From positions 2,046,001 to 2,110,000 of the forward strand of contig NZ_BAAAWU010000001.1 in the NCBI RefSeq assembly GCF_039535235.1: 64,000 nucleotides of DNA, given 5' to 3'. This DNA is from Streptomyces roseoviridis (GTDB lineage: Bacteria > Actinomycetota > Actinomycetes > Streptomycetales > Streptomycetaceae). How positions within the stretch are numbered: position 1 is the first letter of the stretch; every line of letters starts with the position of its first letter. The notes beneath the pieces are model-generated. The model made no database searches. It was not told the origin of the DNA and was given only the letters and a program-made list of their open reading frames with translations. Shown piece after piece: positions 1 to 64,000 of this stretch. The position numbers and the translations under genes are program-made.

Positions 1-539
1 TGCTGCTGATCAACTCGATGTCGATGTACTCGGCCGGTTTCACCGCGCAGACCCTCGGCATCAAGGTGTCGCGGGCGGCGGCGGTGAGCGTGAACGCGGT
101 GATCAGCCTGGTCTTCGGCTTCCTGCTGATGGTGGTGGCGACCAGCTTCATCGGTTCGTTCATCTCCTTCCTCACGCTGCTCGCGGTGGCGTTCTCGGCG
201 TGGATCGGCGTCTTCGGCGTGGACATGCTGCGGCGTACGTCGTACGACGCGGAGGCGCTGATGGACACGGGGCGGACCAGCGCCTACTGGTACCGGGGCG
301 GTTTCGCCTGGCAGGCGATGACGGCGTGGGCCGTGGCGCTGGTGGCGGGCCTGCTGTTCACGAAGGTCGACTGGTTCGCGGGGCCGCTGGCGTCCTCGTG
401 GATCGGCCGGAACGGGCTCGGCTGGGCGGCGACGATCGTGGTGGCGGCGGTGCTGTACGCGGTGCTGCCGCGGGACCGCGCGGCCGCCGCGCCGGTGGCC
501 GACGAGCCCGCCGGGGCGCGCGAGACCGTTTCCATCTGA
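1..539 (+). CDS. NCS1-family nucleobase permease, C-terminal part
   Basis: The reading frame is already open at the window edge, so only the last roughly 178 residues are seen and the start lies upstream. The visible part has about four hydrophobic helices: one in the segment with NAVISLVFGFLLMVV, a long one around SFLTLLAVAFSAWIGVF, one at MTAWAVALVAGLLF, and one near the C-terminus. The MYSAGFTAQTLGI stretch and the following GVDMLRR region resemble cytosine/purine permeases of the NCS1 family, which import nucleobases with a cation. Family assignment is by recognition; the substrate cannot be read from this fragment. It ends in TGA and is followed by an unrelated LLM oxidoreductase gene. 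Confidence 0.6.
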   Translation, partial: LLINSMSMYSAGFTAQTLGIKVSRAAAVSVNAVISLVFGFLLMVVATSFIGSFISFLTLLAVAFSAWIGVFGVDMLRRTSYDAEALMDTGRTSAYWYRGGFAWQAMTAWAVALVAGLLFTKVDWFAGPLASSWIGRNGLGWAATIVVAAVLYAVLPRDRAAAAPVADEPAGARETVSI

Positions 540-593
540 CACTTCGTCAGCTAACGTCCCCCTCCACGACGCATCCGTGGAGGGGGACTTCCC

Positions 594-1586
594 ATGCCGT
601 TCACCGTCGTCCGCTTCAACCTCGTCGACCCGCACGCCGGTCCCGTCTCCCTCTCGGCCCGCTACCGGGCGGCCCTGGAGATGGCGGCCCGTGCCGACGC
701 CCACGGCGTCGACACGGTGCAGACCGAGGAGCACCACGGGGCGGCGAACAACTGGCTCCCCTCCCCCTTCGTCTTCGCGGGCGCGGTCTTCGGCGCGACG
801 AAGAGGATCGCGGTGACGGTCTCGGCGGCCATCGGCCCGCTGCACGACCCGCTGCGGCTCGCGGAGGAGATCGCGGTCCTGGACCTGCTGAGCGGGGGCC
901 GCCTCGTGACGGTGGCGGGGATCGGCTACCGGCCGGAGGAGTACGAGGAGCGCGGGGTGGACTGGGGGCGGCGCGGCAGGCTCCAGGACGAACTCCTGGA
1001 GACCCTGCTCGCCGCCTGGTCCGGCGAGCCCTTCCCGTACCGGGGCCGTACGGTACGGGTCACCCCGCGGCCGTTGACCAGGCCGCACCCGCTGCTGCTC
1101 GTGGGCGGCTCGTCGAAGGCGGCCGCCCGCCGGGCGGCCCGGCTGGGACTTCCCCTGTTCCCGAGCGCGCACCTGCCGGAACTGGAGGCGTACTACCGGG
1201 AGCGGTGCGCCGCGTACGGGACGGAGGGCTGGACGATGATGCCGGCCCGCGAGACCCCGCTGCTGCACGTCTCGGAGGATCCGGACCGCACCTGGGCGCG
1301 GTACGGGGAGCACTTCCTGCACGAGGCGCGGACCTACGCGTCCTGGCAGTCGAAGGACATCCGCTCGGCGGTGCGCTCGGGCGCGCGGACGGTGGCCGAG
1401 CTGCGGGCGGAGGGTGTGTACCGGGTGGTGACGCCCGAGGAGTGCGTGGCGCTCGGGCGGGAGCTGGAGAGCCTGGTGCTGCATCCGCTGTGCGGCGGGA
1501 TGCCGGTCGAGGAGGGGTGGCGGAGCGTGGAGCTGTTCTGTGACGGCGTACTGCCGCGGCTGACGGCCCGGGACGCCGTCTCCTAG
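594..1586 (+). CDS. LLM-class flavin-dependent oxidoreductase
   Basis: A 330-residue protein with the TIM-barrel layout of bacterial-luciferase-like monooxygenases. It has an early EEHHG motif (about residues 45-49), the LDLLSGGR segment typical of this class (about 96-103), and a GIGYRPEEYEERG stretch after it. Such enzymes use reduced FMN or F420 on varied substrates; which cofactor and substrate apply here is not visible. The ATG lies just after a strong GGAGGGGGA ribosome-binding site at about 581-589, which fixes the start. It is a monocistronic-looking gene between a permease and a small membrane protein. Note that an F420 biosynthesis gene (fbiD) occurs elsewhere in this window, so F420 is available to the organism. 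Confidence 0.8.
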   Translation: MPFTVVRFNLVDPHAGPVSLSARYRAALEMAARADAHGVDTVQTEEHHGAANNWLPSPFVFAGAVFGATKRIAVTVSAAIGPLHDPLRLAEEIAVLDLLSGGRLVTVAGIGYRPEEYEERGVDWGRRGRLQDELLETLLAAWSGEPFPYRGRTVRVTPRPLTRPHPLLLVGGSSKAAARRAARLGLPLFPSAHLPELEAYYRERCAAYGTEGWTMMPARETPLLHVSEDPDRTWARYGEHFLHEARTYASWQSKDIRSAVRSGARTVAELRAEGVYRVVTPEECVALGRELESLVLHPLCGGMPVEEGWRSVELFCDGVLPRLTARDAVS

Positions 1587-1631
1587 CGTCGGGACGGCAC
1601 GCGAACCGGGCGGGCTTGCCAAGGGGGCCCC

Positions 1632-2123
1632 GTGCGGCCAGTGTTCGCTCTCGTGATCAGTCAGATAGTGACCCTCGTCGGCGTCCTCGCCGGTGCCCTG
1701 ACCTCGTTCCTCGTGACCTCCGCGGCCGAGCGCACGCGGCACCGCCGGACCATGGCGACGCGCTGGGACGAGCGCAAGCTCGCCACCTACATCGAGTACG
1801 CCGAGTGTGTGAAGGAGATATCCAGTACGGCCAAGCGGGCCCGCCAGGCGGCGGAGGGGTCGGACGAACGGGCGGACTACCTGACCCGCATGGAGACGGC
1901 CGAGCTGCGGCGGTCCGTGCTCTTCGAAACCCTCGTCCTGCTGGCCTTGCCGGCGGCGATCGAGGCCGCCCACGCCGTCAACCTCGCCCTGTGGCGGGAG
2001 GAGATCGCGACCAGGAACGGTGAAGGGGGCGACGCGGAGGGTGAGCTGATCGAGCTGATGAACCGCTATCACGAGCGGGCCCGGGCGGATCTGGGCGTCA
2101 CGAGCGGTGGCCCGGCGGCATAG
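1632..2123 (+). CDS. Small single-pass membrane protein, unknown function
   Basis: Encodes 163 residues from a GTG preceded by an AAGGGGG ribosome-binding site at 1621-1627. The N-terminus (about residues 4-28) is one hydrophobic helix containing VTLVGVLAGALTSFLV. It is followed by a basic, charged, mostly helical cytoplasmic portion with many Ala, Glu and Arg residues and no recognisable motif. The arrangement resembles small Streptomyces proteins with an N-terminal anchor and a helical soluble domain, but no function can be assigned. It converges on the MFS transporter gene, with a shared bidirectional hairpin between them. Confidence 0.6.
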   Translation: MRPVFALVISQIVTLVGVLAGALTSFLVTSAAERTRHRRTMATRWDERKLATYIEYAECVKEISSTAKRARQAAEGSDERADYLTRMETAELRRSVLFETLVLLALPAAIEAAHAVNLALWREEIATRNGEGGDAEGELIELMNRYHERARADLGVTSGGPAA

Positions 2124-2151
2124 CGGGAGTCCGTCCCGGCCGGTAACGCCG

Positions 2152-2193
2152 GACCGCCCCGGCGCCAGGTGTGGACCTGGCCCCGGGGCGGTC
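2152..2193. terminator. Bidirectional hairpin between convergent genes
   Basis: An 11-bp outer stem (2152-2162 with 2183-2193) encloses a second 6-bp stem (2165-2170 with 2175-2180) around a GTGG loop. It sits between the stop of the plus-strand membrane protein and the stop of the minus-strand transporter. No long T-run follows, as is common in high-GC actinobacteria. Confidence 0.7.
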
Positions 2194-2222
2194 TCGCGTT
2201 CCGAGGAGAGGGGCAGCGGGGG

Positions 2223-3656
2223 TTAGCCCATCTCCTCCAACGCCTTGCCCTTGGTCTCCTTCACGAACTTGAGCACGAAGGGGATCGAGAGCACGGCGAA
2301 GATCGTGTAGATCACGTAGGTGCCGGAGAGGTTCCAGTCCGCGAGGGACGGGAAGCTGGCGGTGATGGCCCAGTTGGCGATCCACTGGGCGGAGGCGGCG
2401 ACGCCGAGGGCGGCGGCGCGGATGCGGTTGGGGAACATCTCGCCGAGGAAGACCCAGACGACCACGCCCCACGACAGGGCGAAGAAGAGCACGAAGACGT
2501 GGGCGGCGACGAGGGCCACGACGCCCTGCGTCTCGGGCAGCTTGCCGTCGACGAGGTCGGCGGAGAAGGCCCATGCCTCGACGGCGAGGGCGAGGGCCAT
2601 GCCGGCGGAGCCGACGAGGGCGAGCGGGCGGCGGCCGACCCGGTCGACCAGGACCATCGCGATCACGGTGCCGACGATGTTGATGATCGACGTGGTGAAG
2701 GAGTACAGGAAGGAGCTCGACGGGTCGATGCCGACGGACTGCCAGAGCGTCGCGGAGTAGTAGAAGGCGACGTTGATGCCGACGAGCTGCTGGAAGACGG
2801 AGAGTCCGATGCCGACCCAGACGATGGGGAGCAGCTTGGACTTCGAGCCGGCGACGAGGAGGTCCTTGAAGGTGGACTTGTGCTCGCGGCGCATGGCCTG
2901 GTCGATCTCGGCGACCCGGCGGTCCAGGTCCACGCCGCGGCCCTCGACCTCGGCGAGGACCTCCTTGGCCTTGTCGACGCGGCCGACGGAGATCAGGAAG
3001 CGCGGGGACTCGGGGATGGCGAAGGAGAGCAGGCCGTAGAGGAGCGCGGGCACGACCATCACGCCGAGCATCCACTGCCAGGCCTCCAGGCCGGCGATCT
3101 CGCCGCGCTGGTCGCCGTCGGCGAGCTGGAGGATGCCGTAGTTGACCAGCTGGGAGATGGCGATGCCGATGACGATGGCGGCCTGCTGGAAGGAGCCGAG
3201 CCGGCCGCGGTACGCGGCGGGGGCGACCTCGGCGATGTAGGCGGGGCCGATCACGGAGGCCATGCCGATGGCGAAGCCGCCGACGATCCGCCAGAAGGCC
3301 AGGTCCCACAGGGCGAAGGGCAGCGCGGAGCCGACGGCGCTGATGGTGAAGAGGACGGCGGCGATCTGCATGCAGCGGATGCGGCCGATGCGGTCGGCCA
3401 TGCGGCCCGCGGTGGCGGCGCCGATGGCGCAGCCGATCAGGGCGATGGCGATGACCTGGGCGAGGGTGCCGGAGCCGATGTCGTAGCGGTCGCGGATGGC
3501 CTCGACGGCGCCGTTGATGACGGAACTGTCGTAACCGAAGAGGAAGCCTCCCATCGCGGCCGAGGCCGTGATGAAGATGACGTGTCCGATGTGGTCCGGG
3601 TGGGCCGAACGGCCCTCGGACGGAGGCGGTGTGGGCGCCTGCGCGGTGCTGGTCAC
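2223..3656 (-). CDS. Sugar porter family MFS transporter
   Basis: A 477-residue integral membrane protein of the sugar-porter branch of the major facilitator superfamily, expected to take up a hexose or similar sugar by proton symport. It shows family signatures: GFLFGYDSSVINGA in the first helix, MADRIGR after helix 2, PESPRFL after helix 6, the QQLVGIN motif in helix 7, VDRVGRRPL before helix 9, and a C-terminal KETKGKALEE tail. Longer readings upstream exist, but a GTG at 3656 has a GGAGT-type site directly before it and leaves a short polar N-terminus, which suits the family. A palindrome upstream (3755-3764) suggests LacI-type control. The actual sugar is not readable. Confidence 0.87.
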   Translation of the reverse strand: MTSTAQAPTPPPSEGRSAHPDHIGHVIFITASAAMGGFLFGYDSSVINGAVEAIRDRYDIGSGTLAQVIAIALIGCAIGAATAGRMADRIGRIRCMQIAAVLFTISAVGSALPFALWDLAFWRIVGGFAIGMASVIGPAYIAEVAPAAYRGRLGSFQQAAIVIGIAISQLVNYGILQLADGDQRGEIAGLEAWQWMLGVMVVPALLYGLLSFAIPESPRFLISVGRVDKAKEVLAEVEGRGVDLDRRVAEIDQAMRREHKSTFKDLLVAGSKSKLLPIVWVGIGLSVFQQLVGINVAFYYSATLWQSVGIDPSSSFLYSFTTSIINIVGTVIAMVLVDRVGRRPLALVGSAGMALALAVEAWAFSADLVDGKLPETQGVVALVAAHVFVLFFALSWGVVVWVFLGEMFPNRIRAAALGVAASAQWIANWAITASFPSLADWNLSGTYVIYTIFAVLSIPFVLKFVKETKGKALEEMG

Positions 3657-3754
3657 GGGGACTCCTCGGGGCTCCGGCAGCGTCGCCGGTGCGGTGGGGG
3701 GCGAGCCCTTCCAGTGGCGCACAACTTCACGCCGCCCACCACTTGAAGGTAAAA

Positions 3755-3764
3755 GCAACGTTGC
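3755..3764. promoter_or_regulatory. LacI-like palindrome upstream of sugar transporter
   Basis: GCAACGTTGC is a perfect 10-bp palindrome with the central CG typical of LacI-family operators. It lies about 100 bp upstream of the transporter start, within a locally AT-richer stretch. Sugar porters are commonly repressed by LacI-type regulators, but no such gene is adjacent here. Confidence 0.35.
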
Positions 3765-3862
3765 AGAGACTATTCCTTCAGGTTTCGAAGTCAAGAGGGA
3801 ATGTCGTATGACTTGTCACGCACTCCATGACCTCTTGTGTTCAGAACTTGAAGAGAGTCATC

Positions 3863-6800
3863 TCAGCGCAGTCGCTGGCTGATGACCTTCGATACCCCGT
3901 CGCCCTGCATGGAAACGCCGTACAGCGCGTCCGCGACCTCCATCGTCCGCTTCTGGTGCGTGATGACGATCAGCTGCGAGGACTCCTGGAGCTCCTGCAT
4001 GATCCGGATGAGCCGCTGGAGGTTGGTGTCGTCGAGGGCCGCCTCGACCTCGTCCATCACGTAGAACGGGCTCGGCCGCGCCTTGAAGATCGACACCAGC
4101 AGCGCCACCGCCGTCAGCGAGCGCTCGCCGCCGGACAGCAGCGAGAGCCGCTTGACCTTCTTGCCCGGCGGACGGGCCTCCACGTCGACGCCGGTGGTGA
4201 GCATGTCGGCCGGGTTCGTCAGCACCAGCCGGCCCTCGCCGCCCGGGAAGAGCCGCGCGAACACGCCCTCGAACTCGCGGGCCGTGTCCCGGTACGCCTC
4301 GGTGAACACCTGCTCGACGCGCAGGTCCACCTCCTTCACGACCTGAAGGAGGTCGGCCCGGGTCTTCTTCAGGTCCTCCAGCTGCTCGGAGAGGAACTGG
4401 TGCCGCTCCTCCAGGGCGGCGAACTCCTCCAGGGCGAGCGGGTTGACCTTGCCGAGCTGCTGGTACGCCCGCTCGGCCGCCTTGAGCCGCTTCTCCTGCT
4501 CCGAACGGACGAAGGGGCGCGGCCGGTTGCGCGGGTGCTCCGGGTCCTCGGGAAGCTCCTCGCCCTCGGCGGGCGGCGACGGCGGTACGGGCTGACGGGG
4601 GCCGTACTCGTCGACGAGCGTGGCCGGCTCCACGCCGAGCTCCTCCAGCGAGCGGGCCTCCAGCTGCTCGATCCGCAGCCGCTTCTCCGCTCCCAGGACC
4701 TCGCCGCGGTGGACGGAGTCGGTGAGCTTGTCGAGCTCGGCCTTCAGTTCCCGGCCCCGGGCCCGGGCGGCGGCGAGGGCCTGCTCGCGGGCGCTCTTGC
4801 CGGCTTCGGCGAGGGCGCGTTCCCGCTCGGCCCGGACCAGGGACACCTCGATGTGGGCGAGGAGCTGCCGGGCGCCCGAGGCGACGGCGGCGGCGACCTC
4901 GGCCTCGTGGCGCAGCCGCGCCCGGCGCTGTTCGGCGCGTGCCCGGGCCTCGCGCTCGGCGCGGGCCGCCCGGTCCAGGGAGTCCGCCCGTCCGGCCAGG
5001 CCCTTGACCCGCTCCTCGTGGGTGCGGACCTGGAGCCGGGCCTCCATCTCGGTCTGGCGGGCGTTGGAGCCGTCGATGGCGAGCCGGTCCCGCACGGAGG
5101 TGTCGGGTTCCTCGTCGGCCGGGGTCTCCTCGGCGACGAGCAGCCGCTCGGTCAGCTCCTCCGCCTCGACGAGCGCCTTCTCCAGGGCCTCCTGGGCGCG
5201 AAAGGCAGCGGCGGCGGCACGCTCGGCCTCGCCGGCGGCGCCCTTGGCCTGCCCGGCGAGCCGCCCGAGCTGCTGGGCCACGGCCGACTTCTCCCGCTCG
5301 GCGCCGCGGCGCCGCTCCCCCAGCTCCTCGACCAGCCGCGCCGCCTCCCGCCTGCGCTCGGCGGCCTCCTCCTGCGCGGCCGCCGACTCCCGGCAGCGCA
5401 CCTCCAGGTCGGCCAGTTCGGCCGCCGCCTCGTCCACGGACGCCTGCACCTCCAGGAGGCTGGGCGCACCGGCGGAGCCGCCCTGCGCGAGGTGCGCCCC
5501 GAGCAGGTCGCCTTCCGCCGTCACGGCCGTGAGCTCGGGCCGTGCCCGCACCACCTCGACCGCCTCGTCCAGCGTGCCGACCACGACGACGTCCTCCAGC
5601 AGCCGCCGTACGGCTGCGAGGAGTTCGTCGGGTCCGGTGACCAGTCGCGCGGCGGGGACGACGCCGACACCGCCGACCGTCGTGGCGGCGGGCGGCTCGG
5701 CGGCCTGGTGCGGCTCGCCCGCGAGGAGCAGGGCGGCGCGGCCCGCGTCCTGTTTGCGCAGGAGGCGGAGGGCCTCGGCGGCGGCGGTGGGGCCGGTGAC
5801 GGCGAGGGCGTCGGCGGCCGCGCCGAGGGCGGCGGCGAGCGGGATCTCGTGGCCCGGGGTGACGGTGAGGAGCTCGGCGGCCGGGCCGAGGAGGCCGGCC
5901 AGGCCGGCGGTGAGGAGGGCGCCGGTGCCGTCCTTGCGGCGCAGGCCGAGGGCGAGGGCGTCGTGGCGGGCGCGGGTGGCGGCGCGGGCTCGGTCGGCGG
6001 CTCCGGCGGCGTCGCGGGCGGCGGCGAGTGCGGCCTCGGCGTCGGCGAGCTCCCGGCGGGCTGCCTCGTGGCGCTCGCCCAGTTCGGTGTCGTCGGCGTC
6101 GAGCCCGTCGACCTCCGCCTTCAGCCGCTCGTACTCCTCCTGGGCGAGGGCGGCCCGCTCCCCCGCCTCGTCGCGGGCGGCGGCGAGCCGGTCGATCTCG
6201 GCCTGGGCGGACGCGGCGCGCGAGCGGGCCGCGTTGACCTGGCCGTGCAGCCGGGCCAGGCCCTCACGGCGGTCGGCGATGGCGCGGGCGACGTCCTTGA
6301 GGCGGCGTTCCTCCACGGCGAGGGCGCGTTCCAGTTCGGCGCGGTGGGCGACCGTGTCCTCCAGGGCGCGCTCGGCGGCCTCCAGGGCGGCCTCCAGTTC
6401 GGCCTCCTGTTCGCGGATGCGGGCGGCCTCGCGTTCCATGTCCTCGGGTTCGCGGCCGCGCCGTTCCTCGACGGGCCGGTCGGTGGCGCTCTTCACGCGC
6501 GCGTCGGCGAGGGAGACCGTGCCGCGGACGCGTTCGGCGAGCTGCGAGAGCTCGTACCAAATCTGCTGGGCGTGCTGGAGCCGTGGGGCGAGGCGGCGCA
6601 CCTCGTCCTCCAGTTCGGCTTCCCGGGTGAGGGCGGCCCTGAGCTCGGCCTCGGCCGTCTCCTTGCGGGCGAGCAGCGCGGCCTCGTCGGCGACCTCGGC
6701 CTCGAGGGCCTCCTTGAGGCGTACGAGGTCGTCGGCGAGCAGCCGCAGCCGGGCGTCGCGCAGGTCGGCCTGGATGACGGCGGCGCGCCGGGCGACCGCG

Positions 6801-7426
6801 GCCTGCCGGCCGAGCGGCTTCAGCTGGCGGCGCAGCTCGTCGGTGAGGTCCTGGACGCGGGCGAGGTTGGCCTGCATCGCGTCCAGCTTGCGCAGCGCCT
6901 TCTCCTTGCGCTTGCGGTGCTTGAGGACGCCGGCCGCCTCCTCGATGAAGGCGCGGCGGCCCATCGGGTCGGCGTGCAGGACGGAGTCGAGCTGGCCCTG
7001 GCCGACGATGACGTGCATCTCGCGGCCGATGCCGGAGTCGGACAGCAGGTCCTGGATGTCCAGCAGCCGGCAGGTGTCGCCGTTGATCTGGTATTCGCTG
7101 CTGCCGCCGCGGAACATGATCCGCGTGATGGTGACCTCGGCGTAGTCGATGGGCAGGGCGCCGTCGGAGTTGTCGATGGTCAGCGAGACCTCGGCCCGGC
7201 CGAGCGGCGGCCGCCCGGTGGTGCCGGCGAAGATGACGTCCTCCATCTTGCCGCCGCGCAGCGACTTCGCGCCCTGTTCGCCCATGACCCAGGACAGGGC
7301 GTCCACGACGTTGGACTTGCCGGAGCCGTTGGGGCCGACGACGCAGGTGATCCCCGGTTCGAACCTCAGCGTGGTGGCGGAGGCGAACGACTTGAAACCG
7401 CGGAGCGTGAGGGCCTTGAGGTGCAC
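3863..7426 (-). CDS. smc: Chromosome segregation ATPase SMC
   Basis: An 1187-residue SMC protein, full length for bacteria. The N-terminal head has the Walker A motif GPNGSGKSN near residue 32. Two very long Ala/Glu/Arg-rich coiled coils (about 170-500 and 680-1000) flank a globular hinge. The C-terminal head carries the ABC signature LSGGERSL and the Walker B stretch YVMDEVEAALDD. With ScpA and ScpB, SMC forms the condensin-like complex that organises and segregates chromosomes, in Streptomyces especially during sporulation septation. The ATG start is followed by HLKALTLRGFKSFA, the family N-terminus. Upstream lies a separate small coiled-coil gene with its own terminator, so smc probably has its own promoter. 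The extremely Ala/Arg/Glu-rich arms generate long open antisense frames that are not genes. Confidence 0.97.
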   Translation of the reverse strand: MHLKALTLRGFKSFASATTLRFEPGITCVVGPNGSGKSNVVDALSWVMGEQGAKSLRGGKMEDVIFAGTTGRPPLGRAEVSLTIDNSDGALPIDYAEVTITRIMFRGGSSEYQINGDTCRLLDIQDLLSDSGIGREMHVIVGQGQLDSVLHADPMGRRAFIEEAAGVLKHRKRKEKALRKLDAMQANLARVQDLTDELRRQLKPLGRQAAVARRAAVIQADLRDARLRLLADDLVRLKEALEAEVADEAALLARKETAEAELRAALTREAELEDEVRRLAPRLQHAQQIWYELSQLAERVRGTVSLADARVKSATDRPVEERRGREPEDMEREAARIREQEAELEAALEAAERALEDTVAHRAELERALAVEERRLKDVARAIADRREGLARLHGQVNAARSRAASAQAEIDRLAAARDEAGERAALAQEEYERLKAEVDGLDADDTELGERHEAARRELADAEAALAAARDAAGAADRARAATRARHDALALGLRRKDGTGALLTAGLAGLLGPAAELLTVTPGHEIPLAAALGAAADALAVTGPTAAAEALRLLRKQDAGRAALLLAGEPHQAAEPPAATTVGGVGVVPAARLVTGPDELLAAVRRLLEDVVVVGTLDEAVEVVRARPELTAVTAEGDLLGAHLAQGGSAGAPSLLEVQASVDEAAAELADLEVRCRESAAAQEEAAERRREAARLVEELGERRRGAEREKSAVAQQLGRLAGQAKGAAGEAERAAAAAFRAQEALEKALVEAEELTERLLVAEETPADEEPDTSVRDRLAIDGSNARQTEMEARLQVRTHEERVKGLAGRADSLDRAARAEREARARAEQRRARLRHEAEVAAAVASGARQLLAHIEVSLVRAERERALAEAGKSAREQALAAARARGRELKAELDKLTDSVHRGEVLGAEKRLRIEQLEARSLEELGVEPATLVDEYGPRQPVPPSPPAEGEELPEDPEHPRNRPRPFVRSEQEKRLKAAERAYQQLGKVNPLALEEFAALEERHQFLSEQLEDLKKTRADLLQVVKEVDLRVEQVFTEAYRDTAREFEGVFARLFPGGEGRLVLTNPADMLTTGVDVEARPPGKKVKRLSLLSGGERSLTAVALLVSIFKARPSPFYVMDEVEAALDDTNLQRLIRIMQELQESSQLIVITHQKRTMEVADALYGVSMQGDGVSKVISQRLR

Positions 7427-7521
7427 GCCTGCGGACTCTACCCGGGGCCGTGGGTTTCACCTGTGAAGGTGCAGGGCACACCCTCCCCCAAGGAGGGTGG
7501 GGCATGGGGGGCTCAAGAAAG

Positions 7522-7543
7522 AAGGGACGCCGAAGCGTCCCTT
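7522..7543 (-). terminator. Hairpin terminator after small coiled-coil gene
   Basis: AAGGGACGC and GCGTCCCTT form a perfect 9-bp stem with a CGAA tetraloop, just past the stop of the gene at 7601-7813 in the minus direction and upstream of smc. Confidence 0.7.
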
Positions 7544-7600
7544 GCATATCCAGCTGTGCTGGCGAGAGTGTTTCTCACCTGGCCCCTCGGGGCTGATACC

Positions 7601-7813
7601 TCAGGTGAGCGCAGGCTCCGCCTTGGTGACGTCGAGATCGATGCTGTCCAGCAGCGAGTCTCCCTGCTGAGCGGCGGCGGTCAGGGCGTCGTTCTCGGAC
7701 TGGATCCGAACAAGCTCGGACTCGAGGTCCTGGACGCGCTGCTGAAGCCGTCGCATCTCGGCGAGGAGTCGCGGGTCGGAGCCGCCGACGTAACCGAGAA
7801 GCGCCTTTGCCAT
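7601..7813 (-). CDS. Small coiled-coil protein next to smc, unknown function
   Basis: A 70-residue protein starting MAKALLGYVGG. After a short conserved-looking N-terminus comes a leucine-rich amphipathic helix with heptad spacing (residues about 17-48: LLAEM, LQQRV, LESEL, NDALT), consistent with a coiled-coil dimer. It ends with an acidic, flexible tail. The start is chosen because a GGAGGACC ribosome-binding site precedes this ATG; an in-frame extension to 7915 has no such site. The neighbour downstream is smc. Similar short proteins occur beside smc in other streptomycetes as far as I recall, but their role is unknown to me. Confidence 0.65.
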   Translation of the reverse strand: MAKALLGYVGGSDPRLLAEMRRLQQRVQDLESELVRIQSENDALTAAAQQGDSLLDSIDLDVTKAEPALT

Positions 7814-8205
7814 GATGGATGGTCCTCCACAATGAGTGACCGACCGATGCGGTTGGGTCGTGAGGGATTCGCACCCGCGGTGTCCGACCGTGCTCTTTGT
7901 CGTGCCCGTTCTCACGCTCGAACAGCTAAGGTGCGCGGGGCTTCCAGAGTCTCACCAAAAAGTTTGACGGTCAACACGATCACGCCCGGCATCGCGGGCT
8001 CACCGGGGGGTCCGCGGCCGTACGCAGGGCGGCGGCGCCTCGCAACTCGGTGCCCGAGGGGCTTGGAGATCATCCTTCCTCGCGGAGCCTGGCACGGCAA
8101 GTGCTTCTTGGCAATCACCAGGCTTTTTCCGCTTCGCGAACTGTTCGTCGAACGTCCGCCCGAGGCCGGTTCCGGCCACCGGGCGGAGCGGGCGCGCGAA
8201 GATCG
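7814..8205. other. Gene-free stretch upstream of the small coiled-coil gene
   Basis: About 390 bases with no convincing gene. It must hold the minus-strand promoter for the coiled-coil gene: a TTGACC hexamer reads on the minus strand at 7974-7969 in a locally AT-rich patch, but the spacing to a good -10 is not convincing. Short open frames here have no ribosome-binding site and no Streptomyces-like codon bias. Confidence 0.4.
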
Positions 8206-8487
8206 TCAGCGGATGGCGAAGGTGTCGTAGACGCCGCGGGGGGTGTCCCAGATCTCAGTGACTCCGTCCACCCGGCCGGGCGTGTCGTCGGAGCAGAGCC
8301 AGTCGAGCAGACGGTGGCAATTCTCACGCGGCCCCTCGGCCACCACCTGCACCCGGCCGTCGTCGAGGTTCAGGGCGAAGCCGACGAGCCCCCCGATCTC
8401 CAGTGCGTTTGCCCTGGTGAACCAGCGGAAGCCCACTCCCTGTACCCGGCCGCGCACCCAGGCGGTCATTCGTACGTCGTCGTTCAT
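8206..8487 (-). CDS. acyP: Acylphosphatase
   Basis: A 93-residue protein of usual acylphosphatase length. It hydrolyses the carboxyl-phosphate bond of acylphosphates in the cytoplasm. The signature GRVQGVGFR is at residues 13-21 with the phosphate-binding Arg21. The second motif [11 protein letters not shown] supplies the catalytic Asn40; it shows Leu before Asn where many homologues have Arg, a minor variation. The Asp-rich MNDDVRM N-terminus with an ATG is the natural start. Divergent from the CAP-protein gene, with a promoter region of about 160 bases between them. Confidence 0.9.
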
Positions 8488-8644
8488 GGCTGCACGCTAA
8501 CGGGCGAATCGCGGAAGGAGCACGTCGGCCCGGCATGTCATGGCGTACAGTCCCGACGGAATGGGGCTCACCCGTTTGGCCGCGCCCCGCTCGACAGCAT
8601 CCACACCAGCAAAGACAGCAAAGATCGTCAGGGAGGCCGAGGAG

Positions 8645-9532
8645 ATGGGACGTCATCGCGGCGCACGACGCGGCGCACCCGTGCGCACCGGACTGCTCGG
8701 TGTCTCCGCGGCGGTCGCGGTCGGCGCGATCGGCGTGGCGGCGGGCCTGCTGCCCGGCGGCGACACGTTCACGACCGGCGGCAGCGCCACCGGTGAGCAG
8801 CGCACCGAGGCGCAGCAGGCGCCGAGCCTGACCACGCAGGGCGGCTCCTCGACGTCCCCGGCCCGTACGGGCAGCGGCACCCCGGCGGGCAGGGGTACGG
8901 GCAGCGCCCAGGCCCCCTCCGCGCCGACCACCCCGTCGGCGAAGCCCTCGGCGCCGAAGCCCGCCGCGACCGAGCCCGCCGCGACGAAGGCGCAGCCCTC
9001 CTCCGCGCCCGCCGCGAAGCCGGTCCCCGAGGTGACCAGGACCACCAGGACGCCGGCGGCCGAGCCGCCGCGGACGACCCGTCGGACCGGGGCTCCGGCC
9101 ACCAGGACCCCCGTCTCCTCCCCCTCCGCCGCCACCCGCTCCCTGAGCAGCAAGGCGGCGGCCGCCGAGGCGGAGGTCGTGCGGCTTGTGAACGTCGAGC
9201 GCGCGCAGGTGGGCTGCGGCCCGGTGCGCTCCGACTCCGGCCTCGCGGCCCTGGCCGGCGCCTTCAGCGCGGACATGGCCGCCCGGAACTTCTTCCACCA
9301 CATCGACCCGGACGGCGCCACCCCGTGGAGCCGGGCCGCGAAGGCCGGCATCACCAACCTGGGCGCCGAGAACATCGCCCGCGGGCAGGTCGACGCGGCG
9401 GCGGTGATGAAGTCCTGGATGGCGAGCGACGGCCACCGCGCCAACATCCTGAACTGCGACTACACGACCCTGGGCGTGGGTGTGCACTTCGCCGAGGGCG
9501 GCCCGTGGTGGACCCAGGACTTCGGTTTCTGA
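8645..9532 (+). CDS. Secreted CAP-domain (SCP/PR-1-like) protein
   Basis: A 295-residue exported protein. The start is ATG at 8645 behind GGAGGCCGAGGAG; further upstream codons lack a site. After a basic N-terminus (MGRHRGARRGA) comes a hydrophobic signal or anchor segment (about residues 15-36). Next is a long Ser/Thr/Pro/Ala-rich linker to about residue 175, probably cell-wall-spanning. The final roughly 120 residues form the CAP domain, with the motifs VNVERA, HHIDPDG, GENIARG and SDGHRANILN and a terminal WWTQDFGF. CAP proteins are extracellular with poorly known roles. The stop codon lies inside the first copy of a 13-bp repeat that brackets a foreign-looking insert; the hairpin terminator that originally followed is probably the one now at 10984-11030. 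Confidence 0.88.
   Translation: MGRHRGARRGAPVRTGLLGVSAAVAVGAIGVAAGLLPGGDTFTTGGSATGEQRTEAQQAPSLTTQGGSSTSPARTGSGTPAGRGTGSAQAPSAPTTPSAKPSAPKPAATEPAATKAQPSSAPAAKPVPEVTRTTRTPAAEPPRTTRRTGAPATRTPVSSPSAATRSLSSKAAAAEAEVVRLVNVERAQVGCGPVRSDSGLAALAGAFSADMAARNFFHHIDPDGATPWSRAAKAGITNLGAENIARGQVDAAAVMKSWMASDGHRANILNCDYTTLGVGVHFAEGGPWWTQDFGF
9520..9532. repeat. 13-bp direct repeat, left copy
   Basis: CTTCGGTTTCTGA, identical to 10962-10974. This copy is the last four codons' end and stop of the CAP gene. The two copies bracket 1.43 kb of DNA whose codon use differs from its surroundings. Confidence 0.7.
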
Positions 9533-9602
9533 GACAAGCACTGGTCAGGGCACTATCAGCCCCCTGTTGGGCCGCCTCTGGGCTGTCATCCGTAACCCTT
9601 GA

Positions 9603-9954
9603 GTACCGAAGACAGCTTCCATAAGCGCCCTAGCAGACCCAGGCGCGAACGCCTTCGGGGTCTTAGCGGAGGTGGCGACCTACGCGAAAGTTGTGCGGAC
9701 TGGTGCGCTTACGGCACCACTGATACACGGCTAGAACCTTGCCCACGACGTCATCCGGGCCGTTACAGACTTCGACGGCTCAGAGCGATCGACCTCTGCA
9801 CATGGCGGAGGCGCGGATCACTCTTGGCGTGGTGGCTGCCCGACAGGGCGATCTTGACCAGGACATAAATCACGGCGAAGGGGTGCTCAAGGGCGACCGT
9901 CGCTCTTTGCCCTCCACAGACTGCCCGACGCGCCATCAGCTTACTGGGTCATGA
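9603..9954 (+). pseudogene. Decayed remnant of a TPR-type Xre-family regulator (C-terminal part)
   Basis: In one frame, residues such as NAFGVLAEVATYAKVVRTG run to an in-frame TAG at 9732-9734. The same frame then continues with DVIRAVTDFDGSERSTSAH to about 9800. The sense shifts to another frame from 9802, giving AEARITLGVVAARQGDLDQ and then KGDRRSLPST. Together these read like the helical repeat region near the C-terminus of Streptomyces helix-turn-helix regulators with tetratricopeptide-like tails. A nonsense codon, a frameshift and the missing DNA-binding half argue for a broken gene. Identification is from memory of this family, so it is moderate at best. Confidence 0.42.
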
Positions 9955-9999
9955 TCACGCGCCCCATGGCAGCTCCCGCCCAAAGCCGCTCCGTCGACG

Positions 10000-10959
10000 T
10001 CACACTAGCTTCTGGAAGCGGCGCCACCCGGAATCCGGAGCCCAGGCAAAACCGTCACCCGAGGCCCACTGGCTCATCACCCATAGATGTGTGATCTCGT
10101 CTGGCAGCTCAGGGGTTACGGTAGGCAGTGGGCCGTCATGCCTCACCAGAGGCTCGAAAGCCTCGAAGGGAGCAGTGGTGAAGACCGGAAGGAGCACAAA
10201 CAGATGCCTCTCCTCCGCCTGGGAACGACTTAGCTTGCCGAGGTTGTCAGCCTGAGACGGCTCACATACCCATGCGCTGATCCAGGTCGCAAGCGCGTCT
10301 CCGGTGTCCGCCACCCATCCGCCTGCTTGCTCGGGCGGCAGAGCAATAGTGCAGTAGATGCTGCCAGGGAAGTCTGTTGCTGACTGATGTGCCGACACCA
10401 CCCCGAGACGTTCCGCCGACTCGAAGAACTCCTCTGGGGCTCCACCGAACTCATTCAGGTGTGTAACACCTAGATCTTCTAGCTTGGCCAGCAAGCGTGG
10501 CAATTCGGCGCGAACCCGCTTGACCCTCGCTGACGGCAGCAGTCCTACCATCCAGCCGCCGACCAGTCTGTCGTGAACCCAGAGCCCCTCGCGGTGCATG
10601 ATCTTCCAGAGGGTTATCGATTCGGCGTCGGACGCCGACGTGACCTCCAGAGCAGCAAACTTGTGCCCAGCGCGGGTCAGGTTGAAGTCGTGCATACCTG
10701 GTCGGCTGCCGTCGTCATAAGGCTCCACCTGCACGCCTGGCAGTGCCTGGCGCAGGCAAGCTGCCGCCCACTTCTCTTCACCACGGTCGCGGGACACGGA
10801 AAGGACTATGCCGAATGGCGCAGTGCAAGCGCACGGGATTTCCAGAAGCCGTCTCTGGGCTGCAATGAAGACCACTAACGACCAACGTTGATCAAGGCCA
10901 ACGGCTAGATCGCAGGTCGTAGCGTTGATCCATGACGCAGTCGCAGGCCGGCCCAGCAC
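10000..10959 (-). CDS. Unknown protein in the insert, weak PD-(D/E)xK-like core
   Basis: Up to 319 residues; I do not recognise the family. Codon usage includes CTA, ATA, ACA and GTT, unlike all neighbours, which suggests recent transfer. The middle contains GMHDFNL (Asp91) followed by FAALEVTSAS (Glu105). The pattern of Asp, then a hydrophobic strand ending Glu-x-Thr, loosely resembles the core of PD-(D/E)xK nuclease-fold proteins; this is only a suggestion. The C-terminal half is rich in Trp and acidic residues (for example THLWVMSQWASGDGFAW). No membrane segment or signal peptide is convincing. The start is uncertain: there is no clear ribosome-binding site at 10959, and an internal GTG near residue 55 is possible. 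The gene lies immediately inside the right repeat copy. Confidence 0.5.
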   Translation of the reverse strand: MLGRPATASWINATTCDLAVGLDQRWSLVVFIAAQRRLLEIPCACTAPFGIVLSVSRDRGEEKWAAACLRQALPGVQVEPYDDGSRPGMHDFNLTRAGHKFAALEVTSASDAESITLWKIMHREGLWVHDRLVGGWMVGLLPSARVKRVRAELPRLLAKLEDLGVTHLNEFGGAPEEFFESAERLGVVSAHQSATDFPGSIYCTIALPPEQAGGWVADTGDALATWISAWVCEPSQADNLGKLSRSQAEERHLFVLLPVFTTAPFEAFEPLVRHDGPLPTVTPELPDEITHLWVMSQWASGDGFAWAPDSGWRRFQKLV

Positions 10960-10961
10960 TT

Positions 10962-10974
10962 CTTCGGTTTCTGA
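10962..10974. repeat. 13-bp direct repeat, right copy
   Basis: CTTCGGTTTCTGA, matching 9520-9532 exactly. It is followed at once by ATCTCC and the long hairpin that looks like the CAP gene's original terminator. Confidence 0.7.
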
Positions 10975-10983
10975 ATCTCCTCG

Positions 10984-11030
10984 TACGCGAAAGGGCCCGT
11001 CACCGCACCGGTGACGGGCCCTTTCGCGTA
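10984..11030. terminator. Strong 21-bp bidirectional hairpin
   Basis: Positions 10984-11004 pair perfectly with 11010-11030 around a 5-base loop. It would end the minus-strand WrbA-like gene (stop at 11039) and, before the insertion, the plus-strand CAP gene. Confidence 0.85.
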
Positions 11031-11038
11031 GCGGAGGG

Positions 11039-11623
11039 TCAGACGGCGGCCTTCCCGCGCGCGAACGTGCGGGCGGTCTCGGCGACGCGGCGGCCGAGGT
11101 GCTCGGCGGTGACGATGTCGGCCTTGTGGACGGCCTCGGGGCCGAGGTCGGCCGGGCTCTGGGCGCCGGCGCCGGAGAAGAAGCCGAGGCGGTTCAGGTC
11201 GTTCTCGGACGCCTCGCTGGTGTTCCAGCCCGGCTTCAGGCCGAGGTTGACCCAGGTCATGCCGTGCTGGCCGGCGAGGGTCTGGAAGAACTGCAGGGTG
11301 TGCAGCTTGTCGCCGCTCTTCGAGCCGGAGTTGGTGAAGCCGGCGGCCAGCTTGTCCAGCCAGGCGTCGGCGAACCAGCGCTTCGAGGTGGCCTCGGCGA
11401 ACTGGTGGAAGGCACCGGAGGCGGTGCCCATGTAGGTCGGCGAGCCGAAGACGATCGCGTCGGAGGCGTCGAGGAGCTCCCACTGGGCCTCGGTGATCTC
11501 GTCGACCTTGATCAGGTGGACGGTGGCCCCTGCGTCGGCGGCACCGTCCCGGACGGCCTCGGCGAGGACGGCGGTGTGGCCGTAGCCGGAGTGGTACGCG
11601 ATGGAGACGACGGGCGTGGTCAT
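11039..11623 (-). CDS. WrbA-like flavodoxin-fold NAD(P)H:quinone oxidoreductase
   Basis: A 194-residue flavodoxin-fold protein. The FMN phosphate loop is IAYHSGYGHTA near the N-terminus (residues about 8-18). A second flavin-contact segment is FGSPTYMGTASG (about 59-70), and GFTNSGS follows near 95, all typical of the WrbA/NAD(P)H-dependent quinone reductase group. These enzymes reduce quinones by two electrons and protect against redox cycling. The ATG at 11623 is preceded by a GAGGAGT site. The gene is divergent from an HxlR-type regulator, the usual pairing for quinone- or aldehyde-responsive oxidoreductases, with an inverted repeat between them. Confidence 0.85.
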   Translation of the reverse strand: MTTPVVSIAYHSGYGHTAVLAEAVRDGAADAGATVHLIKVDEITEAQWELLDASDAIVFGSPTYMGTASGAFHQFAEATSKRWFADAWLDKLAAGFTNSGSKSGDKLHTLQFFQTLAGQHGMTWVNLGLKPGWNTSEASENDLNRLGFFSGAGAQSPADLGPEAVHKADIVTAEHLGRRVAETARTFARGKAAV

Positions 11624-11676
11624 GGAGGGACTCCTCGGTGGTGCGCTGGAACGGCAGGGGAACGCCCAGAAGTAGA

Positions 11677-11697
11677 GCACTAACTTTTCGAAAGTGC
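11677..11697. promoter_or_regulatory. Candidate HxlR operator between divergent genes
   Basis: ACTTT-TCG-AAAGT is a perfect inverted repeat (11683-11695) nested within the broader GCACT...AGTGC arms (11677-11681 and 11693-11697). It lies in the AT-richest part of the 130-base gap, about 55 bases from each start, a good position for an autoregulating repressor. Confidence 0.45.
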
Positions 11698-11753
11698 AAC
11701 CCCAGGGTTAGCGCCCACCTTCAGATAGCGCTGTGCGGGAGTATGGTGGAGAC

Positions 11754-12140
11754 ATGACCGACGACCTCGTCTACGACGTGTTCGCGAAGGGCTGTCCCTC
11801 GCGCGGCACGCTGGAGCACGTGACCGGCCGATGGGGCAGCCTGACCCTGGGCGCGCTCCACGAAGGCTCGTTCCGCTTCAACGAGCTGCGGCGCCGGGTC
11901 GACGGCGTCAGCGAGAAGATGCTGTCCCAGACGCTGCACGCCCTGGAGCGCGACGGCCTCGTGCACCGCGAGGCCCAGCCCACCAATCCCCCGCGCGTCG
12001 ACTACCGGCTCACGCCGCTGGGCGCGGAGGTAGCCGAGCGGCTGCTCGGCCTGATCCACCTGGTGGAGGGCCGCATGGACGAGGTCCTCGCCGCCCGCGA
12101 GGCGTACGACGCGGAGCGCGCCGCGCCCGTGGCCCCGTAA
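11754..12140 (+). CDS. HxlR-family winged-helix transcriptional regulator
   Basis: A 128-residue DNA-binding protein of the HxlR/MarR-like class. It has the family's conserved single cysteine in CPSRGTLEHVTGRWG near the N-terminus, the recognition region FNELRRRVDGVSEKMLSQTL, and the wing ending VDYRLTPLG. In HxlR proteins that N-terminal cysteine often senses quinones, aldehydes or disulfide stress. The chosen ATG follows GGTGGAG; a GTG seven codons upstream is possible. It is divergent from the WrbA-like gene and probably represses it and itself. The stop codon lies in a tandemly duplicated 19-bp unit. Confidence 0.87.
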   Translation: MTDDLVYDVFAKGCPSRGTLEHVTGRWGSLTLGALHEGSFRFNELRRRVDGVSEKMLSQTLHALERDGLVHREAQPTNPPRVDYRLTPLGAEVAERLLGLIHLVEGRMDEVLAAREAYDAERAAPVAP

Positions 12141-12166
12141 CGCGTCCGTGGCCCCGTAACGCGTCC
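12129..12166. repeat. 19-bp tandem duplication over a stop codon
   Basis: GTGGCCCCGTAACGCGTCC occurs twice head to tail. The first copy holds the regulator's last codons and TAA; the second duplicates them downstream. It looks like a simple slippage event. Confidence 0.75.
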
Positions 12167-12186
12167 GCAGGGCGGGCCGGGACCGC

Positions 12187-13074
12187 TCAGGCGGCCAGGA
12201 CCGCTCCCGCCGGCGCGCGCGGAGGACGCTGGCAGCGCGGGCAGTAGTAGCTGGAGCGGTTCATCCAGGGGCGCCGGCGCATCGGCGTGCCGCAGCGGCG
12301 GCAGGGCTCGCCCTCCCGCCCGTAGGCGTCGAGCGACCGGTCGAAGTAGCCGGACTCGCCGTTCACGTTCACGTACAGCGAGTCGAAGCTGGTGCCGCCG
12401 GCCGCGAGCGCCGCGTTCATCACGTCCCGTACGTGCCCGAGCAGCTCGGCCGAGCGCGGCCGGGTCAGCGTGGCGGTCGGCCGGTCGTAGTGCAGCCGCG
12501 CCCGCCACAGCGCCTCGTCGGCGTAGATGTTGCCCACGCCGCTGATCAGCGACTGGTCGAGCAGCGCCCGCTTGATCGTCGTGCGCCGCAGCCGCAGCGC
12601 GGTCTGGAAGGCGGCGTCGTCGAAGGCGGGGTCGAGCGGATCGCGGGCGATGTGCGCGATGACGTCCGGGAGCCCGTCGGTGCTCTCCGGGGCGGTGTCG
12701 TGCAGGGACAGCCCGCCGAAGGTCCGCTGGTCGACGAAGCGCAGCTCGGTGCCGGCGAGGTCGGCGAAGCGGATCCGGATCCGCAGGTGCTTCTCGTCGG
12801 CGGCGTCCTCGGGCTGCACCAGGAGCTGACCGCTCATGCCGAGGTGCCCGAGCACGGAGGCGCCGGCGTCCGCCAGCGGCAGCCACAGGTACTTGCCGCG
12901 CCGCCGCGCCACCCCGAACCGGTGGCCCTTCAGCCGGGCGGCGAAGTCGGCCGCGCCCTCCGCGTGGCGGCGCACGGCCCGCGGGTGCAGGACCTCCACG
13001 TCGGCGACGGTCCGCCCCGCGACCCATCGCTCAAGACCGCGTCGTACGACCTCGACCTCGGGCAGCTCGGGCAC
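12187..13074 (-). CDS. mutM: Formamidopyrimidine-DNA glycosylase (Fpg/MutM)
   Basis: A 295-residue bifunctional DNA repair glycosylase/AP lyase that removes 8-oxoguanine and ring-opened purines. After the initiator it begins PELPEVE, where Pro becomes the catalytic N-terminal nucleophile and Glu assists. RRRGKYLWL carries the conserved Lys, [13 protein letters not shown] is the helix-two-turn-helix region, and the C-terminal zinc finger CRRCGTPM...YYCPRCQ supplies four cysteines. The GTG at 13074 has a GGAGGAGT site immediately upstream and gives exactly the family N-terminus, so longer upstream readings are rejected. It follows rnc on the same strand with a hairpin between, a conserved actinobacterial order. 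Confidence 0.95.
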
Positions 13075-13145
13075 GGGACTCCTCCGGATGGCGTTCGGCG
13101 GCTGTTCCTCGCAGCCTACAACCGCCGGGCCGGGCCCCGGCATGA

Positions 13146-13180
13146 CGGTGCCCCCGTCCCTGGCGAGGGCGGGGGCACCG
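13146..13180 (-). terminator. Hairpin between rnc and mutM
   Basis: CGGTGCCCCCG (13146-13156) pairs with CGGGGGCACCG (13170-13180), with three further inner G-C pairs. It lies just past the rnc stop, so mutM may depend on readthrough or its own promoter. Confidence 0.6.
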
Positions 13181-13193
13181 GGAAGCGAAGGGG

Positions 13194-14012
13194 TCAGGCC
13201 GTGGCCTGGTCCCTGGTGGAAGAGGGGTCGGCGGCCTCTTCCCCGTCGCCCGCGACGGCGGTGTCGACCGCGTTCTCGACGACGGCCTTCGCCGCCGCCA
13301 CGCGCTCGTCCGCGGCCGCGCGAATCGCGCGCCACGCGGATTCCGCCGCCTGCTGCTCCGCTTCCTTCTTGCTGCGGCCGGTGCCGGTGCCGTACGAGAC
13401 ACCACCGACGCGGGCGGCAGCAGTGAAGGTCTTCTCGTGGTCCGGACCCTCCTCGCTGACGAGGTACTCCGGAACACCCAGACCCTCGGCCGCGGTCAGC
13501 TCCTGGAGACTGGTCTTCCAGTCCAGGCCCGCACCGAGGTTCGAGGACTTCTCGATCAGCGGGTCGAAGAGCCGGTGCACCAGCTCGGACGCCGCGTCGA
13601 GGCCCTGGTCGAGATAGACCGCGCCGATCACCGCTTCAAGGGTGTCGGCGAGGATGGACGCCTTGTCCCGGCCGCCCGTGCCTTCCTCGCCCCGGCCGAG
13701 CCGGATGAAGGAGCCGAGGTCGAGGCCGCGGCCCACCTCCGCCAGCGCACGCGAGTTGACCACCGCGGCCCGCAGTTTGGCCAGCTGGCCCTCGGGCAGG
13801 TCGGGGTGGGTGCGGTACAGCGTGTCCGTGACCACCAGGCCGAGCACGGAGTCCCCGAGGAACTCCAGACGCTCGTTGGTGGGCAGACCGCCGTTCTCGT
13901 ACGCGTAGGAACGGTGGGTGAGCGCACGCACCAGAAGGGCGGACTCGAGCTGATACCCGAGCCGCCCTTCCAGAAGCGTGTGGGACGAGGCTGAACTGAC
14001 GTGGTCAGACAT
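13194..14012 (-). CDS. rnc: Ribonuclease III (AbsB)
   Basis: A 272-residue double-strand-specific endoribonuclease. The catalytic signature [14 protein letters not shown] is near residues 45-58, and the downstream acidic cluster [15 protein letters not shown] contributes the metal-binding Glu. The C-terminal third is a dsRNA-binding domain (DWKTSLQEL to [13 protein letters not shown]), followed by an Ala/Glu-rich tail. RNase III processes rRNA and, in S. coelicolor (absB), is needed for antibiotic production, so this gene is a global regulator as well as a processing enzyme. The ATG at 14012 sits behind GAGAGGCACG, 20 bases after the rpmF stop, within the DUF177-rpmF-rnc run. Confidence 0.95.
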
Positions 14013-14031
14013 CGTGCCTCTCACCAGCCCC

Positions 14032-14205
14032 TCAGACCGAGAGGACCTGGCGCTTGTTGTAGGTGCCGCAGCTCGGGCACGCGATGTGCTGCTGCTTCGG
14101 CTCCTGGCAACGCTCACACGAAACCAGGGTGGGGACCGCAGCCTTCCACTGCGACCGGCGGTGGCGCGTGTTGCTGCGCGACATCTTCCGCTTCGGAACA
14201 GCCAC
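14032..14205 (-). CDS. rpmF: 50S ribosomal protein L32
   Basis: A 57-residue L32 starting at GTG with [17 protein letters not shown], the classic N-terminus. The zinc ribbon cysteines are all present (CERC near the middle and CPSC before GTYNKRQV), so this is the zinc-containing form. Its ribosome-binding site, AGGAGAAGTAGCC, spans the end of the DUF177 gene, which stops two bases before the GTG. The DUF177-rpmF pairing is conserved in bacteria and supports co-expression. Confidence 0.96.
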
Positions 14206-14207
14206 GG

Positions 14208-14846
14208 CTACTTCTCCTGCTTCTCGTCGACACCGGATGCGGCATCGCTCATGTTGTCCTTCTCGTCGGTTCCCAGCGAACCGGCGAGTCCCTGCAGTGC
14301 CGCCCAACGTGCGTCGACGGCGTCATGGTGGTGGTCCGGGTCGTCGTTCAGGCTGGCTCCGCACTCGGAGCACAGGCCCGCACAGTCCTCCCGGCACACC
14401 GGCTGCATCGGCAGTGCGAGCACCACCGCATCACGCAGCACGGGTTCGAGGTCGAACATGCCGTCCTCGAGGGGGATCATGTCCTCGCCGTCCTCGGCTT
14501 CGTCGTCCGCGGCCGCCTTCGAGCGGCCCCGGTCGTCGGAGTCGGGGTACGAGAACATCTCCTGGAAATCCGCGTCGACATCGAGCTCGACGGGCTCCAG
14601 ACACCTTACGCACTCCCCCTCGGCCGATGCACGGGCGGTGCCTGTGACAAGCACCCCTTCCATGACCGACTCGAGACGGAGCTCGATCTCCACCGGGGCG
14701 CCCTCGGGCACCGCGATGACGTCGGCGATCCCCAGGTCGACCGGGGCGTCGACCGTGCGGGAGAGCCGCTGCATGGCACCAGGACGCCGTCCCAGCTCGT
14801 GCGTGTCGAACACGAGGGGGTTGCGATGGTCGAGGCGCGTGCTCAG
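14208..14846 (-). CDS. DUF177 (YceD-like) protein
   Basis: About 212 residues of the DUF177/YceD family, found upstream of rpmF and linked to 23S rRNA accumulation and ribosome assembly in other organisms. Visible features are an acidic middle, the metal-like motif ECVRCLEP, and a second cysteine cluster [13 protein letters not shown] near the C-terminus, both family hallmarks. The start is unclear. The family-like N-terminus [22 protein letters not shown] is best reached from a CTG at 14846 that has GCAGGAAG just upstream. A GTG at 14873 and an internal GTG at 14813 are alternatives with weaker sites. Confidence 0.8.
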
Positions 14847-14984
14847 GGCTCTTCCTGCTTTCGGATCGTTCACGACGTGGGGGCTGCCGTACGCGTCGCC
14901 AGTCGAAGCGGGCAGCATGGATCGCGGGCATAGCGCGACCGAACAGCCAGGATACTGGACGCTTCGCTCACAGCCCAATCCGGG

Positions 14985-16037
14985 CTAGTGGCCCTGTTCG
15001 TACCGGCGCAGCTGGTCCAGGTCGATCATGCTCGTGTCGAAGAAGCTGGTCTCGTCGAGCGAGCCGGCCTGCTGGGCCTGCGGCTGGTGCTGGGGCGGGT
15101 GGGGCTGCTGCTGCGGCTGCTGCTGCTGCTCGTAGCCGTACGGGTACGCGTAGGGGTCGGCCTGCTGCGGCTGCTGGTAGGCGTAGGGGTCCTGGACCGG
15201 CTGCTGGTAGGCGTACGGGTCCTGGACGGGCTGCTGGTAGGCGTACGGGTCGTGCTGCGGCGGCGGGGCGGCCTGCTGCTGCGCGGGGATCTGTACGGGC
15301 TCGGGGTCGGCCAGCTCCGCGAGGCCGGCCAGGTAGTCGGCGTCGCTGGTGTGCTGCGTCCCGGGCCCGGCCGCGTCCTGGGCGGCCATGTGCTCCCCGA
15401 GGGCGTCGCTGGCGATCCGGCCGTGCAGCTTCTGGCGGCCGCGGCCGACCGCTTCCAGGGTCTTGCTCAGCACGGCCTCGAAGGCGCCCAGCTTGGTGTC
15501 CACGTAGGCGTCGGCGCGCTGGATCAGGGTCTGCGGGTCGGAGCTGTACTCGGGTGCGTCCTCGTCGGCGAACCCGTCGGCGTCCAGGCCCGGGCCACGG
15601 CCGAGGAGCTTCTCGCGGCCCCGGTCGACGGAGGCGATGGTCTTGCCGAGGACCACCTCGAAGTTCGCCAGCTTGGAGTCGACGTAGTCGTCGGCCTCGG
15701 CGCGGATCTCCTCCGCCTCCCGGCGGGCCTCGGCCAGGATGCGCTCGGCCTCGTCCTGGGACTGGCGGGCGACCTGGGTGTCGGAGATCAGCGAGCCGCG
15801 CTCGGCATGGGCGGCCTCGATGATCCGCTCGGCCTCCCGGCGGGCCTGCTCGACCATCTGCTCGCGCCCGCCGAGCAGCTCCTGGGCCTGGGCGAGCGAG
15901 CCCGGCAGGGCCTCGCGGACCTCTTCGAGCAGGGCGAGCAGCTCGGCCCGGTTGACCACGCAGGACGCCGACATGGGCATGGAGCGGGCGTTTCTGACCG
16001 TCGCGACGATCTCGTCGAGCTTCTTCTGCACGTCCAC
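14985..16037 (-). CDS. DivIVA/SepIVA-like coiled-coil protein with PYAYQQ repeats
   Basis: A 350-residue cytoplasmic protein. It starts VDVQKKLDEIV and contains long Ala/Glu/Arg coiled coils (about residues 50-120) with the A-R-R-E-A-E-R-I-I pattern of DivIVA-like cell-division proteins. Two related segments, VDSKLANFEVVLGKT and VDTKLGAFEAVLSKT, are an internal duplication. The C-terminal third is Gln/Pro/Tyr-rich, with DPYAYQQPVQ repeated three times, then a Gln-rich run and a conserved-looking end SFFDTSMIDLDQLRRYEQGH. Family members in mycobacteria (SepIVA) act in septation; a cell-envelope growth role is inference here. It lies between coaD and DUF177 on the same strand. Confidence 0.75.
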   Translation of the reverse strand: MDVQKKLDEIVATVRNARSMPMSASCVVNRAELLALLEEVREALPGSLAQAQELLGGREQMVEQARREAERIIEAAHAERGSLISDTQVARQSQDEAERILAEARREAEEIRAEADDYVDSKLANFEVVLGKTIASVDRGREKLLGRGPGLDADGFADEDAPEYSSDPQTLIQRADAYVDTKLGAFEAVLSKTLEAVGRGRQKLHGRIASDALGEHMAAQDAAGPGTQHTSDADYLAGLAELADPEPVQIPAQQQAAPPPQHDPYAYQQPVQDPYAYQQPVQDPYAYQQPQQADPYAYPYGYEQQQQPQQQPHPPQHQPQAQQAGSLDETSFFDTSMIDLDQLRRYEQGH

Positions 16038-16146
16038 CGGTGCTCGCCACTCTCTACAGCTGGTTGGAGACGGACGGGACGACTGTAAGGCCAGTCGGGC
16101 CCTGCCCGGGAGCTGGTGACGGAGCGTCAGGGGAGGTGGCCCCGGG

Positions 16147-17301
<1,155 letters not shown>

Positions 17302-19515
17302 TCAGCCCTTCTCCAGGTACTCCTCCCGGTCCTTGTCCAGGAGCGCGTCGAGGGCGGTGCGCAGCTCGGGGTGGGCGGTGAGGTCGGGGTCGGCCAGGAC
17401 GAGGGCGGTGGCCTCCTCGCGGGCGGCGGTGATGACCTCCTCGTCCTCGATGACGGTGAGCATCCGCAGCGAGGAACGCACGCCCGACTGGGCCTGGCCG
17501 AGGACGTCGCCCTCGCGGCGCTGTTCGAGGTCGATGCGGGAGAGCTCGAAGCCGTCGAGGGTGGCGGCGACGGCGCCGAGGCGCTGCCGGGCGGGGCTCG
17601 CCTCGGGCATCTCGGTGACGAGCAGACACAGGCCGGGGGCGGAGCCGCGGCCGACGCGGCCGCGGAGCTGGTGGAGCTGGGAGACGCCGAAGCGGTCCGC
17701 GTCCATGATCACCATGGCGGTGGCGTTGGGGACGTTGACGCCGACCTCGATGACGGTGGTGGCGACGAGGACGTCGGCCTCGCCGGCGGCGAAGCGGCGC
17801 ATGACCTCGTCCTTGTCGTCGGGGTGCATACGGCCGTGCAGCACCTCGACGCGGAGCCCGGCGAGCGGTCCGGCGCGCAGCTGCTCGGCGACGTCGAGGA
17901 CGGCGAGCGGCGGCCGCTTCTCGGCGTCGTCCTCGGGGCCCGCCTTCCGCTTGGGCTTCTGGTCCTCCTCGTCGCCGATGCGGGGGCAGACGACGTACGC
18001 CTGGTGCCCGGCCTCGACCTCCTCGCGGACCCGCTCCCAGGCGCGGGCGAGGAAGTGCGGCTTGTCGGCGGCGGGGACGACGTGGCTGGCGATGGGCGAG
18101 CGGCCGGCGGGCAGCTGGTCGAGGACGGAGGTCTCCAGGTCGCCGAAGACGGTCATGGCGACCGTACGGGGAATGGGGGTGGCCGTCATGACGAGCAGGT
18201 GCGGGGGCTGTCTGCCCTTGCCGCGCAGGGCGTCGCGCTGCTCCACGCCGAAGCGGTGCTGCTCGTCGACGACGACCAGGCCGAGGTCGTGGAACTGCAC
18301 CTTGTCCTCGATCAGCGCGTGGGTGCCGATGACCATGCCGGCCTCGCCCGTGACCAGGTCGAGCAGCGCCTGGCGGCGGGCGGCGGTGCCCATGGAGCCG
18401 GTGAGCAGCACGACCTTGGTGGCGTGCTCGGCGCCGCCGAGCATGCCCCCTTCGGCGAGCTCGCCCATCATCTCGGTGACCGAGCGGTGGTGCTGCTGGG
18501 CGAGGACCTCGGTGGGCGCGAGCATCGCGGCCTGTCCGCCGGCGTCGACGACGGCGAGCATGGCGCGCAGGGCGACCAGCGTCTTGCCGGAGCCGACCTC
18601 GCCCTGGAGGAGGCGGTGCATGGGGTGGTCGGTGGCGAGGTCGTCGAAGATCTCCTGGGAGACCTTCCGCTGGCCCTCGGTGAGGGTGAAGGGGAGCTTG
18701 GCGTCGAAGGCGGTGAGCAGCCCGTCCGGGGCGGGGCGGCGCGCGACGGCGGGCAGCTGGGTGTCGGCGTGCCGGCGGCGGGCGAGGGCGACCTGGAGGA
18801 CGAACGCCTCGTCCCACTTGAGGCGGTCGCGGGCGTCGGCGATGTCGGCCTTGGTGCGGGGCCGGTGGATCCTGGTGAGGGCGTCGGGCAGGTCGGTGAG
18901 GCCGCGGCCCTCGCGCAGGGCGGGCGGCAGCGGGTCGACGAGCCCTTCCCAGCCGGTGGCCGCCATGGAGTCGAGGGCGATGGCCACGGACTGCTCGATG
19001 GTCCAGGACTCGATCTGCTTGCAGGCCGGGTAGATCGGGAGCAGTTCGCTCGCGAAGGCCCTGACGGTGTCGGTGCTGGTGTCGGCGTCGAGGAGCTTGT
19101 ACTCGGGGTGGGCGAGCTGGAGCCTGCGGTTGAAGACGCCGACCTTGCCGGCGAACATGGCGCGGCGGCCGGGGAGCAGTTCCTTCTGGTGGAAGTGGAC
19201 GGTGCGGCCGAAGAACACGAGCTGCATCCGGCCGCTGCCGTCGGTGACGGTCACCTCCAGGCGCTGTCCCTTGCCGCGGCCGCCCTTGTTGAAGGTGTGC
19301 AGGCGCGCGTCGGCGACCTGGGCGACGACGGTGACGTGCTCGTCGAGCGGCAGGTCGGCGAGCGCGGTGAGCTCGCCGCGCTCCGCGTACCGCCGGGGGT
19401 AGTGGTGGAGCAGGTCACCGACGGTGTGCAGGTCCATGTGCTCGGCCATCACCTTGGCGGTGGCGGCGCCGAGCAGCTTCTTGAGGGGTTCGTCGAGCGA
19501 AGGCACGCGATCCAT
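17302..19515 (-). CDS. recG: ATP-dependent DNA helicase RecG
   Basis: About 737 residues. The N-terminal wedge/OB domain (to about residue 220) binds branched DNA. The helicase core shows QGEVGSGKT (Walker A), VVDEQHRFG (motif II), MTATPIPRT (motif III) and LRGRVGRG (motif VI). RecG regresses stalled replication forks and processes recombination intermediates. An Arg/Lys-rich insertion with KPKRKAGPED lies between the two helicase lobes. The ATG at 19515 gives MDRVPSLDEPL, close to homologues; an ATG at 19536 and a GTG nine bases inside are alternatives, and none has a clear ribosome-binding site. It follows the FakA-like gene by about 50 bases. Confidence 0.95.
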   Translation of the reverse strand: MDRVPSLDEPLKKLLGAATAKVMAEHMDLHTVGDLLHHYPRRYAERGELTALADLPLDEHVTVVAQVADARLHTFNKGGRGKGQRLEVTVTDGSGRMQLVFFGRTVHFHQKELLPGRRAMFAGKVGVFNRRLQLAHPEYKLLDADTSTDTVRAFASELLPIYPACKQIESWTIEQSVAIALDSMAATGWEGLVDPLPPALREGRGLTDLPDALTRIHRPRTKADIADARDRLKWDEAFVLQVALARRRHADTQLPAVARRPAPDGLLTAFDAKLPFTLTEGQRKVSQEIFDDLATDHPMHRLLQGEVGSGKTLVALRAMLAVVDAGGQAAMLAPTEVLAQQHHRSVTEMMGELAEGGMLGGAEHATKVVLLTGSMGTAARRQALLDLVTGEAGMVIGTHALIEDKVQFHDLGLVVVDEQHRFGVEQRDALRGKGRQPPHLLVMTATPIPRTVAMTVFGDLETSVLDQLPAGRSPIASHVVPAADKPHFLARAWERVREEVEAGHQAYVVCPRIGDEEDQKPKRKAGPEDDAEKRPPLAVLDVAEQLRAGPLAGLRVEVLHGRMHPDDKDEVMRRFAAGEADVLVATTVIEVGVNVPNATAMVIMDADRFGVSQLHQLRGRVGRGSAPGLCLLVTEMPEASPARQRLGAVAATLDGFELSRIDLEQRREGDVLGQAQSGVRSSLRMLTVIEDEEVITAAREEATALVLADPDLTAHPELRTALDALLDKDREEYLEKG

Positions 19516-19566
19516 TGCACACCATGGCTCGGACATGCGCCGAGGAGGCGGGGACGCCCGTCGTGG

Positions 19567-21213
19567 CTACTCGACCCCGATCAGCAGCGGCGGGGCTCCC
19601 TCGCCCGCGTGGTAGACGGTGGTGTCGACCGCCAAGTGCGCGGCGCGGACGTGCTGTTCGAGGGTGGGGGCGAGGGCGGCGGGGGTGTCGGAGGAGACGA
19701 TGAGCGTGACGAGTTCGCCGCCGGCGGAGAGCATGCGGTCGAGGACCGTGACGGCGGTGGCGGTGAGGTCCCGGCCGATGACGGCGACGTCGCCCTCGAT
19801 GAGGCCGAGGACGTCGCCGGCCTGGCAGACGCCCGCGGAGGTGAAGGACTGGCGTTCGGCGACGGCCAGTTCGGCGTAGCGGGTGGCGCCGGCCGCGGCG
19901 GTCATGGCGACGACGTCCTCGTCGAAGCGGCGGGCCGGTTCGTGGACGGCGAGGGCGGCGATGCCCTGGACGGCGGCGCGGGTGGGGATGAGGGCGACGC
20001 GGATGCCCTCGGCCCTGACCTGTTCGGCGGCCGCGGCGGCGACCCCGCGCAGCTCGGTGTCGTTGGGCAGCAGCACGACCTCGTGGGCGTGGGCGCGGCG
20101 GATGGCCTCGGCGAGTTCGGTGCCGGTGGGGGGTTCGCCGGGGCGGGCGAGCAGCGTGGTGGCGCCGGCCTCGGCGCACAGCCCGGCGAGGCCCTCGCCG
20201 GGCAGGACGGCGACGACGGCGCGTCCGGCGGGCTCGGGCAGGTCGAAGTGGGTGATGCGGATGCGGTACGGGCGTCCCGCCTCGACGCCCGCCTCGACGG
20301 CCGCGCCGGCGTCGTCGACGTGGACGTGCACGTTCCACAGCCCGTCGCCGCCGACGACGACCAGGGAGTCCCCCAGTTCGTCGAGGCGGGTCCGGAGCCG
20401 GTCGACGGCGGCGTCCTCGGCCTCCAGGAGGTAGATCACCTCGTAGGCGGGGCCGGCGGCGGGTGCGTCGGCGCCGTCGCAGTCGAGGGCGCCGTCGCAG
20501 TCGAGGGCGCCGGCGATGTCGAGGGGGCCGGCGAGGTCGCCGTTCGGGGCGGGCCGGGAGCGTTCCCGTGCCGCGGGGCGGGCGGGCGTCTCACCGGACA
20601 GGGCTTCCACGAGCGCTCCGAGCACGGCCACCAGACCGCGTCCGCCGGCGTCCACGACCCCGGCGCGGCGGAGCGCGGCCAGTTGTCCGGGGGTGGCGTC
20701 GAGGGCCTCGCACGCCCCCTGGTAGGCCGCCGAGGCCACCGTCAGGAGGTCGCGGCCCCCGTCGCAGGCGCGGGCGGCGGCGTCGGCGACGGTGAGGAGG
20801 GTGCCCTCGACGGGGTGGGCGACGGCCCTGCGGGCCGCTTCGGCGGCGCTCGCGAAGGCCCGGGCGAGGTGATCCCCGTCACCGCCCGAGGCGAGGACGC
20901 CGGCCATGCCCCGCAGCAGCTGGGAGAGGATGGTGCCGGAGTTGCCGCAGGCGCCGAGGAGGGCGCCCCGGGCCATGGCCCGTATGGCCTCGGCGACGCC
21001 GGGAGGGCCGTCGGTCGCGTCCGTGAAGGTCGCGTCCACGGCCCGGGCCGCCGACTCCACCGTCAGGTAGAGGTTGGTGCCGGTGTCGCCGTCCGCGACG
21101 GGATAGACGTTGATCGCGTCGATCTCCTCGCGCTCCCTGCCGAGCGCCTCCAGCGCCCCCCGGCACCAGGATCGGACCGCCTCGGCGTCGAGGGTCTGCG
21201 GTGCTCGCGGCAA
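19567..21213 (-). CDS. DAK-domain protein, FakA/YloV-like (fatty-acid kinase type)
   Basis: A 548-residue cytoplasmic protein. The N-terminal DhaL-type domain carries NVYPVADGDTGTNL (metal/nucleotide-binding Asp cluster) near residues 34-47 and LLGACGNSGTILSQLL near 88-103. The C-terminal half resembles the EDD/DegV-related portion of YloV/FakA. FakA phosphorylates fatty acids delivered by FakB proteins; that activity is family knowledge and not shown here. The start is an unusual TTG at 21213, supported by AGGAGG six to eight bases upstream. It lies upstream of recG, an arrangement seen in many Gram-positive bacteria, and is divergent from rpmB. Confidence 0.88.
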   Translation of the reverse strand: MPRAPQTLDAEAVRSWCRGALEALGREREEIDAINVYPVADGDTGTNLYLTVESAARAVDATFTDATDGPPGVAEAIRAMARGALLGACGNSGTILSQLLRGMAGVLASGGDGDHLARAFASAAEAARRAVAHPVEGTLLTVADAAARACDGGRDLLTVASAAYQGACEALDATPGQLAALRRAGVVDAGGRGLVAVLGALVEALSGETPARPAARERSRPAPNGDLAGPLDIAGALDCDGALDCDGADAPAAGPAYEVIYLLEAEDAAVDRLRTRLDELGDSLVVVGGDGLWNVHVHVDDAGAAVEAGVEAGRPYRIRITHFDLPEPAGRAVVAVLPGEGLAGLCAEAGATTLLARPGEPPTGTELAEAIRRAHAHEVVLLPNDTELRGVAAAAAEQVRAEGIRVALIPTRAAVQGIAALAVHEPARRFDEDVVAMTAAAGATRYAELAVAERQSFTSAGVCQAGDVLGLIEGDVAVIGRDLTATAVTVLDRMLSAGGELVTLIVSSDTPAALAPTLEQHVRAAHLAVDTTVYHAGEGAPPLLIGVE

Positions 21214-21449
21214 CGGGTGGTCCTCCTGTGCTCTGCGGTGGGCTCACCGCAGGGTAGACCCGCATCGGTCCGGGGCCCGGGGCGGGGGCCGTGCGGACCG
21301 TGGTAGTTTCGTTCCACGGAAGCAGTCGTTGTATGCTGCTTCGGTTGCCCGGCACCTGTCGGGCCATTCCCCCGGCAAACCACTTCAGATCCCTGATCCG
21401 ATCCGGTGCGCCGGATTTCACTGTAAATCTGAAGTCTTTGGAGTGACCC

Positions 21450-21635
21450 GTGGCTGCCAACTGCGACGTCTGCGGCAAGGGGCCGGGCTTCGGCAACAAC
21501 ATTTCGCACTCGCACCGCCGTACGTCTCGTCGCTGGAACCCGAACATCCAGCGCGTGCGTGCCGTGGTCGGTCGGACGCCGAAGCGGCTCAACGTCTGCA
21601 CCTCGTGCATCAAGGCCGGCAAGGTCTCGCGCTAA
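21450..21635 (+). CDS. rpmB: 50S ribosomal protein L28
   Basis: A 61-residue L28 starting at GTG after TTTGGAGTG. It has CDVCGKGP near the start, [15 protein letters not shown] in the middle and CTSCIKAGK near the end, so it is the zinc-binding four-cysteine form. Streptomycetes can carry a cysteine-free, zinc-independent paralogue for zinc starvation; this is the other type. It is divergent from the FakA-like gene with a leader of over 200 bases, and is followed by a strong terminator. Confidence 0.96.
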
Positions 21636-21677
21636 CCGCGACGTTTTGTCGTAGCGCAGCCCTGCGGTTGCCTTGAG

Positions 21678-21709
21678 AGGCCGGTTCACTTCGGTGAACC
21701 GGCCTTTTG
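21678..21709 (+). terminator. Rho-independent terminator of rpmB
   Basis: AGGCCGGTTCAC and GTGAACCGGCCT pair as a perfect 12-bp stem around TTCG, followed by TTTT. It also faces the end of thiD. Confidence 0.88.
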
Positions 21710-21737
21710 CCTTGCCCGGGGACGGGCCGGTCCCCAG

Positions 21738-22543
<806 letters not shown>

Positions 22544-22547
<4 letters not shown>

Positions 22548-23506
22548 TCGGTCACCCCGAAGTGGTCCCAGCCGCCCTTGCTGTGCCAGGGGGCGCCGTC
22601 GACGGTGACCTGGGGCAGCGCGGAGGGGTTGAGGACCTCGCCGATGACCTTCCAGCGGGCGGGCAGCTTCACGTCCGGCGGGAAGGTGGCGACGATCGCG
22701 TGGTCCTCTCCCCCGGTGAGCACCCACTGGAGCGGGTCGACGCCGACGGCCTGGCCGATGTCGTTCATCTGGGTCGGGATGTCGATGAGTCCCGAACGCA
22801 GGTCGATGCGGACCTTGCTGGCCTCGGCGATGTGCCCGAGGTCGGCGATGAGGCCGTCGCTGACGTCGCACATGGCGGTGGCGCCGAGTCCGGCGGCGGC
22901 GGGGCCCGCGTGGTAGGGCGGCTCGGGGCGGCGGTGGGCCTCGACGAAGGCGCGCGGGGAGCGGAAGCCGCGGGAGAGCACCGCGTAGCCGGCGGCGGAC
23001 CAGCCGAGCCAGCCGGTGTAGGCGACGACGTCGCCGGGCTGGGCCCCGCCGCGGGTGACCGGGTCGTGGTTGCGCAGGTCGCCGAGGGCGGTGATGGCGA
23101 CCGTGATGGTGTCGCCGCGGACGACGTCGCCGCCGACCACGGCGGCGCCCGCGACCTGGCACTCGTCGCGCAGCCCGTCCATGAGTTCGGTGGGCCAGGT
23201 GACGGGCAGTTCGGCGGGGACGACGAGGCCGAGCAGGAGGGCGGTGGGGACGGCGCCCATGGCGGCGATGTCGGCGAGGTTCTGGGCCGCGGCCTTGCGG
23301 CCGACGTCGTAGGCCGTCGACCAGTCCCGGCGGAAGTGGCGTCCTTCGAGCAGGATGTCCGTGCTGGCCACCACCCGCCGGTCGGGGGCGGAGACCACCG
23401 CGGCGTCGTCGCCGGGGCCGATCCGCACCGCGGGGGTGGAGGTGAGCCGGGAGGTGAGCTCCCTGATGAGCCCGAACTCGCCCAGCTCTCCGACTGTGCC
23501 CTTCAC
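22544..23506 (-). CDS. thiL: Thiamine-monophosphate kinase
   Basis: A 320-residue enzyme that makes thiamine diphosphate from the monophosphate. It has [11 protein letters not shown] near residue 28, [11 protein letters not shown] after it, [10 protein letters not shown] near 75, and [12 protein letters not shown] near 210, all AIR-synthase-superfamily metal/ATP motifs of ThiL. It begins at GTG with the family-like [14 protein letters not shown]. No TPP riboswitch-like element is evident in the 230-base gap upstream. Confidence 0.95.
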
Positions 23507-23739
23507 CGCGATTCACCTCGTGTCGTCGTGCCGGCCGCCGCGCCGCTCCGCTGCTCCTCGCCGTGCGGGTCGCGGGCCGTCACCGTGCCGGATACCGTCA
23601 AGTAGACCGTCAACTTCTCATCTGTGTACGCCACACCCCGGGCGCCTCCGATCACGGAGGTCTCCCCGCGGCCCGCGGCGACGCGGTACCGTGGCGTCTC
23701 TTTCTCCCACAAGATCCTCGTGGCCGCCCTGGAGGTTCC

Positions 23740-23973
23740 GTGGTACAGGCGTACATCCTTATTCAGACCGAGGTGGGCAAGGCGTCGACCGTCGCCGAGA
23801 CCATCGCCAAGATCCCGGGGGTGATCCAGGCGGAGGACGTGACGGGTCCGTACGACGTGATCGTGCGTGCCGAGGCCGACACCGTGGACGCGCTGGGCCG
23901 CATGGTGGTCGCCAAGGTCCAGCAAGTGGAAGGCATCACGCGCACCCTCACCTGCCCGGTCGTGCATATCTAG
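23740..23973 (+). CDS. Stand-alone Lrp/AsnC ligand-binding domain protein
   Basis: A 77-residue protein consisting only of the RAM/Lrp-AsnC C-terminal effector domain (VVQAYILIQTEVGKA, GPYDVIVRAEADT, ITRTLTCPVVH). It has no helix-turn-helix. Such single-domain forms oligomerise and bind amino acids, and may modulate full-length Lrp proteins. The GTG start has GGAGG four bases upstream (about 23731-23735), which excludes the longer in-frame reading. It is followed after 23 bases by a lipoprotein gene and is divergent from thiL. Confidence 0.85.
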   Translation: MVQAYILIQTEVGKASTVAETIAKIPGVIQAEDVTGPYDVIVRAEADTVDALGRMVVAKVQQVEGITRTLTCPVVHI

Positions 23974-23996
23974 CCCCCGTCTACCCTTGGCCGGTG

Positions 23997-24491
23997 ATGT
24001 CTTCCCACCGGCCTTTCGGCCTGCCCGCTTCCGCCGCCTCGGCCGTGCTGCTGCTGGCCGTCGCGGGCTGTTCCTCTCCGGACGCGAAGGCGTCGGTCCC
24101 GGTCCCCCGCCCTCCGGCGGCCGAGGCCGCCTTCTGCCGCGCCCTCGCGAAGGAGCTGCCCGGCGCCGTGGCGGGTCTGGAGCGGACCGGCACCGAGCCG
24201 GAGTCCGAGCTGACCGCCGCGTGGGGGGATGCCGCGATCGTACTGCGCTGCGGGGTCCCGCGGCCCGAAAAGATGAGCGATCCCCAGTCGCTGGGCATCG
24301 TCGCCGACGGCGTGCGCTGGCTCCTGGAGCAGCGCGAGGGCGACGGACCCCGCTTCACCACGACGTACCGCAAGGCGTACGTCGAGGTGACCCTCGACGA
24401 GCGGTACGCGCACGACATCGGCCCGCTCACGGACCTCGCCGCCCCCGTGCGGCGGGCCGTGCCCTGCGCCCTGGAACCGGAGTGCGGCTAG
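23997..24491 (+). CDS. DUF3515-type lipoprotein
   Basis: A 164-residue exported lipoprotein. Its short N-terminus is followed by a hydrophobic stretch ending in the lipobox LLAVAGC, so the mature protein begins at Cys22 or so and is membrane anchored. The remaining domain has CRALAKELP, WGDAAIVLRCGVPRP and PCALEPECG cysteines, the pattern of the actinobacterial DUF3515 family of unknown function. ATG at 23997, or the GTG immediately before it, is the start. It converges on ddl. Confidence 0.78.
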   Translation: MSSHRPFGLPASAASAVLLLAVAGCSSPDAKASVPVPRPPAAEAAFCRALAKELPGAVAGLERTGTEPESELTAAWGDAAIVLRCGVPRPEKMSDPQSLGIVADGVRWLLEQREGDGPRFTTTYRKAYVEVTLDERYAHDIGPLTDLAAPVRRAVPCALEPECG

Positions 24492-24531
24492 GGAGGGTCC
24501 CCGGGCCGCCCTCCGGTCCGTCGGACCGCTC

Positions 24532-25671
24532 CTAGCGCAGGCCCGTGGAGCGGCGCAGCGCGGCCTGGATGAGCCGGTCGACGAGCTCGGGGTAGCTGAC
24601 GCCGCTCTCCTGCCACATGCGCGGGTACATGGAGATGGGCGTGAAGCCGGGCATCGTGTTGACCTCGTTGATGACGAACTCGCCGTCCTCGGTGAGGAAG
24701 AAGTCGGCGCGCACCAGGCCCTCGCAGGAGATGGCCTCGTAGGCGGCGACGGCGAGGCGCTGGATCTCGGCGGTGGCCTCGTCGCCGATCGGCGCGGGCA
24801 CGATGCCGGAGGCCGAGTCGATGTACTTGGCCTCGAAGTCGTAGAAGTCGTGGTCGGTGACGGGCGGGATCTCGGCGGGCACGCTGGCGCGGGGGCCGTC
24901 CTCGAACTCCAGGACGCCGCACTCGATCTCGCGGCCGCGCACCAGCGCCTCGACGATGATCTTCGGGTCGTGGCGGCGGGCCTCCTCGACGGCCTCGTCG
25001 AGGCCGGAGAGGTCGTCGACCTTGGTGATGCCCACGGAGGAGCCGCCGCGGGCCGGCTTCACGAACAGCGGCCAGCCGTGGTCGGCGGCGAACTCCACAA
25101 TCTTCTTGCGCGCGGCGGCGGGGTTCTGCTCCCACTCCCGGGGGCGGATCACCGTGTACGGGCCGACGGGCAGGCCGAAGGAGACGAAGACCCGCTTCAT
25201 GTACTCCTTGTCCTGGCCGACGGCGGAGGCGAGGACGCCCGCGCCGACGTAGGGGACGCCGGAGAGCTCCAGGAGGCCCTGGAGGGTGCCGTCCTCGCCG
25301 TAGGGGCCGTGCAGGACGGGGAAGACGACGTCGACCTCGCCGAGGGCCTTCGGCACGGAGCCGGGCTCGGTGTGGACGACCTCGCGGCTGGCCGGGTCGA
25401 CGGAGAGGACCACGCCGCCGGTCTCGGACTCGGCGAGGTCGCTGACGTTCGGCAGGGCGCGGTCGGCGATGGCCATCCGCTCCGGCGCGTCGGCGGTCAG
25501 CGCCCAGCGCCCGTCGGTGGTGATGCCGATGGGCAGCACGTCGTACGCGTCCCGGTCGATGGCGCTGAGGACGGCACCGGCGGTGACGACGGAGATGGCG
25601 TGCTCGGAGCTGCGTCCGCCGAAGACGACGGCCACGCGCGGCTTGCGGGGGCTCTGGGTGTTCTCGCTCAT
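24532..25671 (-). CDS. ddl: D-alanine--D-alanine ligase
   Basis: A 379-residue ATP-grasp enzyme that makes the D-Ala-D-Ala dipeptide for peptidoglycan. It begins with KPRVAVVFGGRSSEHAISV. PVLHGPYGEDGTLQGLLELSGVPYVG is near 115-140, the ATP-grasp Lys lies in FVKPARGGSSVGI, and the metal/substrate end is FVINEVNTMPGFT. The Ser-Glu of the N-terminal EHAISV and the Tyr in HGPYGEDG match D-Ala ligases rather than D-lactate ligases, so no glycopeptide-resistance type change is evident. It lies downstream of gpsA on the same strand with about 80 bases between. Confidence 0.95.
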   Translation of the reverse strand: MSENTQSPRKPRVAVVFGGRSSEHAISVVTAGAVLSAIDRDAYDVLPIGITTDGRWALTADAPERMAIADRALPNVSDLAESETGGVVLSVDPASREVVHTEPGSVPKALGEVDVVFPVLHGPYGEDGTLQGLLELSGVPYVGAGVLASAVGQDKEYMKRVFVSFGLPVGPYTVIRPREWEQNPAAARKKIVEFAADHGWPLFVKPARGGSSVGITKVDDLSGLDEAVEEARRHDPKIIVEALVRGREIECGVLEFEDGPRASVPAEIPPVTDHDFYDFEAKYIDSASGIVPAPIGDEATAEIQRLAVAAYEAISCEGLVRADFFLTEDGEFVINEVNTMPGFTPISMYPRMWQESGVSYPELVDRLIQAALRRSTGLR

Positions 25672-25749
25672 ATCGCGATGAGGGTACCTTGCGACGTCCG
25701 AACTGCTGAGCGCCCCGCGCGTTCCGCGCGCGTCCGGGTCAGCGGCGGG

Positions 25750-26751
25750 TCACCGGCGTTCCGCCTTGGCGCTGCGCGACATCAGCTCCTTGAGGGCGAC
25801 GATCGGCGGCTTGCCCTCGTGGACGATCGAGACGACGGTCTCGGTGATGGGCATGTCGACGCCGTGGCGGCGGGCCAGATCCAGCACGGACTCGCAGGAC
25901 TTGACGCCCTCGGCGGTCTGCTTGGTGACCGCGATGGTCTCCTCCAGGCTCATCCCGCGGCCCAGGTTGGTGCCGAAGGTGTGGTTCCGGGAGAGCGGCG
26001 AGGAGCAGGTGGCGACCAGGTCGCCGAGGCCGGCGAGACCGGAGAAGGTGAGCGGGTCGGCGCCCATGGCGAGGCCCAGGCGGGTGGTCTCGGCGAGGCC
26101 GCGGGTGATGAGGGTGGCCTTGGAGTTGTCGCCGAGGCCCATGCCGTCGGCGATGCCGACGGCGAGGCCGATGACGTTCTTGACCGCTCCGCCGAGTTCG
26201 CAGCCGACGACGTCGGTGTTGGTGTACGGGCGGAAGTACGGGGTCATGCAGGCGGTCTGGAGCCGCTGGGCGACCGTCTCGTCGGCGCAGGCGACGACGG
26301 CGGCGGCGGGCTGCCGGGCGGCGATCTCCTTGGCCAGGTTGGGGCCGGTGAGGACGGCGACGCGGTCGGCGGGGACGCCGGCGACCTCCTGGACGACCTC
26401 GCTCATCCGCTTGGCGGTGCCGAGTTCGATGCCCTTCATCAGGGAGACGAGCACGGTGCCGGGGGCGAGGTCGGGCACCCAGGCCGCGAGGTTCTCGCGC
26501 AGGGTCTGGGAGGGCACGACGAGGACGGTGAAGTCGGCGTCGCGGGCGGCCTCGGCCGGGTCGGCGGTGGCCGTGATGCCCTTGGGGAGTTCGACGCCGG
26601 GCAGGTAGTCGGGGTTGACGCCGGTGCTGTTGATGGCGTCGGCGAGGGCGGCGCGGCGGCCCCAGAGGCTGACCTCGCAGCCCGCGTCGGCGAGCACCAT
26701 GGCGAAGGCGGTGCCCCAGGATCCGTTGCCGAAGACGGCTGCCTTGGTCAC
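25750..26751 (-). CDS. gpsA: NAD(P)-dependent glycerol-3-phosphate dehydrogenase
   Basis: A 333-residue enzyme that reduces dihydroxyacetone phosphate to sn-glycerol 3-phosphate for phospholipid synthesis. The N-terminal Rossmann loop is VFGNGSWGTA, and the catalytic Lys lies in ELGGAVKNVIGLAVG near residue 190. The GTG start overlaps the stop of plsC as GTGA. Translational coupling with an acyltransferase that uses the same phospholipid pathway is functionally sensible. Confidence 0.95.
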   Translation of the reverse strand: MTKAAVFGNGSWGTAFAMVLADAGCEVSLWGRRAALADAINSTGVNPDYLPGVELPKGITATADPAEAARDADFTVLVVPSQTLRENLAAWVPDLAPGTVLVSLMKGIELGTAKRMSEVVQEVAGVPADRVAVLTGPNLAKEIAARQPAAAVVACADETVAQRLQTACMTPYFRPYTNTDVVGCELGGAVKNVIGLAVGIADGMGLGDNSKATLITRGLAETTRLGLAMGADPLTFSGLAGLGDLVATCSSPLSRNHTFGTNLGRGMSLEETIAVTKQTAEGVKSCESVLDLARRHGVDMPITETVVSIVHEGKPPIVALKELMSRSAKAERR

Positions 26752-27566
26752 TTCTCGCCCTCTCCGGTCCTGCTGCTCGGTGTGGCCTTGCCGCCCTGCG
26801 CGGCGCCGGCGCTCTTCCCGGCCCCGCCCTGCGCGGCCTTGCGGCGCTGTTCGAGGCGGGCCCTGCGGTGGTCGTAGGGCTCCGCGGGGGCCTTCTCGCC
26901 GCGGATCTCCTCCAGGAGCCGGGTGATGGCGGCCATGATCTCCTCGGTGGCCGCGCGCAGCACGTCGGGCGTCGGCTCGACGTCGTGGAAGCGGGAGAGG
27001 TCGACCGGCGGACCGGCCTGCACGATCAGGGTCTTGCGCGGCCAGAGCCGGAGCTTGTTCTCCTTGGCGTAGGGCGGCATCGCGAGGTTGGCGCCCCACT
27101 GGGCGACCGGGATGACGGGGACCTTGGTGAGCAGGGCGACGCGGGCGGCGCCGGTCTTGCCGGCCATGGGCCACATGTCGGGGTCGCGGGTGAGGGTGCC
27201 CTCGGGGTAGAAGGCGACGCACTCGCCGCGCTCGATGGCGTCGACGGCGGAGCGGAAGGCGTCCAGGGCGTCGGTGGTCTCGCGGTAGACGGGGATCTGG
27301 CCGGTGTTGCGGAGCATGGTGCCCACGAAGCCGCTCTTGAAGAGCCCCGCCTTGGCCAGGAAACGGGGGACGCGCCCGGTGTTGTACTGGTAGTGGGCGT
27401 AGGACAGCGGGTCCAGGTACGAGTTGTGGTTGACCGCGGTGATGAAGCCGCCCTCGGCCGGGATGTGCTCCGTTCCGCGCCAGTCCCGCTTGAACAGCAC
27501 CACCAGTGGGGGTTTGGCGATGACCGCCGCCAGGCGGTACCAGAAGCCGATTCTGCGGCGGGACAC
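26748..27566 (-). CDS. 1-acyl-sn-glycerol-3-phosphate acyltransferase (PlsC-like)
   Basis: A 272-residue membrane-associated acyltransferase. The catalytic NHNSYLDPL (HX4D) is near residue 45, the glycerophosphate-binding FYPEGTLTRD near residue 118, and a hydrophobic segment FWYRLAAVIAKPPLVVLF near the start. The C-terminus is a basic, Ala/Gly/Gln-rich low-complexity tail. It forms phosphatidic acid from lysophosphatidate. The start is taken as GTG at 27566 behind AGAAAGG; longer frames add an unlikely N-terminus. It is coupled to gpsA by a four-base overlap and divergent from fbiD. Confidence 0.9.
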   Translation of the reverse strand: MSRRRIGFWYRLAAVIAKPPLVVLFKRDWRGTEHIPAEGGFITAVNHNSYLDPLSYAHYQYNTGRVPRFLAKAGLFKSGFVGTMLRNTGQIPVYRETTDALDAFRSAVDAIERGECVAFYPEGTLTRDPDMWPMAGKTGAARVALLTKVPVIPVAQWGANLAMPPYAKENKLRLWPRKTLIVQAGPPVDLSRFHDVEPTPDVLRAATEEIMAAITRLLEEIRGEKAPAEPYDHRRARLEQRRKAAQGGAGKSAGAAQGGKATPSSRTGEGEK

Positions 27567-27690
27567 TCGGACACCTTTCTCCGGACTGGTTCGCAGGGGG
27601 TCAAGTGTCGCCCGCTGCTCCTGGCCTGTCGAGGACACCGTACGCCCCGGGACTCGGGCGCTTCGCGCGGGCGGGACACAATAGGGCGCG

Positions 27691-28362
27691 ATGACGACCT
27701 ACGCCGATCGATACGCCGCCGGGACCGGGGGCGGCACCTGGTCCCTGGTGGTGCCCCTGAAGCCGTTGGCGCGGGCGAAGAGCAGACTGGGCCCGGCCGT
27801 GGGGGGCCCGCTGCGGGGCCGCCTCGCGCTGGCCTTCGCCGAGGACACGGTGGCGGCGGCGCTGGCCAGCCCGGGGGTGCGGGATGTGGCGGTGATCACG
27901 GACGATCCGGCCGCCGGTGCGGCCCTCGCGGCCCTCGGGGCGCGGATCGTGCCCGACCTTCCGGGTGCGGGGCTCAACGCGGCGCTGGCGCACGGGGCGC
28001 GGGCGGTGCGGGCGGTGCGGCCGGCGGCGCGGGTGGCGGCGCTGAACGCGGACCTCCCGGCGCTGCGTCCGGCGGAGCTGGCGCGGGTGCTCGCGGCGGC
28101 GGGGCAATTCGGGCGGGCATTTCTCGCGGATGCCGCCGGAATAGGTACGACATTCCTCTCGGCGGGGCCGGGGGTGGAATTGGAACCGGCTTTCGGAGGG
28201 GCTTCGCGGCGCCGGCATTTGTCGTCGGGGGCGGTGGAAATCCGGCTGACGGGGGTGGATTCCGTGCGCCGGGACGTGGACACCGGGGAGGACCTGGCGG
28301 CGGCCGTGGCGCTGGGCGTGGGGCCGCGGACGGCGGCCCGCTGGCTGCCCGCGGCCGGATAG
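27691..28362 (+). CDS. fbiD: Phosphoenolpyruvate/2-phospho-L-lactate guanylyltransferase (F420 synthesis)
   Basis: A 223-residue nucleotidyltransferase of the CofC/FbiD family, making the GDP-activated three-carbon unit for coenzyme F420. It shows VVPLKPLARAKSRL near residue 20, VAVITDDPAA near 66, LNAALAHGARAV near 95, and NADLPALRPAEL near 118, with a C-terminal VDTGEDLAAAV. In actinobacteria the enzyme generally uses PEP and works with FbiA and FbiB, which are not in this window. It starts at ATG and is followed at 10 bases by a 67-codon gene. Confidence 0.9.
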   Translation: MTTYADRYAAGTGGGTWSLVVPLKPLARAKSRLGPAVGGPLRGRLALAFAEDTVAAALASPGVRDVAVITDDPAAGAALAALGARIVPDLPGAGLNAALAHGARAVRAVRPAARVAALNADLPALRPAELARVLAAAGQFGRAFLADAAGIGTTFLSAGPGVELEPAFGGASRRRHLSSGAVEIRLTGVDSVRRDVDTGEDLAAAVALGVGPRTAARWLPAAG

Positions 28363-28372
28363 GCTGCGGTCC

Positions 28373-28576
28373 ATGCAGGCGACCGCGTACACGTACGATC
28401 CCGAGACCCGCAGCGGCAGTGTGCTGCTCGACGACGGCACGCCGGTGGAGTTCGGTGCCGACGCCTTCGAGGCGGGCGGGCTGCTGCGTCTGAGGCCGGG
28501 GCAGCGGGTGCGGATCGAGACGGAGGGCTCAGGGGCGGCCCTGCGGATCACGCTGGTGACGCTGCAGACCTTCTAG
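28373..28576 (+). CDS. Small OB-fold-like protein, unknown function
   Basis: A 67-residue protein. Short alternating beta-like segments (ATAYTYDPETRSGSVLLDDG, LLRLRPGQRVRIE, ALRITLVTLQTF) resemble cold-shock/OB-like barrels, but the RNP motifs of true cold-shock proteins are missing. It starts 10 bases after fbiD and is probably co-transcribed. Its function is unknown. Confidence 0.65.
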   Translation: MQATAYTYDPETRSGSVLLDDGTPVEFGADAFEAGGLLRLRPGQRVRIETEGSGAALRITLVTLQTF

Positions 28577-28610
28577 GGGGCCCTCGCCGGGTCCCCCGGG
28601 CGCGCCGCGG

Positions 28611-28637
28611 GCCGGGCTCCCCCTGGGGGAGCCCGGC
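28611..28637. terminator. Hairpin between convergent fbiD operon and hupS
   Basis: GCCGGGCTCCCCC pairs with GGGGGAGCCCGGC nearly without a loop (28611-28623 with 28625-28637), so the actual hairpin has a few inner bases unpaired. It serves both strands. Confidence 0.75.
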
Positions 28638-28673
28638 CCGGCGTGTGAGTACTGCCGTCGCGTACTGCCGTCG

Positions 28674-29360
28674 CTACTTCGCGGCGGTCTTCTTCGCGGT
28701 GGTCTTGCGCGCCGTCGTCTTCTTGGCGGGCGCCTTCTTCGCGGTGGCCTTCTTCGCCGGCGCGGTCTTCTTGGCGGTGGTCTTCTTGGCCGCGGCGGTG
28801 GTGGTCTTCTTGGCCGGAGTGGCCTTCTTGGCGGCGGCCGTGCTGGTCTTCTTGGCCGGAGTGGCCTTCTTGGCGGCGGCCGTGCTGGTCTTCTTGGCCG
28901 GGGTCGCCTTCTTCGCTGCGGCCGTGGTGGTCTTCTTGGCCGGGGTCGCCTTCTTCGCGGCGGCCGCCTTCTTCGCGGTGGTGGCCTTCTTGGCCGCGGC
29001 CTTCTTCACGGTCGCGGAGGCGCCACCGGAGAGGCTGCCCTTGGGCGCCTTCTTGACGGAGACCTCGCCTCCCTTGGGGAGCTTCTTCGAACCGCTGACC
29101 AGGTCCTTGAAGCCCTGACCCGCACGGAAGCGCGGAACGGAGGTCTTCTTGACCCGGACCCGCTCGCCCGTCTGCGGGTTGCGGGCGTAGCGGGCCGGAC
29201 GGTCGACCTTCTCGAACGAGCCGAAGCCGGTGACCGAGACCCGGTCCCCGCCGACCACGGCACGCACGATGGCGTCGAGCACGTGGTCGACGGCGTCGGC
29301 GGCCTGCTGGCGACCGCCCATCTTGTCGGCAATCGCTTCTACGAGCTGCGCCTTGTTCAC
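28674..29360 (-). CDS. hupS: HU-family nucleoid protein with lysine-rich tail (HupS)
   Basis: A 228-residue DNA-binding protein. Residues 1-95 are a standard HU domain (NKAQLVEAIADKMG, TGFGSFEKVDRPARYARNPQTGE, VPRFRAGQGFKDLV). From about residue 112 to the end is a low-complexity tail of AAAKKATPAKKT-type repeats, resembling histone H1. This dual architecture is the Streptomyces HupS type, associated with spore nucleoid compaction and maturation. It begins at GTG behind AAGGGGAAGAC. The upstream region is AT-rich, as expected for a promoter. The repeat number is likely to vary between strains. Confidence 0.95.
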   Translation of the reverse strand: MNKAQLVEAIADKMGGRQQAADAVDHVLDAIVRAVVGGDRVSVTGFGSFEKVDRPARYARNPQTGERVRVKKTSVPRFRAGQGFKDLVSGSKKLPKGGEVSVKKAPKGSLSGGASATVKKAAAKKATTAKKAAAAKKATPAKKTTTAAAKKATPAKKTSTAAAKKATPAKKTSTAAAKKATPAKKTTTAAAKKTTAKKTAPAKKATAKKAPAKKTTARKTTAKKTAAK

Positions 29361-29503
29361 GTCTTCCCCTTCGGAGACATTGCCGGAACGAAAGTGTTCA
29401 AGCTTTTTCGCACGTTAGGCATGTATATACCGCAAATCAAACACGAAACGGGCTAATCACCCTAGTGCCGCAACGCGGAAGTGCCGTTGCGGAGTTCCTG
29501 GTG

Positions 29504-29731
29504 TCAGTCGTCTTCAGGGAATCGGCCCTCGTCGAGGTCCTTCATCAACCGGTCCAGACGCGTTGCCGCGTCCGCGAGATCGTGCTTCGCCGCGGCCGTG
29601 ACGACCAGCAGCTTCCGGGACAGCGCCATCCTTACGCCCTCCGGGACTTGCAGTGCGCGCACCCTGGTGTGCGCTTCCTTCAATCGGGCGGCGACTGCCT
29701 CGTAGAGCTCGAGTTGGCTGTCGCGTTCCAT
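29504..29731 (-). CDS. Small conserved protein, unknown function
   Basis: A 75-residue mostly helical acidic protein (MERDSQLELYEAVAARLKEAH, then VRALQVPEGVRMALSRKLLVVT, ending KDLDEGRFPEDD). It has no membrane segment or catalytic motif. ATG at 29731 is chosen on composition; no strong ribosome-binding site precedes it, so leaderless or weak translation is possible. It lies between hupS and leuD on the same strand, in a place where I recall streptomycetes having a similar unannotated gene. Confidence 0.65.
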   Translation of the reverse strand: MERDSQLELYEAVAARLKEAHTRVRALQVPEGVRMALSRKLLVVTAAAKHDLADAATRLDRLMKDLDEGRFPEDD

Positions 29732-29835
29732 GCACCGATTGTGCCATCTAGGGCGAGTTGTCGCCCGACGGGGTCTCAACAAGCGACTGCGCCCCCCACC
29801 GGACGGTGGAGGGCGCAGTACTGGAAAAGCGCTGC

Positions 29836-30429
29836 TCAGGCGGTAATTGTACGGGGCTTGAAGGACGGGCGGGCGGCCTCGTAGGCGGCGATGTCCGCTT
29901 CGTTCTGAAGGGTGAGGCTGATGTCGTCCAGTCCGTTCAGGAGCCGCCAGCGGGCGTTCTCGTCCAGCTCGAAGTCGGCGTCGATCCCGGCGGCGAGGAC
30001 CTTGCGGGCCTCCAGGTCGACGGTCACCTCGGCGGTGGGGTCGGCCTCGGTCAGCTCCCACAGGGCGTCGACCGTGGCCTGCGGCAGGACGACGGTCAGC
30101 AGGCCGTTCTTCAGCGAGTTGCCGCGGAAGATGTCGGCGAAGCGGGAGGAGATGACGGTCTTGAAGCCGTAGTTCTGCAGGGCCCAGACGGCGTGCTCAC
30201 GGGAGGAGCCGGTGCCGAAGTCGGGGCCGGCGACCAGGACCGTGGCCCCCTGCCGCTCGGGGCGGTTGAGGACGAACTCGGGGTCCTTGCGCCAGGCCTC
30301 GAACAGGCCGTCCTCGAAACCGTCGCGGGTGACCTTCTTGAGCCAGTGCGCCGGGATGATCTGGTCGGTGTCGACGTTGCTGCGGCGCAGCGGAACGGCG
30401 CGGCCGGTGTGGGTGGTGAAAGCTTCCAT
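29836..30429 (-). CDS. leuD: 3-isopropylmalate dehydratase small subunit
   Basis: A 197-residue swivel-domain subunit that pairs with LeuC to isomerise isopropylmalate in leucine synthesis. Motifs are [24 protein letters not shown] near the N-terminus, [20 protein letters not shown] near residue 68, and the substrate-selecting loop [15 protein letters not shown]. It begins six bases after the leuC stop, so the two are co-transcribed. Confidence 0.96.
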
Positions 30430-30435
30430 GGTTCC

Positions 30436-31860
30436 TCAGACCCCCGCGGTGGTGGCGACGTCGGACAGATCGGCCGGGGAGGCCAGGTGGCCCAGGACGG
30501 CGGTGGCGGCGGCGACCTGGGGGGAGACCAGGTGGGTGCGGCCGCCCTTGCCCTGCCGGCCCTCGAAGTTGCGGTTGGAGGTGGACGCGGAACGCTCACC
30601 GGGGGCCAGTTGGTCGGGGTTCATGCCCAGACACATCGAGCAGCCCGCGTGCCGCCATTCGGCGCCGGCCTCCTTGAAGACCTTGTCCAGGCCCTCCTCG
30701 ACGGCCTGCAGGGCGACCCGGACCGAGCCGGGGACGACCAGCATGCGGACGCCGTCGGCGACCTTGCGGCCCTCCAGGAGGGCGGCGGCGTTGCGCAGGT
30801 CCTCGATGCGGCCGTTGGTGCAGGAGCCTACGAAGACGGTGTCGACCTTGATGTCGCGCAGCGGCTGTCCGGCGGTCAACCCCATGTACTTCAGGGCGTT
30901 TTCGGCGGCCAGGCGCTCCGAAGGGTCTTCGTACGAAGCGGGGTCGGGGACCTGTCCCGAAAGCGGCGCGCCCTGGCCCGGATTGGTGCCCCAGGTGACG
31001 AACGGCGCCAGCGAGGCGGCGTCGATGACGACCTCGGCGTCGAAGACGGCGTCCTCGTCGCTCTTCAGCGTCTTCCAGTACGCGACGGCGGCGTCCCAGT
31101 CCTCGCCCTCGGGGGCGTGGGCGCGGCCCTCGAGGTAGGCGAAGGTGGTCTCGTCGGGGGCGATCATGCCCGCGCGGGCGCCGGCCTCGATCGACATGTT
31201 GCAGATGGTCATCCGGGCCTCCATCGAGAGCTTGTCGATGGCGGAGCCCCGGTACTCCAGGACGTAGCCCTGGCCGCCGCCGGTGCCGATCTTGGCGATG
31301 ATCGCCAGGATCAGGTCCTTGGCGGTGACGTCGGCCGGCAGCTCGCCGTCGACGGTGATCGCCATGGTCTTCGGGCGGGCCATGGGCAGGGTCTGGGTGG
31401 CGAGCACGTGCTCGACCTGGCTGGTGCCGATGCCGAACGCGAGGGCTCCGAACGCGCCGTGCGTGGAGGTGTGCGAGTCGCCGCAGACCACGGTCATGCC
31501 GGGCTGGGTCAGGCCCAGCTGCGGTCCCACGACGTGGACGACGCCCTGCTCGACGTCGCCCAGCGGGTGCAGCCGCACGCCGAACTCGGCGCAGTTCTTG
31601 CGCAGGGTCTCCAGCTGGGCGCGGGAGACGGGGTCCGCGATGGGCTTGTCGATGTCGAGGGTCGGGGTGTTGTGGTCCTCGGTGGCGATGGTGAGGTCGA
31701 GGCGCCGCACCTGCCGGCCGCTGAGACGCAGCCCGTCGAAGGCCTGCGGGCTGGTCACCTCGTGCAGCAGGTGCAGATCGATGAAGAGGAGGTCGGGCTC
31801 GCCTTCGGCGCGCCGGACGACGTGGTCGTCCCAGACCTTCTCCGCGAGTGTCCTACCCAT
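30436..31860 (-). CDS. leuC: 3-isopropylmalate dehydratase large subunit
   Basis: A 474-residue aconitase-family subunit. The 4Fe-4S cluster cysteines lie in [12 protein letters not shown] and [11 protein letters not shown] near the C-terminus. [28 protein letters not shown] is the family catalytic stretch. The ATG at 31860 has GGAGGGAAAGCG upstream, which excludes the longer reading. It is divergent from ndgR, the IclR-type regulator reported in S. coelicolor to control leucine and other amino acid genes. Confidence 0.97.
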
Positions 31861-31968
31861 CGCTTTCCCTCCGGCCGGCGGCTGCGCCGGCACTGCTAGA
31901 GACCCGTTTCGCGGGCCGTTGTGCGGCCGCCCCACCAGAGTGACGGGTTCCTCGGAAAATTGAACTTG

Positions 31969-31987
31969 CGTTTCACAGAGTGAGACG
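31969..31987. promoter_or_regulatory. Candidate NdgR operator
   Basis: CGTTTCAC-AGA-GTGAGACG is an inverted repeat with one mismatch per arm set (CGTYTCAC...GTGARACG). It lies 13 bases upstream of the ndgR start and about 108 bases from leuC, in the only AT-richer stretch of the 140-base gap. Fitting for IclR-type autoregulation and leuCD control; inference only. Confidence 0.55.
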
Positions 31988-32000
31988 TGAATATCGTTGC

Positions 32001-32717
32001 ATGGACAACTCTAGCGGCGTAGGCGTTCTCGACAAGGCAGCCCTTGTCCTGAGCGCCCTGGAGTCCGGTCCGGCCACCCTCGCAGGTCTGGTCGCGGCGA
32101 CGGGACTCGCACGACCCACGGCACACCGACTCGCCGTGGCACTGGAACACCACCGGATGGTGGCCCGCGACATGCAGGGCCGGTTCATCCTCGGACCGCG
32201 CCTGGCGGAGCTCGCCGCCGCGGCCGGTGAGGACCGTCTGCTCGCGACCGCCGGGCCGGTGCTGACGCATCTGCGCGACGTGACCGGGGAGAGCGCGCAG
32301 CTCTACCGGCGCCAGGGCGACATGCGGATCTGCGTGGCGGCGGCCGAGCGGCTGTCCGGACTGCGGGACACCGTCCCGGTCGGCTCCACGCTGACCATGA
32401 AGGCCGGCTCGTCCGCGCAGATCCTCATGGCCTGGGAGGAGCCCGAGCGGCTCCACCGCGGCCTGCAGGGCGCCCGTTTCACGGCGACGGCCCTGTCTGG
32501 CGTACGGCGCCGCGGCTGGGCCCAGTCGATCGGCGAGCGGGAGCCCGGCGTGGCGTCCGTCTCGGCGCCCGTGCGCGGCCCCTCGAACCGCGTGGTGGCC
32601 GCCGTGTCGGTCTCGGGCCCCATCGAGCGCCTGACCCGCCACCCGGGCCGCATGCACGCCCAGGCGGTCATCGACGCGGCCGCCCGCCTGACCGAGGCCC
32701 TGCGCCGCAACGGCTGA
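32001..32717 (+). CDS. ndgR: IclR-family regulator NdgR
   Basis: A 238-residue IclR-type regulator. The winged helix-turn-helix is near the N-terminus ([24 protein letters not shown]). The effector domain contains [15 protein letters not shown] and ends with [15 protein letters not shown]. It starts at ATG ([14 protein letters not shown]). Position and sequence match the Streptomyces NdgR/AreB regulator of leucine biosynthesis, other amino acid pathways and secondary metabolism, placed divergent from leuCD. The proximity of the palindrome at 31969-31987 suggests autoregulation. Confidence 0.93.
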
Positions 32718-32742
32718 TCCGCTTCCCCTCTTCACCTGTGTG

Positions 32743-32784
32743 ACTCCGGCCCACCGCTCCAACGCCGCAGCGGTGGGCCGGAGT
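32743..32784 (+). terminator. Terminator of ndgR
   Basis: A perfect 16-bp stem (32743-32758 with 32769-32784) with a 10-base loop, 25 bases after the ndgR stop. Confidence 0.85.
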
Positions 32785-32805
32785 TGTACCCACGACGGCA
32801 GACAG

Positions 32806-32844
32806 CGAAGAAGCCCTCCCCCGAAGGGAAGGGCTTCTTCGTTT
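32806..32844. terminator. Hairpin at the end of the tRNA cluster
   Basis: CGAAGAAGCCCT (32806-32817) pairs with AGGGCTTCTTCG (32830-32841) and is followed by TTT on the plus strand. On the minus strand it lies just beyond the CCA end of the first tRNA-Glu, so it can end the tRNA transcript as well. Confidence 0.8.
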
Positions 32845-32919
32845 GGTACCCCCGACCGGATTCGAACCGGCGCTACCGCCTTGAGAGGGCGGCGTGCTAG
32901 GCCGCTACACAACGGGGGC
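32844..32919 (-). tRNA. tRNA-Glu (CTC), copy 1
   Basis: A 76-base gene with CCA encoded. The acceptor stem is GCCCCCG/CGGGGGT, the anticodon loop CTCTCAA gives CUC within CCGCC/GGCGG, and the TpsiC arm contains GGTTCGAATCC. It is the last of five minus-strand tRNA genes read towards ndgR. Confidence 0.96.
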
Positions 32920-32936
32920 AAGATCTGGAAGATCCG

Positions 32937-33008
32937 CTGGCCTACCTGGACTCGAACCAAGACTAACTGAACCAGAATCAGTCGTGCTGCCAATTACACC
33001 ATAGGCCA
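32937..33008 (-). tRNA. tRNA-Gln (CTG), copy 1
   Basis: A 72-base gene without encoded CCA. The acceptor stem TGGCCTA/TAGGCCA starts with the U1-A72 pair typical of bacterial tRNA-Gln, and the anticodon loop TTCTGGT gives CUG. In actinobacteria lacking GlnRS such tRNAs are first charged with Glu by GluRS, then amidated by GatCAB. Confidence 0.95.
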
Positions 33009-33026
33009 CTGGTGGTTTAGACCAGT

Positions 33027-33102
33027 TGGTACCCCCGACCGGATTCGAACCGGCGCTACCGCCTTGAGAGGGCGGCGTGCTAGGCCGCTACACAACGGGG
33101 GC
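33027..33102 (-). tRNA. tRNA-Glu (CTC), copy 2
   Basis: A 76-base gene with CCA encoded and identical in sequence to copy 1. Confidence 0.96.
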
Positions 33103-33113
33103 CCTAGCGATCC

Positions 33114-33137
33114 CATCCGGCGCCTGAGCGCCGGATG
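33114..33137. terminator. Hairpin in the tRNA spacer
   Basis: CATCCGGCGC and GCGCCGGATG form a perfect 10-bp stem around CTGA, between tRNA-Glu copies 2 and 3. Either a terminator or a processing element of the precursor. Confidence 0.55.
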
Positions 33138-33190
33138 ATGTCACCGCGTGTTCACCGGGTGCGACCCTGGTGATCCGCAGGATGGATCTG

Positions 33191-33263
33191 TACCCCCGAC
33201 CGGATTCGAACCGGCGCTACTGCCTTGAGAGGGCAGCGTGCTAGGCCGCTACACAACGGGGGC
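33191..33263 (-). tRNA. tRNA-Glu (CTC), copy 3
   Basis: A 73-base gene without encoded CCA (ACAG follows the acceptor). The anticodon stem carries a compensatory pair change, CTGCC/GGCAG instead of CCGCC/GGCGG, showing that the fold is maintained. Otherwise identical to copies 1 and 2. Confidence 0.95.
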
Positions 33264-33304
33264 TTTGTGGATCATTATCCACGGTTGCAGATGAGCTCTG
33301 CGAG

Positions 33305-33376
33305 CTGGCCTACCTGGACTCGAACCAAGACTAACTGAACCAGAATCAGTCGTGCTGCCAATTACACCATAGGCCA
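33305..33376 (-). tRNA. tRNA-Gln (CTG), copy 2
   Basis: A 72-base gene identical to the first tRNA-Gln copy, with no encoded CCA. It is first in the cluster in transcription direction. Confidence 0.95.
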
Positions 33377-33472
33377 CCGGGGCGTGATCCCTCCGTAGGG
33401 GGATCTTGCTCTGGCTTGCGCTTTCGGGGCTTTCCGGCCTTTCGGCCCGCTCCCCTCGGCGCAGGAAGAACA

Positions 33473-34195
33473 TTACCCGAAGGTGTCCGGTGCTCCAAAA
33501 CGGGTATCCCCGCGCAGCACTCCGGGCAGCTGGTGGAGGCCGGTGATCCTGGTCAGACCCGGTCTGCCGCCCGTGCCGGCACGGTCCAGCCAGATGCCCG
33601 TCAGGCCCGCCCGTGCCGCCCCGAGGGCGTCGGTCTCCGGCTGGTCCCCCACGTACGCCACCTGCTCCGGCGGCAGCCCCAGGGCCGCGCAGGCCGCGTG
33701 GAAGGCCGCGGCGGCCGGCTTGGCCACGCCGAGCTCCGCGGCGCACACGACCGCCTCGAACCGGTCCCGTACGCCGAGCACGCGCAGCTTGCGGTCCTGG
33801 TTGCGGATGCTGGAGTTCGACAGCACCCCGTGGCGGTAGTCCGCGGCGAGCAGGTCGAGCACGGGCAGGGTGTCCGGGAAGAGCTCCCAGGCGGCCTCGT
33901 AGTGGACCACGTACCGCTCGAACCAGTCGTCGGCCTCGGCGGCGGTCAGCTCGGGCGCGCCGAGGAAGTCGCGGACCCGGTCGCGCCGCTGGTCGAGGAA
34001 GTCGCCGCCCTCGGCCTCGAAGCGCCGCCAGTGCAGCTCGGTGAGCTCCTTCCAGCGCAGCAGGGCCTCCTCCACGGAGGCGTAGCCGCCGAGCAGCCCC
34101 TCGGCCGCGAGATGGGCGCGCATGCCGGCGCGGTCGGCGCTCGCGTAGTCGAAGATCGTGTCGTCGATGTCCCAGAGCACCGCGCGGATGGCCAT
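33473..34195 (-). CDS. HAD-superfamily hydrolase
   Basis: A 240-residue phosphatase-like protein. Motif I is WDIDDTIFD (nucleophile Asp and +2 Asp), motif II is LSNSS, motif III is the Lys of LGVAKP, and motif IV is VGDQPETD. A helical cap lies between motifs I and II, as in the YjjG/PGP-like subfamily acting on small phosphorylated metabolites. The substrate is unknown. ATG at 34195 gives MAIRAVLWDID. It sits between gltX and the tRNA cluster on the same strand, after gltX's terminator. Confidence 0.85.
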   Translation of the reverse strand: MAIRAVLWDIDDTIFDYASADRAGMRAHLAAEGLLGGYASVEEALLRWKELTELHWRRFEAEGGDFLDQRRDRVRDFLGAPELTAAEADDWFERYVVHYEAAWELFPDTLPVLDLLAADYRHGVLSNSSIRNQDRKLRVLGVRDRFEAVVCAAELGVAKPAAAAFHAACAALGLPPEQVAYVGDQPETDALGAARAGLTGIWLDRAGTGGRPGLTRITGLHQLPGVLRGDTRFGAPDTFG

Positions 34196-34300
34196 GGAAC
34201 GACCGTACCGCCGGGGCCGGCGGCCGGTCGGGGTTTCCCGGTGTCGACGGCCCGGATGCCGAGGGATACCCCCCCCGGGGACTTCGGCCGGGGTACGCCG

Positions 34301-34333
34301 CGGGGGCGGCGGCCGTCGTGGCCGCCGCCCCCG
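34301..34333 (-). terminator. Terminator of gltX
   Basis: CGGGGGCGGCGGCC (34301-34314) pairs with GGCCGCCGCCCCCG (34320-34333) around GTCGT, about 20 bases beyond the gltX stop. Confidence 0.78.
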
Positions 34334-34351
34334 GGGGCGTACGCGCAAGGG

Positions 34352-35827
34352 TCAGCCGGCGAGCTTCGCCAGGGCCGCGTCGATGCGGGCGAGGGTCCTC
34401 TCCTTGCCCAGGATCTCCAGCGACTCGAACAGCGGCAGGCCGACCGTGCGGCCGGTGACGGCGACGCGGACCGGGGCCTGGGCCTTGCCGAGCTTGAGGC
34501 CGTGGGCCTCGCCGGCGGCGAGGACGGCGGCCTTGAGGGACTCGGGGTCGCTCCAGTCGGCGTCCACGAGCTTCTCGCGGGCGGTGGTGAGGAGGGCGGC
34601 GGGCTCGCCCTTCATCGCCTTGTCCCACGAGGGCTGGTCGAAGACCGGCTCCTTCAGGAAGAGGAAGTCGACGTTGGCCGTGATGTCGGACAGGACGGTC
34701 AGGCGGGTCTGGGCGTGCGGCGCGATGGCCTCCCAGGCGGCCTGGTCGAAGTCCTCCGGGGCCCAGTTGGCGTGCGGGGCCTTCAGCCAGGGCTCGCAGG
34801 CCGCGGCGAAGTCCTTCACGTCCAGCATCCGGATGTGGTCCGCGTTGATCGACTCGGCCTTCTTGAGGTCGAAGCGGGCCGGGTTGGCGTTGACGTCCGC
34901 GATGTCGAACTTCTCGACCATCTCGGGGACGGTGAAGATGTCCTGGTCGGCGGAGAAGGACCAGCCGAGCAGGGAGAGGTAGTTCAGCAGGCCCTCGGGG
35001 AGGAAGCCGCGCTCCCGGTAGAGGTTGAGCGAGGACTGCGGGTCGCGCTTGGACAGCTTCTTGTTGCCCTCGCCCATCACGTAGGGCAGGTGGCCGAAGG
35101 CCGGGATCTCCTTGGCGATGCCCAGCTCGATCAGCGCCTTGTAGAGCGCGATCTGGCGCGGGGTGGAGGAGAGCAGGTCCTCGCCGCGCAGGACGTGGGT
35201 GATCTCCATCAGGGCGTCGTCGACCGGGTTGACCAGGGTGTACAGCGGGGCGCCGTTGGCGCGCACGATGCCGTAGTCCGGGACGTTGTCGGGGGTGAAG
35301 GTGAGCTCGCCGCGGACCAGGTCGGTGAAGGTGATCGGCTCGTCCGGCATCCGGAAGCGGACGATGGCGTCGCGGCCCTCGGCCCGGTAGACCTCGACCT
35401 GCTCGGCGGTGAGCTCGCGGCAGTGGCCGTCGTAGCCGGAGGGCCGGCCGGCGGCGCGGGCGGCGTCGCGGCGCTCGTCCAGCTCGGTGGTGGTGCAGTA
35501 GCAGTGGTACGCGTAGCCGCCGGCCAGCAGCTTGTCGGCGACGTCCCGGTAGATGTCCATCCGCTGCGACTGGCGGTAGGGGGCGTGCGGGCCGCCGACC
35601 TCGGGGCCCTCGTCCCAGTCGAGGCCCAGCCAGCGCAGCGAGTCGAGCAGCTGCTCGTACGACTCCTCGGAGTCGCGGGCCGCGTCGGTGTCCTCGATGC
35701 GGAAGACCATGGTGCCCTGGTTGTGCCGGGCGAAGGCCCAGTTGAAGAGGGCGGTGCGGACCAGGCCCACGTGGGGGTTGCCGGTCGGGGAGGGACAGAA
35801 ACGTACGCGGACGTTCGCGTTAGCCAC
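34352..35827 (-). CDS. gltX: Glutamyl-tRNA synthetase
   Basis: A 491-residue class I synthetase. The HIGH-type motif is [17 protein letters not shown] near residue 14, YCYCT-like zinc-region cysteines lie in [14 protein letters not shown] near 109, and the KMSKS-type motif is KKLSKRD near 254. In organisms without GlnRS the enzyme is non-discriminating and charges both tRNA-Glu and tRNA-Gln; the adjacent Glu/Gln tRNA cluster suits this. The start GTG overlaps the end of the FAH-family gene by eight bases, so the two are co-translated. Confidence 0.96.
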
Positions 35828-36605
35828 GCTTGATCACCCTGTTGGTGAGAGTGCCGATGCCTTCGATGGTGACGGCGACCTCGTCGCCGACGTTGAGGGG
35901 GCCGACCCCGGCGGGGGTGCCGGTGAGGATGACGTCGCCGGGGAGCAGCGTCATGGCCTCGGAGATGTGGACGACCAGGTCCTCGATGGAGCGGGTCATG
36001 TCGCTCGTACGACCGAGCTGGCGCTGTTCGCCGTTGACCGTGCACTGGATCGTGAGGTCGGCGGGGTCGAGGTCGGTCTCCACCCAGGGGCCCAGCGGGC
36101 ACGAGGTGTCGAAGCCCTTGGCGCGGGCCCACTGGGCCTCGCGCTTCTGGACGTCGCGGGCGGTGACGTCGTTGGCGCAGGTGTAGCCGAAGACGACGTC
36201 CTTGACCCGCTCGCGCGGCACCTCGCGGCACATGCGGCCGATGACCACGGCCAGTTCCGCCTCGTGGTGCAGCTCGCGGGAGAAGGAGGGGTACTCGATG
36301 GCGTCGCCGGGGCCGATGACGGAGGTGGTCGGCTTGAGGAAGGTCACGGGGACCTCGGGGACCTCGTTGCCGAGCTCCTTGGCGTGCTCCGCGTAGTTGC
36401 GGCCGATGGCCACGACCTTGTTGGGCAGGACGGGCGGCAGGAGCCGGACCTTGCTCAGCGGGACCTTGGTGCCGCTGAGCTCGAAGTCGGTGTACGGGAT
36501 GCCCTTGATGATGTCGAGGACCAGGCCGCCGGACTCGACGGTCCCCTCCCCCTCGACCGCGCCGAAGGCGACGTTGCCGTCGATGGAGAATCTGGCGATG
36601 CGCAC
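35820..36605 (-). CDS. FAH-family hydrolase/isomerase
   Basis: A 261-residue fumarylacetoacetate-hydrolase-fold enzyme. Motifs are [16 protein letters not shown] near residue 65, EAELAVVIG with metal-binding Glu residues near 115, [14 protein letters not shown] near 142, and [15 protein letters not shown] near the C-terminus. Typical reactions are hydrolysis or decarboxylation of acylpyruvates and related 2-oxo acids, with Mg2+. The substrate cannot be named. It begins at GTG and overlaps gltX by eight bases, an arrangement I recall as conserved in Streptomyces. Confidence 0.87.
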
Positions 36606-36684
36606 GAGTGCTGTGGCCCCTCACTTGCTGCTGGCTGGAGTCTGACGCTCCAGGCTAACGCGGCAAGGAGGCCCGATCGCCGGA

Positions 36685-36873
36685 TTACTCGGCGGGGCGG
36701 TACGGCTCGGGCGCGGTCATCAGGATGGTGCGGCGGGGGTTGGCGGTCCGGCCGGGGAGCTCGACGGCGTACTCGGGCCGGGCGCCCCGGCTCAGCTGCG
36801 CGGCGTCCTCCAGGTGGGCGAGCGTGGCGCGGCGGGGGTTGGCCGTGGTGCGGAGTACGGACGTCGTCTTCAT
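36685..36873 (-). CDS. Small basic protein with repeated TANPRR motif
   Basis: A 62-residue protein starting MKTTSVLRTTANPRRATL. A second copy, RTANPRRTIL, occurs near residue 45, so the protein has a two-fold internal motif T-A-N-P-R-R. It is basic at the N-terminus and Pro-rich at the C-terminus (MTAPEPYRPAE). No function is known to me. Codon bias is Streptomyces-like, and the motif repeat argues for a real gene. Confidence 0.55.
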   Translation of the reverse strand: MKTTSVLRTTANPRRATLAHLEDAAQLSRGARPEYAVELPGRTANPRRTILMTAPEPYRPAE

Positions 36874-37454
36874 CGCGTGTCGGACCCTTGTCTGCGGTGG
36901 GGGCGCGCCCACGCGGGCGCGGTGGACGGGGTTCCCATTCTGTAAAGCGTCAGGCTAAACATGCAATTCCCTTCGAATGCATGGCGGATTCAACGAACTA
37001 CGTGTGAGTTTGCTCACCCCAGCGGGAACAAACCGGGCATTACGCACTGCCATGAGGGGTGACCGAAACGGGCATTCCGCCACTGAACGCGCCATTCCGC
37101 TCCTGATCATCGCGACTGGGACACCCCCCGCCGTCCACCCCTTCAGGGTGATACGCCCGATTCCTCCGTGATCATGTTCTACGTGGGGTGACTCGCCGTT
37201 CACGCGTTGTCATGCCCTTCGCGCCACGCCCGGCGGACCTTGTTGGAGATCCGGCACTGTGCTGGAATTCCACGCACCGCCGCGGGTTTCAAGCCGGCGC
37301 GCAGGGGGCGCAACGCAGCGCCGGCCGAGTGGCGGGGATAGGGGGATCTGCGCCGGTCACCGACGACCACCACGGGGACGCACCGCGTCCCACACGCCGA
37401 CACCGTCCTCTCCGTTCACGCGGAGGGACGCCTGGTCCAGAGGTTGCGACGCTA
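36874..37454. other. Long regulatory region upstream of cvnA1
   Basis: About 580 bases without a convincing gene. It includes a locally AT-rich block (36930-37050), a short inverted repeat GTGAG-TTTG-CTCAC (37004-37017) and three near-identical direct repeats: CGGGCATTACGC (37034-37045), CGGGCATTCCGC (37069-37080) and CGCCATTCCGC (37090-37100). These may be binding sites controlling the conservon. The later part is GC-rich and can be read in frame with cvnA1 but lacks family similarity. Confidence 0.5.
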
Positions 37455-40400
37455 GTGCAGGGACGTTTCAAGAGGGATGGCACGGGCTCTTCCCAGGCCC
37501 GCAAGGGCCGAGGGGAAGCTCCGGCGGAGCAGGAGCCGCGTGCCGGGACCCAGCACGGTTCCCCGGCCCCGCACCCCCAGAAGCCGGGGAAGGGCGACGG
37601 CTCCGACGGTGCCGCGCGCACCACCGCCGCGGACGCCGTCGCCGAGCAGGCCCCCCTGCCCCGGCTCCAGTCCGAGAACCAGGTCGGGCCCCGAATAGCC
37701 CTGCGCAACTGGCGCATCTCCACCCGTCTGGTCGCCCTGCTGACCCTTCCGGTGGTCGCGGCGACCAGCCTCGGTGGCATCCGCATCAACGAGTCCTTGC
37801 AGGACATGGAGCAGCTGGATCACATGCAGCTGCTCACCGAGCTGACCAAGGAAGCCACCAAGTTCGCCGAGGCACTCCAGGAGGAGCGCGACCACTCCGC
37901 CGGTCCGCTCGCCAACGGCAAGTCGCCCGGCGACTACCAGGTCGACACCCCGCGCAAGAAGACGGACCGCGCCTACAAGGCCTTCCTGGAGGCCACCAAC
38001 GCGATCCCGGCGACCGAGGACGACGAGTCGCTGCGCAGCATCCGGCAGAACGTCAACCAGATCGCCTCCCAGGTCAGCCAGCTGCACGGCATCCGCGGCG
38101 AGGCGTACAAGAAGAACGTCGCCCACTCGGTGACGGTCGAGGCGTACAGCCGGCTGATCCGCTCCCTGCTCAGCCTGTCCCAGGACATGGCGCAGGCCAC
38201 CAGCAACCCGGAGATGATCAAGCGGACCCGGGCGCTCGCCGCGTTCTCGTCCGCCAAGGAGTACGCCTCCATCCAGCAGGCGATCATCGCCGCCTCGCTG
38301 CCCCCGAACGACAGCCGGGCCGCCCGGATCGAGCAGGGCGACCGCCTCTACGGCGACGCCGCGCTCACCAGTGAGGCCGTCGAGTTCAAGTCCTTCAAGG
38401 CGATCTACGAGTCGACCGGCGGCGACGCCGAGGAGCTCACCGCCTCGCTGACCAACGGCAACCCCTCGATCGAGGCCGCCGACAACTACGCGCAGCGGAT
38501 GCTGAAGTCCGACCGCGGCCTGCCCGACGTCAAGCGCGGTTACCTGAACTTCACCGACGAGTACGACACCAAGATGCGTGCCATGAACACCATCGAGGCG
38601 ACGCTGCTCGGCGAGATGGAGACCAAGGCCCGTGAGCTGCGGCAGGAGTCGCAGCGCGACGCCATCATCAACGGTGCCTTGATCCTCCTCGTCCTCGGCG
38701 TCTCGCTCGTCGGCGCCTTCGTCGTGGCCCGGTCCATGATCCGGTCGCTGCGCCGGCTCCAGGACACCGCCACCAAGGTCGCCCAGGAACGCCTGCCCGA
38801 GCTGGTCAAGCAGCTCTCCGAGTCCGACCCGCAGGACGTGGACACCTCCGTCGAGTCGGTCGGTGTGCACTCCCGCGACGAGATCGGCCAGGTGGCCGCG
38901 GCCTTCGACGACGTGCACCGCGAGGCGGTCCGCCTCGCCGCCGAGCAGGCCCTCCTCCGGGGCAACGTCAACGCGATGTTCACCAACCTCTCGCGCCGTT
39001 CCCAGGGCCTCATCCAGCGCCAGCTCTCGCTGATCTCCGAGCTCGAGTCCCGCGAGGCCGACCCGGACCAGCTGTCCTCGCTGTTCAAGCTCGACCACCT
39101 CGCGACCCGCATGCGCCGCAACGGCGAGAACCTCCTCGTCCTCGCGGGCGAGGAGCCCGGCCGCCGCTGGACCCGCCCGGTCCCGCTGGTCGACGTCCTG
39201 CGCGCCGCCGCCTCCGAGGTGGAGCAGTACGAGCGCATCGAGCTGGCCGCGGTCCCCGCGACCGAGGTCGCCGGCCGGGTCGTCAACGACCTCGTCCACC
39301 TGCTCGCCGAGCTGCTGGAGAACGCCACGTCGTTCTCCTCGCCGCAGACCAAGGTCCGCGTCACCGGTCACGCCCTGCCGGACGGCCGGGTGCTGGTCGA
39401 GATCCACGACACCGGCATCGGCCTGTCCCCCGAGGACCTCGCCGCGATCAACGAGCGGCTCGCCTCGCCGCCCACCGTGGACGTCTCCGTCTCCCGCCGC
39501 ATGGGTCTGTTCGTGGTCGGCCGCCTGTCCCTGCGGCACGGCATCCGGATCCAGCTGCGCCCGTCCGACTCGGGCGGCACCACCGCGCTCGTCATGCTCC
39601 CGGTCGACGTCGCCCACGGCGGCAAGAAGCCCGTGCCGAAGGCCGGTCCCGGCGGCCAGGGCGGTCCGGCCCCGGCCGGCCTCGCCGGCGGTCCCGGTGC
39701 GGCCGGCGGTCCGGGTGCCCCCGGCGGTCGTCCGGGCGGTGCCCCGTCCGCGCCCGGCGGCCGGCTCGGCGCCGGTGCGGCCCGTACGGCGCTGCCCGGC
39801 CGGGACGGTGCCGCGAACGGCCCGCAGGGCCAGGGCGGTCAGGCCCCCGGCGGCCCGAACCTGTTCCAGGAGCGGCCGCAGACCCCGGCTCCGGCCCAGG
39901 CCCAGGGACCGCAGACCGCGCAGCTGCCGCCCGTTCCGCAGGACCGGGGGGCGCGTCCCGGCCTCGGCGCGCCCGGCGGCCTCGTGGGCGGCGCGCAGAG
40001 CGCGATCCCGTCCCGCACGGACGTCTGGGGCGGCCAGGGCAACGCCCGCGGCAACGCTCAGAACACCGACCGGAACGGCCAGAACGGCCTGAACGGCGGC
40101 CAGGGCCCGCAGGCCCCGGCACCGCAGGAGCCGCGCCCGGCCCAGAACGGCTTCCCGCGCGCGGAGCTGCCCGGCGGCAACCCGCAGCCGCAGCACCCGC
40201 AGCGGCCGCAGGCCGCCAGCTGGGGCAGCAACGACCAGGCGCAGCCGGTCCGCAGGCCGCAGCAGGACATGACGCCGCTGGACGCGCCGCGCGGTCACGA
40301 GGAGCCGGAGAACCAGGGCCGTCACGCGCAGCCGCAGGGTCCCGGTTCCACGGGCCAGTTCGCCCGCCCGGACTTCGGGGCGCCGCAGCAGGCCCCGCAG

Positions 40401-41240
40401 GGCTACCAGGGCGGCGCGCAGGACCCGGCGTCCACCGCGCAGTTCCCGCGGCCGGACTTCGGGGCGCCCCAGCAGGCGCAGCACGCCCCGCAGCAGGCTC
40501 CGCAGCAGCAGGCGTACGGCCACCAGCCGTTCGTGCCGCAGGCCCAGGCGCCCCAGCAGGCCCCGCAGCAGCAGGCCCCGCAGCAGCCTTCGCGCCGGCA
40601 CGCGGCCGGCGAGCCGCAGCAGCAGCCCCGTCAGCCGCAGCTCCAGCAGCCGCGTCAGCCGGAGGCCCTGCCGCCGGCGGGTGCCGGTGACGGCCGCACG
40701 CCGCTGTACGACACGCTGGAGACCAACTGGTTCCGCCAGGAGCAGGGCCAGGGCCAGACGCCCGCCCCGGCGGCGCCCCAGTCCCCGGCGCCGCGGCAGG
40801 ACCCGTCGCGGGGCGTGCCGGAGGCCGAGCGGACGATGCAGTCCCCCGTGGTCGGGCAGCGACCCGGAACGGACGCCGCGCAGCGGCCGGGGGCGGCTGT
40901 CCCGCAGCAGCCCGAGGCGGGGCGGCAGAACACCAACGGCGGGGCCGCCTGGCGGACCTCTCCCAACGACGAGCTGGTGCGCCAGGCCGAGCGGGTGCGC
41001 AAGCCCGCGGCCGGCGGTGTCACCACCTCGGGGCTTCCGCGGCGCGTGCCGCGGGCCAACCTCGTGCCCGGGACAGCCCAGGAGCAGGCCCACACGGCCG
41101 GCCCCCAGGTCTCCCGCGCACCCGACGACGTCCGCGGCCGGCTCACCAATCTGCGCCGCGGTATCCAGCAGGGCCGGCAGGCGGGCAACTCCACCACGGG
41201 TTCCTTCCCTCTCGGCCCGACCCAGCAGCAGGAGCGATAG
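37455..41240 (+). CDS. cvnA1: Conservon sensor-kinase-like protein CvnA1
   Basis: About 1261 residues from a GTG giving VQGRFKRDG; a longer reading adds an unlikely leader. After a disordered N-terminus comes one membrane helix (about 91-108), an extracytoplasmic helical sensor of the NIT-like type, a second membrane helix (about 402-425) and a HAMP-like linker. The GHKL ATPase domain follows, with LAELLENATSFSSPQ (N-box, about 612) and DTGIGLSPEDL (G1, about 651). The last 540 residues are a Gln/Pro/Gly-rich low-complexity tail ending in a conserved VSRAPDDVRGRLTNLRRG block. No phosphoacceptor His box is clear. In the conservon model CvnA binds the CvnB-C-D complex at the membrane. The start is preceded by GAGG about 12 bases away. 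Confidence 0.9.
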   Translation: MQGRFKRDGTGSSQARKGRGEAPAEQEPRAGTQHGSPAPHPQKPGKGDGSDGAARTTAADAVAEQAPLPRLQSENQVGPRIALRNWRISTRLVALLTLPVVAATSLGGIRINESLQDMEQLDHMQLLTELTKEATKFAEALQEERDHSAGPLANGKSPGDYQVDTPRKKTDRAYKAFLEATNAIPATEDDESLRSIRQNVNQIASQVSQLHGIRGEAYKKNVAHSVTVEAYSRLIRSLLSLSQDMAQATSNPEMIKRTRALAAFSSAKEYASIQQAIIAASLPPNDSRAARIEQGDRLYGDAALTSEAVEFKSFKAIYESTGGDAEELTASLTNGNPSIEAADNYAQRMLKSDRGLPDVKRGYLNFTDEYDTKMRAMNTIEATLLGEMETKARELRQESQRDAIINGALILLVLGVSLVGAFVVARSMIRSLRRLQDTATKVAQERLPELVKQLSESDPQDVDTSVESVGVHSRDEIGQVAAAFDDVHREAVRLAAEQALLRGNVNAMFTNLSRRSQGLIQRQLSLISELESREADPDQLSSLFKLDHLATRMRRNGENLLVLAGEEPGRRWTRPVPLVDVLRAAASEVEQYERIELAAVPATEVAGRVVNDLVHLLAELLENATSFSSPQTKVRVTGHALPDGRVLVEIHDTGIGLSPEDLAAINERLASPPTVDVSVSRRMGLFVVGRLSLRHGIRIQLRPSDSGGTTALVMLPVDVAHGGKKPVPKAGPGGQGGPAPAGLAGGPGAAGGPGAPGGRPGGAPSAPGGRLGAGAARTALPGRDGAANGPQGQGGQAPGGPNLFQERPQTPAPAQAQGPQTAQLPPVPQDRGARPGLGAPGGLVGGAQSAIPSRTDVWGGQGNARGNAQNTDRNGQNGLNGGQGPQAPAPQEPRPAQNGFPRAELPGGNPQPQHPQRPQAASWGSNDQAQPVRRPQQDMTPLDAPRGHEEPENQGRHAQPQGPGSTGQFARPDFGAPQQAPQGYQGGAQDPASTAQFPRPDFGAPQQAQHAPQQAPQQQAYGHQPFVPQAQAPQQAPQQQAPQQPSRRHAAGEPQQQPRQPQLQQPRQPEALPPAGAGDGRTPLYDTLETNWFRQEQGQGQTPAPAAPQSPAPRQDPSRGVPEAERTMQSPVVGQRPGTDAAQRPGAAVPQQPEAGRQNTNGGAAWRTSPNDELVRQAERVRKPAAGGVTTSGLPRRVPRANLVPGTAQEQAHTAGPQVSRAPDDVRGRLTNLRRGIQQGRQAGNSTTGSFPLGPTQQQER

Positions 41241-41663
41241 TTGAGCGCGATGAGCCAGGCGGCGCAGAACCTGAACTGGTTGATCACCAACTTCGTGGAC
41301 AACACCCCCGGGGTGTCCCACACGGTGGTGGTCTCCGCCGACGGACTGCTCCTTGCCATGTCCGAAGGGTTCCCCCGTGACCGTGCCGACCAGCTGGCGG
41401 CGGTCGCGTCCGGGCTGACCTCGCTGACCGCGGGGGCGTCCCGGATCTTCGAGGGCGGGCCCGTCGCCCAGACCGTCGTGGAGATGGAGCGCGGTTTCCT
41501 CTTCCTGATGTCCGTCTCGGACGGTTCCTCGCTGGCCGTGCTCGCCCACCCGGAGTGCGACATCGGCCTCGTGGGCTACGAGATGGCGCTCCTCGTGGAC
41601 CGGGCGGGCTCCGTGCTCACCCCGGATCTGCGGGCGGAGCTCCAGGGCAGCCTGCTCCACTAG
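41241..41663 (+). CDS. cvnB1: Roadblock/LC7 protein CvnB1
   Basis: A 140-residue roadblock-fold protein (SQAAQNLNWLITNFVDNTPGV, SADGLLLAMSEGFPRDRAD, ending LTPDLRAELQGSLLH). Roadblock proteins act as scaffolds or regulators for the partner small GTPase. The start is a TTG immediately after the cvnA1 TAG, matching the GTG used in cvnB2 at the same place; ATG three codons in is the alternative. About 95 percent identical to CvnB2 by eye. Confidence 0.92.
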   Translation: MSAMSQAAQNLNWLITNFVDNTPGVSHTVVVSADGLLLAMSEGFPRDRADQLAAVASGLTSLTAGASRIFEGGPVAQTVVEMERGFLFLMSVSDGSSLAVLAHPECDIGLVGYEMALLVDRAGSVLTPDLRAELQGSLLH

Positions 41664-41816
41664 TCCGGCTCCTCACGTCCGTACCCGAAACGACACGCCG
41701 CAGGGCGGTGCGCCCCTCCGCACCGCCCCGTACCGTTCACCGTCCGGCCGCCCCACCCGGCCCCCCACCGGCCCCATCAGACGGCAGAGGCCTCTGCCGT
41801 CACGCCCGGAGGATTC

Positions 41817-42224
41817 ATGACCCCGCCCCCCGCCTCTCACGATCCGTACGGCGCCTCGATAGACGACCCGTACGGACCTGAGGGCGACCAGCCGCTGGTC
41901 CGTCCGTACGCGATGACCGGCGGCCGGACCCGGCCGCGCTACCAGCTCGCCATCGAGGCGCTGGTCAGCACCACGGCCGACCCCGCGCACCTGGCCACCC
42001 TGCTTCCCGAGCACCAGCGGATCTGCCACCTGTGCCGTGAGGTGAAGTCGGTGGCGGAGGTGTCGGCGCTCCTGTCGATGCCGCTCGGCGTCGCCCGCAT
42101 CCTCGTGGCCGACCTGGCCGAGGCGGGCATGGTGGCCATCCACCAGCCGGGCAACGGAGAGGCCGGCGGCACGCCGGACGTGACACTGCTCGAAAGGGTG
42201 CTCAGTGGACTTCGCAAGCTCTAG
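41817..42224 (+). CDS. cvnC1: DUF742 protein CvnC1
   Basis: A 135-residue protein with the DUF742 winged-helix-like domain (LVRPYAMTGGRTRPRYQLAIEALV, HQRICHLCREVKSVAEVSALLSMPLGVARILVADLAEAG). It starts at ATG behind CGGAGGATTC. The last 20 bases overlap cvnD1. Its N-terminal Gly/Pro/Tyr linker is much shorter than in CvnC2. The CxxC (CHLC) pair is shared with the paralogue. Confidence 0.92.
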   Translation: MTPPPASHDPYGASIDDPYGPEGDQPLVRPYAMTGGRTRPRYQLAIEALVSTTADPAHLATLLPEHQRICHLCREVKSVAEVSALLSMPLGVARILVADLAEAGMVAIHQPGNGEAGGTPDVTLLERVLSGLRKL

Positions 42225-42795
42225 CGGCGGCTCCGTTCCGCAGAGTCGTTCGACCACCAGCGCGAAGATCGTGGTGGCCGGCGGCTTCGGCGTGGGCAAG
42301 ACCACGTTCGTCGGCGCGGTCTCCGAGATCAATCCGCTGCGGACCGAGGCCGTGATGACGGCGGCTTCGGCGGGCATCGACGACCTGACGCACACCGGGG
42401 GCAAGACCACCACCACGGTGGCCATGGACTTCGGCCGCATCACCCTGGACCAGGACCTGATCCTGTACCTGTTCGGTACGCCCGGTCAGGACCGCTTCTG
42501 GTTCATGTGGGACGACCTGGTCCGCGGTGCCATCGGCGCCGTCGTGCTGGTCGACACCCGGCGTCTCGCCGACTGCTTCCCGGCGGTCGACTACTTCGAG
42601 AACTCGGGCCTTCCTTTCGTGATCGCCCTGAACGGTTTCGACGGCCACCAGCCGTACGCGCCCGACGAGGTCCGTGAGGCCCTCCAGATCGGTCCCGACA
42701 CCCCGATCATCACGACGGATGCCCGTCACCGCGCGGACGCCAAGAGCGCGCTCATCACCCTCGTCGAGCACGCCCTCATGGCGCGTCTGAAGTAG
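42205..42795 (+). CDS. cvnD1: Conservon small GTPase CvnD1
   Basis: A 196-residue Ras/MglA-like GTPase. The P-loop is GGFGVGKTT (residues about 26-34), the G3 motif is GTPGQDRFW, and the G4 motif is NGFD, in place of NKxD. There is no lipidation site or membrane segment. The GTG start lies within the end of cvnC1, so the two are translationally coupled. Over 95 percent identical to CvnD2; it differs mainly by a three-residue N-terminal insertion. Confidence 0.93.
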   Translation: MDFASSSGGSVPQSRSTTSAKIVVAGGFGVGKTTFVGAVSEINPLRTEAVMTAASAGIDDLTHTGGKTTTTVAMDFGRITLDQDLILYLFGTPGQDRFWFMWDDLVRGAIGAVVLVDTRRLADCFPAVDYFENSGLPFVIALNGFDGHQPYAPDEVREALQIGPDTPIITTDARHRADAKSALITLVEHALMARLK

Positions 42796-43146
42796 TACAC
42801 ATCAAGTAGAAGTCGATATACGGCAGTTGTCGTAGAGGTTTTGGGGGCGGTCTGTGTCCTTCGACACGACCGCCCCGGGGTTCATAACATTTCGACAGAG
42901 AATTGGGGCGCCTCGGACACCCGACGCATCCGATCGGTGCCGCTGCGCTCACATGAGCCCCGCTTTTTGGCGGGGCTCGCTCTTTATGCCCGTTTTATCT
43001 CGGGTCGGAGCCAGAAAAACCGGCTGCTCCGCACTGTTTGGAAGGGACCCCCTTCACGTGCTGCAATTCATGAACTCCCGAGTAGTACGGCCCTGAACGA
43101 AACACCGGCACAACGTAGGTGCCGACGCCGAGAGGTTGTTGGTCGA
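42796..43146. other. Inter-conservon region
   Basis: 350 bases between cvnD1 and cvnA2 that must hold the terminator of the first and promoter of the second conservon. It has an AT-rich start (TACACATCAAGTAGAAG), a G-rich tract and the hairpin at 42955-42978. No gene with ribosome-binding site or codon bias was found. Confidence 0.5.
42955..42978 (+). terminator. Hairpin with T-rich loop between conservons
   Basis: GAGCCCCGC pairs with GCGGGGCTC around TTTTTG, followed by a T-rich CGCTCTTTATG. It could end cvn1 or act as leader attenuation for cvnA2. Confidence 0.55.
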
Positions 43147-46100
43147 GTGAGGCGAAGCAAGGAAAGCTCCGCAGAGCAGCAGGCGCGGGGCAACTTCACG
43201 CCGCCGTCCCGCCCGGGGTTCACGCCCGTGGACGAGCCCGTGACGCCCCCGGCCCCGAGCCGCAAGGGCAGCTCCAGCAAGCTGTCCCCGCGCAACTGGC
43301 GCGTGCCCACCAGGCTGAACGCGATCCTCCTCATACCCGTGCTCGTCGGCCTGGTCATGGGCGGCTTCCAGGTGAAGACCGCCATCGACACCTGGCAGGA
43401 GGCGAAGGACGCCGAGAAGACGGCGCTCATCGTGCGCGCCGCCTCGGAGTACAGCCAGGCGCTGCTCAACGAGCGTGACCTGACCGCCATCCCGCTGCTC
43501 AAGGCCAAGAACGCCGGCGACCGGGAGACCGACGAGGTCACCCAGGCGTACGCCGCCACCGACGCCGCCAAGCTGAAGTTCGACGAGGCGGCCAAGAACC
43601 TGCCGAGCGGACAGGGCCTGGAGCGCCGCCTCGGCCTGTTCCGCAGCGCCGAGCCCAAGCTCACGGAGCTGCGCAAGGTCGCCTACACCCGGGCGCTCGA
43701 CCCGGTGAACACCCAGCGCGGCTACACCGAGGTCCAGCACTACCTGATGGAGTTCTCCAACGAGCTCGGTCTGGGCACCGGCAACATCACCAGCTACGGC
43801 CGTACGGTCTACGCGATCCAGCTCGCGAAGGCCGCCGAGTCCCTGCAGCGGTCGATCGGCACCCAGCTGCTGGTCCGTCCCTCCAAGAAGGACGACGTCT
43901 TCGCGCAGCAGTCGGTTGCGTTCAACTCGTACAACTACCTGGAGCAGATCGCCCTCGGCGAGTACCAGTCGGGTGGCACCGAGGCCGACGTGGAGCGGCT
44001 GAAGAAGGTCATGGCGGCCAAGGCCACCGAGGGCTCCCGGAAGATGGCCGCGGCCGGCGTCGAACTGCCCAAGGACGCCTCCGGCTCCGTCTACGGCGGC
44101 GCGGCCCAGCTGATCGGCTCCGCGAAGGACGCCGACGCGCTCGCGGACCTCAAGCAGCAGGGCATCACCGCCGAGACCTGGATGGCCATCGCCACCGCCA
44201 AGTTCGACGGCTACACCGAGGTCGAGAAGGAGCTCGTCGACAAGGCCGTGACCGAGGCCGCCGACATCGCCGGCGACGCCCAGACCGACGCCTGGGTCAA
44301 CGGCGGCATCGTCGTGATCGCCCTGCTCGCCGCCTTCATCCTGGCCGGCATGATGGCCCGCCAGATGAGCCGCTCGATGAGCGAGCTGCGCACCGCGGCC
44401 TTCTCCATCGCCGAGCAGCGCCTGCCGATGCTGGTCGACCAGCTCTCCCGCACCGAGCCGGGCCGGGTCGACACCCGCGTGCAGCCCATCCCGATCGACT
44501 CCCAGGACGAGATCGGCGAGGTCGCCCGCGCCTTCGACCAGGTGCACCGCGAGGCCGTCCGGCTCGCCGCCGAGCAGGCCATGCTCCGCGGCAACGTCAA
44601 CGCGATCTTCACCAACCTCTCGCGCCGCAACCAGTCGCTCATCGAGGGCCAGCTGACCCTCATCACCGACCTGGAGAACAACGAGGCCGACCCGGACCAG
44701 CTGGAGAACCTCTTCAAGCTGGACCACCTGGCGACCCGTATGCGCCGCAACGGCGAGAACCTCCTCGTCCTCGCCGGCGAGGAGCCCGGCCGCCGCTGGG
44801 ACCAGCCGGTCCCGCTGGTCGACGTCATGCGCGCCGCCTCCTCCGAGGTGGAGCAGTACGAGCGCATCGAGCTGGCCGGCGTCCCGGACGCCGAGATCCA
44901 CGGCCAGGCCGTGACCGACCTCGTGCACCTGCTCGCCGAGCTCCTGGAGAACGCCACCACGTTCTCCTCCCCGCAGACCAAGGTCCGGGTCACCGCGACC
45001 CGCCTGCCCGACGGCCGCGTCATGGTCGAGATCCACGACAAGGGCATCGGCCTGACCGCCGAGGACTTCGCGGACATCAACCACAAGCTGGCCAACCCGC
45101 CGACCGTGGACGCCGCCGTCTCGCAGCGCATGGGCCTGTTCGTGGTCGGCCGCCTCGCCGACCGGCACGGCATCCGGGTCCAGCTGCGCCCCTCGGGCGA
45201 GCAGGCCGGCACGACCTCGCTGGTCATGCTGCCGGACGCGATCACGCACGGCGGTGGCGGCGAGCAGCCGGTGCAGGACGACTTCACCGTCTCGCAGATC
45301 ATCCCGCAGCAGGCACAGCACGCCTTCGAGCCGCAGGCGCAGCCGATGCGGACCGCGGCCGAGCTCGGCTTCGACGACTCGCGCTACGAGCAGCCGGCCG
45401 ACGACCGCCAGCTGGACCCGGTGAACCGCTCCCTGATGCGCGAGGAGCGCCGGGCGGCCCTCGGGGCCCAGGTGCAGCACGGCGACGACCGCCCGCTGTA
45501 CGGGGACGAGACGGACGCCTCCGGGCAGCAGACGTACGTACCGCAGGAGCACCAGCAGGAGTACGGCGCGGAGCAGTCCGCCGAGTACCCGCAGGAGTAC
45601 GCCCAGGACTACGGGCAGGACTACCCGCAGGGCCAGGACGCCTACGGCTTCCCGCAGCAGGGGTACGAGCAGTACGAGCAGCCCGCCGACGGCTACCGCG
45701 AGCAGGCATATGCGGAAGCCTCGTACGACGCCGGCGCGAGCGGCCACGGCGGATACCAGAACGGCTACGAACCCCAGCCCCACCAGGGGGACTGGCAGCA
45801 GCAGACCGGCTACGGCGACGGCTACGCGCAGCAGTTCGGGACCGAATCGGAATCTGCCCAGGCCGCTCCCGAACAGGACCGTGACCGCGTAGGCTTCGAC
45901 CGTCCGGGTGCCACGCCGAGTCCCTCCCCGGACGCCGGCCACGCGCTGACCGACGCCGGTCTGCCGCGCCGCGGCAGCGTCGCCCCGCAGGCGCCGCAGA
46001 CCCCGCAGGCGCCGCAGTCCGCGCCGCCGGCCCAGTCCGCGGGTCCGGCCGGAAACGAAGCCGACGGCACCGGGGACTGGCGCTCCGCCAACGACGAGCG

Positions 46101-46365
46101 CTGGTCCCGGGCCGAGAAGCTCCGCGACCCGAAGGCGGGCGGGGTCACCCCCTCCGGTCTTCCCCGACGGGTCCCCAAGGCCAACCTGGTCGAAGGGGCC
46201 GCGGAGCAGACCCCGCAGGGCGGCCCACAGGTCTCCCGCGCACCGGAGGACGTGCGGGGCAGGTTGAGCAACCTGCGCCGCGGAGTCCAGCAGGGGCGCA
46301 GCGGGGGTACGGACACGAACGGATCGGGCCTCGGCCCGGGCAACACCTACAACCAGGAGCGTTAG
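43147..46365 (+). CDS. cvnA2: Conservon sensor-kinase-like protein CvnA2
   Basis: About 1072 residues from a GTG giving VRRSKESSAEQQARGN, with GAGAGGTTG about 12 bases upstream as in cvnA1. Layout: membrane helix at about 56-76, extracytoplasmic helical sensor differing clearly from CvnA1, second membrane helix at about 380-405, and a GHKL ATPase nearly identical to CvnA1 in the HREAVRLAAEQ, FTNLSRR, LATRMRRNGENLLVLAGEEPG and LAELLENATTFSSPQ blocks. The tail from about residue 700 is Gln/Tyr/Glu-rich (many QEY and QDY), unlike the Pro/Gln tail of CvnA1, but it ends with the same VSRAPEDVRGRLSNLRRG block. Confidence 0.9.
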   Translation: MRRSKESSAEQQARGNFTPPSRPGFTPVDEPVTPPAPSRKGSSSKLSPRNWRVPTRLNAILLIPVLVGLVMGGFQVKTAIDTWQEAKDAEKTALIVRAASEYSQALLNERDLTAIPLLKAKNAGDRETDEVTQAYAATDAAKLKFDEAAKNLPSGQGLERRLGLFRSAEPKLTELRKVAYTRALDPVNTQRGYTEVQHYLMEFSNELGLGTGNITSYGRTVYAIQLAKAAESLQRSIGTQLLVRPSKKDDVFAQQSVAFNSYNYLEQIALGEYQSGGTEADVERLKKVMAAKATEGSRKMAAAGVELPKDASGSVYGGAAQLIGSAKDADALADLKQQGITAETWMAIATAKFDGYTEVEKELVDKAVTEAADIAGDAQTDAWVNGGIVVIALLAAFILAGMMARQMSRSMSELRTAAFSIAEQRLPMLVDQLSRTEPGRVDTRVQPIPIDSQDEIGEVARAFDQVHREAVRLAAEQAMLRGNVNAIFTNLSRRNQSLIEGQLTLITDLENNEADPDQLENLFKLDHLATRMRRNGENLLVLAGEEPGRRWDQPVPLVDVMRAASSEVEQYERIELAGVPDAEIHGQAVTDLVHLLAELLENATTFSSPQTKVRVTATRLPDGRVMVEIHDKGIGLTAEDFADINHKLANPPTVDAAVSQRMGLFVVGRLADRHGIRVQLRPSGEQAGTTSLVMLPDAITHGGGGEQPVQDDFTVSQIIPQQAQHAFEPQAQPMRTAAELGFDDSRYEQPADDRQLDPVNRSLMREERRAALGAQVQHGDDRPLYGDETDASGQQTYVPQEHQQEYGAEQSAEYPQEYAQDYGQDYPQGQDAYGFPQQGYEQYEQPADGYREQAYAEASYDAGASGHGGYQNGYEPQPHQGDWQQQTGYGDGYAQQFGTESESAQAAPEQDRDRVGFDRPGATPSPSPDAGHALTDAGLPRRGSVAPQAPQTPQAPQSAPPAQSAGPAGNEADGTGDWRSANDERWSRAEKLRDPKAGGVTPSGLPRRVPKANLVEGAAEQTPQGGPQVSRAPEDVRGRLSNLRRGVQQGRSGGTDTNGSGLGPGNTYNQER

Positions 46366-46366
46366 T

Positions 46367-46789
46367 GTGAGCGCGATGAGCCAGGCGGCGCAGAATCTGA
46401 ACTGGTTGATCACCAACTTCGTGGACAACACCCCCGGGGTGTCCCACACGGTGGTGGTCTCCGCCGACGGCCTCCTGCTGGCGATGTCCGAGGGGTTCCC
46501 CCGGGACCGCGCCGACCAGCTGGCGGCGGTCGCGTCCGGGCTGACCTCGCTGACCGCGGGCGCGTCCCGGATCTTCGAGGGCGGTGCGGTCAACCAGACC
46601 GTCGTGGAGATGGAGCGCGGCTTCCTCTTCATCATGTCGATCTCGGACGGCTCCTCGCTGGCCGTGCTCGCCCACCCCGAGTCCGACATCGGTCTCGTGG
46701 GCTACGAGATGGCACTGCTCGTCGACCGCGCGGGAAGCGTCCTGACCCCCGACCTGCGGGCGGAACTGCAGGGAAGTCTTCTCAACTAA
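46367..46789 (+). CDS. cvnB2: Roadblock/LC7 protein CvnB2
   Basis: A 140-residue roadblock protein starting GTG (MSAMSQAAQNLNWL), one base after the cvnA2 stop. Nearly identical to CvnB1; differences cluster at GGAVNQ/GGPVAQ and at the last residue. It is expected to form a complex with the CvnA2 and CvnD2 proteins. Confidence 0.92.
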   Translation: MSAMSQAAQNLNWLITNFVDNTPGVSHTVVVSADGLLLAMSEGFPRDRADQLAAVASGLTSLTAGASRIFEGGAVNQTVVEMERGFLFIMSISDGSSLAVLAHPESDIGLVGYEMALLVDRAGSVLTPDLRAELQGSLLN

Positions 46790-46888
46790 CAGACAGACGG
46801 TGCGTTTCTCGCCACCGCACCGTAGGGTGCGGTGGCGCGGTTCCAAGGGACATGGGGCCGCGAGGCAGTCGGAGGAGGAGACGAAGAC

Positions 46889-47455
46889 GTGGGCACACCC
46901 CCGGGCGGAAGCCCTTACAACGGTTTCGACGGGCATCAGGCGCCGCTGGGCGACACCGCGCAGAACCGCTTCAACTTTCCCTCCGCCCCGAGCAGACAGG
47001 GCACCCAGCAGCCCTATCAGCAGCAGCCGCAGCCTCAGCACCCGGCCGCCGGCAGCCCGAGCGCGTCCGCCGCGCCGGGCCGCAGAGCGGGCGGTCAGGG
47101 CGCCTCGGGCGGGCACAACCCGCTCGTGCGCCCGTACGCGATGACCGGCGGCCGGACCCGGCCGCGTTACCAGCTCGCCATCGAGGCGCTGGTCAGTACG
47201 ACGGCCGATCCGGCCCGGCTGCAGGGGCAGTTGCCCGAGCACCAGCGGATCTGCCGGCTGTGCTTCGAGATCAAGTCGGTCGCGGAGATCTCGGCACTTC
47301 TCTCCATCCCCCTCGGCGTTGCCCGGATTCTCGTCGCCGACCTGGCCGAGGCCGGACTTGTCGCCATCCACCAGCCCGGCGGCGACGAGGCCGCCGGCGG
47401 TCAGCCAGACGTGACACTGCTCGAAAGGGTGCTCAGTGGACTTCGCAAGCTCTAG
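46889..47455 (+). CDS. cvnC2: DUF742 protein CvnC2
   Basis: A 188-residue DUF742 protein. GTG at 46889 behind GGAGGAGGAG gives VGTPPGGSPYNGF; a 19-codon longer frame exists without a better site. An N-terminal Gln/Pro/Ala-rich linker of about 70 residues is longer than in CvnC1, followed by the same LVRPYAMTGGRTRPRYQ domain with CRLC. The last 45 bases of both cvnC genes are identical. It overlaps cvnD2 by 20 bases. Confidence 0.91.
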   Translation: MGTPPGGSPYNGFDGHQAPLGDTAQNRFNFPSAPSRQGTQQPYQQQPQPQHPAAGSPSASAAPGRRAGGQGASGGHNPLVRPYAMTGGRTRPRYQLAIEALVSTTADPARLQGQLPEHQRICRLCFEIKSVAEISALLSIPLGVARILVADLAEAGLVAIHQPGGDEAAGGQPDVTLLERVLSGLRKL

Positions 47456-48017
47456 CGGCGGCGCGACCCGTTCAACCACCAGCGCGAAGATCGTGGTGGC
47501 GGGTGGCTTCGGCGTGGGCAAGACCACATTCGTCGGCGCCGTCTCCGAGATCAACCCGCTGCGAACCGAGGCCGTGATGACGTCCGCGTCCGCGGGCATC
47601 GACGACCTCACCCACACGGGCGACAAGACGACGACGACTGTCGCCATGGACTTCGGCCGCATCACCCTGGACCAGGACCTGATCCTGTACCTCTTCGGTA
47701 CGCCCGGTCAGGACCGCTTCTGGTTCATGTGGGACGACCTGGTCCGCGGTGCCATCGGCGCCGTGGTGCTGGTCGACACCCGGCGTCTCGCCGACTGCTT
47801 CCCGGCGGTCGACTACTTCGAGAACTCGGGCCTGCCGTTCGTCATCGCCCTCAACGGCTTCGACGGCCACCAGCCGTACACCCCCGACGAGGTCCGCGAG
47901 GCCCTCCAGATCGGTCCCGACACCCCCATCATCACCACCGACGCCCGCCACCGCGCGGACGCCAAGAGCGCGCTCATCACCCTCGTCGAGCACGCCCTCA
48001 TGGCCCGCCTGCGGTAG
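47436..48017 (+). CDS. cvnD2: Conservon small GTPase CvnD2
   Basis: A 193-residue Ras-like GTPase with GGFGVGKTT, GTPGQDRFW and NGFD motifs. It is almost identical to CvnD1 (a few substitutions plus a short N-terminal indel) and coupled to cvnC2 by overlap. A strong hairpin follows at 48033-48074, so the downstream kinase operon has its own transcription unit or receives readthrough. Confidence 0.93.
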   Translation: MDFASSSGGATRSTTSAKIVVAGGFGVGKTTFVGAVSEINPLRTEAVMTSASAGIDDLTHTGDKTTTTVAMDFGRITLDQDLILYLFGTPGQDRFWFMWDDLVRGAIGAVVLVDTRRLADCFPAVDYFENSGLPFVIALNGFDGHQPYTPDEVREALQIGPDTPIITTDARHRADAKSALITLVEHALMARLR

Positions 48018-48032
48018 TTGTCCCCGGCGTTC

Positions 48033-48074
48033 GCCGAAGGCCGCGTCCCCGTCCCGGGGAACGCGGCCTTCGGC
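48033..48074 (+). terminator. Terminator of the second conservon
   Basis: GCCGAAGGCCGCGT (48033-48046) pairs with ACGCGGCCTTCGGC (48061-48074), plus additional inner G-C pairs. It begins 16 bases after the cvnD2 stop. Confidence 0.85.
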
Positions 48075-48180
48075 TTGTGGCCCCCCGCCGCCGGCTCGTG
48101 CCCCCGCCGCCGTCCCCGGCGAAACCGCCCGCCGGGTGCGGCGCGTCCAGTACGTTGTACGCGGACCCGGGGGGGTGGGG

Positions 48181-49275
48181 ATGGGCTGGCCGGACGCGTC
48201 GGGCACGTCGAGGGCACCGGACGGTGTGCGCCGGATCGGGCGTTTCACGATCGAGGAGACGCTGGGCCGGGGCGGGATGGGCAAGGTCTACCTGTGCCGT
48301 ACGCCCGCCGGACTCCGGCTCGCGGTCAAGGTGATCCGCAAGGACCTGGCCGACGACCACGACATCCGGGTGCGGTTCAACCGCGAGGTCGACGCCCTGC
48401 TCGGGGTGCGCAGCCCGTACACGCTGCCGGTGTACGCGGCCGAGACCGTTCGGCCACCGCTCTGGCTCGCCGCCCGGTACGTGGAGGGGCCCACCCTGGA
48501 CGCCCACGTCCGCGCCCGGGGGCCGTTGCCCGAGCGGCGGGTCGCGGAGCTGGGGGCGATGCTGGCGGAGGCGCTGTCCGACGTGCACGCCCACGGGGTG
48601 ATCCACCGGGACCTCAAGCCCACCAACATCATCCTGGAGGGCGGGGAGCCCCGGCTCATCGACTTCGGGATCGCCCGGTCGGCCGGTGTGACCCGCGGCC
48701 TGACCATCCCCGGTTCGCCCCTCGGCACGCACGGCTACATGCCGCGCGAACAGCTACAGGGGGACGAACCGACGCCCGCGGTCGACGTGTTCGCGCTCGG
48801 CGCCGTCCTGGTGTTCGCGGCCACCGGCCATCCGCCGTACGGCCACGGACTGCCCGCGAGCCTGCGGATCCACCAGGGCGAGCCGCCCCGGCTGACCGGA
48901 GTCCCGCCCTCGCTCGTGGACGTCGTGGCCGCCTGTCTGTCGGCCGCGCCGGCCGACCGCCCGGCGCCGGAGGCGATCATGGCGGCGCTCCACGAGGTCG
49001 CGCGCGAGGACTCCCCCGCCCCGCCCGCACCACGCGACGCGCCCGCCCCGCCGGTCTTGTCCGCCACGCCCGGCTCGCCCGCGACGCCCGCCGCGCCGGG
49101 CCGGGACCCGCGGGCCCGCACCCTCCCCGTGTCCGATCCACCGCACCACTGCCACGTGCCGGTGCCGCCGGCCGCCGGCGAGGGGTGCGCCCTGCGGCCG
49201 GTCGCGGCCCGACTGCTCGCCTCGGGGATGTCGCGTCCCCTCATCAGGAAGGCGGTTCTGCAACATGCCCGTTGA
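48181..49275 (+). CDS. Soluble Hanks-type Ser/Thr protein kinase
   Basis: A 364-residue kinase, first gene of a six-gene operon. The Gly-loop is GRGGMGKVY (29-37), the catalytic Lys is K50 in AVKVI, HRDLKPTN puts Asp144 and Asn149 in place, and DFG is intact at 161-163, so it should be active. The kinase domain ends near residue 275. The tail is Pro/Ala-rich, with no PASTA repeats and no membrane helix, unlike PknB. The ATG at 48181 lies behind a G-rich tract. It overlaps the next gene by 11 bases. Confidence 0.92.
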   Translation: MGWPDASGTSRAPDGVRRIGRFTIEETLGRGGMGKVYLCRTPAGLRLAVKVIRKDLADDHDIRVRFNREVDALLGVRSPYTLPVYAAETVRPPLWLAARYVEGPTLDAHVRARGPLPERRVAELGAMLAEALSDVHAHGVIHRDLKPTNIILEGGEPRLIDFGIARSAGVTRGLTIPGSPLGTHGYMPREQLQGDEPTPAVDVFALGAVLVFAATGHPPYGHGLPASLRIHQGEPPRLTGVPPSLVDVVAACLSAAPADRPAPEAIMAALHEVAREDSPAPPAPRDAPAPPVLSATPGSPATPAAPGRDPRARTLPVSDPPHHCHVPVPPAAGEGCALRPVAARLLASGMSRPLIRKAVLQHAR

Positions 49276-49741
49276 GCCCGTGGTCGAACTGCGCGAGGGC
49301 TGGGAGTCGTTGGTCCGCGCCTGGGCGCGGCGGCGCGGCGAGCAGGTCCACAGCGAGGACGGCGCGCTGTACCTCCAGACGAAGGCCGGGGGCCCGTCCG
49401 GGACCCGTCTCACCGTGGACATCAGCCCGGCGGCCGGTTCGCTCGTGGTGGCCGTCACCGACGGGACGCTGGTCCCGCCGGACCGGCTGGCCCCGACGGC
49501 CGCGGCCGCGACCGCGTGGAACGCCCACGAGGTGACCCCGGCCGCCGTCCTCGGCGACGCCCGCAGCGACGAGCCCCTGCTCTCCGCGGTCCTCGCGCTG
49601 CCCCTGGTCTCGCACCTGTCCGTCCCCGGGTTCGCGGCGACGCTGGACACGCTCCTCGAGCGGGCGGTGCGGCTGCTGCGCGAGTGCCATGACCTGGGAT
49701 TCGTTCTGCGGAGCGACGATGACCTCGCCACGCGGGACTGA
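49265..49741 (+). CDS. YbjN-like protein in kinase/phosphatase operon
   Basis: A 158-residue protein with the two-half alpha/beta pattern of the YbjN/type III secretion chaperone-like fold: an N-terminal helix, strands around GALYLQTKA, TRLTVDISPAAGSLVVAVTDG, then a C-terminal helix. This is fold-level similarity only. In related systems such proteins bind partner peptides. It overlaps the kinase (11 bases) and the next gene (23 bases), so it is translated as part of the operon. Confidence 0.6.
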   Translation: MPVEPVVELREGWESLVRAWARRRGEQVHSEDGALYLQTKAGGPSGTRLTVDISPAAGSLVVAVTDGTLVPPDRLAPTAAAATAWNAHEVTPAAVLGDARSDEPLLSAVLALPLVSHLSVPGFAATLDTLLERAVRLLRECHDLGFVLRSDDDLATRD

Positions 49742-50849
49742 CGCCGTGGAGTCGGCAGCCGTCGTCCTGGCGGTCGCGGTGGTGCCCATGGCGGCGCTGC
49801 TCGTCGTGCTGTGGGCGAGCACGGGTTCCTGGCTCACGGGCCCCCGCCGGCACGCGGACGACCACGAACGGCCCGACCGTCGCCGGGCGGAAGAGCGCCG
49901 GGCGGAAGACCGCAGGGCGGAAGAGCGCCGGGCTGAGGAACGACGGATCGAAGAACGCCGGGCCGCCGAACGCCGGACGGACGAGGAACGACGGATCGAA
50001 GAACGCCGCGCCGCCGAACGCCGGACCGAGGAGCGCCGGGCCGCCGAACGCCGGACGGACGAGCGGCGGGCGGGTGAACGCCCGGCCCGGCCGTGGGAGT
50101 CCGGGGGCCGGGCGCCCGGGCCGGGCCGGGCCGGGCGACAGGAGCCCGACCCCCGCCAGGCGTACGGGAGTCAGGGGCAGGAGCAGGGGCAGGGCACGGC
50201 TCCTCCGGACCCGTACCGGAGCCCTTCCGGTCCGCCGCCCCGGCTGCTGCGGGACGACGTCGAGCGGCTCATGGCCGGCCCGCGCGCGCTCCTGAACAAC
50301 GTGCTCGACGCGACCGCCTCCCTGCTGCCGCACCGCACGACGCCGCCGCCGGACCCCGCGGCGCGGGCGGAGGCCGACGGCGCGGCCGGGCCGGGGGCCG
50401 ATGCCGGAACCCCGCCCGGCGCGACGCCGGGGACCGGGCCGGGGGCCGGGTCCGAGGCGGCGTCGCGGCTCGACACGGAGCCGGGACCGGGGTCCGGTCC
50501 GGGAGCGGGCACCAGGGCGGGACCAGGCGCGGCGACGGTGCCGGAGCCGTGGGCCGTCCCCGCGGCCCGTCGCCCCGCCCTGCCGGCCACGGCCGCACCG
50601 ACCGCTCCGGCCGGCCCGCCCCCACGGGCCGCCGAGGGCGACACCCTCGCCCTCGGCTCCGGGCAGCGGATCGTCGTCAGCGCCGCGACCTGGCTGCGCC
50701 CCGACGGATACGTGGAGTGGGAGGGCGCCCTGTGCCGGGCCCGCTGGCTGGGGCCCGCGTCGGCCTACCCCCGCCCCGGCGACCTGGTCCGCGTCACCCT
50801 CGATCCGGCCCTCGACCCGCCGCTGCTCCTGGCCGGCCCGCTCCACTGA
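49719..50849 (+). CDS. Single-pass membrane protein with Arg/Glu repeat and NfeD-like C-terminal domain
   Basis: A 376-residue protein. Residues about 9-33 form one membrane helix (VVLAVAVVPMAALLVVLW). Next is an uninterrupted charged run of about 75 residues built of RRAEE and ERRAA units, likely a single long helix, then a Pro/Gly/Ala-rich linker. The C-terminal roughly 70 residues (SGQRIVVSAATWLRPDGYVEWEGALCRARWLG to LVRVTLDPALDPPLLLAG) look like an NfeD/OB-type beta-barrel. The topology suggests a membrane scaffold reaching into the cytoplasm. ATG at 49719 is chosen because it gives a short N-terminus before the helix. No function is known to me. Confidence 0.7.
   Translation: MTSPRGTDAVESAAVVLAVAVVPMAALLVVLWASTGSWLTGPRRHADDHERPDRRRAEERRAEDRRAEERRAEERRIEERRAAERRTDEERRIEERRAAERRTEERRAAERRTDERRAGERPARPWESGGRAPGPGRAGRQEPDPRQAYGSQGQEQGQGTAPPDPYRSPSGPPPRLLRDDVERLMAGPRALLNNVLDATASLLPHRTTPPPDPAARAEADGAAGPGADAGTPPGATPGTGPGAGSEAASRLDTEPGPGSGPGAGTRAGPGAATVPEPWAVPAARRPALPATAAPTAPAGPPPRAAEGDTLALGSGQRIVVSAATWLRPDGYVEWEGALCRARWLGPASAYPRPGDLVRVTLDPALDPPLLLAGPLH
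49935..50057. repeat. 48/45-bp direct repeats coding for the Arg/Glu helix
   Basis: The unit beginning GAGGAACGACGGATCGAAG occurs at 49935 and 49983, and a shorter diverged copy (GAGGAGCGCCGG) at 50028. Unit lengths are 48 and 45 bases, so the reading frame is kept. Recombination between copies could vary helix length between strains. Confidence 0.75.
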
Positions 50850-50895
50850 ACCACCGCGCGACCCCCGTCCCCGTCCTTCGCTCCACGGAGTAGCC

Positions 50896-51684
50896 GTGTT
50901 CCCCACCGCAAGTCCCGACGAAGCCCCGCTCCCCGTGCCGTACATGGGCTTCGAGTTCGACAGTGCCCAGCGCCTGCCGCTCCTGCTGTGTCTGGACACC
51001 TCCTCGTCCCTGACGCAGAGCGGCGCCATCGGCGCGCTCAACGACGCCCTCACCTCCTGGGCGGAGAGCCTGGCCAACGACATGGCGCTGAGCGCCGCCG
51101 TCGATGTCGCCGTGATCACGTTCGGGGGCGTCGAGGGCATCACCGTCTGGCAGGGCGCCACCCCGCTCGGCGCCGTCGCGCCGAAGTGGCCGCACAGCCC
51201 GTTCGTGCCCGCCAACGAGTTCCGTCCGCCGGTGCTGCGCGCCCACGGGGTGACGCTCCTGGACCGGGCGCTGCACCTGGCCATGGAGGTCGTCGCCGAC
51301 TACAAGGCGGGGCTGCGCGCGGAGGGCCTCACCTACTACCGCCCGCAGATCTGCGTGGTCACCGACGGCGCCCCCAGCGACGAGCAGGGCCGGTTCTCGC
51401 ACGCCTACCGCGAGCTGCTGCCGGAGCTGCGCAAGGCGGAGCGGGAACAGCGGTTCCGGCTCTTCGCGGTCGGGGTGGGCGAGCGGCACGCCGGTGCGGA
51501 GGAGGTGCTCAAGGAGCTCGCCCCGCACTACCACGCCTGGCTGGACGGCTTCCCCTTCGCCGAGCTGCTCACGGCGATGTCGCACAGCGCCCGGGCCACC
51601 CAGGGCGGCGCGGCCGAGGCCGAGTTCCAGGAGATCTTCGCCCGGCTCAAGCGCCGGCGCGGCGGTGGGCAGGTCCCCGCGTGA
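50896..51684 (+). CDS. TerY-like von Willebrand factor A protein
   Basis: A 262-residue vWA-domain protein. The metal-ion-dependent adhesion site is complete: DTSSS (Asp34, Ser36, Ser38), the Thr of HGVTLLDRA, and the Asp of VVTDGAP. The TerY type usually lies with PP2C and a kinase in the same operon, as here. It is cytoplasmic, with no signal peptide. GTG at 50896 behind CACGGAG. The stop overlaps the PP2C start as GTGA. Confidence 0.88.
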   Translation: MFPTASPDEAPLPVPYMGFEFDSAQRLPLLLCLDTSSSLTQSGAIGALNDALTSWAESLANDMALSAAVDVAVITFGGVEGITVWQGATPLGAVAPKWPHSPFVPANEFRPPVLRAHGVTLLDRALHLAMEVVADYKAGLRAEGLTYYRPQICVVTDGAPSDEQGRFSHAYRELLPELRKAEREQRFRLFAVGVGERHAGAEEVLKELAPHYHAWLDGFPFAELLTAMSHSARATQGGAAEAEFQEIFARLKRRRGGGQVPA

Positions 51685-52565
51685 GGGGGCGGGACCGGCC
51701 GTCGTCCCGGTGGCGGGTGCACGACATCAGCTCCCGGGGCTACCGGCACATCCAGGACGACACGCCCTGTCAGGACGCCTGGGACCGGCTGGAGACCCCG
51801 GGCGGTCTGGTGCTCGCGGTGGCGGACGGGGCGGGCAGCGCGCCCCGGTCCGGCGAGGGCGCGCGGGAGGCGGTACGGCTCGCGGTGGAGGCGTTCGCGC
51901 CGGTGGCGGCGCCGTGGCAGCGGATCGGCGGCGCACGGCTGTGCCGGGAGCGGATGACCGAGGCGTTCCGGGAGGTCCGGTCCTCCTTCCTGCGCTGGTG
52001 CGAGGGCCCGCCGGGGCCGTACGCGACCACGCTGACGGTGGTGGTGGCCGCCGAAGGCTGGCTGGGGCAGGCCTCGGTCGGCGACGGTCTCGTGCTCGTC
52101 CGGGCGGTACCGGTCGGCGGTCCGCGGGGCGGCCCGGCGGGGCCTGCGGAAAGCGGCCCGTACGCGAGCGGAACCGCCGGCCCCGGCGGGGGCACGGCGG
52201 CGCCCTCGTACCATCTGCTGCCGCGGGCGCACACCGGCAGCGAGTACGCGAACGAGACCGTCTTCCTCGGCTCCACCACCGCCCTCGGCCGGCTCCGGGT
52301 CGACTGCGTCCGCGACGACGCCATCGACGGGGTGCTGCTGTCCACGGACGGTCTGACCCAGGCGCTGCTGCGGCGGGCGCCCGCCGGCCCGCCGCTGCCC
52401 CACGACGCCTTCCTCGGCCATCTCTTCGACCGGCTCGGCCGGTCCGACTACGACCACGACGAGGAGGAGCGCCGGCTCGGGGACTTCCTCGCCTCCGACC
52501 AGATCACCCGTGTGACCGGGGACGACAAGACTCTCCTGTGGGCGATACGACATGACGACCACTGA
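51681..52565 (+). CDS. PP2C-family protein phosphatase
   Basis: A 294-residue metal-dependent Ser/Thr phosphatase. The metal-binding motifs are present: QDDTPCQDAW near the N-terminus, VADGAGS (in place of DGxGG), GDG in QASVGDGLVLV, STDGL and GDDKTLLWA near the end. The middle has a Gly/Pro-rich insertion (PRGGPAGPAES). No membrane segment. It starts at GTG overlapping the vWA stop by four bases and overlaps the next kinase by 14 bases. It should oppose the kinases of the operon. Confidence 0.9.
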   Translation: MRGRDRPSSRWRVHDISSRGYRHIQDDTPCQDAWDRLETPGGLVLAVADGAGSAPRSGEGAREAVRLAVEAFAPVAAPWQRIGGARLCRERMTEAFREVRSSFLRWCEGPPGPYATTLTVVVAAEGWLGQASVGDGLVLVRAVPVGGPRGGPAGPAESGPYASGTAGPGGGTAAPSYHLLPRAHTGSEYANETVFLGSTTALGRLRVDCVRDDAIDGVLLSTDGLTQALLRRAPAGPPLPHDAFLGHLFDRLGRSDYDHDEEERRLGDFLASDQITRVTGDDKTLLWAIRHDDH

Positions 52566-54054
52566 CGACTCCACCGACGGCTCGGGCCTCGCGGACGGCC
52601 TCGACCTGACCCTCGGCGACGGCACCCGGATCAGCCGTACGGGCAAGGCGCTCGGCACCGGCGGTCAGGGCAGCGTCTGGGCGCTCGCGGAGCGTTCCGA
52701 CCTCGCCGGCAAGATCTACGACCGGGCCCCCGACGACGCCCAGCTGCGCCGGCTCGCCGCGATGCTGCGGGCCGACCCGCTGGCCGGCGAGCGGCTCGCC
52801 CCCGGACAGCCGCCGATGCTGGTGTGGCCGGTCCAGCTGATCGAGGCGGGCGGACGGGCCATCGGCTACGGGATGCCGCTCGTGGACCTCACGGTGCAGA
52901 CCCCGCTCAACGGGGTGCTCCAGAAGCAGGTGCGGCTGCGCCGCTTCGAGGGGCGGGCGCACTGGAAGTTCCTGCTCGGGGTCGCGGCCAACCTCGCGTA
53001 CATGACCGCGGAGCTGCACCACCGCGGTTTCGTGGTGGGCGACCTGTCCGACCGGAACGCCGTCGTCGACCCGCGCGGCTACGTCACGCTCCTGGACTGC
53101 GACTCCTTCGCCTTCACGGACACCATGACCGGCGAGTTCTTCGGCTGTGACGTCTTCACCGACGACTACGCGGCGCCGGAGCGGCACCGCGGGGAGCAGG
53201 CCACCCGGCACTCGGACGACTTCGCGCTCGCCGTCCTCGTCTACCAGCTGCTCACCGCGGGCAACCACCCCTTCGACGGGGCCCCGCTGAACGGCTCCGC
53301 CGAGGCCACCCGCAAGGACAACATCGTGGCCGGCACGTCCTTCCTGGTGGAGCCGGCCCGGGTGCGCGTCCCGGCCCGGCTGCTGCCGCCCGAGGTGCAG
53401 CCGCCCGCGGTGCTGCGGCTGGCCCGGGAGGCGTTCGGGCCGGGACTCAGGGATCCGGCCCGGCGGCCTTCGTCGGCGCGGTGGCTCCAGGCCCTGGACG
53501 AGGCCCGCGAGTCGGTGGTGACCTGCGCGGCCGTGCCGGAGCACCACTACGGAGGGCACCTGTCCGACTGTCCGTGGTGTGCTCGGGTCGGGGCGGGGCA
53601 GTCCGACCCGTTCGTGGACGGCCGGGCCGGGACGAGGGCGTCGGCCCAGCGGCCCGGCGGCTCCACGTCGGCCTCCCGGCCCTCCTCCGCCTCGTCGTCC
53701 GCCTCCGCCTCGTCGTCCGCCTCGACCTCGTCGTCCGCCTCCGCCTCGACCTCGTCCGCCACGTCGGCTTCCGGGTCCGGGTCCTCCGCCCCTCCCCCGA
53801 GGACCAAGCCCACCCCGACGTCCGCGTCGAAGCCGAAGCCCCGTCCCGCCCCGCCGTCGAAGCCGAGGCCGAAGCCGGACTCGGACGGGAACGGGAAGGC
53901 GCAGGGCGCCCCCGAGCCGGCCGGGAAGACCGCCCCCCAGCCCGCCACCAACGGCGAGATGGCGCTCGGCTGTGCGATCTTCGCGCTGGCCGCCGGTGTC
54001 GTGGTCGCGGTGATCTGGGGTCTGATCGTGCTGATCCAGGGGCTTCTCAAATAG
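52552..54054 (+). CDS. Atypical kinase with zinc knuckle and C-terminal membrane anchor
   Basis: A 500-residue protein. The kinase-like domain has GTGGQGSVW (35-43), the ATP Lys K54 in LAGKIYD, the catalytic loop GDLSDRN with Asp164 and Asn169 (lacking the usual His-Arg before Asp), and LDCDSF in place of DFG with Asp182. Similar altered motifs occur in the kinases of TerY-P operons, which appear active. A Zn-knuckle-like HHYGGHLSDCPWCAR follows (about 330-345), then Ser/Pro-rich disordered sequence and a C-terminal membrane helix (about 472-495, MALGCAIFALAAGVVVAVIW). The protein is thus tail-anchored, with its kinase facing the cytoplasm. It is the last gene of the operon; a terminator follows. 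Confidence 0.85.
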   Translation: MTTTDDSTDGSGLADGLDLTLGDGTRISRTGKALGTGGQGSVWALAERSDLAGKIYDRAPDDAQLRRLAAMLRADPLAGERLAPGQPPMLVWPVQLIEAGGRAIGYGMPLVDLTVQTPLNGVLQKQVRLRRFEGRAHWKFLLGVAANLAYMTAELHHRGFVVGDLSDRNAVVDPRGYVTLLDCDSFAFTDTMTGEFFGCDVFTDDYAAPERHRGEQATRHSDDFALAVLVYQLLTAGNHPFDGAPLNGSAEATRKDNIVAGTSFLVEPARVRVPARLLPPEVQPPAVLRLAREAFGPGLRDPARRPSSARWLQALDEARESVVTCAAVPEHHYGGHLSDCPWCARVGAGQSDPFVDGRAGTRASAQRPGGSTSASRPSSASSSASASSSASTSSSASASTSSATSASGSGSSAPPPRTKPTPTSASKPKPRPAPPSKPRPKPDSDGNGKAQGAPEPAGKTAPQPATNGEMALGCAIFALAAGVVVAVIWGLIVLIQGLLK

Positions 54055-54060
54055 AAGGAG

Positions 54061-54097
54061 GAGGGCCGGACCCCGGTCTCCCCGGGGTCCGGCCCTC
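54061..54097. terminator. Terminator of the kinase/phosphatase operon
   Basis: A perfect 16-bp stem (54061-54076 with 54082-54097) around TCTCC, six bases after the last stop. It also faces the end of accE. Confidence 0.85.
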
Positions 54098-54117
54098 TCT
54101 CCGTGGGCGTGGCGGCG

Positions 54118-54318
54118 TCAGCGCCAGCTGTGCGGCGCGCGGAAGCCGTTCTCGCGCTCCAGGCGGCGCCAGCCGGCCGTCGAGCGGCCGCGGTGGGCGG
54201 GCTCGGCGGGGGTGGCGGCGGCGCGGGCGAGCAGGACCGCGGTGATGGCGGCCAGCTCCTCGGGCTCGGCGTGGCCCTTCTCGACGCGGAGAAGGCTGGC
54301 GGTGGCGGGCGTGGTCAC
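54118..54318 (-). CDS. accE: Acyl-CoA carboxylase epsilon subunit
   Basis: A 66-residue protein with LLRVEKGHAEPEELAAITAVLLARAA, the conserved helix of the actinobacterial epsilon subunit, and an Arg/Trp-rich C-terminal tail (GWRRLERENGF, SWR). Epsilon docks the biotin-bearing alpha subunit to the beta core and increases activity. Starts at GTG, 15 bases after the accB stop. Confidence 0.9.
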   Translation of the reverse strand: MTTPATASLLRVEKGHAEPEELAAITAVLLARAAATPAEPAHRGRSTAGWRRLERENGFRAPHSWR

Positions 54319-54333
54319 GTGGGTGGGCTCCTC

Positions 54334-55917
54334 TTACTGAGGCGGGTTGCCGTGCTTGCGGGACGGCAGGTCGGCGTGCTTGGTGCGGAGCATCGCGAGG
54401 GACTTGATCAGCACCTCGCGGGTCTCGGCGGGGTCGATGACGTCGTCGACGAGACCGCGCTCGGCGGCGTAGTACGGGTGCATCAGCTCGGCCTTGTACT
54501 CCTTGACCATGCGGGCCCGCATGGCCTCGGGGTCCTCGGCCTCGGCGATCTGCTTGCGGAAGATGACGTTGGCGGCGCCTTCGGCACCCATCACCGCGAT
54601 TTCGTTGGTGGGCCAGGCGTAGGTCAGGTCGGCGCCGATGGACTGGGAGTCCATGACGATGTACGCGCCGCCGTACGCCTTGCGCAGGATCAGCGAGATC
54701 CGGGGCACGGTCGCGTTGCAGTAGGCGTAGAGCAGCTTCGCGCCGTGGCGGATGATTCCACCGTGCTCCTGGTCGACGCCGGGCAGGAAGCCGGGTACGT
54801 CCAGAAGGGTGATGATCGGGATGTTGAAGGCGTCGCACATCTGGACGAAGCGGGCGGCCTTCTCGGACGCCTCGATGTCCAGGACGCCGGCGAGCGTCTG
54901 CGGCTGGTTGGCCACGATGCCGACCACCTGGCCGTCGAGGCGGGCCAGGGCGCAGATGATGTTGCGGGCCCAGCGCTCGTGGATCTCCAGGTAGTCGCCG
55001 TCGTCGACGAGCTCCTCGATGACCTTGTGCATGTCGTACGGGCGGTTGCCGTCGGCGGGCACGAGGTCGAGCAGGACGTCCGAGCGGCGGTCGGCCGGGT
55101 CCTCGGAGACGACGGTCGGCGGGTTCTCGCGGTTGTTCTGCGGGAGCATCGACAGGAGGTAGCGCACCTCGGCGATGCAGGTCTCCTCGTCGTCGTACGC
55201 GAAGTGCGCGACGCCGCTGGTCTCGGCGTGGACGTCGGCGCCGCCGAGGCCGTTCTGGGTGATCTCCTCGCCGGTGACCGCCTTGACGACGTCCGGACCG
55301 GTGATGAACATCTGCGAGGTCTCGCGGACCATGAAGACGAAGTCGGTGAGGGCGGGGCTGTAGGCCGCGCCGCCGGCGCACGGGCCGAGCATGACCGAGA
55401 TCTGCGGGATGACGCCCGAGGCGCGGGTGTTGCGCTGGAAGATGCCGCCGTAGCCGGCGAGGGCGGAGACGCCCTCCTGGATGCGGGCGCCGGCGCCGTC
55501 GTTCAGGGAGACCAGCGGGGCGCCGGCCGCGATGGCCATGTCCATGATCTTGTGGATCTTGGTGGCGTGGGCCTCGCCGAGGGCGCCGCCGAAGATCCGG
55601 AAGTCGTGCGCGTAGACGAAGACCGTACGGCCCTCGACCGTGCCCCAGCCGGTGATGACACCGTCGGTGTACGGCTTCCTGGCCTCCAGGCCGAAGCCGC
55701 TGGCGCGGTGGCGGCGCAGCTGCTCGACCTCCTGGAAGGAACCAGGGTCGAGGAGCAGCTCGATGCGCTCGCGAGCGGTCAGCTTGCCCTTGGCGTGCTG
55801 GGCCTCGGTCGCCCGGTCGCTCGGGCCGCGGCGAGCCTGCTCGCGCAGCTCGTGCAGCTCGGCCACACGGCCACGGGCGTCAGCGGGCTCGCTCGGGATC
55901 TGGTCCACAACGGTCAT
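54334..55917 (-). CDS. accB: Acyl-CoA carboxylase beta (carboxyltransferase) subunit
   Basis: A 527-residue carboxyltransferase that makes malonyl-CoA or methylmalonyl-CoA with the alpha and epsilon subunits. The acyl-CoA and biotin sites show LNDGAGARIQEG, GPCAGGAAYSPALTDF, DVPGFLPG and AYGGAYIVM. The specificity position reads SQSIGAD with Ile427, as in the S. coelicolor AccB type (Ile420, accepting acetyl-, propionyl- and butyryl-CoA) and not the PccB type with Asp422. It forms an accB-accE pair. No alpha subunit gene is present in the window. Confidence 0.95.
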   Translation of the reverse strand: MTVVDQIPSEPADARGRVAELHELREQARRGPSDRATEAQHAKGKLTARERIELLLDPGSFQEVEQLRRHRASGFGLEARKPYTDGVITGWGTVEGRTVFVYAHDFRIFGGALGEAHATKIHKIMDMAIAAGAPLVSLNDGAGARIQEGVSALAGYGGIFQRNTRASGVIPQISVMLGPCAGGAAYSPALTDFVFMVRETSQMFITGPDVVKAVTGEEITQNGLGGADVHAETSGVAHFAYDDEETCIAEVRYLLSMLPQNNRENPPTVVSEDPADRRSDVLLDLVPADGNRPYDMHKVIEELVDDGDYLEIHERWARNIICALARLDGQVVGIVANQPQTLAGVLDIEASEKAARFVQMCDAFNIPIITLLDVPGFLPGVDQEHGGIIRHGAKLLYAYCNATVPRISLILRKAYGGAYIVMDSQSIGADLTYAWPTNEIAVMGAEGAANVIFRKQIAEAEDPEAMRARMVKEYKAELMHPYYAAERGLVDDVIDPAETREVLIKSLAMLRTKHADLPSRKHGNPPQ

Positions 55918-55983
55918 GTACCGACCCTACGAACTCGGTGGGGAAAACCCGCCGTCGACTCCGTACAGTCTCGCGTGTCGAAT

Positions 55984-56019
55984 CCTGGTGGGGCCGGACA
56001 GAACCGTCCCCCCACCAGG
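55984..56019 (-). terminator. Hairpin between PL8 lyase gene and accB
   Basis: CCTGGTGGGG (55984-55993) pairs with CCCCACCAGG (56010-56019) over a 16-base loop, just beyond the lyase stop at 56071 on the minus strand and upstream of accB. Confidence 0.6.
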
Positions 56020-56070
56020 CCGACTCAACAGCCAGGCACCCCAGCTGCTTGTAGGGTTTCCACATAAGCC

Positions 56071-58416
56071 CTAGACGAGCAGGGTGCAGCCGTGGGTGGC
56101 GCACGCCGTACCGGGCGTGATCCGCAGCCGCAGCGCGGCCCCGGTGCCGAGCACCTCCACCGTGGCGTCGCGGGCGAGCACGGCCCGTACCGGCCGGTCC
56201 CAGACCAGCTCGAACGGCTGCCCGGACCGGAGCGGCTCGCTGATCCGCAGGGTCGCGGTGGAGCGGCCTCGCCGCAGCAGCACACTCGCGGGTGCCGAGA
56301 CGGTGAGGCGGTCCACCGTACCGGCCTGCCAGAAGTTGGCGGCGGTCAGTCCGAGGGACGGGACGGCGACGGCCTGCCGGTCGGCGCCGTTGGCGAGGAT
56401 CCTGAGCCAGCCGGGGTCGGCGGCGCGGGCGGCGAGCGTCGCGGGCGAGGCGCCCGGCATCAGCAGGTAGGCGTAGGAGGCGTCCGTCGGGTCGGTGCCG
56501 TGGTCGATCCAGAGGGTCTGGTAGCGGCGGGTGCGGCGTTCGGTGGCGCTGGTGGTGTTGATGTCGCTCCAGGCGCCGGTACGGTCCTCGCGCAGGGTGC
56601 GCAGCCGCTCCGTACCGTCCGGGCCGGGGAAGACCCAGCCTCCGTGGCCGGCGAGGTGCGCCCAGCCGGCGCCCCGCGTGAAGGAGGCGGTCCCCTCCTC
56701 GCCCAGGCAGCGGTTGTCGACCACCGTCTCGACGGGGACGCCGTCCCGGGCGGTGATGCCGGCGCCCAGGCAGATGACGGTGTCGGCGGCGCAGAACCAG
56801 GACTTGCGGGCCTCCAGGGTGGAGCCGAGGCCCTTGAGGTGCTGGCCGACGGCGGCGAACTCGCCGTCGGTGGTGCCGCCGACCCACTTCACGGCCGGCT
56901 TGGGCGCGCCCCACTCGCCGCCGGCCCGGTCGGCGAGGCGCTTGGTGGAGACGGTGGTGCCGGGCAGCCGGTAGGGGTCGACGGTGGGCCAGAACCAGTC
57001 GGTGTACTGGCCGCCCTGGCCCCGGGTCCACCAGGAGAGCATTCCGGCGCCGGTGTGCCAGCCGCGCGGGTTCTCGCCGTTGCCGCACTCGTAGTACGCG
57101 ATCCGCTCGGAGGCCATGGAGATGTTGGCGGCCCAGCCGGGGCGGCGGTGCACGGCCCGGTCCATGGCGGCGAAGAGCCGGTGCCCGGTGGGCTCGGGGG
57201 CGGCGGGGACGGGTGCGGCGGCGACGGCGTGGAGGCGGGCGAGGTCGGCGACGCCGAACTGGCGGGCGCTCAGGATCGGGGAGACGGTGTCGCGCTCGAT
57301 CCAGCCCTTCACGCGCGCGTGCCAGCGGTCCCGTTCGGCCTGGCTCGCGCCGCCGGCGAGCAGGGCGACGGCGGCGATGACCCCCTGGCCGTGGAAGTGG
57401 TCGGAGCGCATGATCCGCCGCTCGTCGTCCTTCGGCAGACCGCGGCTGACGGCACGGCCGTTGACGCTGTCCATCATCAGGCCGTCGTAGATCAGGGGCG
57501 CGTAGGCCCTCTCGACGCTGTCGAGGACGATCTGCCGGTTCGGGTCGGTGACGTCCCAGCTGGAGCCGGCGAGCAGGGTGAAGAGCCGGCCGAGGCCGTC
57601 GAGCATGACCTGGCCGTAGGTGCCCGAGTAGGCGACCCAGGTGTGCTGGACGAAGGAGCCGTCGGCGTAGAGGCCGTCGCCCTTGGTGACGTAGGGGAAG
57701 ACGGGCGAGAGGGCGTCACGGGCGAGGGCGATCTTGGCGGGGTTCGCGCCGAGGACGCCGCGCAGGGCGACCGAGCGGCACAGGTCGACGCGGTTGGCTC
57801 CGGTGGAGGTGCCGGTGTAGGAGCCGAGCGCGCTGTCCGGGACGAAGTGGTCGACGGCCGCGCAGGCGGCGGCGATCCGTGCGGCGCCGAGCAACGGGTG
57901 GAGGGCGGCGACGATGTCCATGAGCAGGCGCGGGGAGCCGATCTGCCACTCCCACCAGTTGCCGTAGCGGGTGGTGCCGGAGTGGTAGACGCGCTCGGAG
58001 AGGTGGTCGAGGCCGCGCAGGACGTCGGTGAGCAGGCCGGGGTCGCCGGTGAGGCCGGTGCCGTCCTGGACGTACGCCTGGGTCATCGTCCACAGCCGGC
58101 CGTAGCTCTGGGTGATGCCGGCGGGCGGGTCGAAGGCGAGTCCGGGCCACAGCGAGGTGGCGGCGGGCGCCATGGTGGCCCGGAAGGTGCGGGCGAGGGT
58201 GCCGGTCTCGGCGAGCCGGGAGGCGTAGGGCTCGGCCCCGGCGTCGTAGCCGGAGCCGAGCTGGATGTCGAGCCACCGCCTCCGCAGGGTCTCGAACTCG
58301 TCGGTCTCCGCCGCGTGGGCGAGGGGGCCGAGGGGGTCGAGGGCGAGGGCGGCCGCGGTGGCGGTGGCGGTGGCGGTGGCGAGGAAGGTGCGGCGGGACC
58401 AGGCGGGGACGGGCAC
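56071..58416 (-). CDS. Secreted polysaccharide lyase family 8 (hyaluronate/chondroitin-lyase-like)
   Basis: A 781-residue exported enzyme with a twin-arginine-type signal (WSRRTFLATATATA, ending LAHAAE). The N-terminal alpha/alpha toroid carries NWWEW at 153-157 (aromatic patch), Asn208 in TGANRVDL, and His258 with Tyr267 in QHTWVAYSGTYG; the Asn-His-Tyr spacing matches the PL8 catalytic triad. C-terminal beta domains follow. PL8 enzymes cleave hyaluronate, chondroitin or xanthan by beta-elimination; which applies is not clear from sequence. GTG at 58416 lies behind GGGAGG. A LacI-like palindrome lies upstream. The enzyme is in line with the GH101 gene. Confidence 0.9.
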   Translation of the reverse strand: MPVPAWSRRTFLATATATATAAALALDPLGPLAHAAETDEFETLRRRWLDIQLGSGYDAGAEPYASRLAETGTLARTFRATMAPAATSLWPGLAFDPPAGITQSYGRLWTMTQAYVQDGTGLTGDPGLLTDVLRGLDHLSERVYHSGTTRYGNWWEWQIGSPRLLMDIVAALHPLLGAARIAAACAAVDHFVPDSALGSYTGTSTGANRVDLCRSVALRGVLGANPAKIALARDALSPVFPYVTKGDGLYADGSFVQHTWVAYSGTYGQVMLDGLGRLFTLLAGSSWDVTDPNRQIVLDSVERAYAPLIYDGLMMDSVNGRAVSRGLPKDDERRIMRSDHFHGQGVIAAVALLAGGASQAERDRWHARVKGWIERDTVSPILSARQFGVADLARLHAVAAAPVPAAPEPTGHRLFAAMDRAVHRRPGWAANISMASERIAYYECGNGENPRGWHTGAGMLSWWTRGQGGQYTDWFWPTVDPYRLPGTTVSTKRLADRAGGEWGAPKPAVKWVGGTTDGEFAAVGQHLKGLGSTLEARKSWFCAADTVICLGAGITARDGVPVETVVDNRCLGEEGTASFTRGAGWAHLAGHGGWVFPGPDGTERLRTLREDRTGAWSDINTTSATERRTRRYQTLWIDHGTDPTDASYAYLLMPGASPATLAARAADPGWLRILANGADRQAVAVPSLGLTAANFWQAGTVDRLTVSAPASVLLRRGRSTATLRISEPLRSGQPFELVWDRPVRAVLARDATVEVLGTGAALRLRITPGTACATHGCTLLV

Positions 58417-58542
58417 GAAAGCCTCCCGGGAAGGGTGGTGTAGACCGGTTGGCGCCTGGTGTAGCAGCGGATTCGGAACGCAATCAATGAGCACGGCCGA
58501 AGGGGACGGGGGCAGCGGGCGGGACGGCGGACGGCAACGCCG

Positions 58543-58555
58543 GGAAGCGCTTTCC
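58543..58555. promoter_or_regulatory. LacI-like palindrome upstream of the PL8 gene
   Basis: GGAAGCGCTTTCC has the core AAGCGCTT palindrome and flanking G/C arms of LacI-family operators. It lies 127 bases upstream of the lyase start and just past the end of the GH101 gene, so it could control the lyase. Confidence 0.35.
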
Positions 58556-58583
58556 GCCTTGTCCCGCCCGGGCCCGGCGAGGA

Positions 58584-61500
58584 TCAGGCCGCGCAGTGGA
58601 AGCGGGCGTTCCCCCAGTCCGCGTGGTCGTTGCCGTTGCCGTCGCCCGCGTCGCCGACGACCAGGTCGACGTACGAGGCGCCGGTGACGTCGGCGGTGAG
58701 GGACCAGGCGCCGTCGTCGGCCCTGAGGACCGGGGACTTCGCCTTCTCCGTGCCGTCGGCGAGCACGCCGAACTGGACGCTGCCCCGGGTGGTCTGCGCG
58801 TCGTCCACACCGACCTCGGCGGTGAAGGAGGTGCAGCGTCCGCCCAGGTAGTAGCGCACCTTCGCGGTCGCGTGGGTGCCCAGTCCCTTGGCGTAGGCGA
58901 CTCCTCCGATCGTGAGCGGGCCGCCGTCGCCGCTGCCGGTCCCGCCGTTGGACCGGTCCTTCTCTGCCGGGCCCCAGCCGTTCGCGGCCGAGGTCCAGTG
59001 GAGGTCGCTCGCCCAGGCGTCGGCGGTCGGCGGCGGGGGCAGGGTGCGGACGGTGGTGGCCGCGGTCAGCCGGCGCGCCTCTCCGGCGACGCCGTAGGTG
59101 ACGGTGGCGCCGAGGTCGTACGGGCGGTGGGCCGCGTCCACCGGCGGGGTGACCTTCCAGGTGGCGGTCGTCGACTGGCCCGCGGCGACGGTGGCCAGGG
59201 CGACCGGGCCGGCCGGTTCGGCGGTCCAGCCCTCGGGGAGGGTGAGGACGGCCTCGGCGCCGGAGACGGCGGCGGCCTCGTCGTTGCCGAAGGTGGCGGT
59301 GACGGTGTTCGCCCGGCCCGGTTCCAGGGTCTCGGGCGCCGTCACGGAGAGCGTGCCGCAGGCGGCCCGCTCGGCGGCCGGGCCGAGGTCGGTGACGGTG
59401 AAGCGGTCGAGGACGAAGTCGGCACCGTCGGGGGCGTCGGCGCGCTTGCGCAGTCCGGTCCAGGTGTCGCCGCAACCGGCGGTCACCGTCTGGGAGAAGT
59501 GGCCGGTGGTCCTCTGCTGCCCGATCGGGGTGCGGCGGGTCTCGACGGGGGCGCCCTGGCCGCTCGTACGGTCGTAGCCGGTGACCCACTCGTAGGCGCC
59601 CGCGTGGCTGGACTGGTAGGCGAACTCGACGCGGTAGCTGCGCCCGTCCTTCATGGGGACGGTCCAGGGTGCCGTCCGGTAGACCAGACCGCTGTTCTCG
59701 TCGTGGGACTTGAGGGACTCGGCGCCGTCGAGGACGTCGTCGACCGTCTTCCCGTTCCAGCCGGCCTGGGTGTAGGGGGCGTGGAGCTGGGCGATGTGGG
59801 TGCGCGGGTCGGTGGTGCCGCCGGCGTCGCCCTTCAGGAAGGGGCCCCAGCCCTGGTCGACGGCCTCGAAGTCCTCGTACACCGTGGTCCCGGCCTTCGT
59901 CGCCGGGTCGTTCGCGACGATGCGGACGTCGTCCAGGCGGACGGCGGCGGTGGAGCCGCCCGCCGCCTCGACGCGCAGGGTGGTGGTGCCCGTGGCGGGG
60001 GCGGTGAAGGTGGTCTTGGCGCGCTGGAAGCGGGTGCCGTTCCAGTCGGAGGCGGCGACCCGGTCGGTCAGGGTGGAGCGGGCGACGGTGACGGAGGTGC
60101 CGCCGGCGAAGAGCGTGGTCGGGCGGGTCTTCCCGGCCTCGACCTCGACGAGGACCGAGGCGGTGTAGCGCCGGCCCGGGGTCAGTCCGGTGATCTGCTG
60201 GCGGACGGAGGCGGTGGCGGAGCCGGTGAGCTTCGCGCTGTTGCGGCCGTGCGCGTCGGTGTCGCGGGTCACGGTGCCGCTCTTCGCCCAGGCGTTCAGC
60301 CGGGCGTCGTTGAAGCCGGGGTCCCGGACCGGGGTGCCCTCGCCCCAGCGGGGATCGGGGGCGGCCGGGGCGGCGGAGGGATAGAGCACGTAGGGCTGTC
60401 CAGCGGTGGCGTCGAGGGAGACGCGGCCGCCGACGGGGGTGACCGTCCCGGTCTTCACCCGGCCGTTGTCGGTGAGCCGGTAGACGGAGTACGCGCCGGT
60501 GCCGGGGGGCACGGCCCAACTGGTCCTGCCGCCGGTCTTGTTGTAGTGGTAGAGCTTGCTCCCGCCGGCCCAGGGCAGCAGGTAGGCGTCGCCGTCGAGG
60601 ACCTTGCGGCCGTTCTCGTAGAAGGTGCGGCGGCCGTTCTCGACGGTGCCGCGGACGCCGCCGGTGAAGGTGATGTCGTCACCGTTCCAGCGGGTGATCC
60701 GCTGCCGCTGGAGGTACTTGGCGGGCAGGTTGCGCTGCCAGAGGTTGGCGGTGAAGGCGGTGTGGTCGGTCTCGCCGGTCCAGCCCTCGAAGTCGACGAG
60801 GGCGGTCTGCCCGAGGACGGGGTGGTCGTTCCAGACGTCCTTCTCGCCGTTGCGGATGAAGCGGATGATCTGCGAGTTGAGGCCCTTGTTGGTGACGCCG
60901 CCGTAGTCGAGGTCGTTGGCCCAGTGGGACCAGAGCGAGGCCCGCTCGAACTTCTCGGACCACTCGGTGGCGACGTTCCAGCCCTGCGCCTGGACGGCCT
61001 GCACCGTCTTGTCGGCGATCCAGCCGTGCGTGTAGTAGACGTCGATGTAGAGCGTCGAGAGGCCGGGGTCGGTCTCGTCGCGCAGCTGCCGGAGGCGGCG
61101 GGCGAGGTCGCCGCTGTTCACGTCCCGGCGCTGGTCGATGTAGTAGCTCTGGTTGAGCCAGTTCCAGCCGGGCCTGCTCTTGTCGACGAGGGTCTCGCTG
61201 AAGTTCTTCGCCTCCGGGTACGCCTCGGTGGCGTTGACGTGGACGCCGAAGTCCGCGCCCCACTTCTTCCCCTGCCTCAGGAGGGTGTTGAGGTCGGCGA
61301 GGCCGCCGGCGCGCTTGTTGTAGTTGCCGCCGTAGTCGGGGTGGGCGGAGTCGTGGCCCTCGGAGCCGTATCCCTTGAGCAGGGCGAACTGGCCGAGGCC
61401 GTCGGTGGCCAGGGAGACCCGCTTGACGTCGTCGAGGGTGCGCAGGAAGGGGTGGGTGGCGTTCGAGGCGAAGTTGAACGGGATGTGGGCGACGACCCGG

Positions 61501-62516
61501 TCCGGGGTCCGGTCGCTGCCCGGGGCCTTGATGCCGATGGTGCGGAAGGCGACGGCGCCGTCCTGCCAGTCGGTGCGGCCGTCGTCGTTGGCGTCGGGGG
61601 TGACGACGACCCTGGCCCAGGGCAGGTGGTCGCCGCTCTCGGGCTGCGGGGCACCGGCGCCGCGGTAGGTCCACTGGCCGGACCAGACGCCGACGCGGGT
61701 CTCGGTGCCGGCGGGGGTGGACGCCTTGCGGGCCTGGTGCCAGAAGCGGGCTCCGTCGCGGGCGGAGGCGCCGGAGGGCTTGTCGTAGCTGGAGTTGGAC
61801 TCGACGGCGGCGGCGAGCCGGCCGGTGCTGACGATCGCGTAGCTCGCGCCGACGGGTGCGGTGTCGGCCGGGGTGGCGTCGGTGACCTGGGCGAAGACGT
61901 CGGCGGTCCGGGTGGAGTCGGGGTCGAGCCGGGTGAAGGCGGTGGCGGCGCCGGGGTCGGTGGAGCCGACGGAGACCAGGTCGTGGCCGGGGATGTCGAG
62001 GGTGCCGACCCGGAAGGTCTCGGTGTCGCGGACGGCGGTGATCCGGAAGGTGGTGGACCGGCCGCTGACGCTGATCCGGGCGTCGATCTCGACGCCGGGC
62101 AGGTCCGGGAAGACGAGGGTGTACGCGGCGGAGTCGCCGGTCACGGCGGGCGCGGCCCCGGCCCGGACGGTGTGGGCGGTGCCGTTGAGGACGACCTGGG
62201 TGACGGGGGCGGTCGAGCCGAGTAGCCGGGCGCCGGTGGCGCGGTCGGTGTAGGCGAGGACGCGGGGGAAGTCCTCGGCGACGGTGACGGAGAGCTGCTC
62301 GGAGCCGATGACGGCGGAGGCGGCGGCGGTCTCGGCGGCGGCCGGGGCCCCGGCGCGGGCCGGGGCCGTGGACGGGGTGCCGACGCGGGCCGGGGCCGTG
62401 GACGGGGTGCCGGCGCGGGCCGGGCCGGCCAGGACGAGCACGGCGGAGGCGGCGGCGGCCAGCGCACAGGCCGTGCGCAGCCGCCGCGCCGCGGCGGGAG
62501 GGTATGGGTGCGACAT
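58584..62516 (-). CDS. Secreted GH101 endo-alpha-N-acetylgalactosaminidase
   Basis: A 1310-residue exported enzyme. A cleavable signal peptide (about 1-36, LRTACALAAAASAVLVLAGPARA) precedes an Ala/Pro/Thr repeat. The GH101 module includes VVAHIPFNFASNATHPF, GSEGHDSAHPDYGGN, LYIDVYYTHGW (probable nucleophile Asp, about residue 492) and NVATEWSEKFE (probable acid/base Glu, about 518). Carbohydrate-binding and NEW3-type beta-domains follow, ending in an NPCBM-like module (ASDLHWTSAANGWGP to ARFHCAA). GH101 enzymes release the T-antigen disaccharide from mucin O-glycans. No ribosome-binding site precedes ATG 62516, so the start is less certain. Confidence 0.9.
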   Translation of the reverse strand: MSHPYPPAAARRLRTACALAAAASAVLVLAGPARAGTPSTAPARVGTPSTAPARAGAPAAAETAAASAVIGSEQLSVTVAEDFPRVLAYTDRATGARLLGSTAPVTQVVLNGTAHTVRAGAAPAVTGDSAAYTLVFPDLPGVEIDARISVSGRSTTFRITAVRDTETFRVGTLDIPGHDLVSVGSTDPGAATAFTRLDPDSTRTADVFAQVTDATPADTAPVGASYAIVSTGRLAAAVESNSSYDKPSGASARDGARFWHQARKASTPAGTETRVGVWSGQWTYRGAGAPQPESGDHLPWARVVVTPDANDDGRTDWQDGAVAFRTIGIKAPGSDRTPDRVVAHIPFNFASNATHPFLRTLDDVKRVSLATDGLGQFALLKGYGSEGHDSAHPDYGGNYNKRAGGLADLNTLLRQGKKWGADFGVHVNATEAYPEAKNFSETLVDKSRPGWNWLNQSYYIDQRRDVNSGDLARRLRQLRDETDPGLSTLYIDVYYTHGWIADKTVQAVQAQGWNVATEWSEKFERASLWSHWANDLDYGGVTNKGLNSQIIRFIRNGEKDVWNDHPVLGQTALVDFEGWTGETDHTAFTANLWQRNLPAKYLQRQRITRWNGDDITFTGGVRGTVENGRRTFYENGRKVLDGDAYLLPWAGGSKLYHYNKTGGRTSWAVPPGTGAYSVYRLTDNGRVKTGTVTPVGGRVSLDATAGQPYVLYPSAAPAAPDPRWGEGTPVRDPGFNDARLNAWAKSGTVTRDTDAHGRNSAKLTGSATASVRQQITGLTPGRRYTASVLVEVEAGKTRPTTLFAGGTSVTVARSTLTDRVAASDWNGTRFQRAKTTFTAPATGTTTLRVEAAGGSTAAVRLDDVRIVANDPATKAGTTVYEDFEAVDQGWGPFLKGDAGGTTDPRTHIAQLHAPYTQAGWNGKTVDDVLDGAESLKSHDENSGLVYRTAPWTVPMKDGRSYRVEFAYQSSHAGAYEWVTGYDRTSGQGAPVETRRTPIGQQRTTGHFSQTVTAGCGDTWTGLRKRADAPDGADFVLDRFTVTDLGPAAERAACGTLSVTAPETLEPGRANTVTATFGNDEAAAVSGAEAVLTLPEGWTAEPAGPVALATVAAGQSTTATWKVTPPVDAAHRPYDLGATVTYGVAGEARRLTAATTVRTLPPPPTADAWASDLHWTSAANGWGPAEKDRSNGGTGSGDGGPLTIGGVAYAKGLGTHATAKVRYYLGGRCTSFTAEVGVDDAQTTRGSVQFGVLADGTEKAKSPVLRADDGAWSLTADVTGASYVDLVVGDAGDGNGNDHADWGNARFHCAA

Positions 62517-62633
62517 GCGCACTAGTTGGCCCGTGTGACGGACCACCGTCAACGAGATCGCGCGTCGACGGCCCCTCCAGTCCAACAACCCCCTGCGGTT
62601 AGTCCAAGTGCTGGTCCCGGTGCCTCAAGGCCC

Positions 62634-63143
62634 TCAGCAGCCACCGCAGTTGTAGTAGGTGACGTCCCAGTGGTTGCCCTCGTCGGCGTAGATGTTGCCC
62701 GAGCCGGACTTCCACTGTGGGGCGCCGTCACCGCGGACGCCGATGTAGGTGAAGGTGTTCTTGATGTAGTTCCCGATGCACGTGTACTTGCTGTAGTCGA
62801 GCTTGTAGCCGTTCCAGTGGGAGTAGGTGCCGCTCGCGTGGCCGGTCTCGGTGCCGCCCGTGATGTTGAGGGCGCAGCCGCTGGCCCGCTTGAGGGTCTG
62901 GGCGCCCTGGGCGGAGGCGAGGTTGAGCTGCTCGAAGGACGTGCAGGTGGAGTTGTAGCGGTCCGAGCAGCCGCCGGACGAGGACCAGGTGATGCCGACC
63001 TCGCGGAACATCGAGGTGGCGGTGGAGTGGCTGATCTTGGTGACGGCGTGGGCGTCGGTGGCGGTGGCCAGGACGCCGAAGCCCGGGGCGAAGAGGGCGC
63101 CGAGGACGAGGGCCAGGGCGGTGAGGACGGAGCGGAGCTTCAC
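62634..63143 (-). CDS. Small secreted protein, possible M15-like metallopeptidase
   Basis: A 169-residue exported protein. A typical signal peptide ends ATATDAHA (about 33). The mature part is Cys-rich (six or more Cys) and Gly/Ser/Tyr-rich. The stretch SHWNGYKLDY fits the M15 zinc motif H-x-x-G-x-x-x-D, and NHWDV near the C-terminus fits a second zinc His. This is inference; the usual Glu/His partner spacing is not confirmed. Starts at GTG behind AGGAGGAACC. Could act on peptidoglycan or on host glycoproteins, or be a non-enzymatic secreted protein. Confidence 0.6.
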   Translation of the reverse strand: MKLRSVLTALALVLGALFAPGFGVLATATDAHAVTKISHSTATSMFREVGITWSSSGGCSDRYNSTCTSFEQLNLASAQGAQTLKRASGCALNITGGTETGHASGTYSHWNGYKLDYSKYTCIGNYIKNTFTYIGVRGDGAPQWKSGSGNIYADEGNHWDVTYYNCGGC

Positions 63144-63174
63144 GGTTCGGTTCCTCCTGGGAGTGAACGTACGT

Positions 63175-63228
63175 GGGTGTCGCTACGTGGTGTCGCTGCG
63201 CGGGTGTCACTGCGCGGGTGTCGCTGTG
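63175..63228. repeat. Short tandem-like repeats upstream of the M15-like gene
   Basis: GGGTGTCGCTACGT, GGTGTCGCTGCGC, GGGTGTCACTGCGC and GGGTGTCGCTGTG follow one another at about 14-base steps. It lies in the promoter region of the minus-strand secreted protein gene. Confidence 0.6.
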
Positions 63229-63328
63229 GGGGATCGCGCAGGGAGATGGTGGCGCAGGTCTACGCGCGTCCGCTAGAGGGCCGCGCGGTGCTCTTGGGGT
63301 CCTGCGGGTGAACACTCGGCGCGAGATG

Positions 63329-63378
63329 TTGAAAGTTGAACGGAATAGGTCTAGAGTCATTCTCGTTGAAGGTTCAAC
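63329..63378. promoter_or_regulatory. GTTGAA repeats and palindrome upstream of yceI
   Basis: GTTGAA occurs at 63329 and 63336 as direct repeats. GTTGAA-GG-TTCAAC at 63365-63378 is a perfect inverted repeat 45 bases before the YceI start. MarR-type regulators commonly bind TTGAA/TTCAA palindromes, and this AT-rich stretch also looks like the promoter. Confidence 0.45.
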
Positions 63379-63423
63379 AAAGCCACGAAGCGCACCCCCG
63401 CGCACCGTCCCCAAGGAGCAGTC

Positions 63424-64000
63424 ATGGGTCTCTTCAGCCGCAAGAACAACGAGTCCGCCGCCACCTCCGCCGTCGCCACCCTCCCGGTGGACCCGGCCCT
63501 CGCCGCGCTGACCGGCTCGTACACCATCGACCCGGCCCACAGCAGCATCGGCTTCACCGTGCGTCACGCGATGGTCACGAACGTGCGCGGCGGCTTCGGC
63601 GAGTACGAGGGCACGCTGGACCTGAACGGCTCCGACCCGGCCTCCTCCAGCGCCGCGATCGACGTGCGGATCGCCTCCGTCGACACGGGCATCGCCGACC
63701 GCGACGCCCACCTGCGCGGCGGCGACTTCTTCGACGCCGAGCGCTTCCCGCTGATGACGTTCCGCTCCACGGGGGCCGAGCAGCTGGGCGGCGACCTGTA
63801 CCGCATCACCGGCGACCTCACCATCAAGGACGTCACCAAGCCGCTCTCCATCGACCTGGAGTTCAACGGCGTGGCCACGGACGTCTACGGCAACGAGCGC
63901 GTCGGCTTCGAGGGCTCGGCCGAGATCCTGCGCTCCGAGTGGGGCCTGACCTGGAACGCGGCCCTGGAGACCGGCGGCGTCATGGTCAGCGACAAGGTGA
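63424..64000 (+). CDS. YceI-family protein, partial (no stop in window)
   Basis: At least 192 residues, running off the window edge. After a short basic start (MGLFSRKNNES) with no signal peptide comes the YceI lipocalin-like fold: YTIDPAHSSIGFTVRHAMVTNVRG, DTGIADRDAHLRGGDFFDAERFP, LYRITGDLTIKDVTKPLSI and VGFEGSAEILRSEWGLTW. YceI proteins bind amphiphilic or isoprenoid-like ligands, and related Streptomyces proteins are often linked to oxidative or acid stress. ATG at 63424 behind AAGGAGCAGTC. The intracellular form is usual in Streptomyces. Confidence 0.9.
   Translation, partial: MGLFSRKNNESAATSAVATLPVDPALAALTGSYTIDPAHSSIGFTVRHAMVTNVRGGFGEYEGTLDLNGSDPASSSAAIDVRIASVDTGIADRDAHLRGGDFFDAERFPLMTFRSTGAEQLGGDLYRITGDLTIKDVTKPLSIDLEFNGVATDVYGNERVGFEGSAEILRSEWGLTWNAALETGGVMVSDKV

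Follow-up and report, generated by a model that had tools for sequence, protein, structure and literature searches.

A six-gene vWA/PP2C/kinase operon of Streptomyces roseoviridis as a predicted membrane-tethered phosphorylation switch

TerY-P triads are found again and again in defence and stress systems. In Streptomyces roseoviridis, an operon with a vWA/PP2C/kinase core fills the gap between a conservon, which belongs to a tandem pair as its second member, and accE, and this raises the question of what such a core does in the company of a second kinase, a YbjN-like protein and a membrane protein. We analyzed the operon within a window of 64,000 nt, this being the whole stretch of DNA under study (NZ_BAAAWU010000001.1, positions 2,046,001-2,110,000, forward strand); all positions given below are window-based. 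Based on the present data, we give even chances to the prediction that the products of the operon form a reversible Ser/Thr-phosphorylation switch tethered to the membrane and of the TerY-P-like vWA/PP2C/kinase type, which would most likely serve a stress or conflict response.

Layout and borders of the operon

Six collinear open reading frames on the plus strand, A to F, span positions 48181-54054 in the order kinase (A), YbjN-fold protein (B), membrane protein (C), vWA protein (D), PP2C phosphatase (E) and zinc-knuckle kinase (F). The features are:

48033..48074, plus strand: upstream inverted repeat, 18 bp (94%), at which transcription of the preceding conservon probably terminates, setting the operon apart
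48181..49275, plus strand: A, Ser/Thr protein kinase of 364 aa without a clear TM segment (Pfam, motifs)
49265..49741, plus strand: B, protein of 158 aa with a predicted YbjN fold, likely a protein-protein adaptor (AlphaFold, Foldseek)
49746..50849, plus strand: C, membrane protein with an N-terminal TM helix, a variable Arg/Glu-rich linker and a conserved NfeD-like C-terminal domain
50661..50846, plus strand: NfeD-like domain of C, covering its final 62 residues with approximate limits (alignment, profiles)
50896..51684, plus strand: D, stand-alone vWA protein with an intact MIDAS and the slowest evolution among the six (Pfam, alignment, dN/dS)
51681..52565, plus strand: E, PP2C phosphatase with DGAG, STDG and GDD(K) motifs (Pfam, motifs)
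52552..54054, plus strand: F, atypical kinase (GDLSDRN, DCDSF) with a zinc knuckle (C/H, CPWC), a low-complexity linker and a C-terminal TM tail anchor
54061..54097, no strand assigned: downstream inverted repeat, 16 bp, perfect, likely two-way terminator between F and accE

Five close gene junctions had been predicted, and the overlaps of 11 nt (A/B), 4 nt (D/E) and 14 nt (E/F) and the gap of 46 nt (C/D) were found as claimed. Only the start of C had to be moved: since the compared relatives start a few nucleotides after the stop codon of B, the true start is probably the GTG at 49746, 4 nt past that stop, instead of 49719 or 49689. An inverted-repeat search revealed strong hairpins that bracket the six-gene unit on both sides. 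A consensus terminator scan requiring a T run identified no terminator, the flanking repeats included, and a sigma-70 promoter scan identified no promoter; these null results say little because the host is a high-GC actinomycete. The idea of a low-GC foreign island was unsupported, as the GC content is 0.73-0.80.

Compared with two relatives by means of our own counting script, dN/dS came to 0.17-0.25 in D and 0.27-0.28 in B and was higher in A, E and F (0.46-0.55) and in C (0.54-0.67), and the same script gave 0.06-0.13 for AccB as comparison gene. All six genes are thus under constraint, yet evolve faster than the neighbouring housekeeping gene AccB.

The vWA/PP2C/kinase core and its companions

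The original prediction of a kinase, a YbjN-like protein, a membrane protein, a vWA protein, a PP2C phosphatase and a second kinase is borne out by ORF calls, Pfam, motifs and a fold model of B, and hydrophobic segments place the two expected membrane anchors in the N-terminal TM helix of C and the C-terminal TM tail of F. Kinase A matches Pkinase with an E-value of 4e-39 and has intact catalytic motifs (lysine, HRDLKPTN and DFG). The vWA match of D (E 1e-4) lies just under the Pfam cut-off, and all 15 aligned vWA proteins, that of the window among them, share its MIDAS residues D34, S36, S38, T120 and D157. E matches PP2C_2 (E 5e-36). The Pkinase match of F (E 2e-7) is also just under the cut-off, the match to PK_Tyr_Ser-Thr being above its own, and the putative zinc knuckle (C/H...CPWC) is present in F of the window and in 18 further distinct F proteins (L051, a repeat of L031, was counted once).

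As far as the relevant passages of the CoCoNuTs paper (PMC11090510) describe it, the TerY-P triad of Anantharaman et al. 2012 combines, in adjacent genes, a TerY-like vWA protein and a PP2C phosphatase with a kinase whose C terminus carries a zinc ribbon. The same arrangement is seen in D-E-F, which lie side by side and in which F supplies the kinase with a putative zinc knuckle, and a core of the TerY-P kind had been recognized rightly. Unlike that triad, however, F is tail-anchored, and A, the YbjN-fold protein B and the NfeD-like C are added. The expected lack of TerB, TerC and TerD genes held within the window, where none of them was matched, and elsewhere in the genome these gave 1, 4 and 11 matches, respectively. 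The association of TerY-P with these genes is frequent, not obligatory. A further difference is that D did not match the PADLOC TerY model PDLC02224 at E 0.1. The vWA proteins of L039 and L046 did not match this model at E 0.01, and that of the MAG locus L053 did (E 5e-4). Neither D nor E matched any PADLOC TerY-P model, and F matched generic kinase models only.

One point of comparison with known systems is the theme outlined for actinobacteria by Kaur et al. 2020, in which a kinase with a zinc ribbon or TM segment is combined with a PP2C and a vWA protein (PMC7159879); going by the passages concerned, triads of this type were already known. The GAP1-N2 GTPase conflict systems of the same source have an active kinase with a zinc ribbon or TM helices, a PP2C and a stand-alone vWA protein, as here, whereas the section on these systems centres on GAP1 GTPases and names no NfeD, YbjN or second kinase (PMC7159879), and Pfam identified no GTPase among our six proteins. 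Antiphage TerY-P-like modules, in the passages that deal with them, carry a C-terminal OB-fold on the kinase instead of the zinc ribbon (PMC11090510), whereas in this operon the NfeD-like domain is on a separate membrane protein. In the main text of the openly licensed literature, no account turned up of the six genes as a set, of an NfeD-like nature of C or of a partnership between B and C, and searches of that literature for the S. coelicolor gene numbers and for a conservon with a PP2C returned nothing relevant.

The sequence of B is below the Pfam YbjN cut-off (E 0.025, 15.3 bits versus 22), as is that of B from L031, and a PDB profile search with B gave neither a YbjN match nor any other relevant one. 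The structure models in this study were folded from three-sequence alignments, and that of B (AlphaFold) has a mean pLDDT of 71. With this model, Foldseek ranks 1-7 were all E. coli YbjN or Erwinia AmyR chains (6vu7, 5fr7, 5frk), the best E-value being 3.2e-5, with moderate TM scores (0.53-0.57) and a high rmsd of about 7.4; the predicted model has the class I T3SS-chaperone-like fold of YbjN. Modelled in this way, B has the YbjN fold, a finding that is new here. It shares this predicted fold with the YbjN/AmyR family, and differs in its sub-threshold sequence match and in being encoded inside a kinase/phosphatase operon. The YbjN family is described, in the part of PMC5398634 that bears on this point, as acting through protein-protein contacts.

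For C, the Arg/Glu repeat had been taken as the essence of a scaffold protein. We rejected the repeat as functional core, as it is missing from most aligned relatives, and what is conserved instead is the TM helix together with the C-terminal domain. In an alignment of 16 rows the middle of C is variable and the last ~62 residues are conserved, with T, L, P, GYVE, L, R, W, P, P, V and A invariant. The NfeD domain is an OB-fold. Window C has no Pfam NfeD match, and weak ones were found in its relatives L033 (E 0.035; 14.8 bits versus a cut-off of 29.1), L035 (0.086) and L129 (0.26). A profile of the C domain matched the NfeD domain of two proteins in other genomes (E 5e-5 and 1.4e-4), which Pfam itself calls NfeD (E 3e-12 and 4e-13). 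Comparison of the C domain with NfeD by hhalign gave 91.6% with a four-protein target, a value that is not independent because two of the four NfeD proteins came from the same C-domain profile, and 3.6% with an earlier two-sequence target. Foldseek with a poor model of C returned nothing under E 2.6, and a PDB profile search with C returned no NfeD and nothing else relevant. The profiles thus support NfeD homology, and the conserved parts of C would be a TM helix and an NfeD-like domain, a combination that is new here. Like NfeD proteins, C is a membrane protein with a C-terminal domain of this kind; unlike them, it falls below the Pfam cut-off, and there is just one TM segment in window C. 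A long, apparently extracytoplasmic stretch precedes the TM helix in many sister C proteins.

Recurrence of the operon and its relatives in other settings

A match to D was found in 23 of 150 sampled genomes of the genus, the own genome included, and in none of the other 127. Nineteen of the 22 other genomes were compared at 15.9-18 kb (20 loci, two of them from G024), G101 and G142 were added, and G139, with a contig of 7.4 kb, was left out. The complete order A-B-C-D-E-F is present in 12 loci and the window, i.e. in 13/150 genomes, and it occurs in four chromosomal settings. With the start codons picked by our own scripts, A and B overlap in 14/14 loci, L052 included. This overlap, the recurrence of the gene order and the dN/dS values of 0.17-0.67 argue that the six-gene unit is not due to chance. 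The conservon-accE setting is shared by the window, G143 (the same contig as L051, Streptomyces sp. Root1304), G015 and G103, and by S. zaomyceticus (L052, from the named collection). Seven six-gene loci adjoin a gene for GTP-type PEP carboxykinase (pckG), with TelA nearby in six of them (assigned by Pfam on one protein each and by BLAST for the rest), and the operons of L034 and L038 have other neighbours. The distant D matches L048, L049, L050, L105 and L106 were left out of trees and operon counts.

In S. coelicolor, cvn2 is presumably next to accE. Among 50 AccB loci (30 + 20) drawn from a list of 61 genomes, conservon and accE were adjacent in 37, one of which (L144) has a broken GTPase gene; two loci contained the operon, six other genes, two were non-syntenic and three lay at a contig edge. 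The six other occupants were NACHT NTPases (three slots), a methyltransferase with a glycosyltransferase (one) and a Dak/MFS group (two). The proposal of a lineage-specific insertion thus stands insofar as few lineages have an occupant, and fails insofar as the six genes are also present at other sites; for the same reason we rejected an invention confined to the lineage of the window.

Across the class, the C-domain profile matched 14 of 394 genomes: three of the genus, five outside it with parts of the cassette, two with NfeD proteins (G182, G159) and two with neither an operon nor an identified NfeD (G212, G447), G199 and G453 being left out. C, D, E and F are all present as ORFs in L129 and L136, where C of L136 was assigned by position and a profile match. 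In L128 and L130, an F-like protein accompanies C, D and E, and in L131 there are D, E and F with a C match upstream; in these three loci some parts are cut or not called as ORFs. Judged from these matches, C-D-E-F is a cassette outside the genus too, and a new one. The B profile matched five of the 394 genomes, with three strong matches, all in the genus; the two weak ones in other genera were dropped (L101 of G337, where no operon context was apparent, and G485).

In G085, G079 and G497, the genes downstream of C-D-E-F encode, in this order, a dynamin-like GTPase, a C39-like peptidase (assigned by Pfam in L039), another dynamin-like GTPase, Hsp70 and B. Two of these genomes, G085 and G079, also have divergent genes for CHAT, caspase and a CRP-like protein (identified by Pfam in L039 and by BLAST in L043), and none of these was seen beside C in G497. 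The islands that combine these relatives of B-F with dynamin GTPases and Hsp70 are reminiscent of cell-death or immunity systems of bacteria. A tree was built from concatenated D, E and F of 27 loci, with four MAG loci as root; in it, the operons at the conservon site form the sister group of a clade that contains both the dynamin islands and the remaining six-gene operons (support 100). The islands are nested among the six-gene operons, a single six-gene clade being rejected (AU p 3e-5), and both this nesting and the occurrence of relatives of B-F in dynamin/Hsp70 islands are new here.

A candidate switch, its rivals and the place of kinase A

The analysis shows how the genes are ordered, which domains and hydrophobic segments they encode, that catalytic residues are conserved and that the set recurs; complex formation, the direction of phosphorylation, input and output are inferred as follows. 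The tail-anchored kinase F and the PP2C E would determine whether a shared partner is phosphorylated, the likeliest candidates being D and the disordered linker of C, and D would hold or release the partner through its metal site. C would anchor the complex by its TM helix while the NfeD-like domain docks partners, and the extracytoplasmic domain present in many relatives could sense the envelope. The YbjN-fold adaptor B and the second kinase A would tune the switch. For such reversible Ser/Thr phosphorylation, 'phospho-relay', as the system had been called, is the wrong word. Since the operon has no apparent effector gene, it would probably act in trans on a stress or conflict response.

A stand-alone antiphage system that senses infection and stops growth or blocks phage, like TerY-P of P. 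aeruginosa, is in our view unlikely. It would fit the patchy presence of the operon, the rates above that of AccB, the NACHT NTPases in three of the eight occupied conservon-accE slots, the kin in CHAT/caspase islands and the protection against phages by TerY-P described in the pertinent parts of PMC10889362 (for P. aeruginosa) and PMC7699616. The lack of an apparent effector speaks against it, however, as do the PADLOC results for D, E and F and the scan of nine window proteins against Pfam, in which no defence family was identified. An envelope-stress or developmental regulator of a PSP-like, non-immune kind, in which C reads the state of the membrane or cell wall and the switch tunes growth or sporulation, is slightly more doubtful. 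According to the passages of PMC10948618 on the bac cluster of P. aeruginosa, a PspA homologue and a YbjN-like protein act there side by side, and both the long region before the TM helix in many sister C proteins and TelA beside the pck-site operons agree with this idea; yet a core regulator would not be expected to lack D in 127 of 150 genomes, and Pfam identified neither PspA nor a stomatin/SPFH protein among the six. Regulation of the neighbours, be it the conservon GTPase or the acyl-CoA carboxylase, is very improbable: adjacency in the five conservon-accE loci is offset by the six-gene operons at pckG and elsewhere, by the 37 AccB loci in which conservon and accE adjoin without it, and by the inverted repeats that separate it on both sides.

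The preferred reading, a reversible membrane-tethered switch, can be extended, with less than even confidence, to the tentative view that B-F form a portable membrane control unit (NfeD-like receptor, YbjN-fold adaptor and vWA/PP2C/kinase switch). This unit would belong to a cell-death circuit with dynamin-like GTPases, Hsp70, CHAT and caspase in some Streptomyces, and elsewhere, as here, would lie apart from those and, with a second kinase, steer distant effectors. Two candidate missing parts of TerY-P, the NfeD-like, receptor-like membrane protein and the YbjN-fold adaptor, are thereby named in a compact operon of an ordinary Streptomyces, and nature offers a comparison between versions of this switch that have dynamin/CHAT/caspase partners and versions that do not.

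Kinase A precedes B in all 14 six-gene loci, window included, and may be only loosely part of the system. In a tree of A, for which the other kinases were chosen by similarity to pck-site A and which may be biased by this choice, the conservon-site and pck-site lineages do not group, but their grouping is not rejected (AU p 0.135), and A would thus be either fast-evolving or recruited twice. Window A ranks 14th of 36 matches to the pck-site A of L036 in this genome, the latter being nearer to 13 other kinases of the genome. Both A and F match the PADLOC models PD-T4-6 and mad6, an identity that we rejected in favour of generic kinase-domain matches; since the match of A is strong (E 4e-58), a defence role of A as a single kinase may still be conceived.

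Surroundings of the operon in the window

Upstream of the six-gene operon, two conservon-like gene sets lie in tandem (window 37455-48017), each closed by a GTPase gene highly similar to that of the other set (coordinates from the gene caller):

42271-42795, GTPase gene at the end of the first set
47493-48017, GTPase gene at the end of the second set

Past accB, a polysaccharide lyase gene adjoins a glycoside hydrolase gene, and genes clustering with both were found at the same place in three loci from other genomes (L031, L032 and L052):

56071-58416, - strand, polysaccharide lyase family 8 enzyme
58584-62522, - strand, GH101 endo-alpha-N-acetylgalactosaminidase

The conservon-accE gap in other genomes

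The gap filled by the operon in the window may represent a small variable or defence slot, because NACHT NTPases, two of the three with an NNH1 domain, sit in it elsewhere in the genus:

L103, 8187-11279, NACHT NTPase
L104, 7891-10863, NACHT NTPase
L138, 4165-7218, NACHT NTPase

Neighbours of related loci

The operon version located beside pckG is adjoined by TelA and solute-binding-type proteins, one of which, in L035, carries a vWA domain:

L036, 13812-15957
L035, 4555-6066

The island of L039, L043 and L100/L107 (with L108-L111) contains paired dynamin-like GTPases, Hsp70 and a C39-like peptidase, to which CHAT, caspase and CRP-like proteins are added in two genomes. A more distantly related vWA/PP2C/kinase triad (L046, 1838-17998) is accompanied by CHAT, RES, Fer4_12/radical SAM, AAA (ClpB-like) and Hsp70 proteins.
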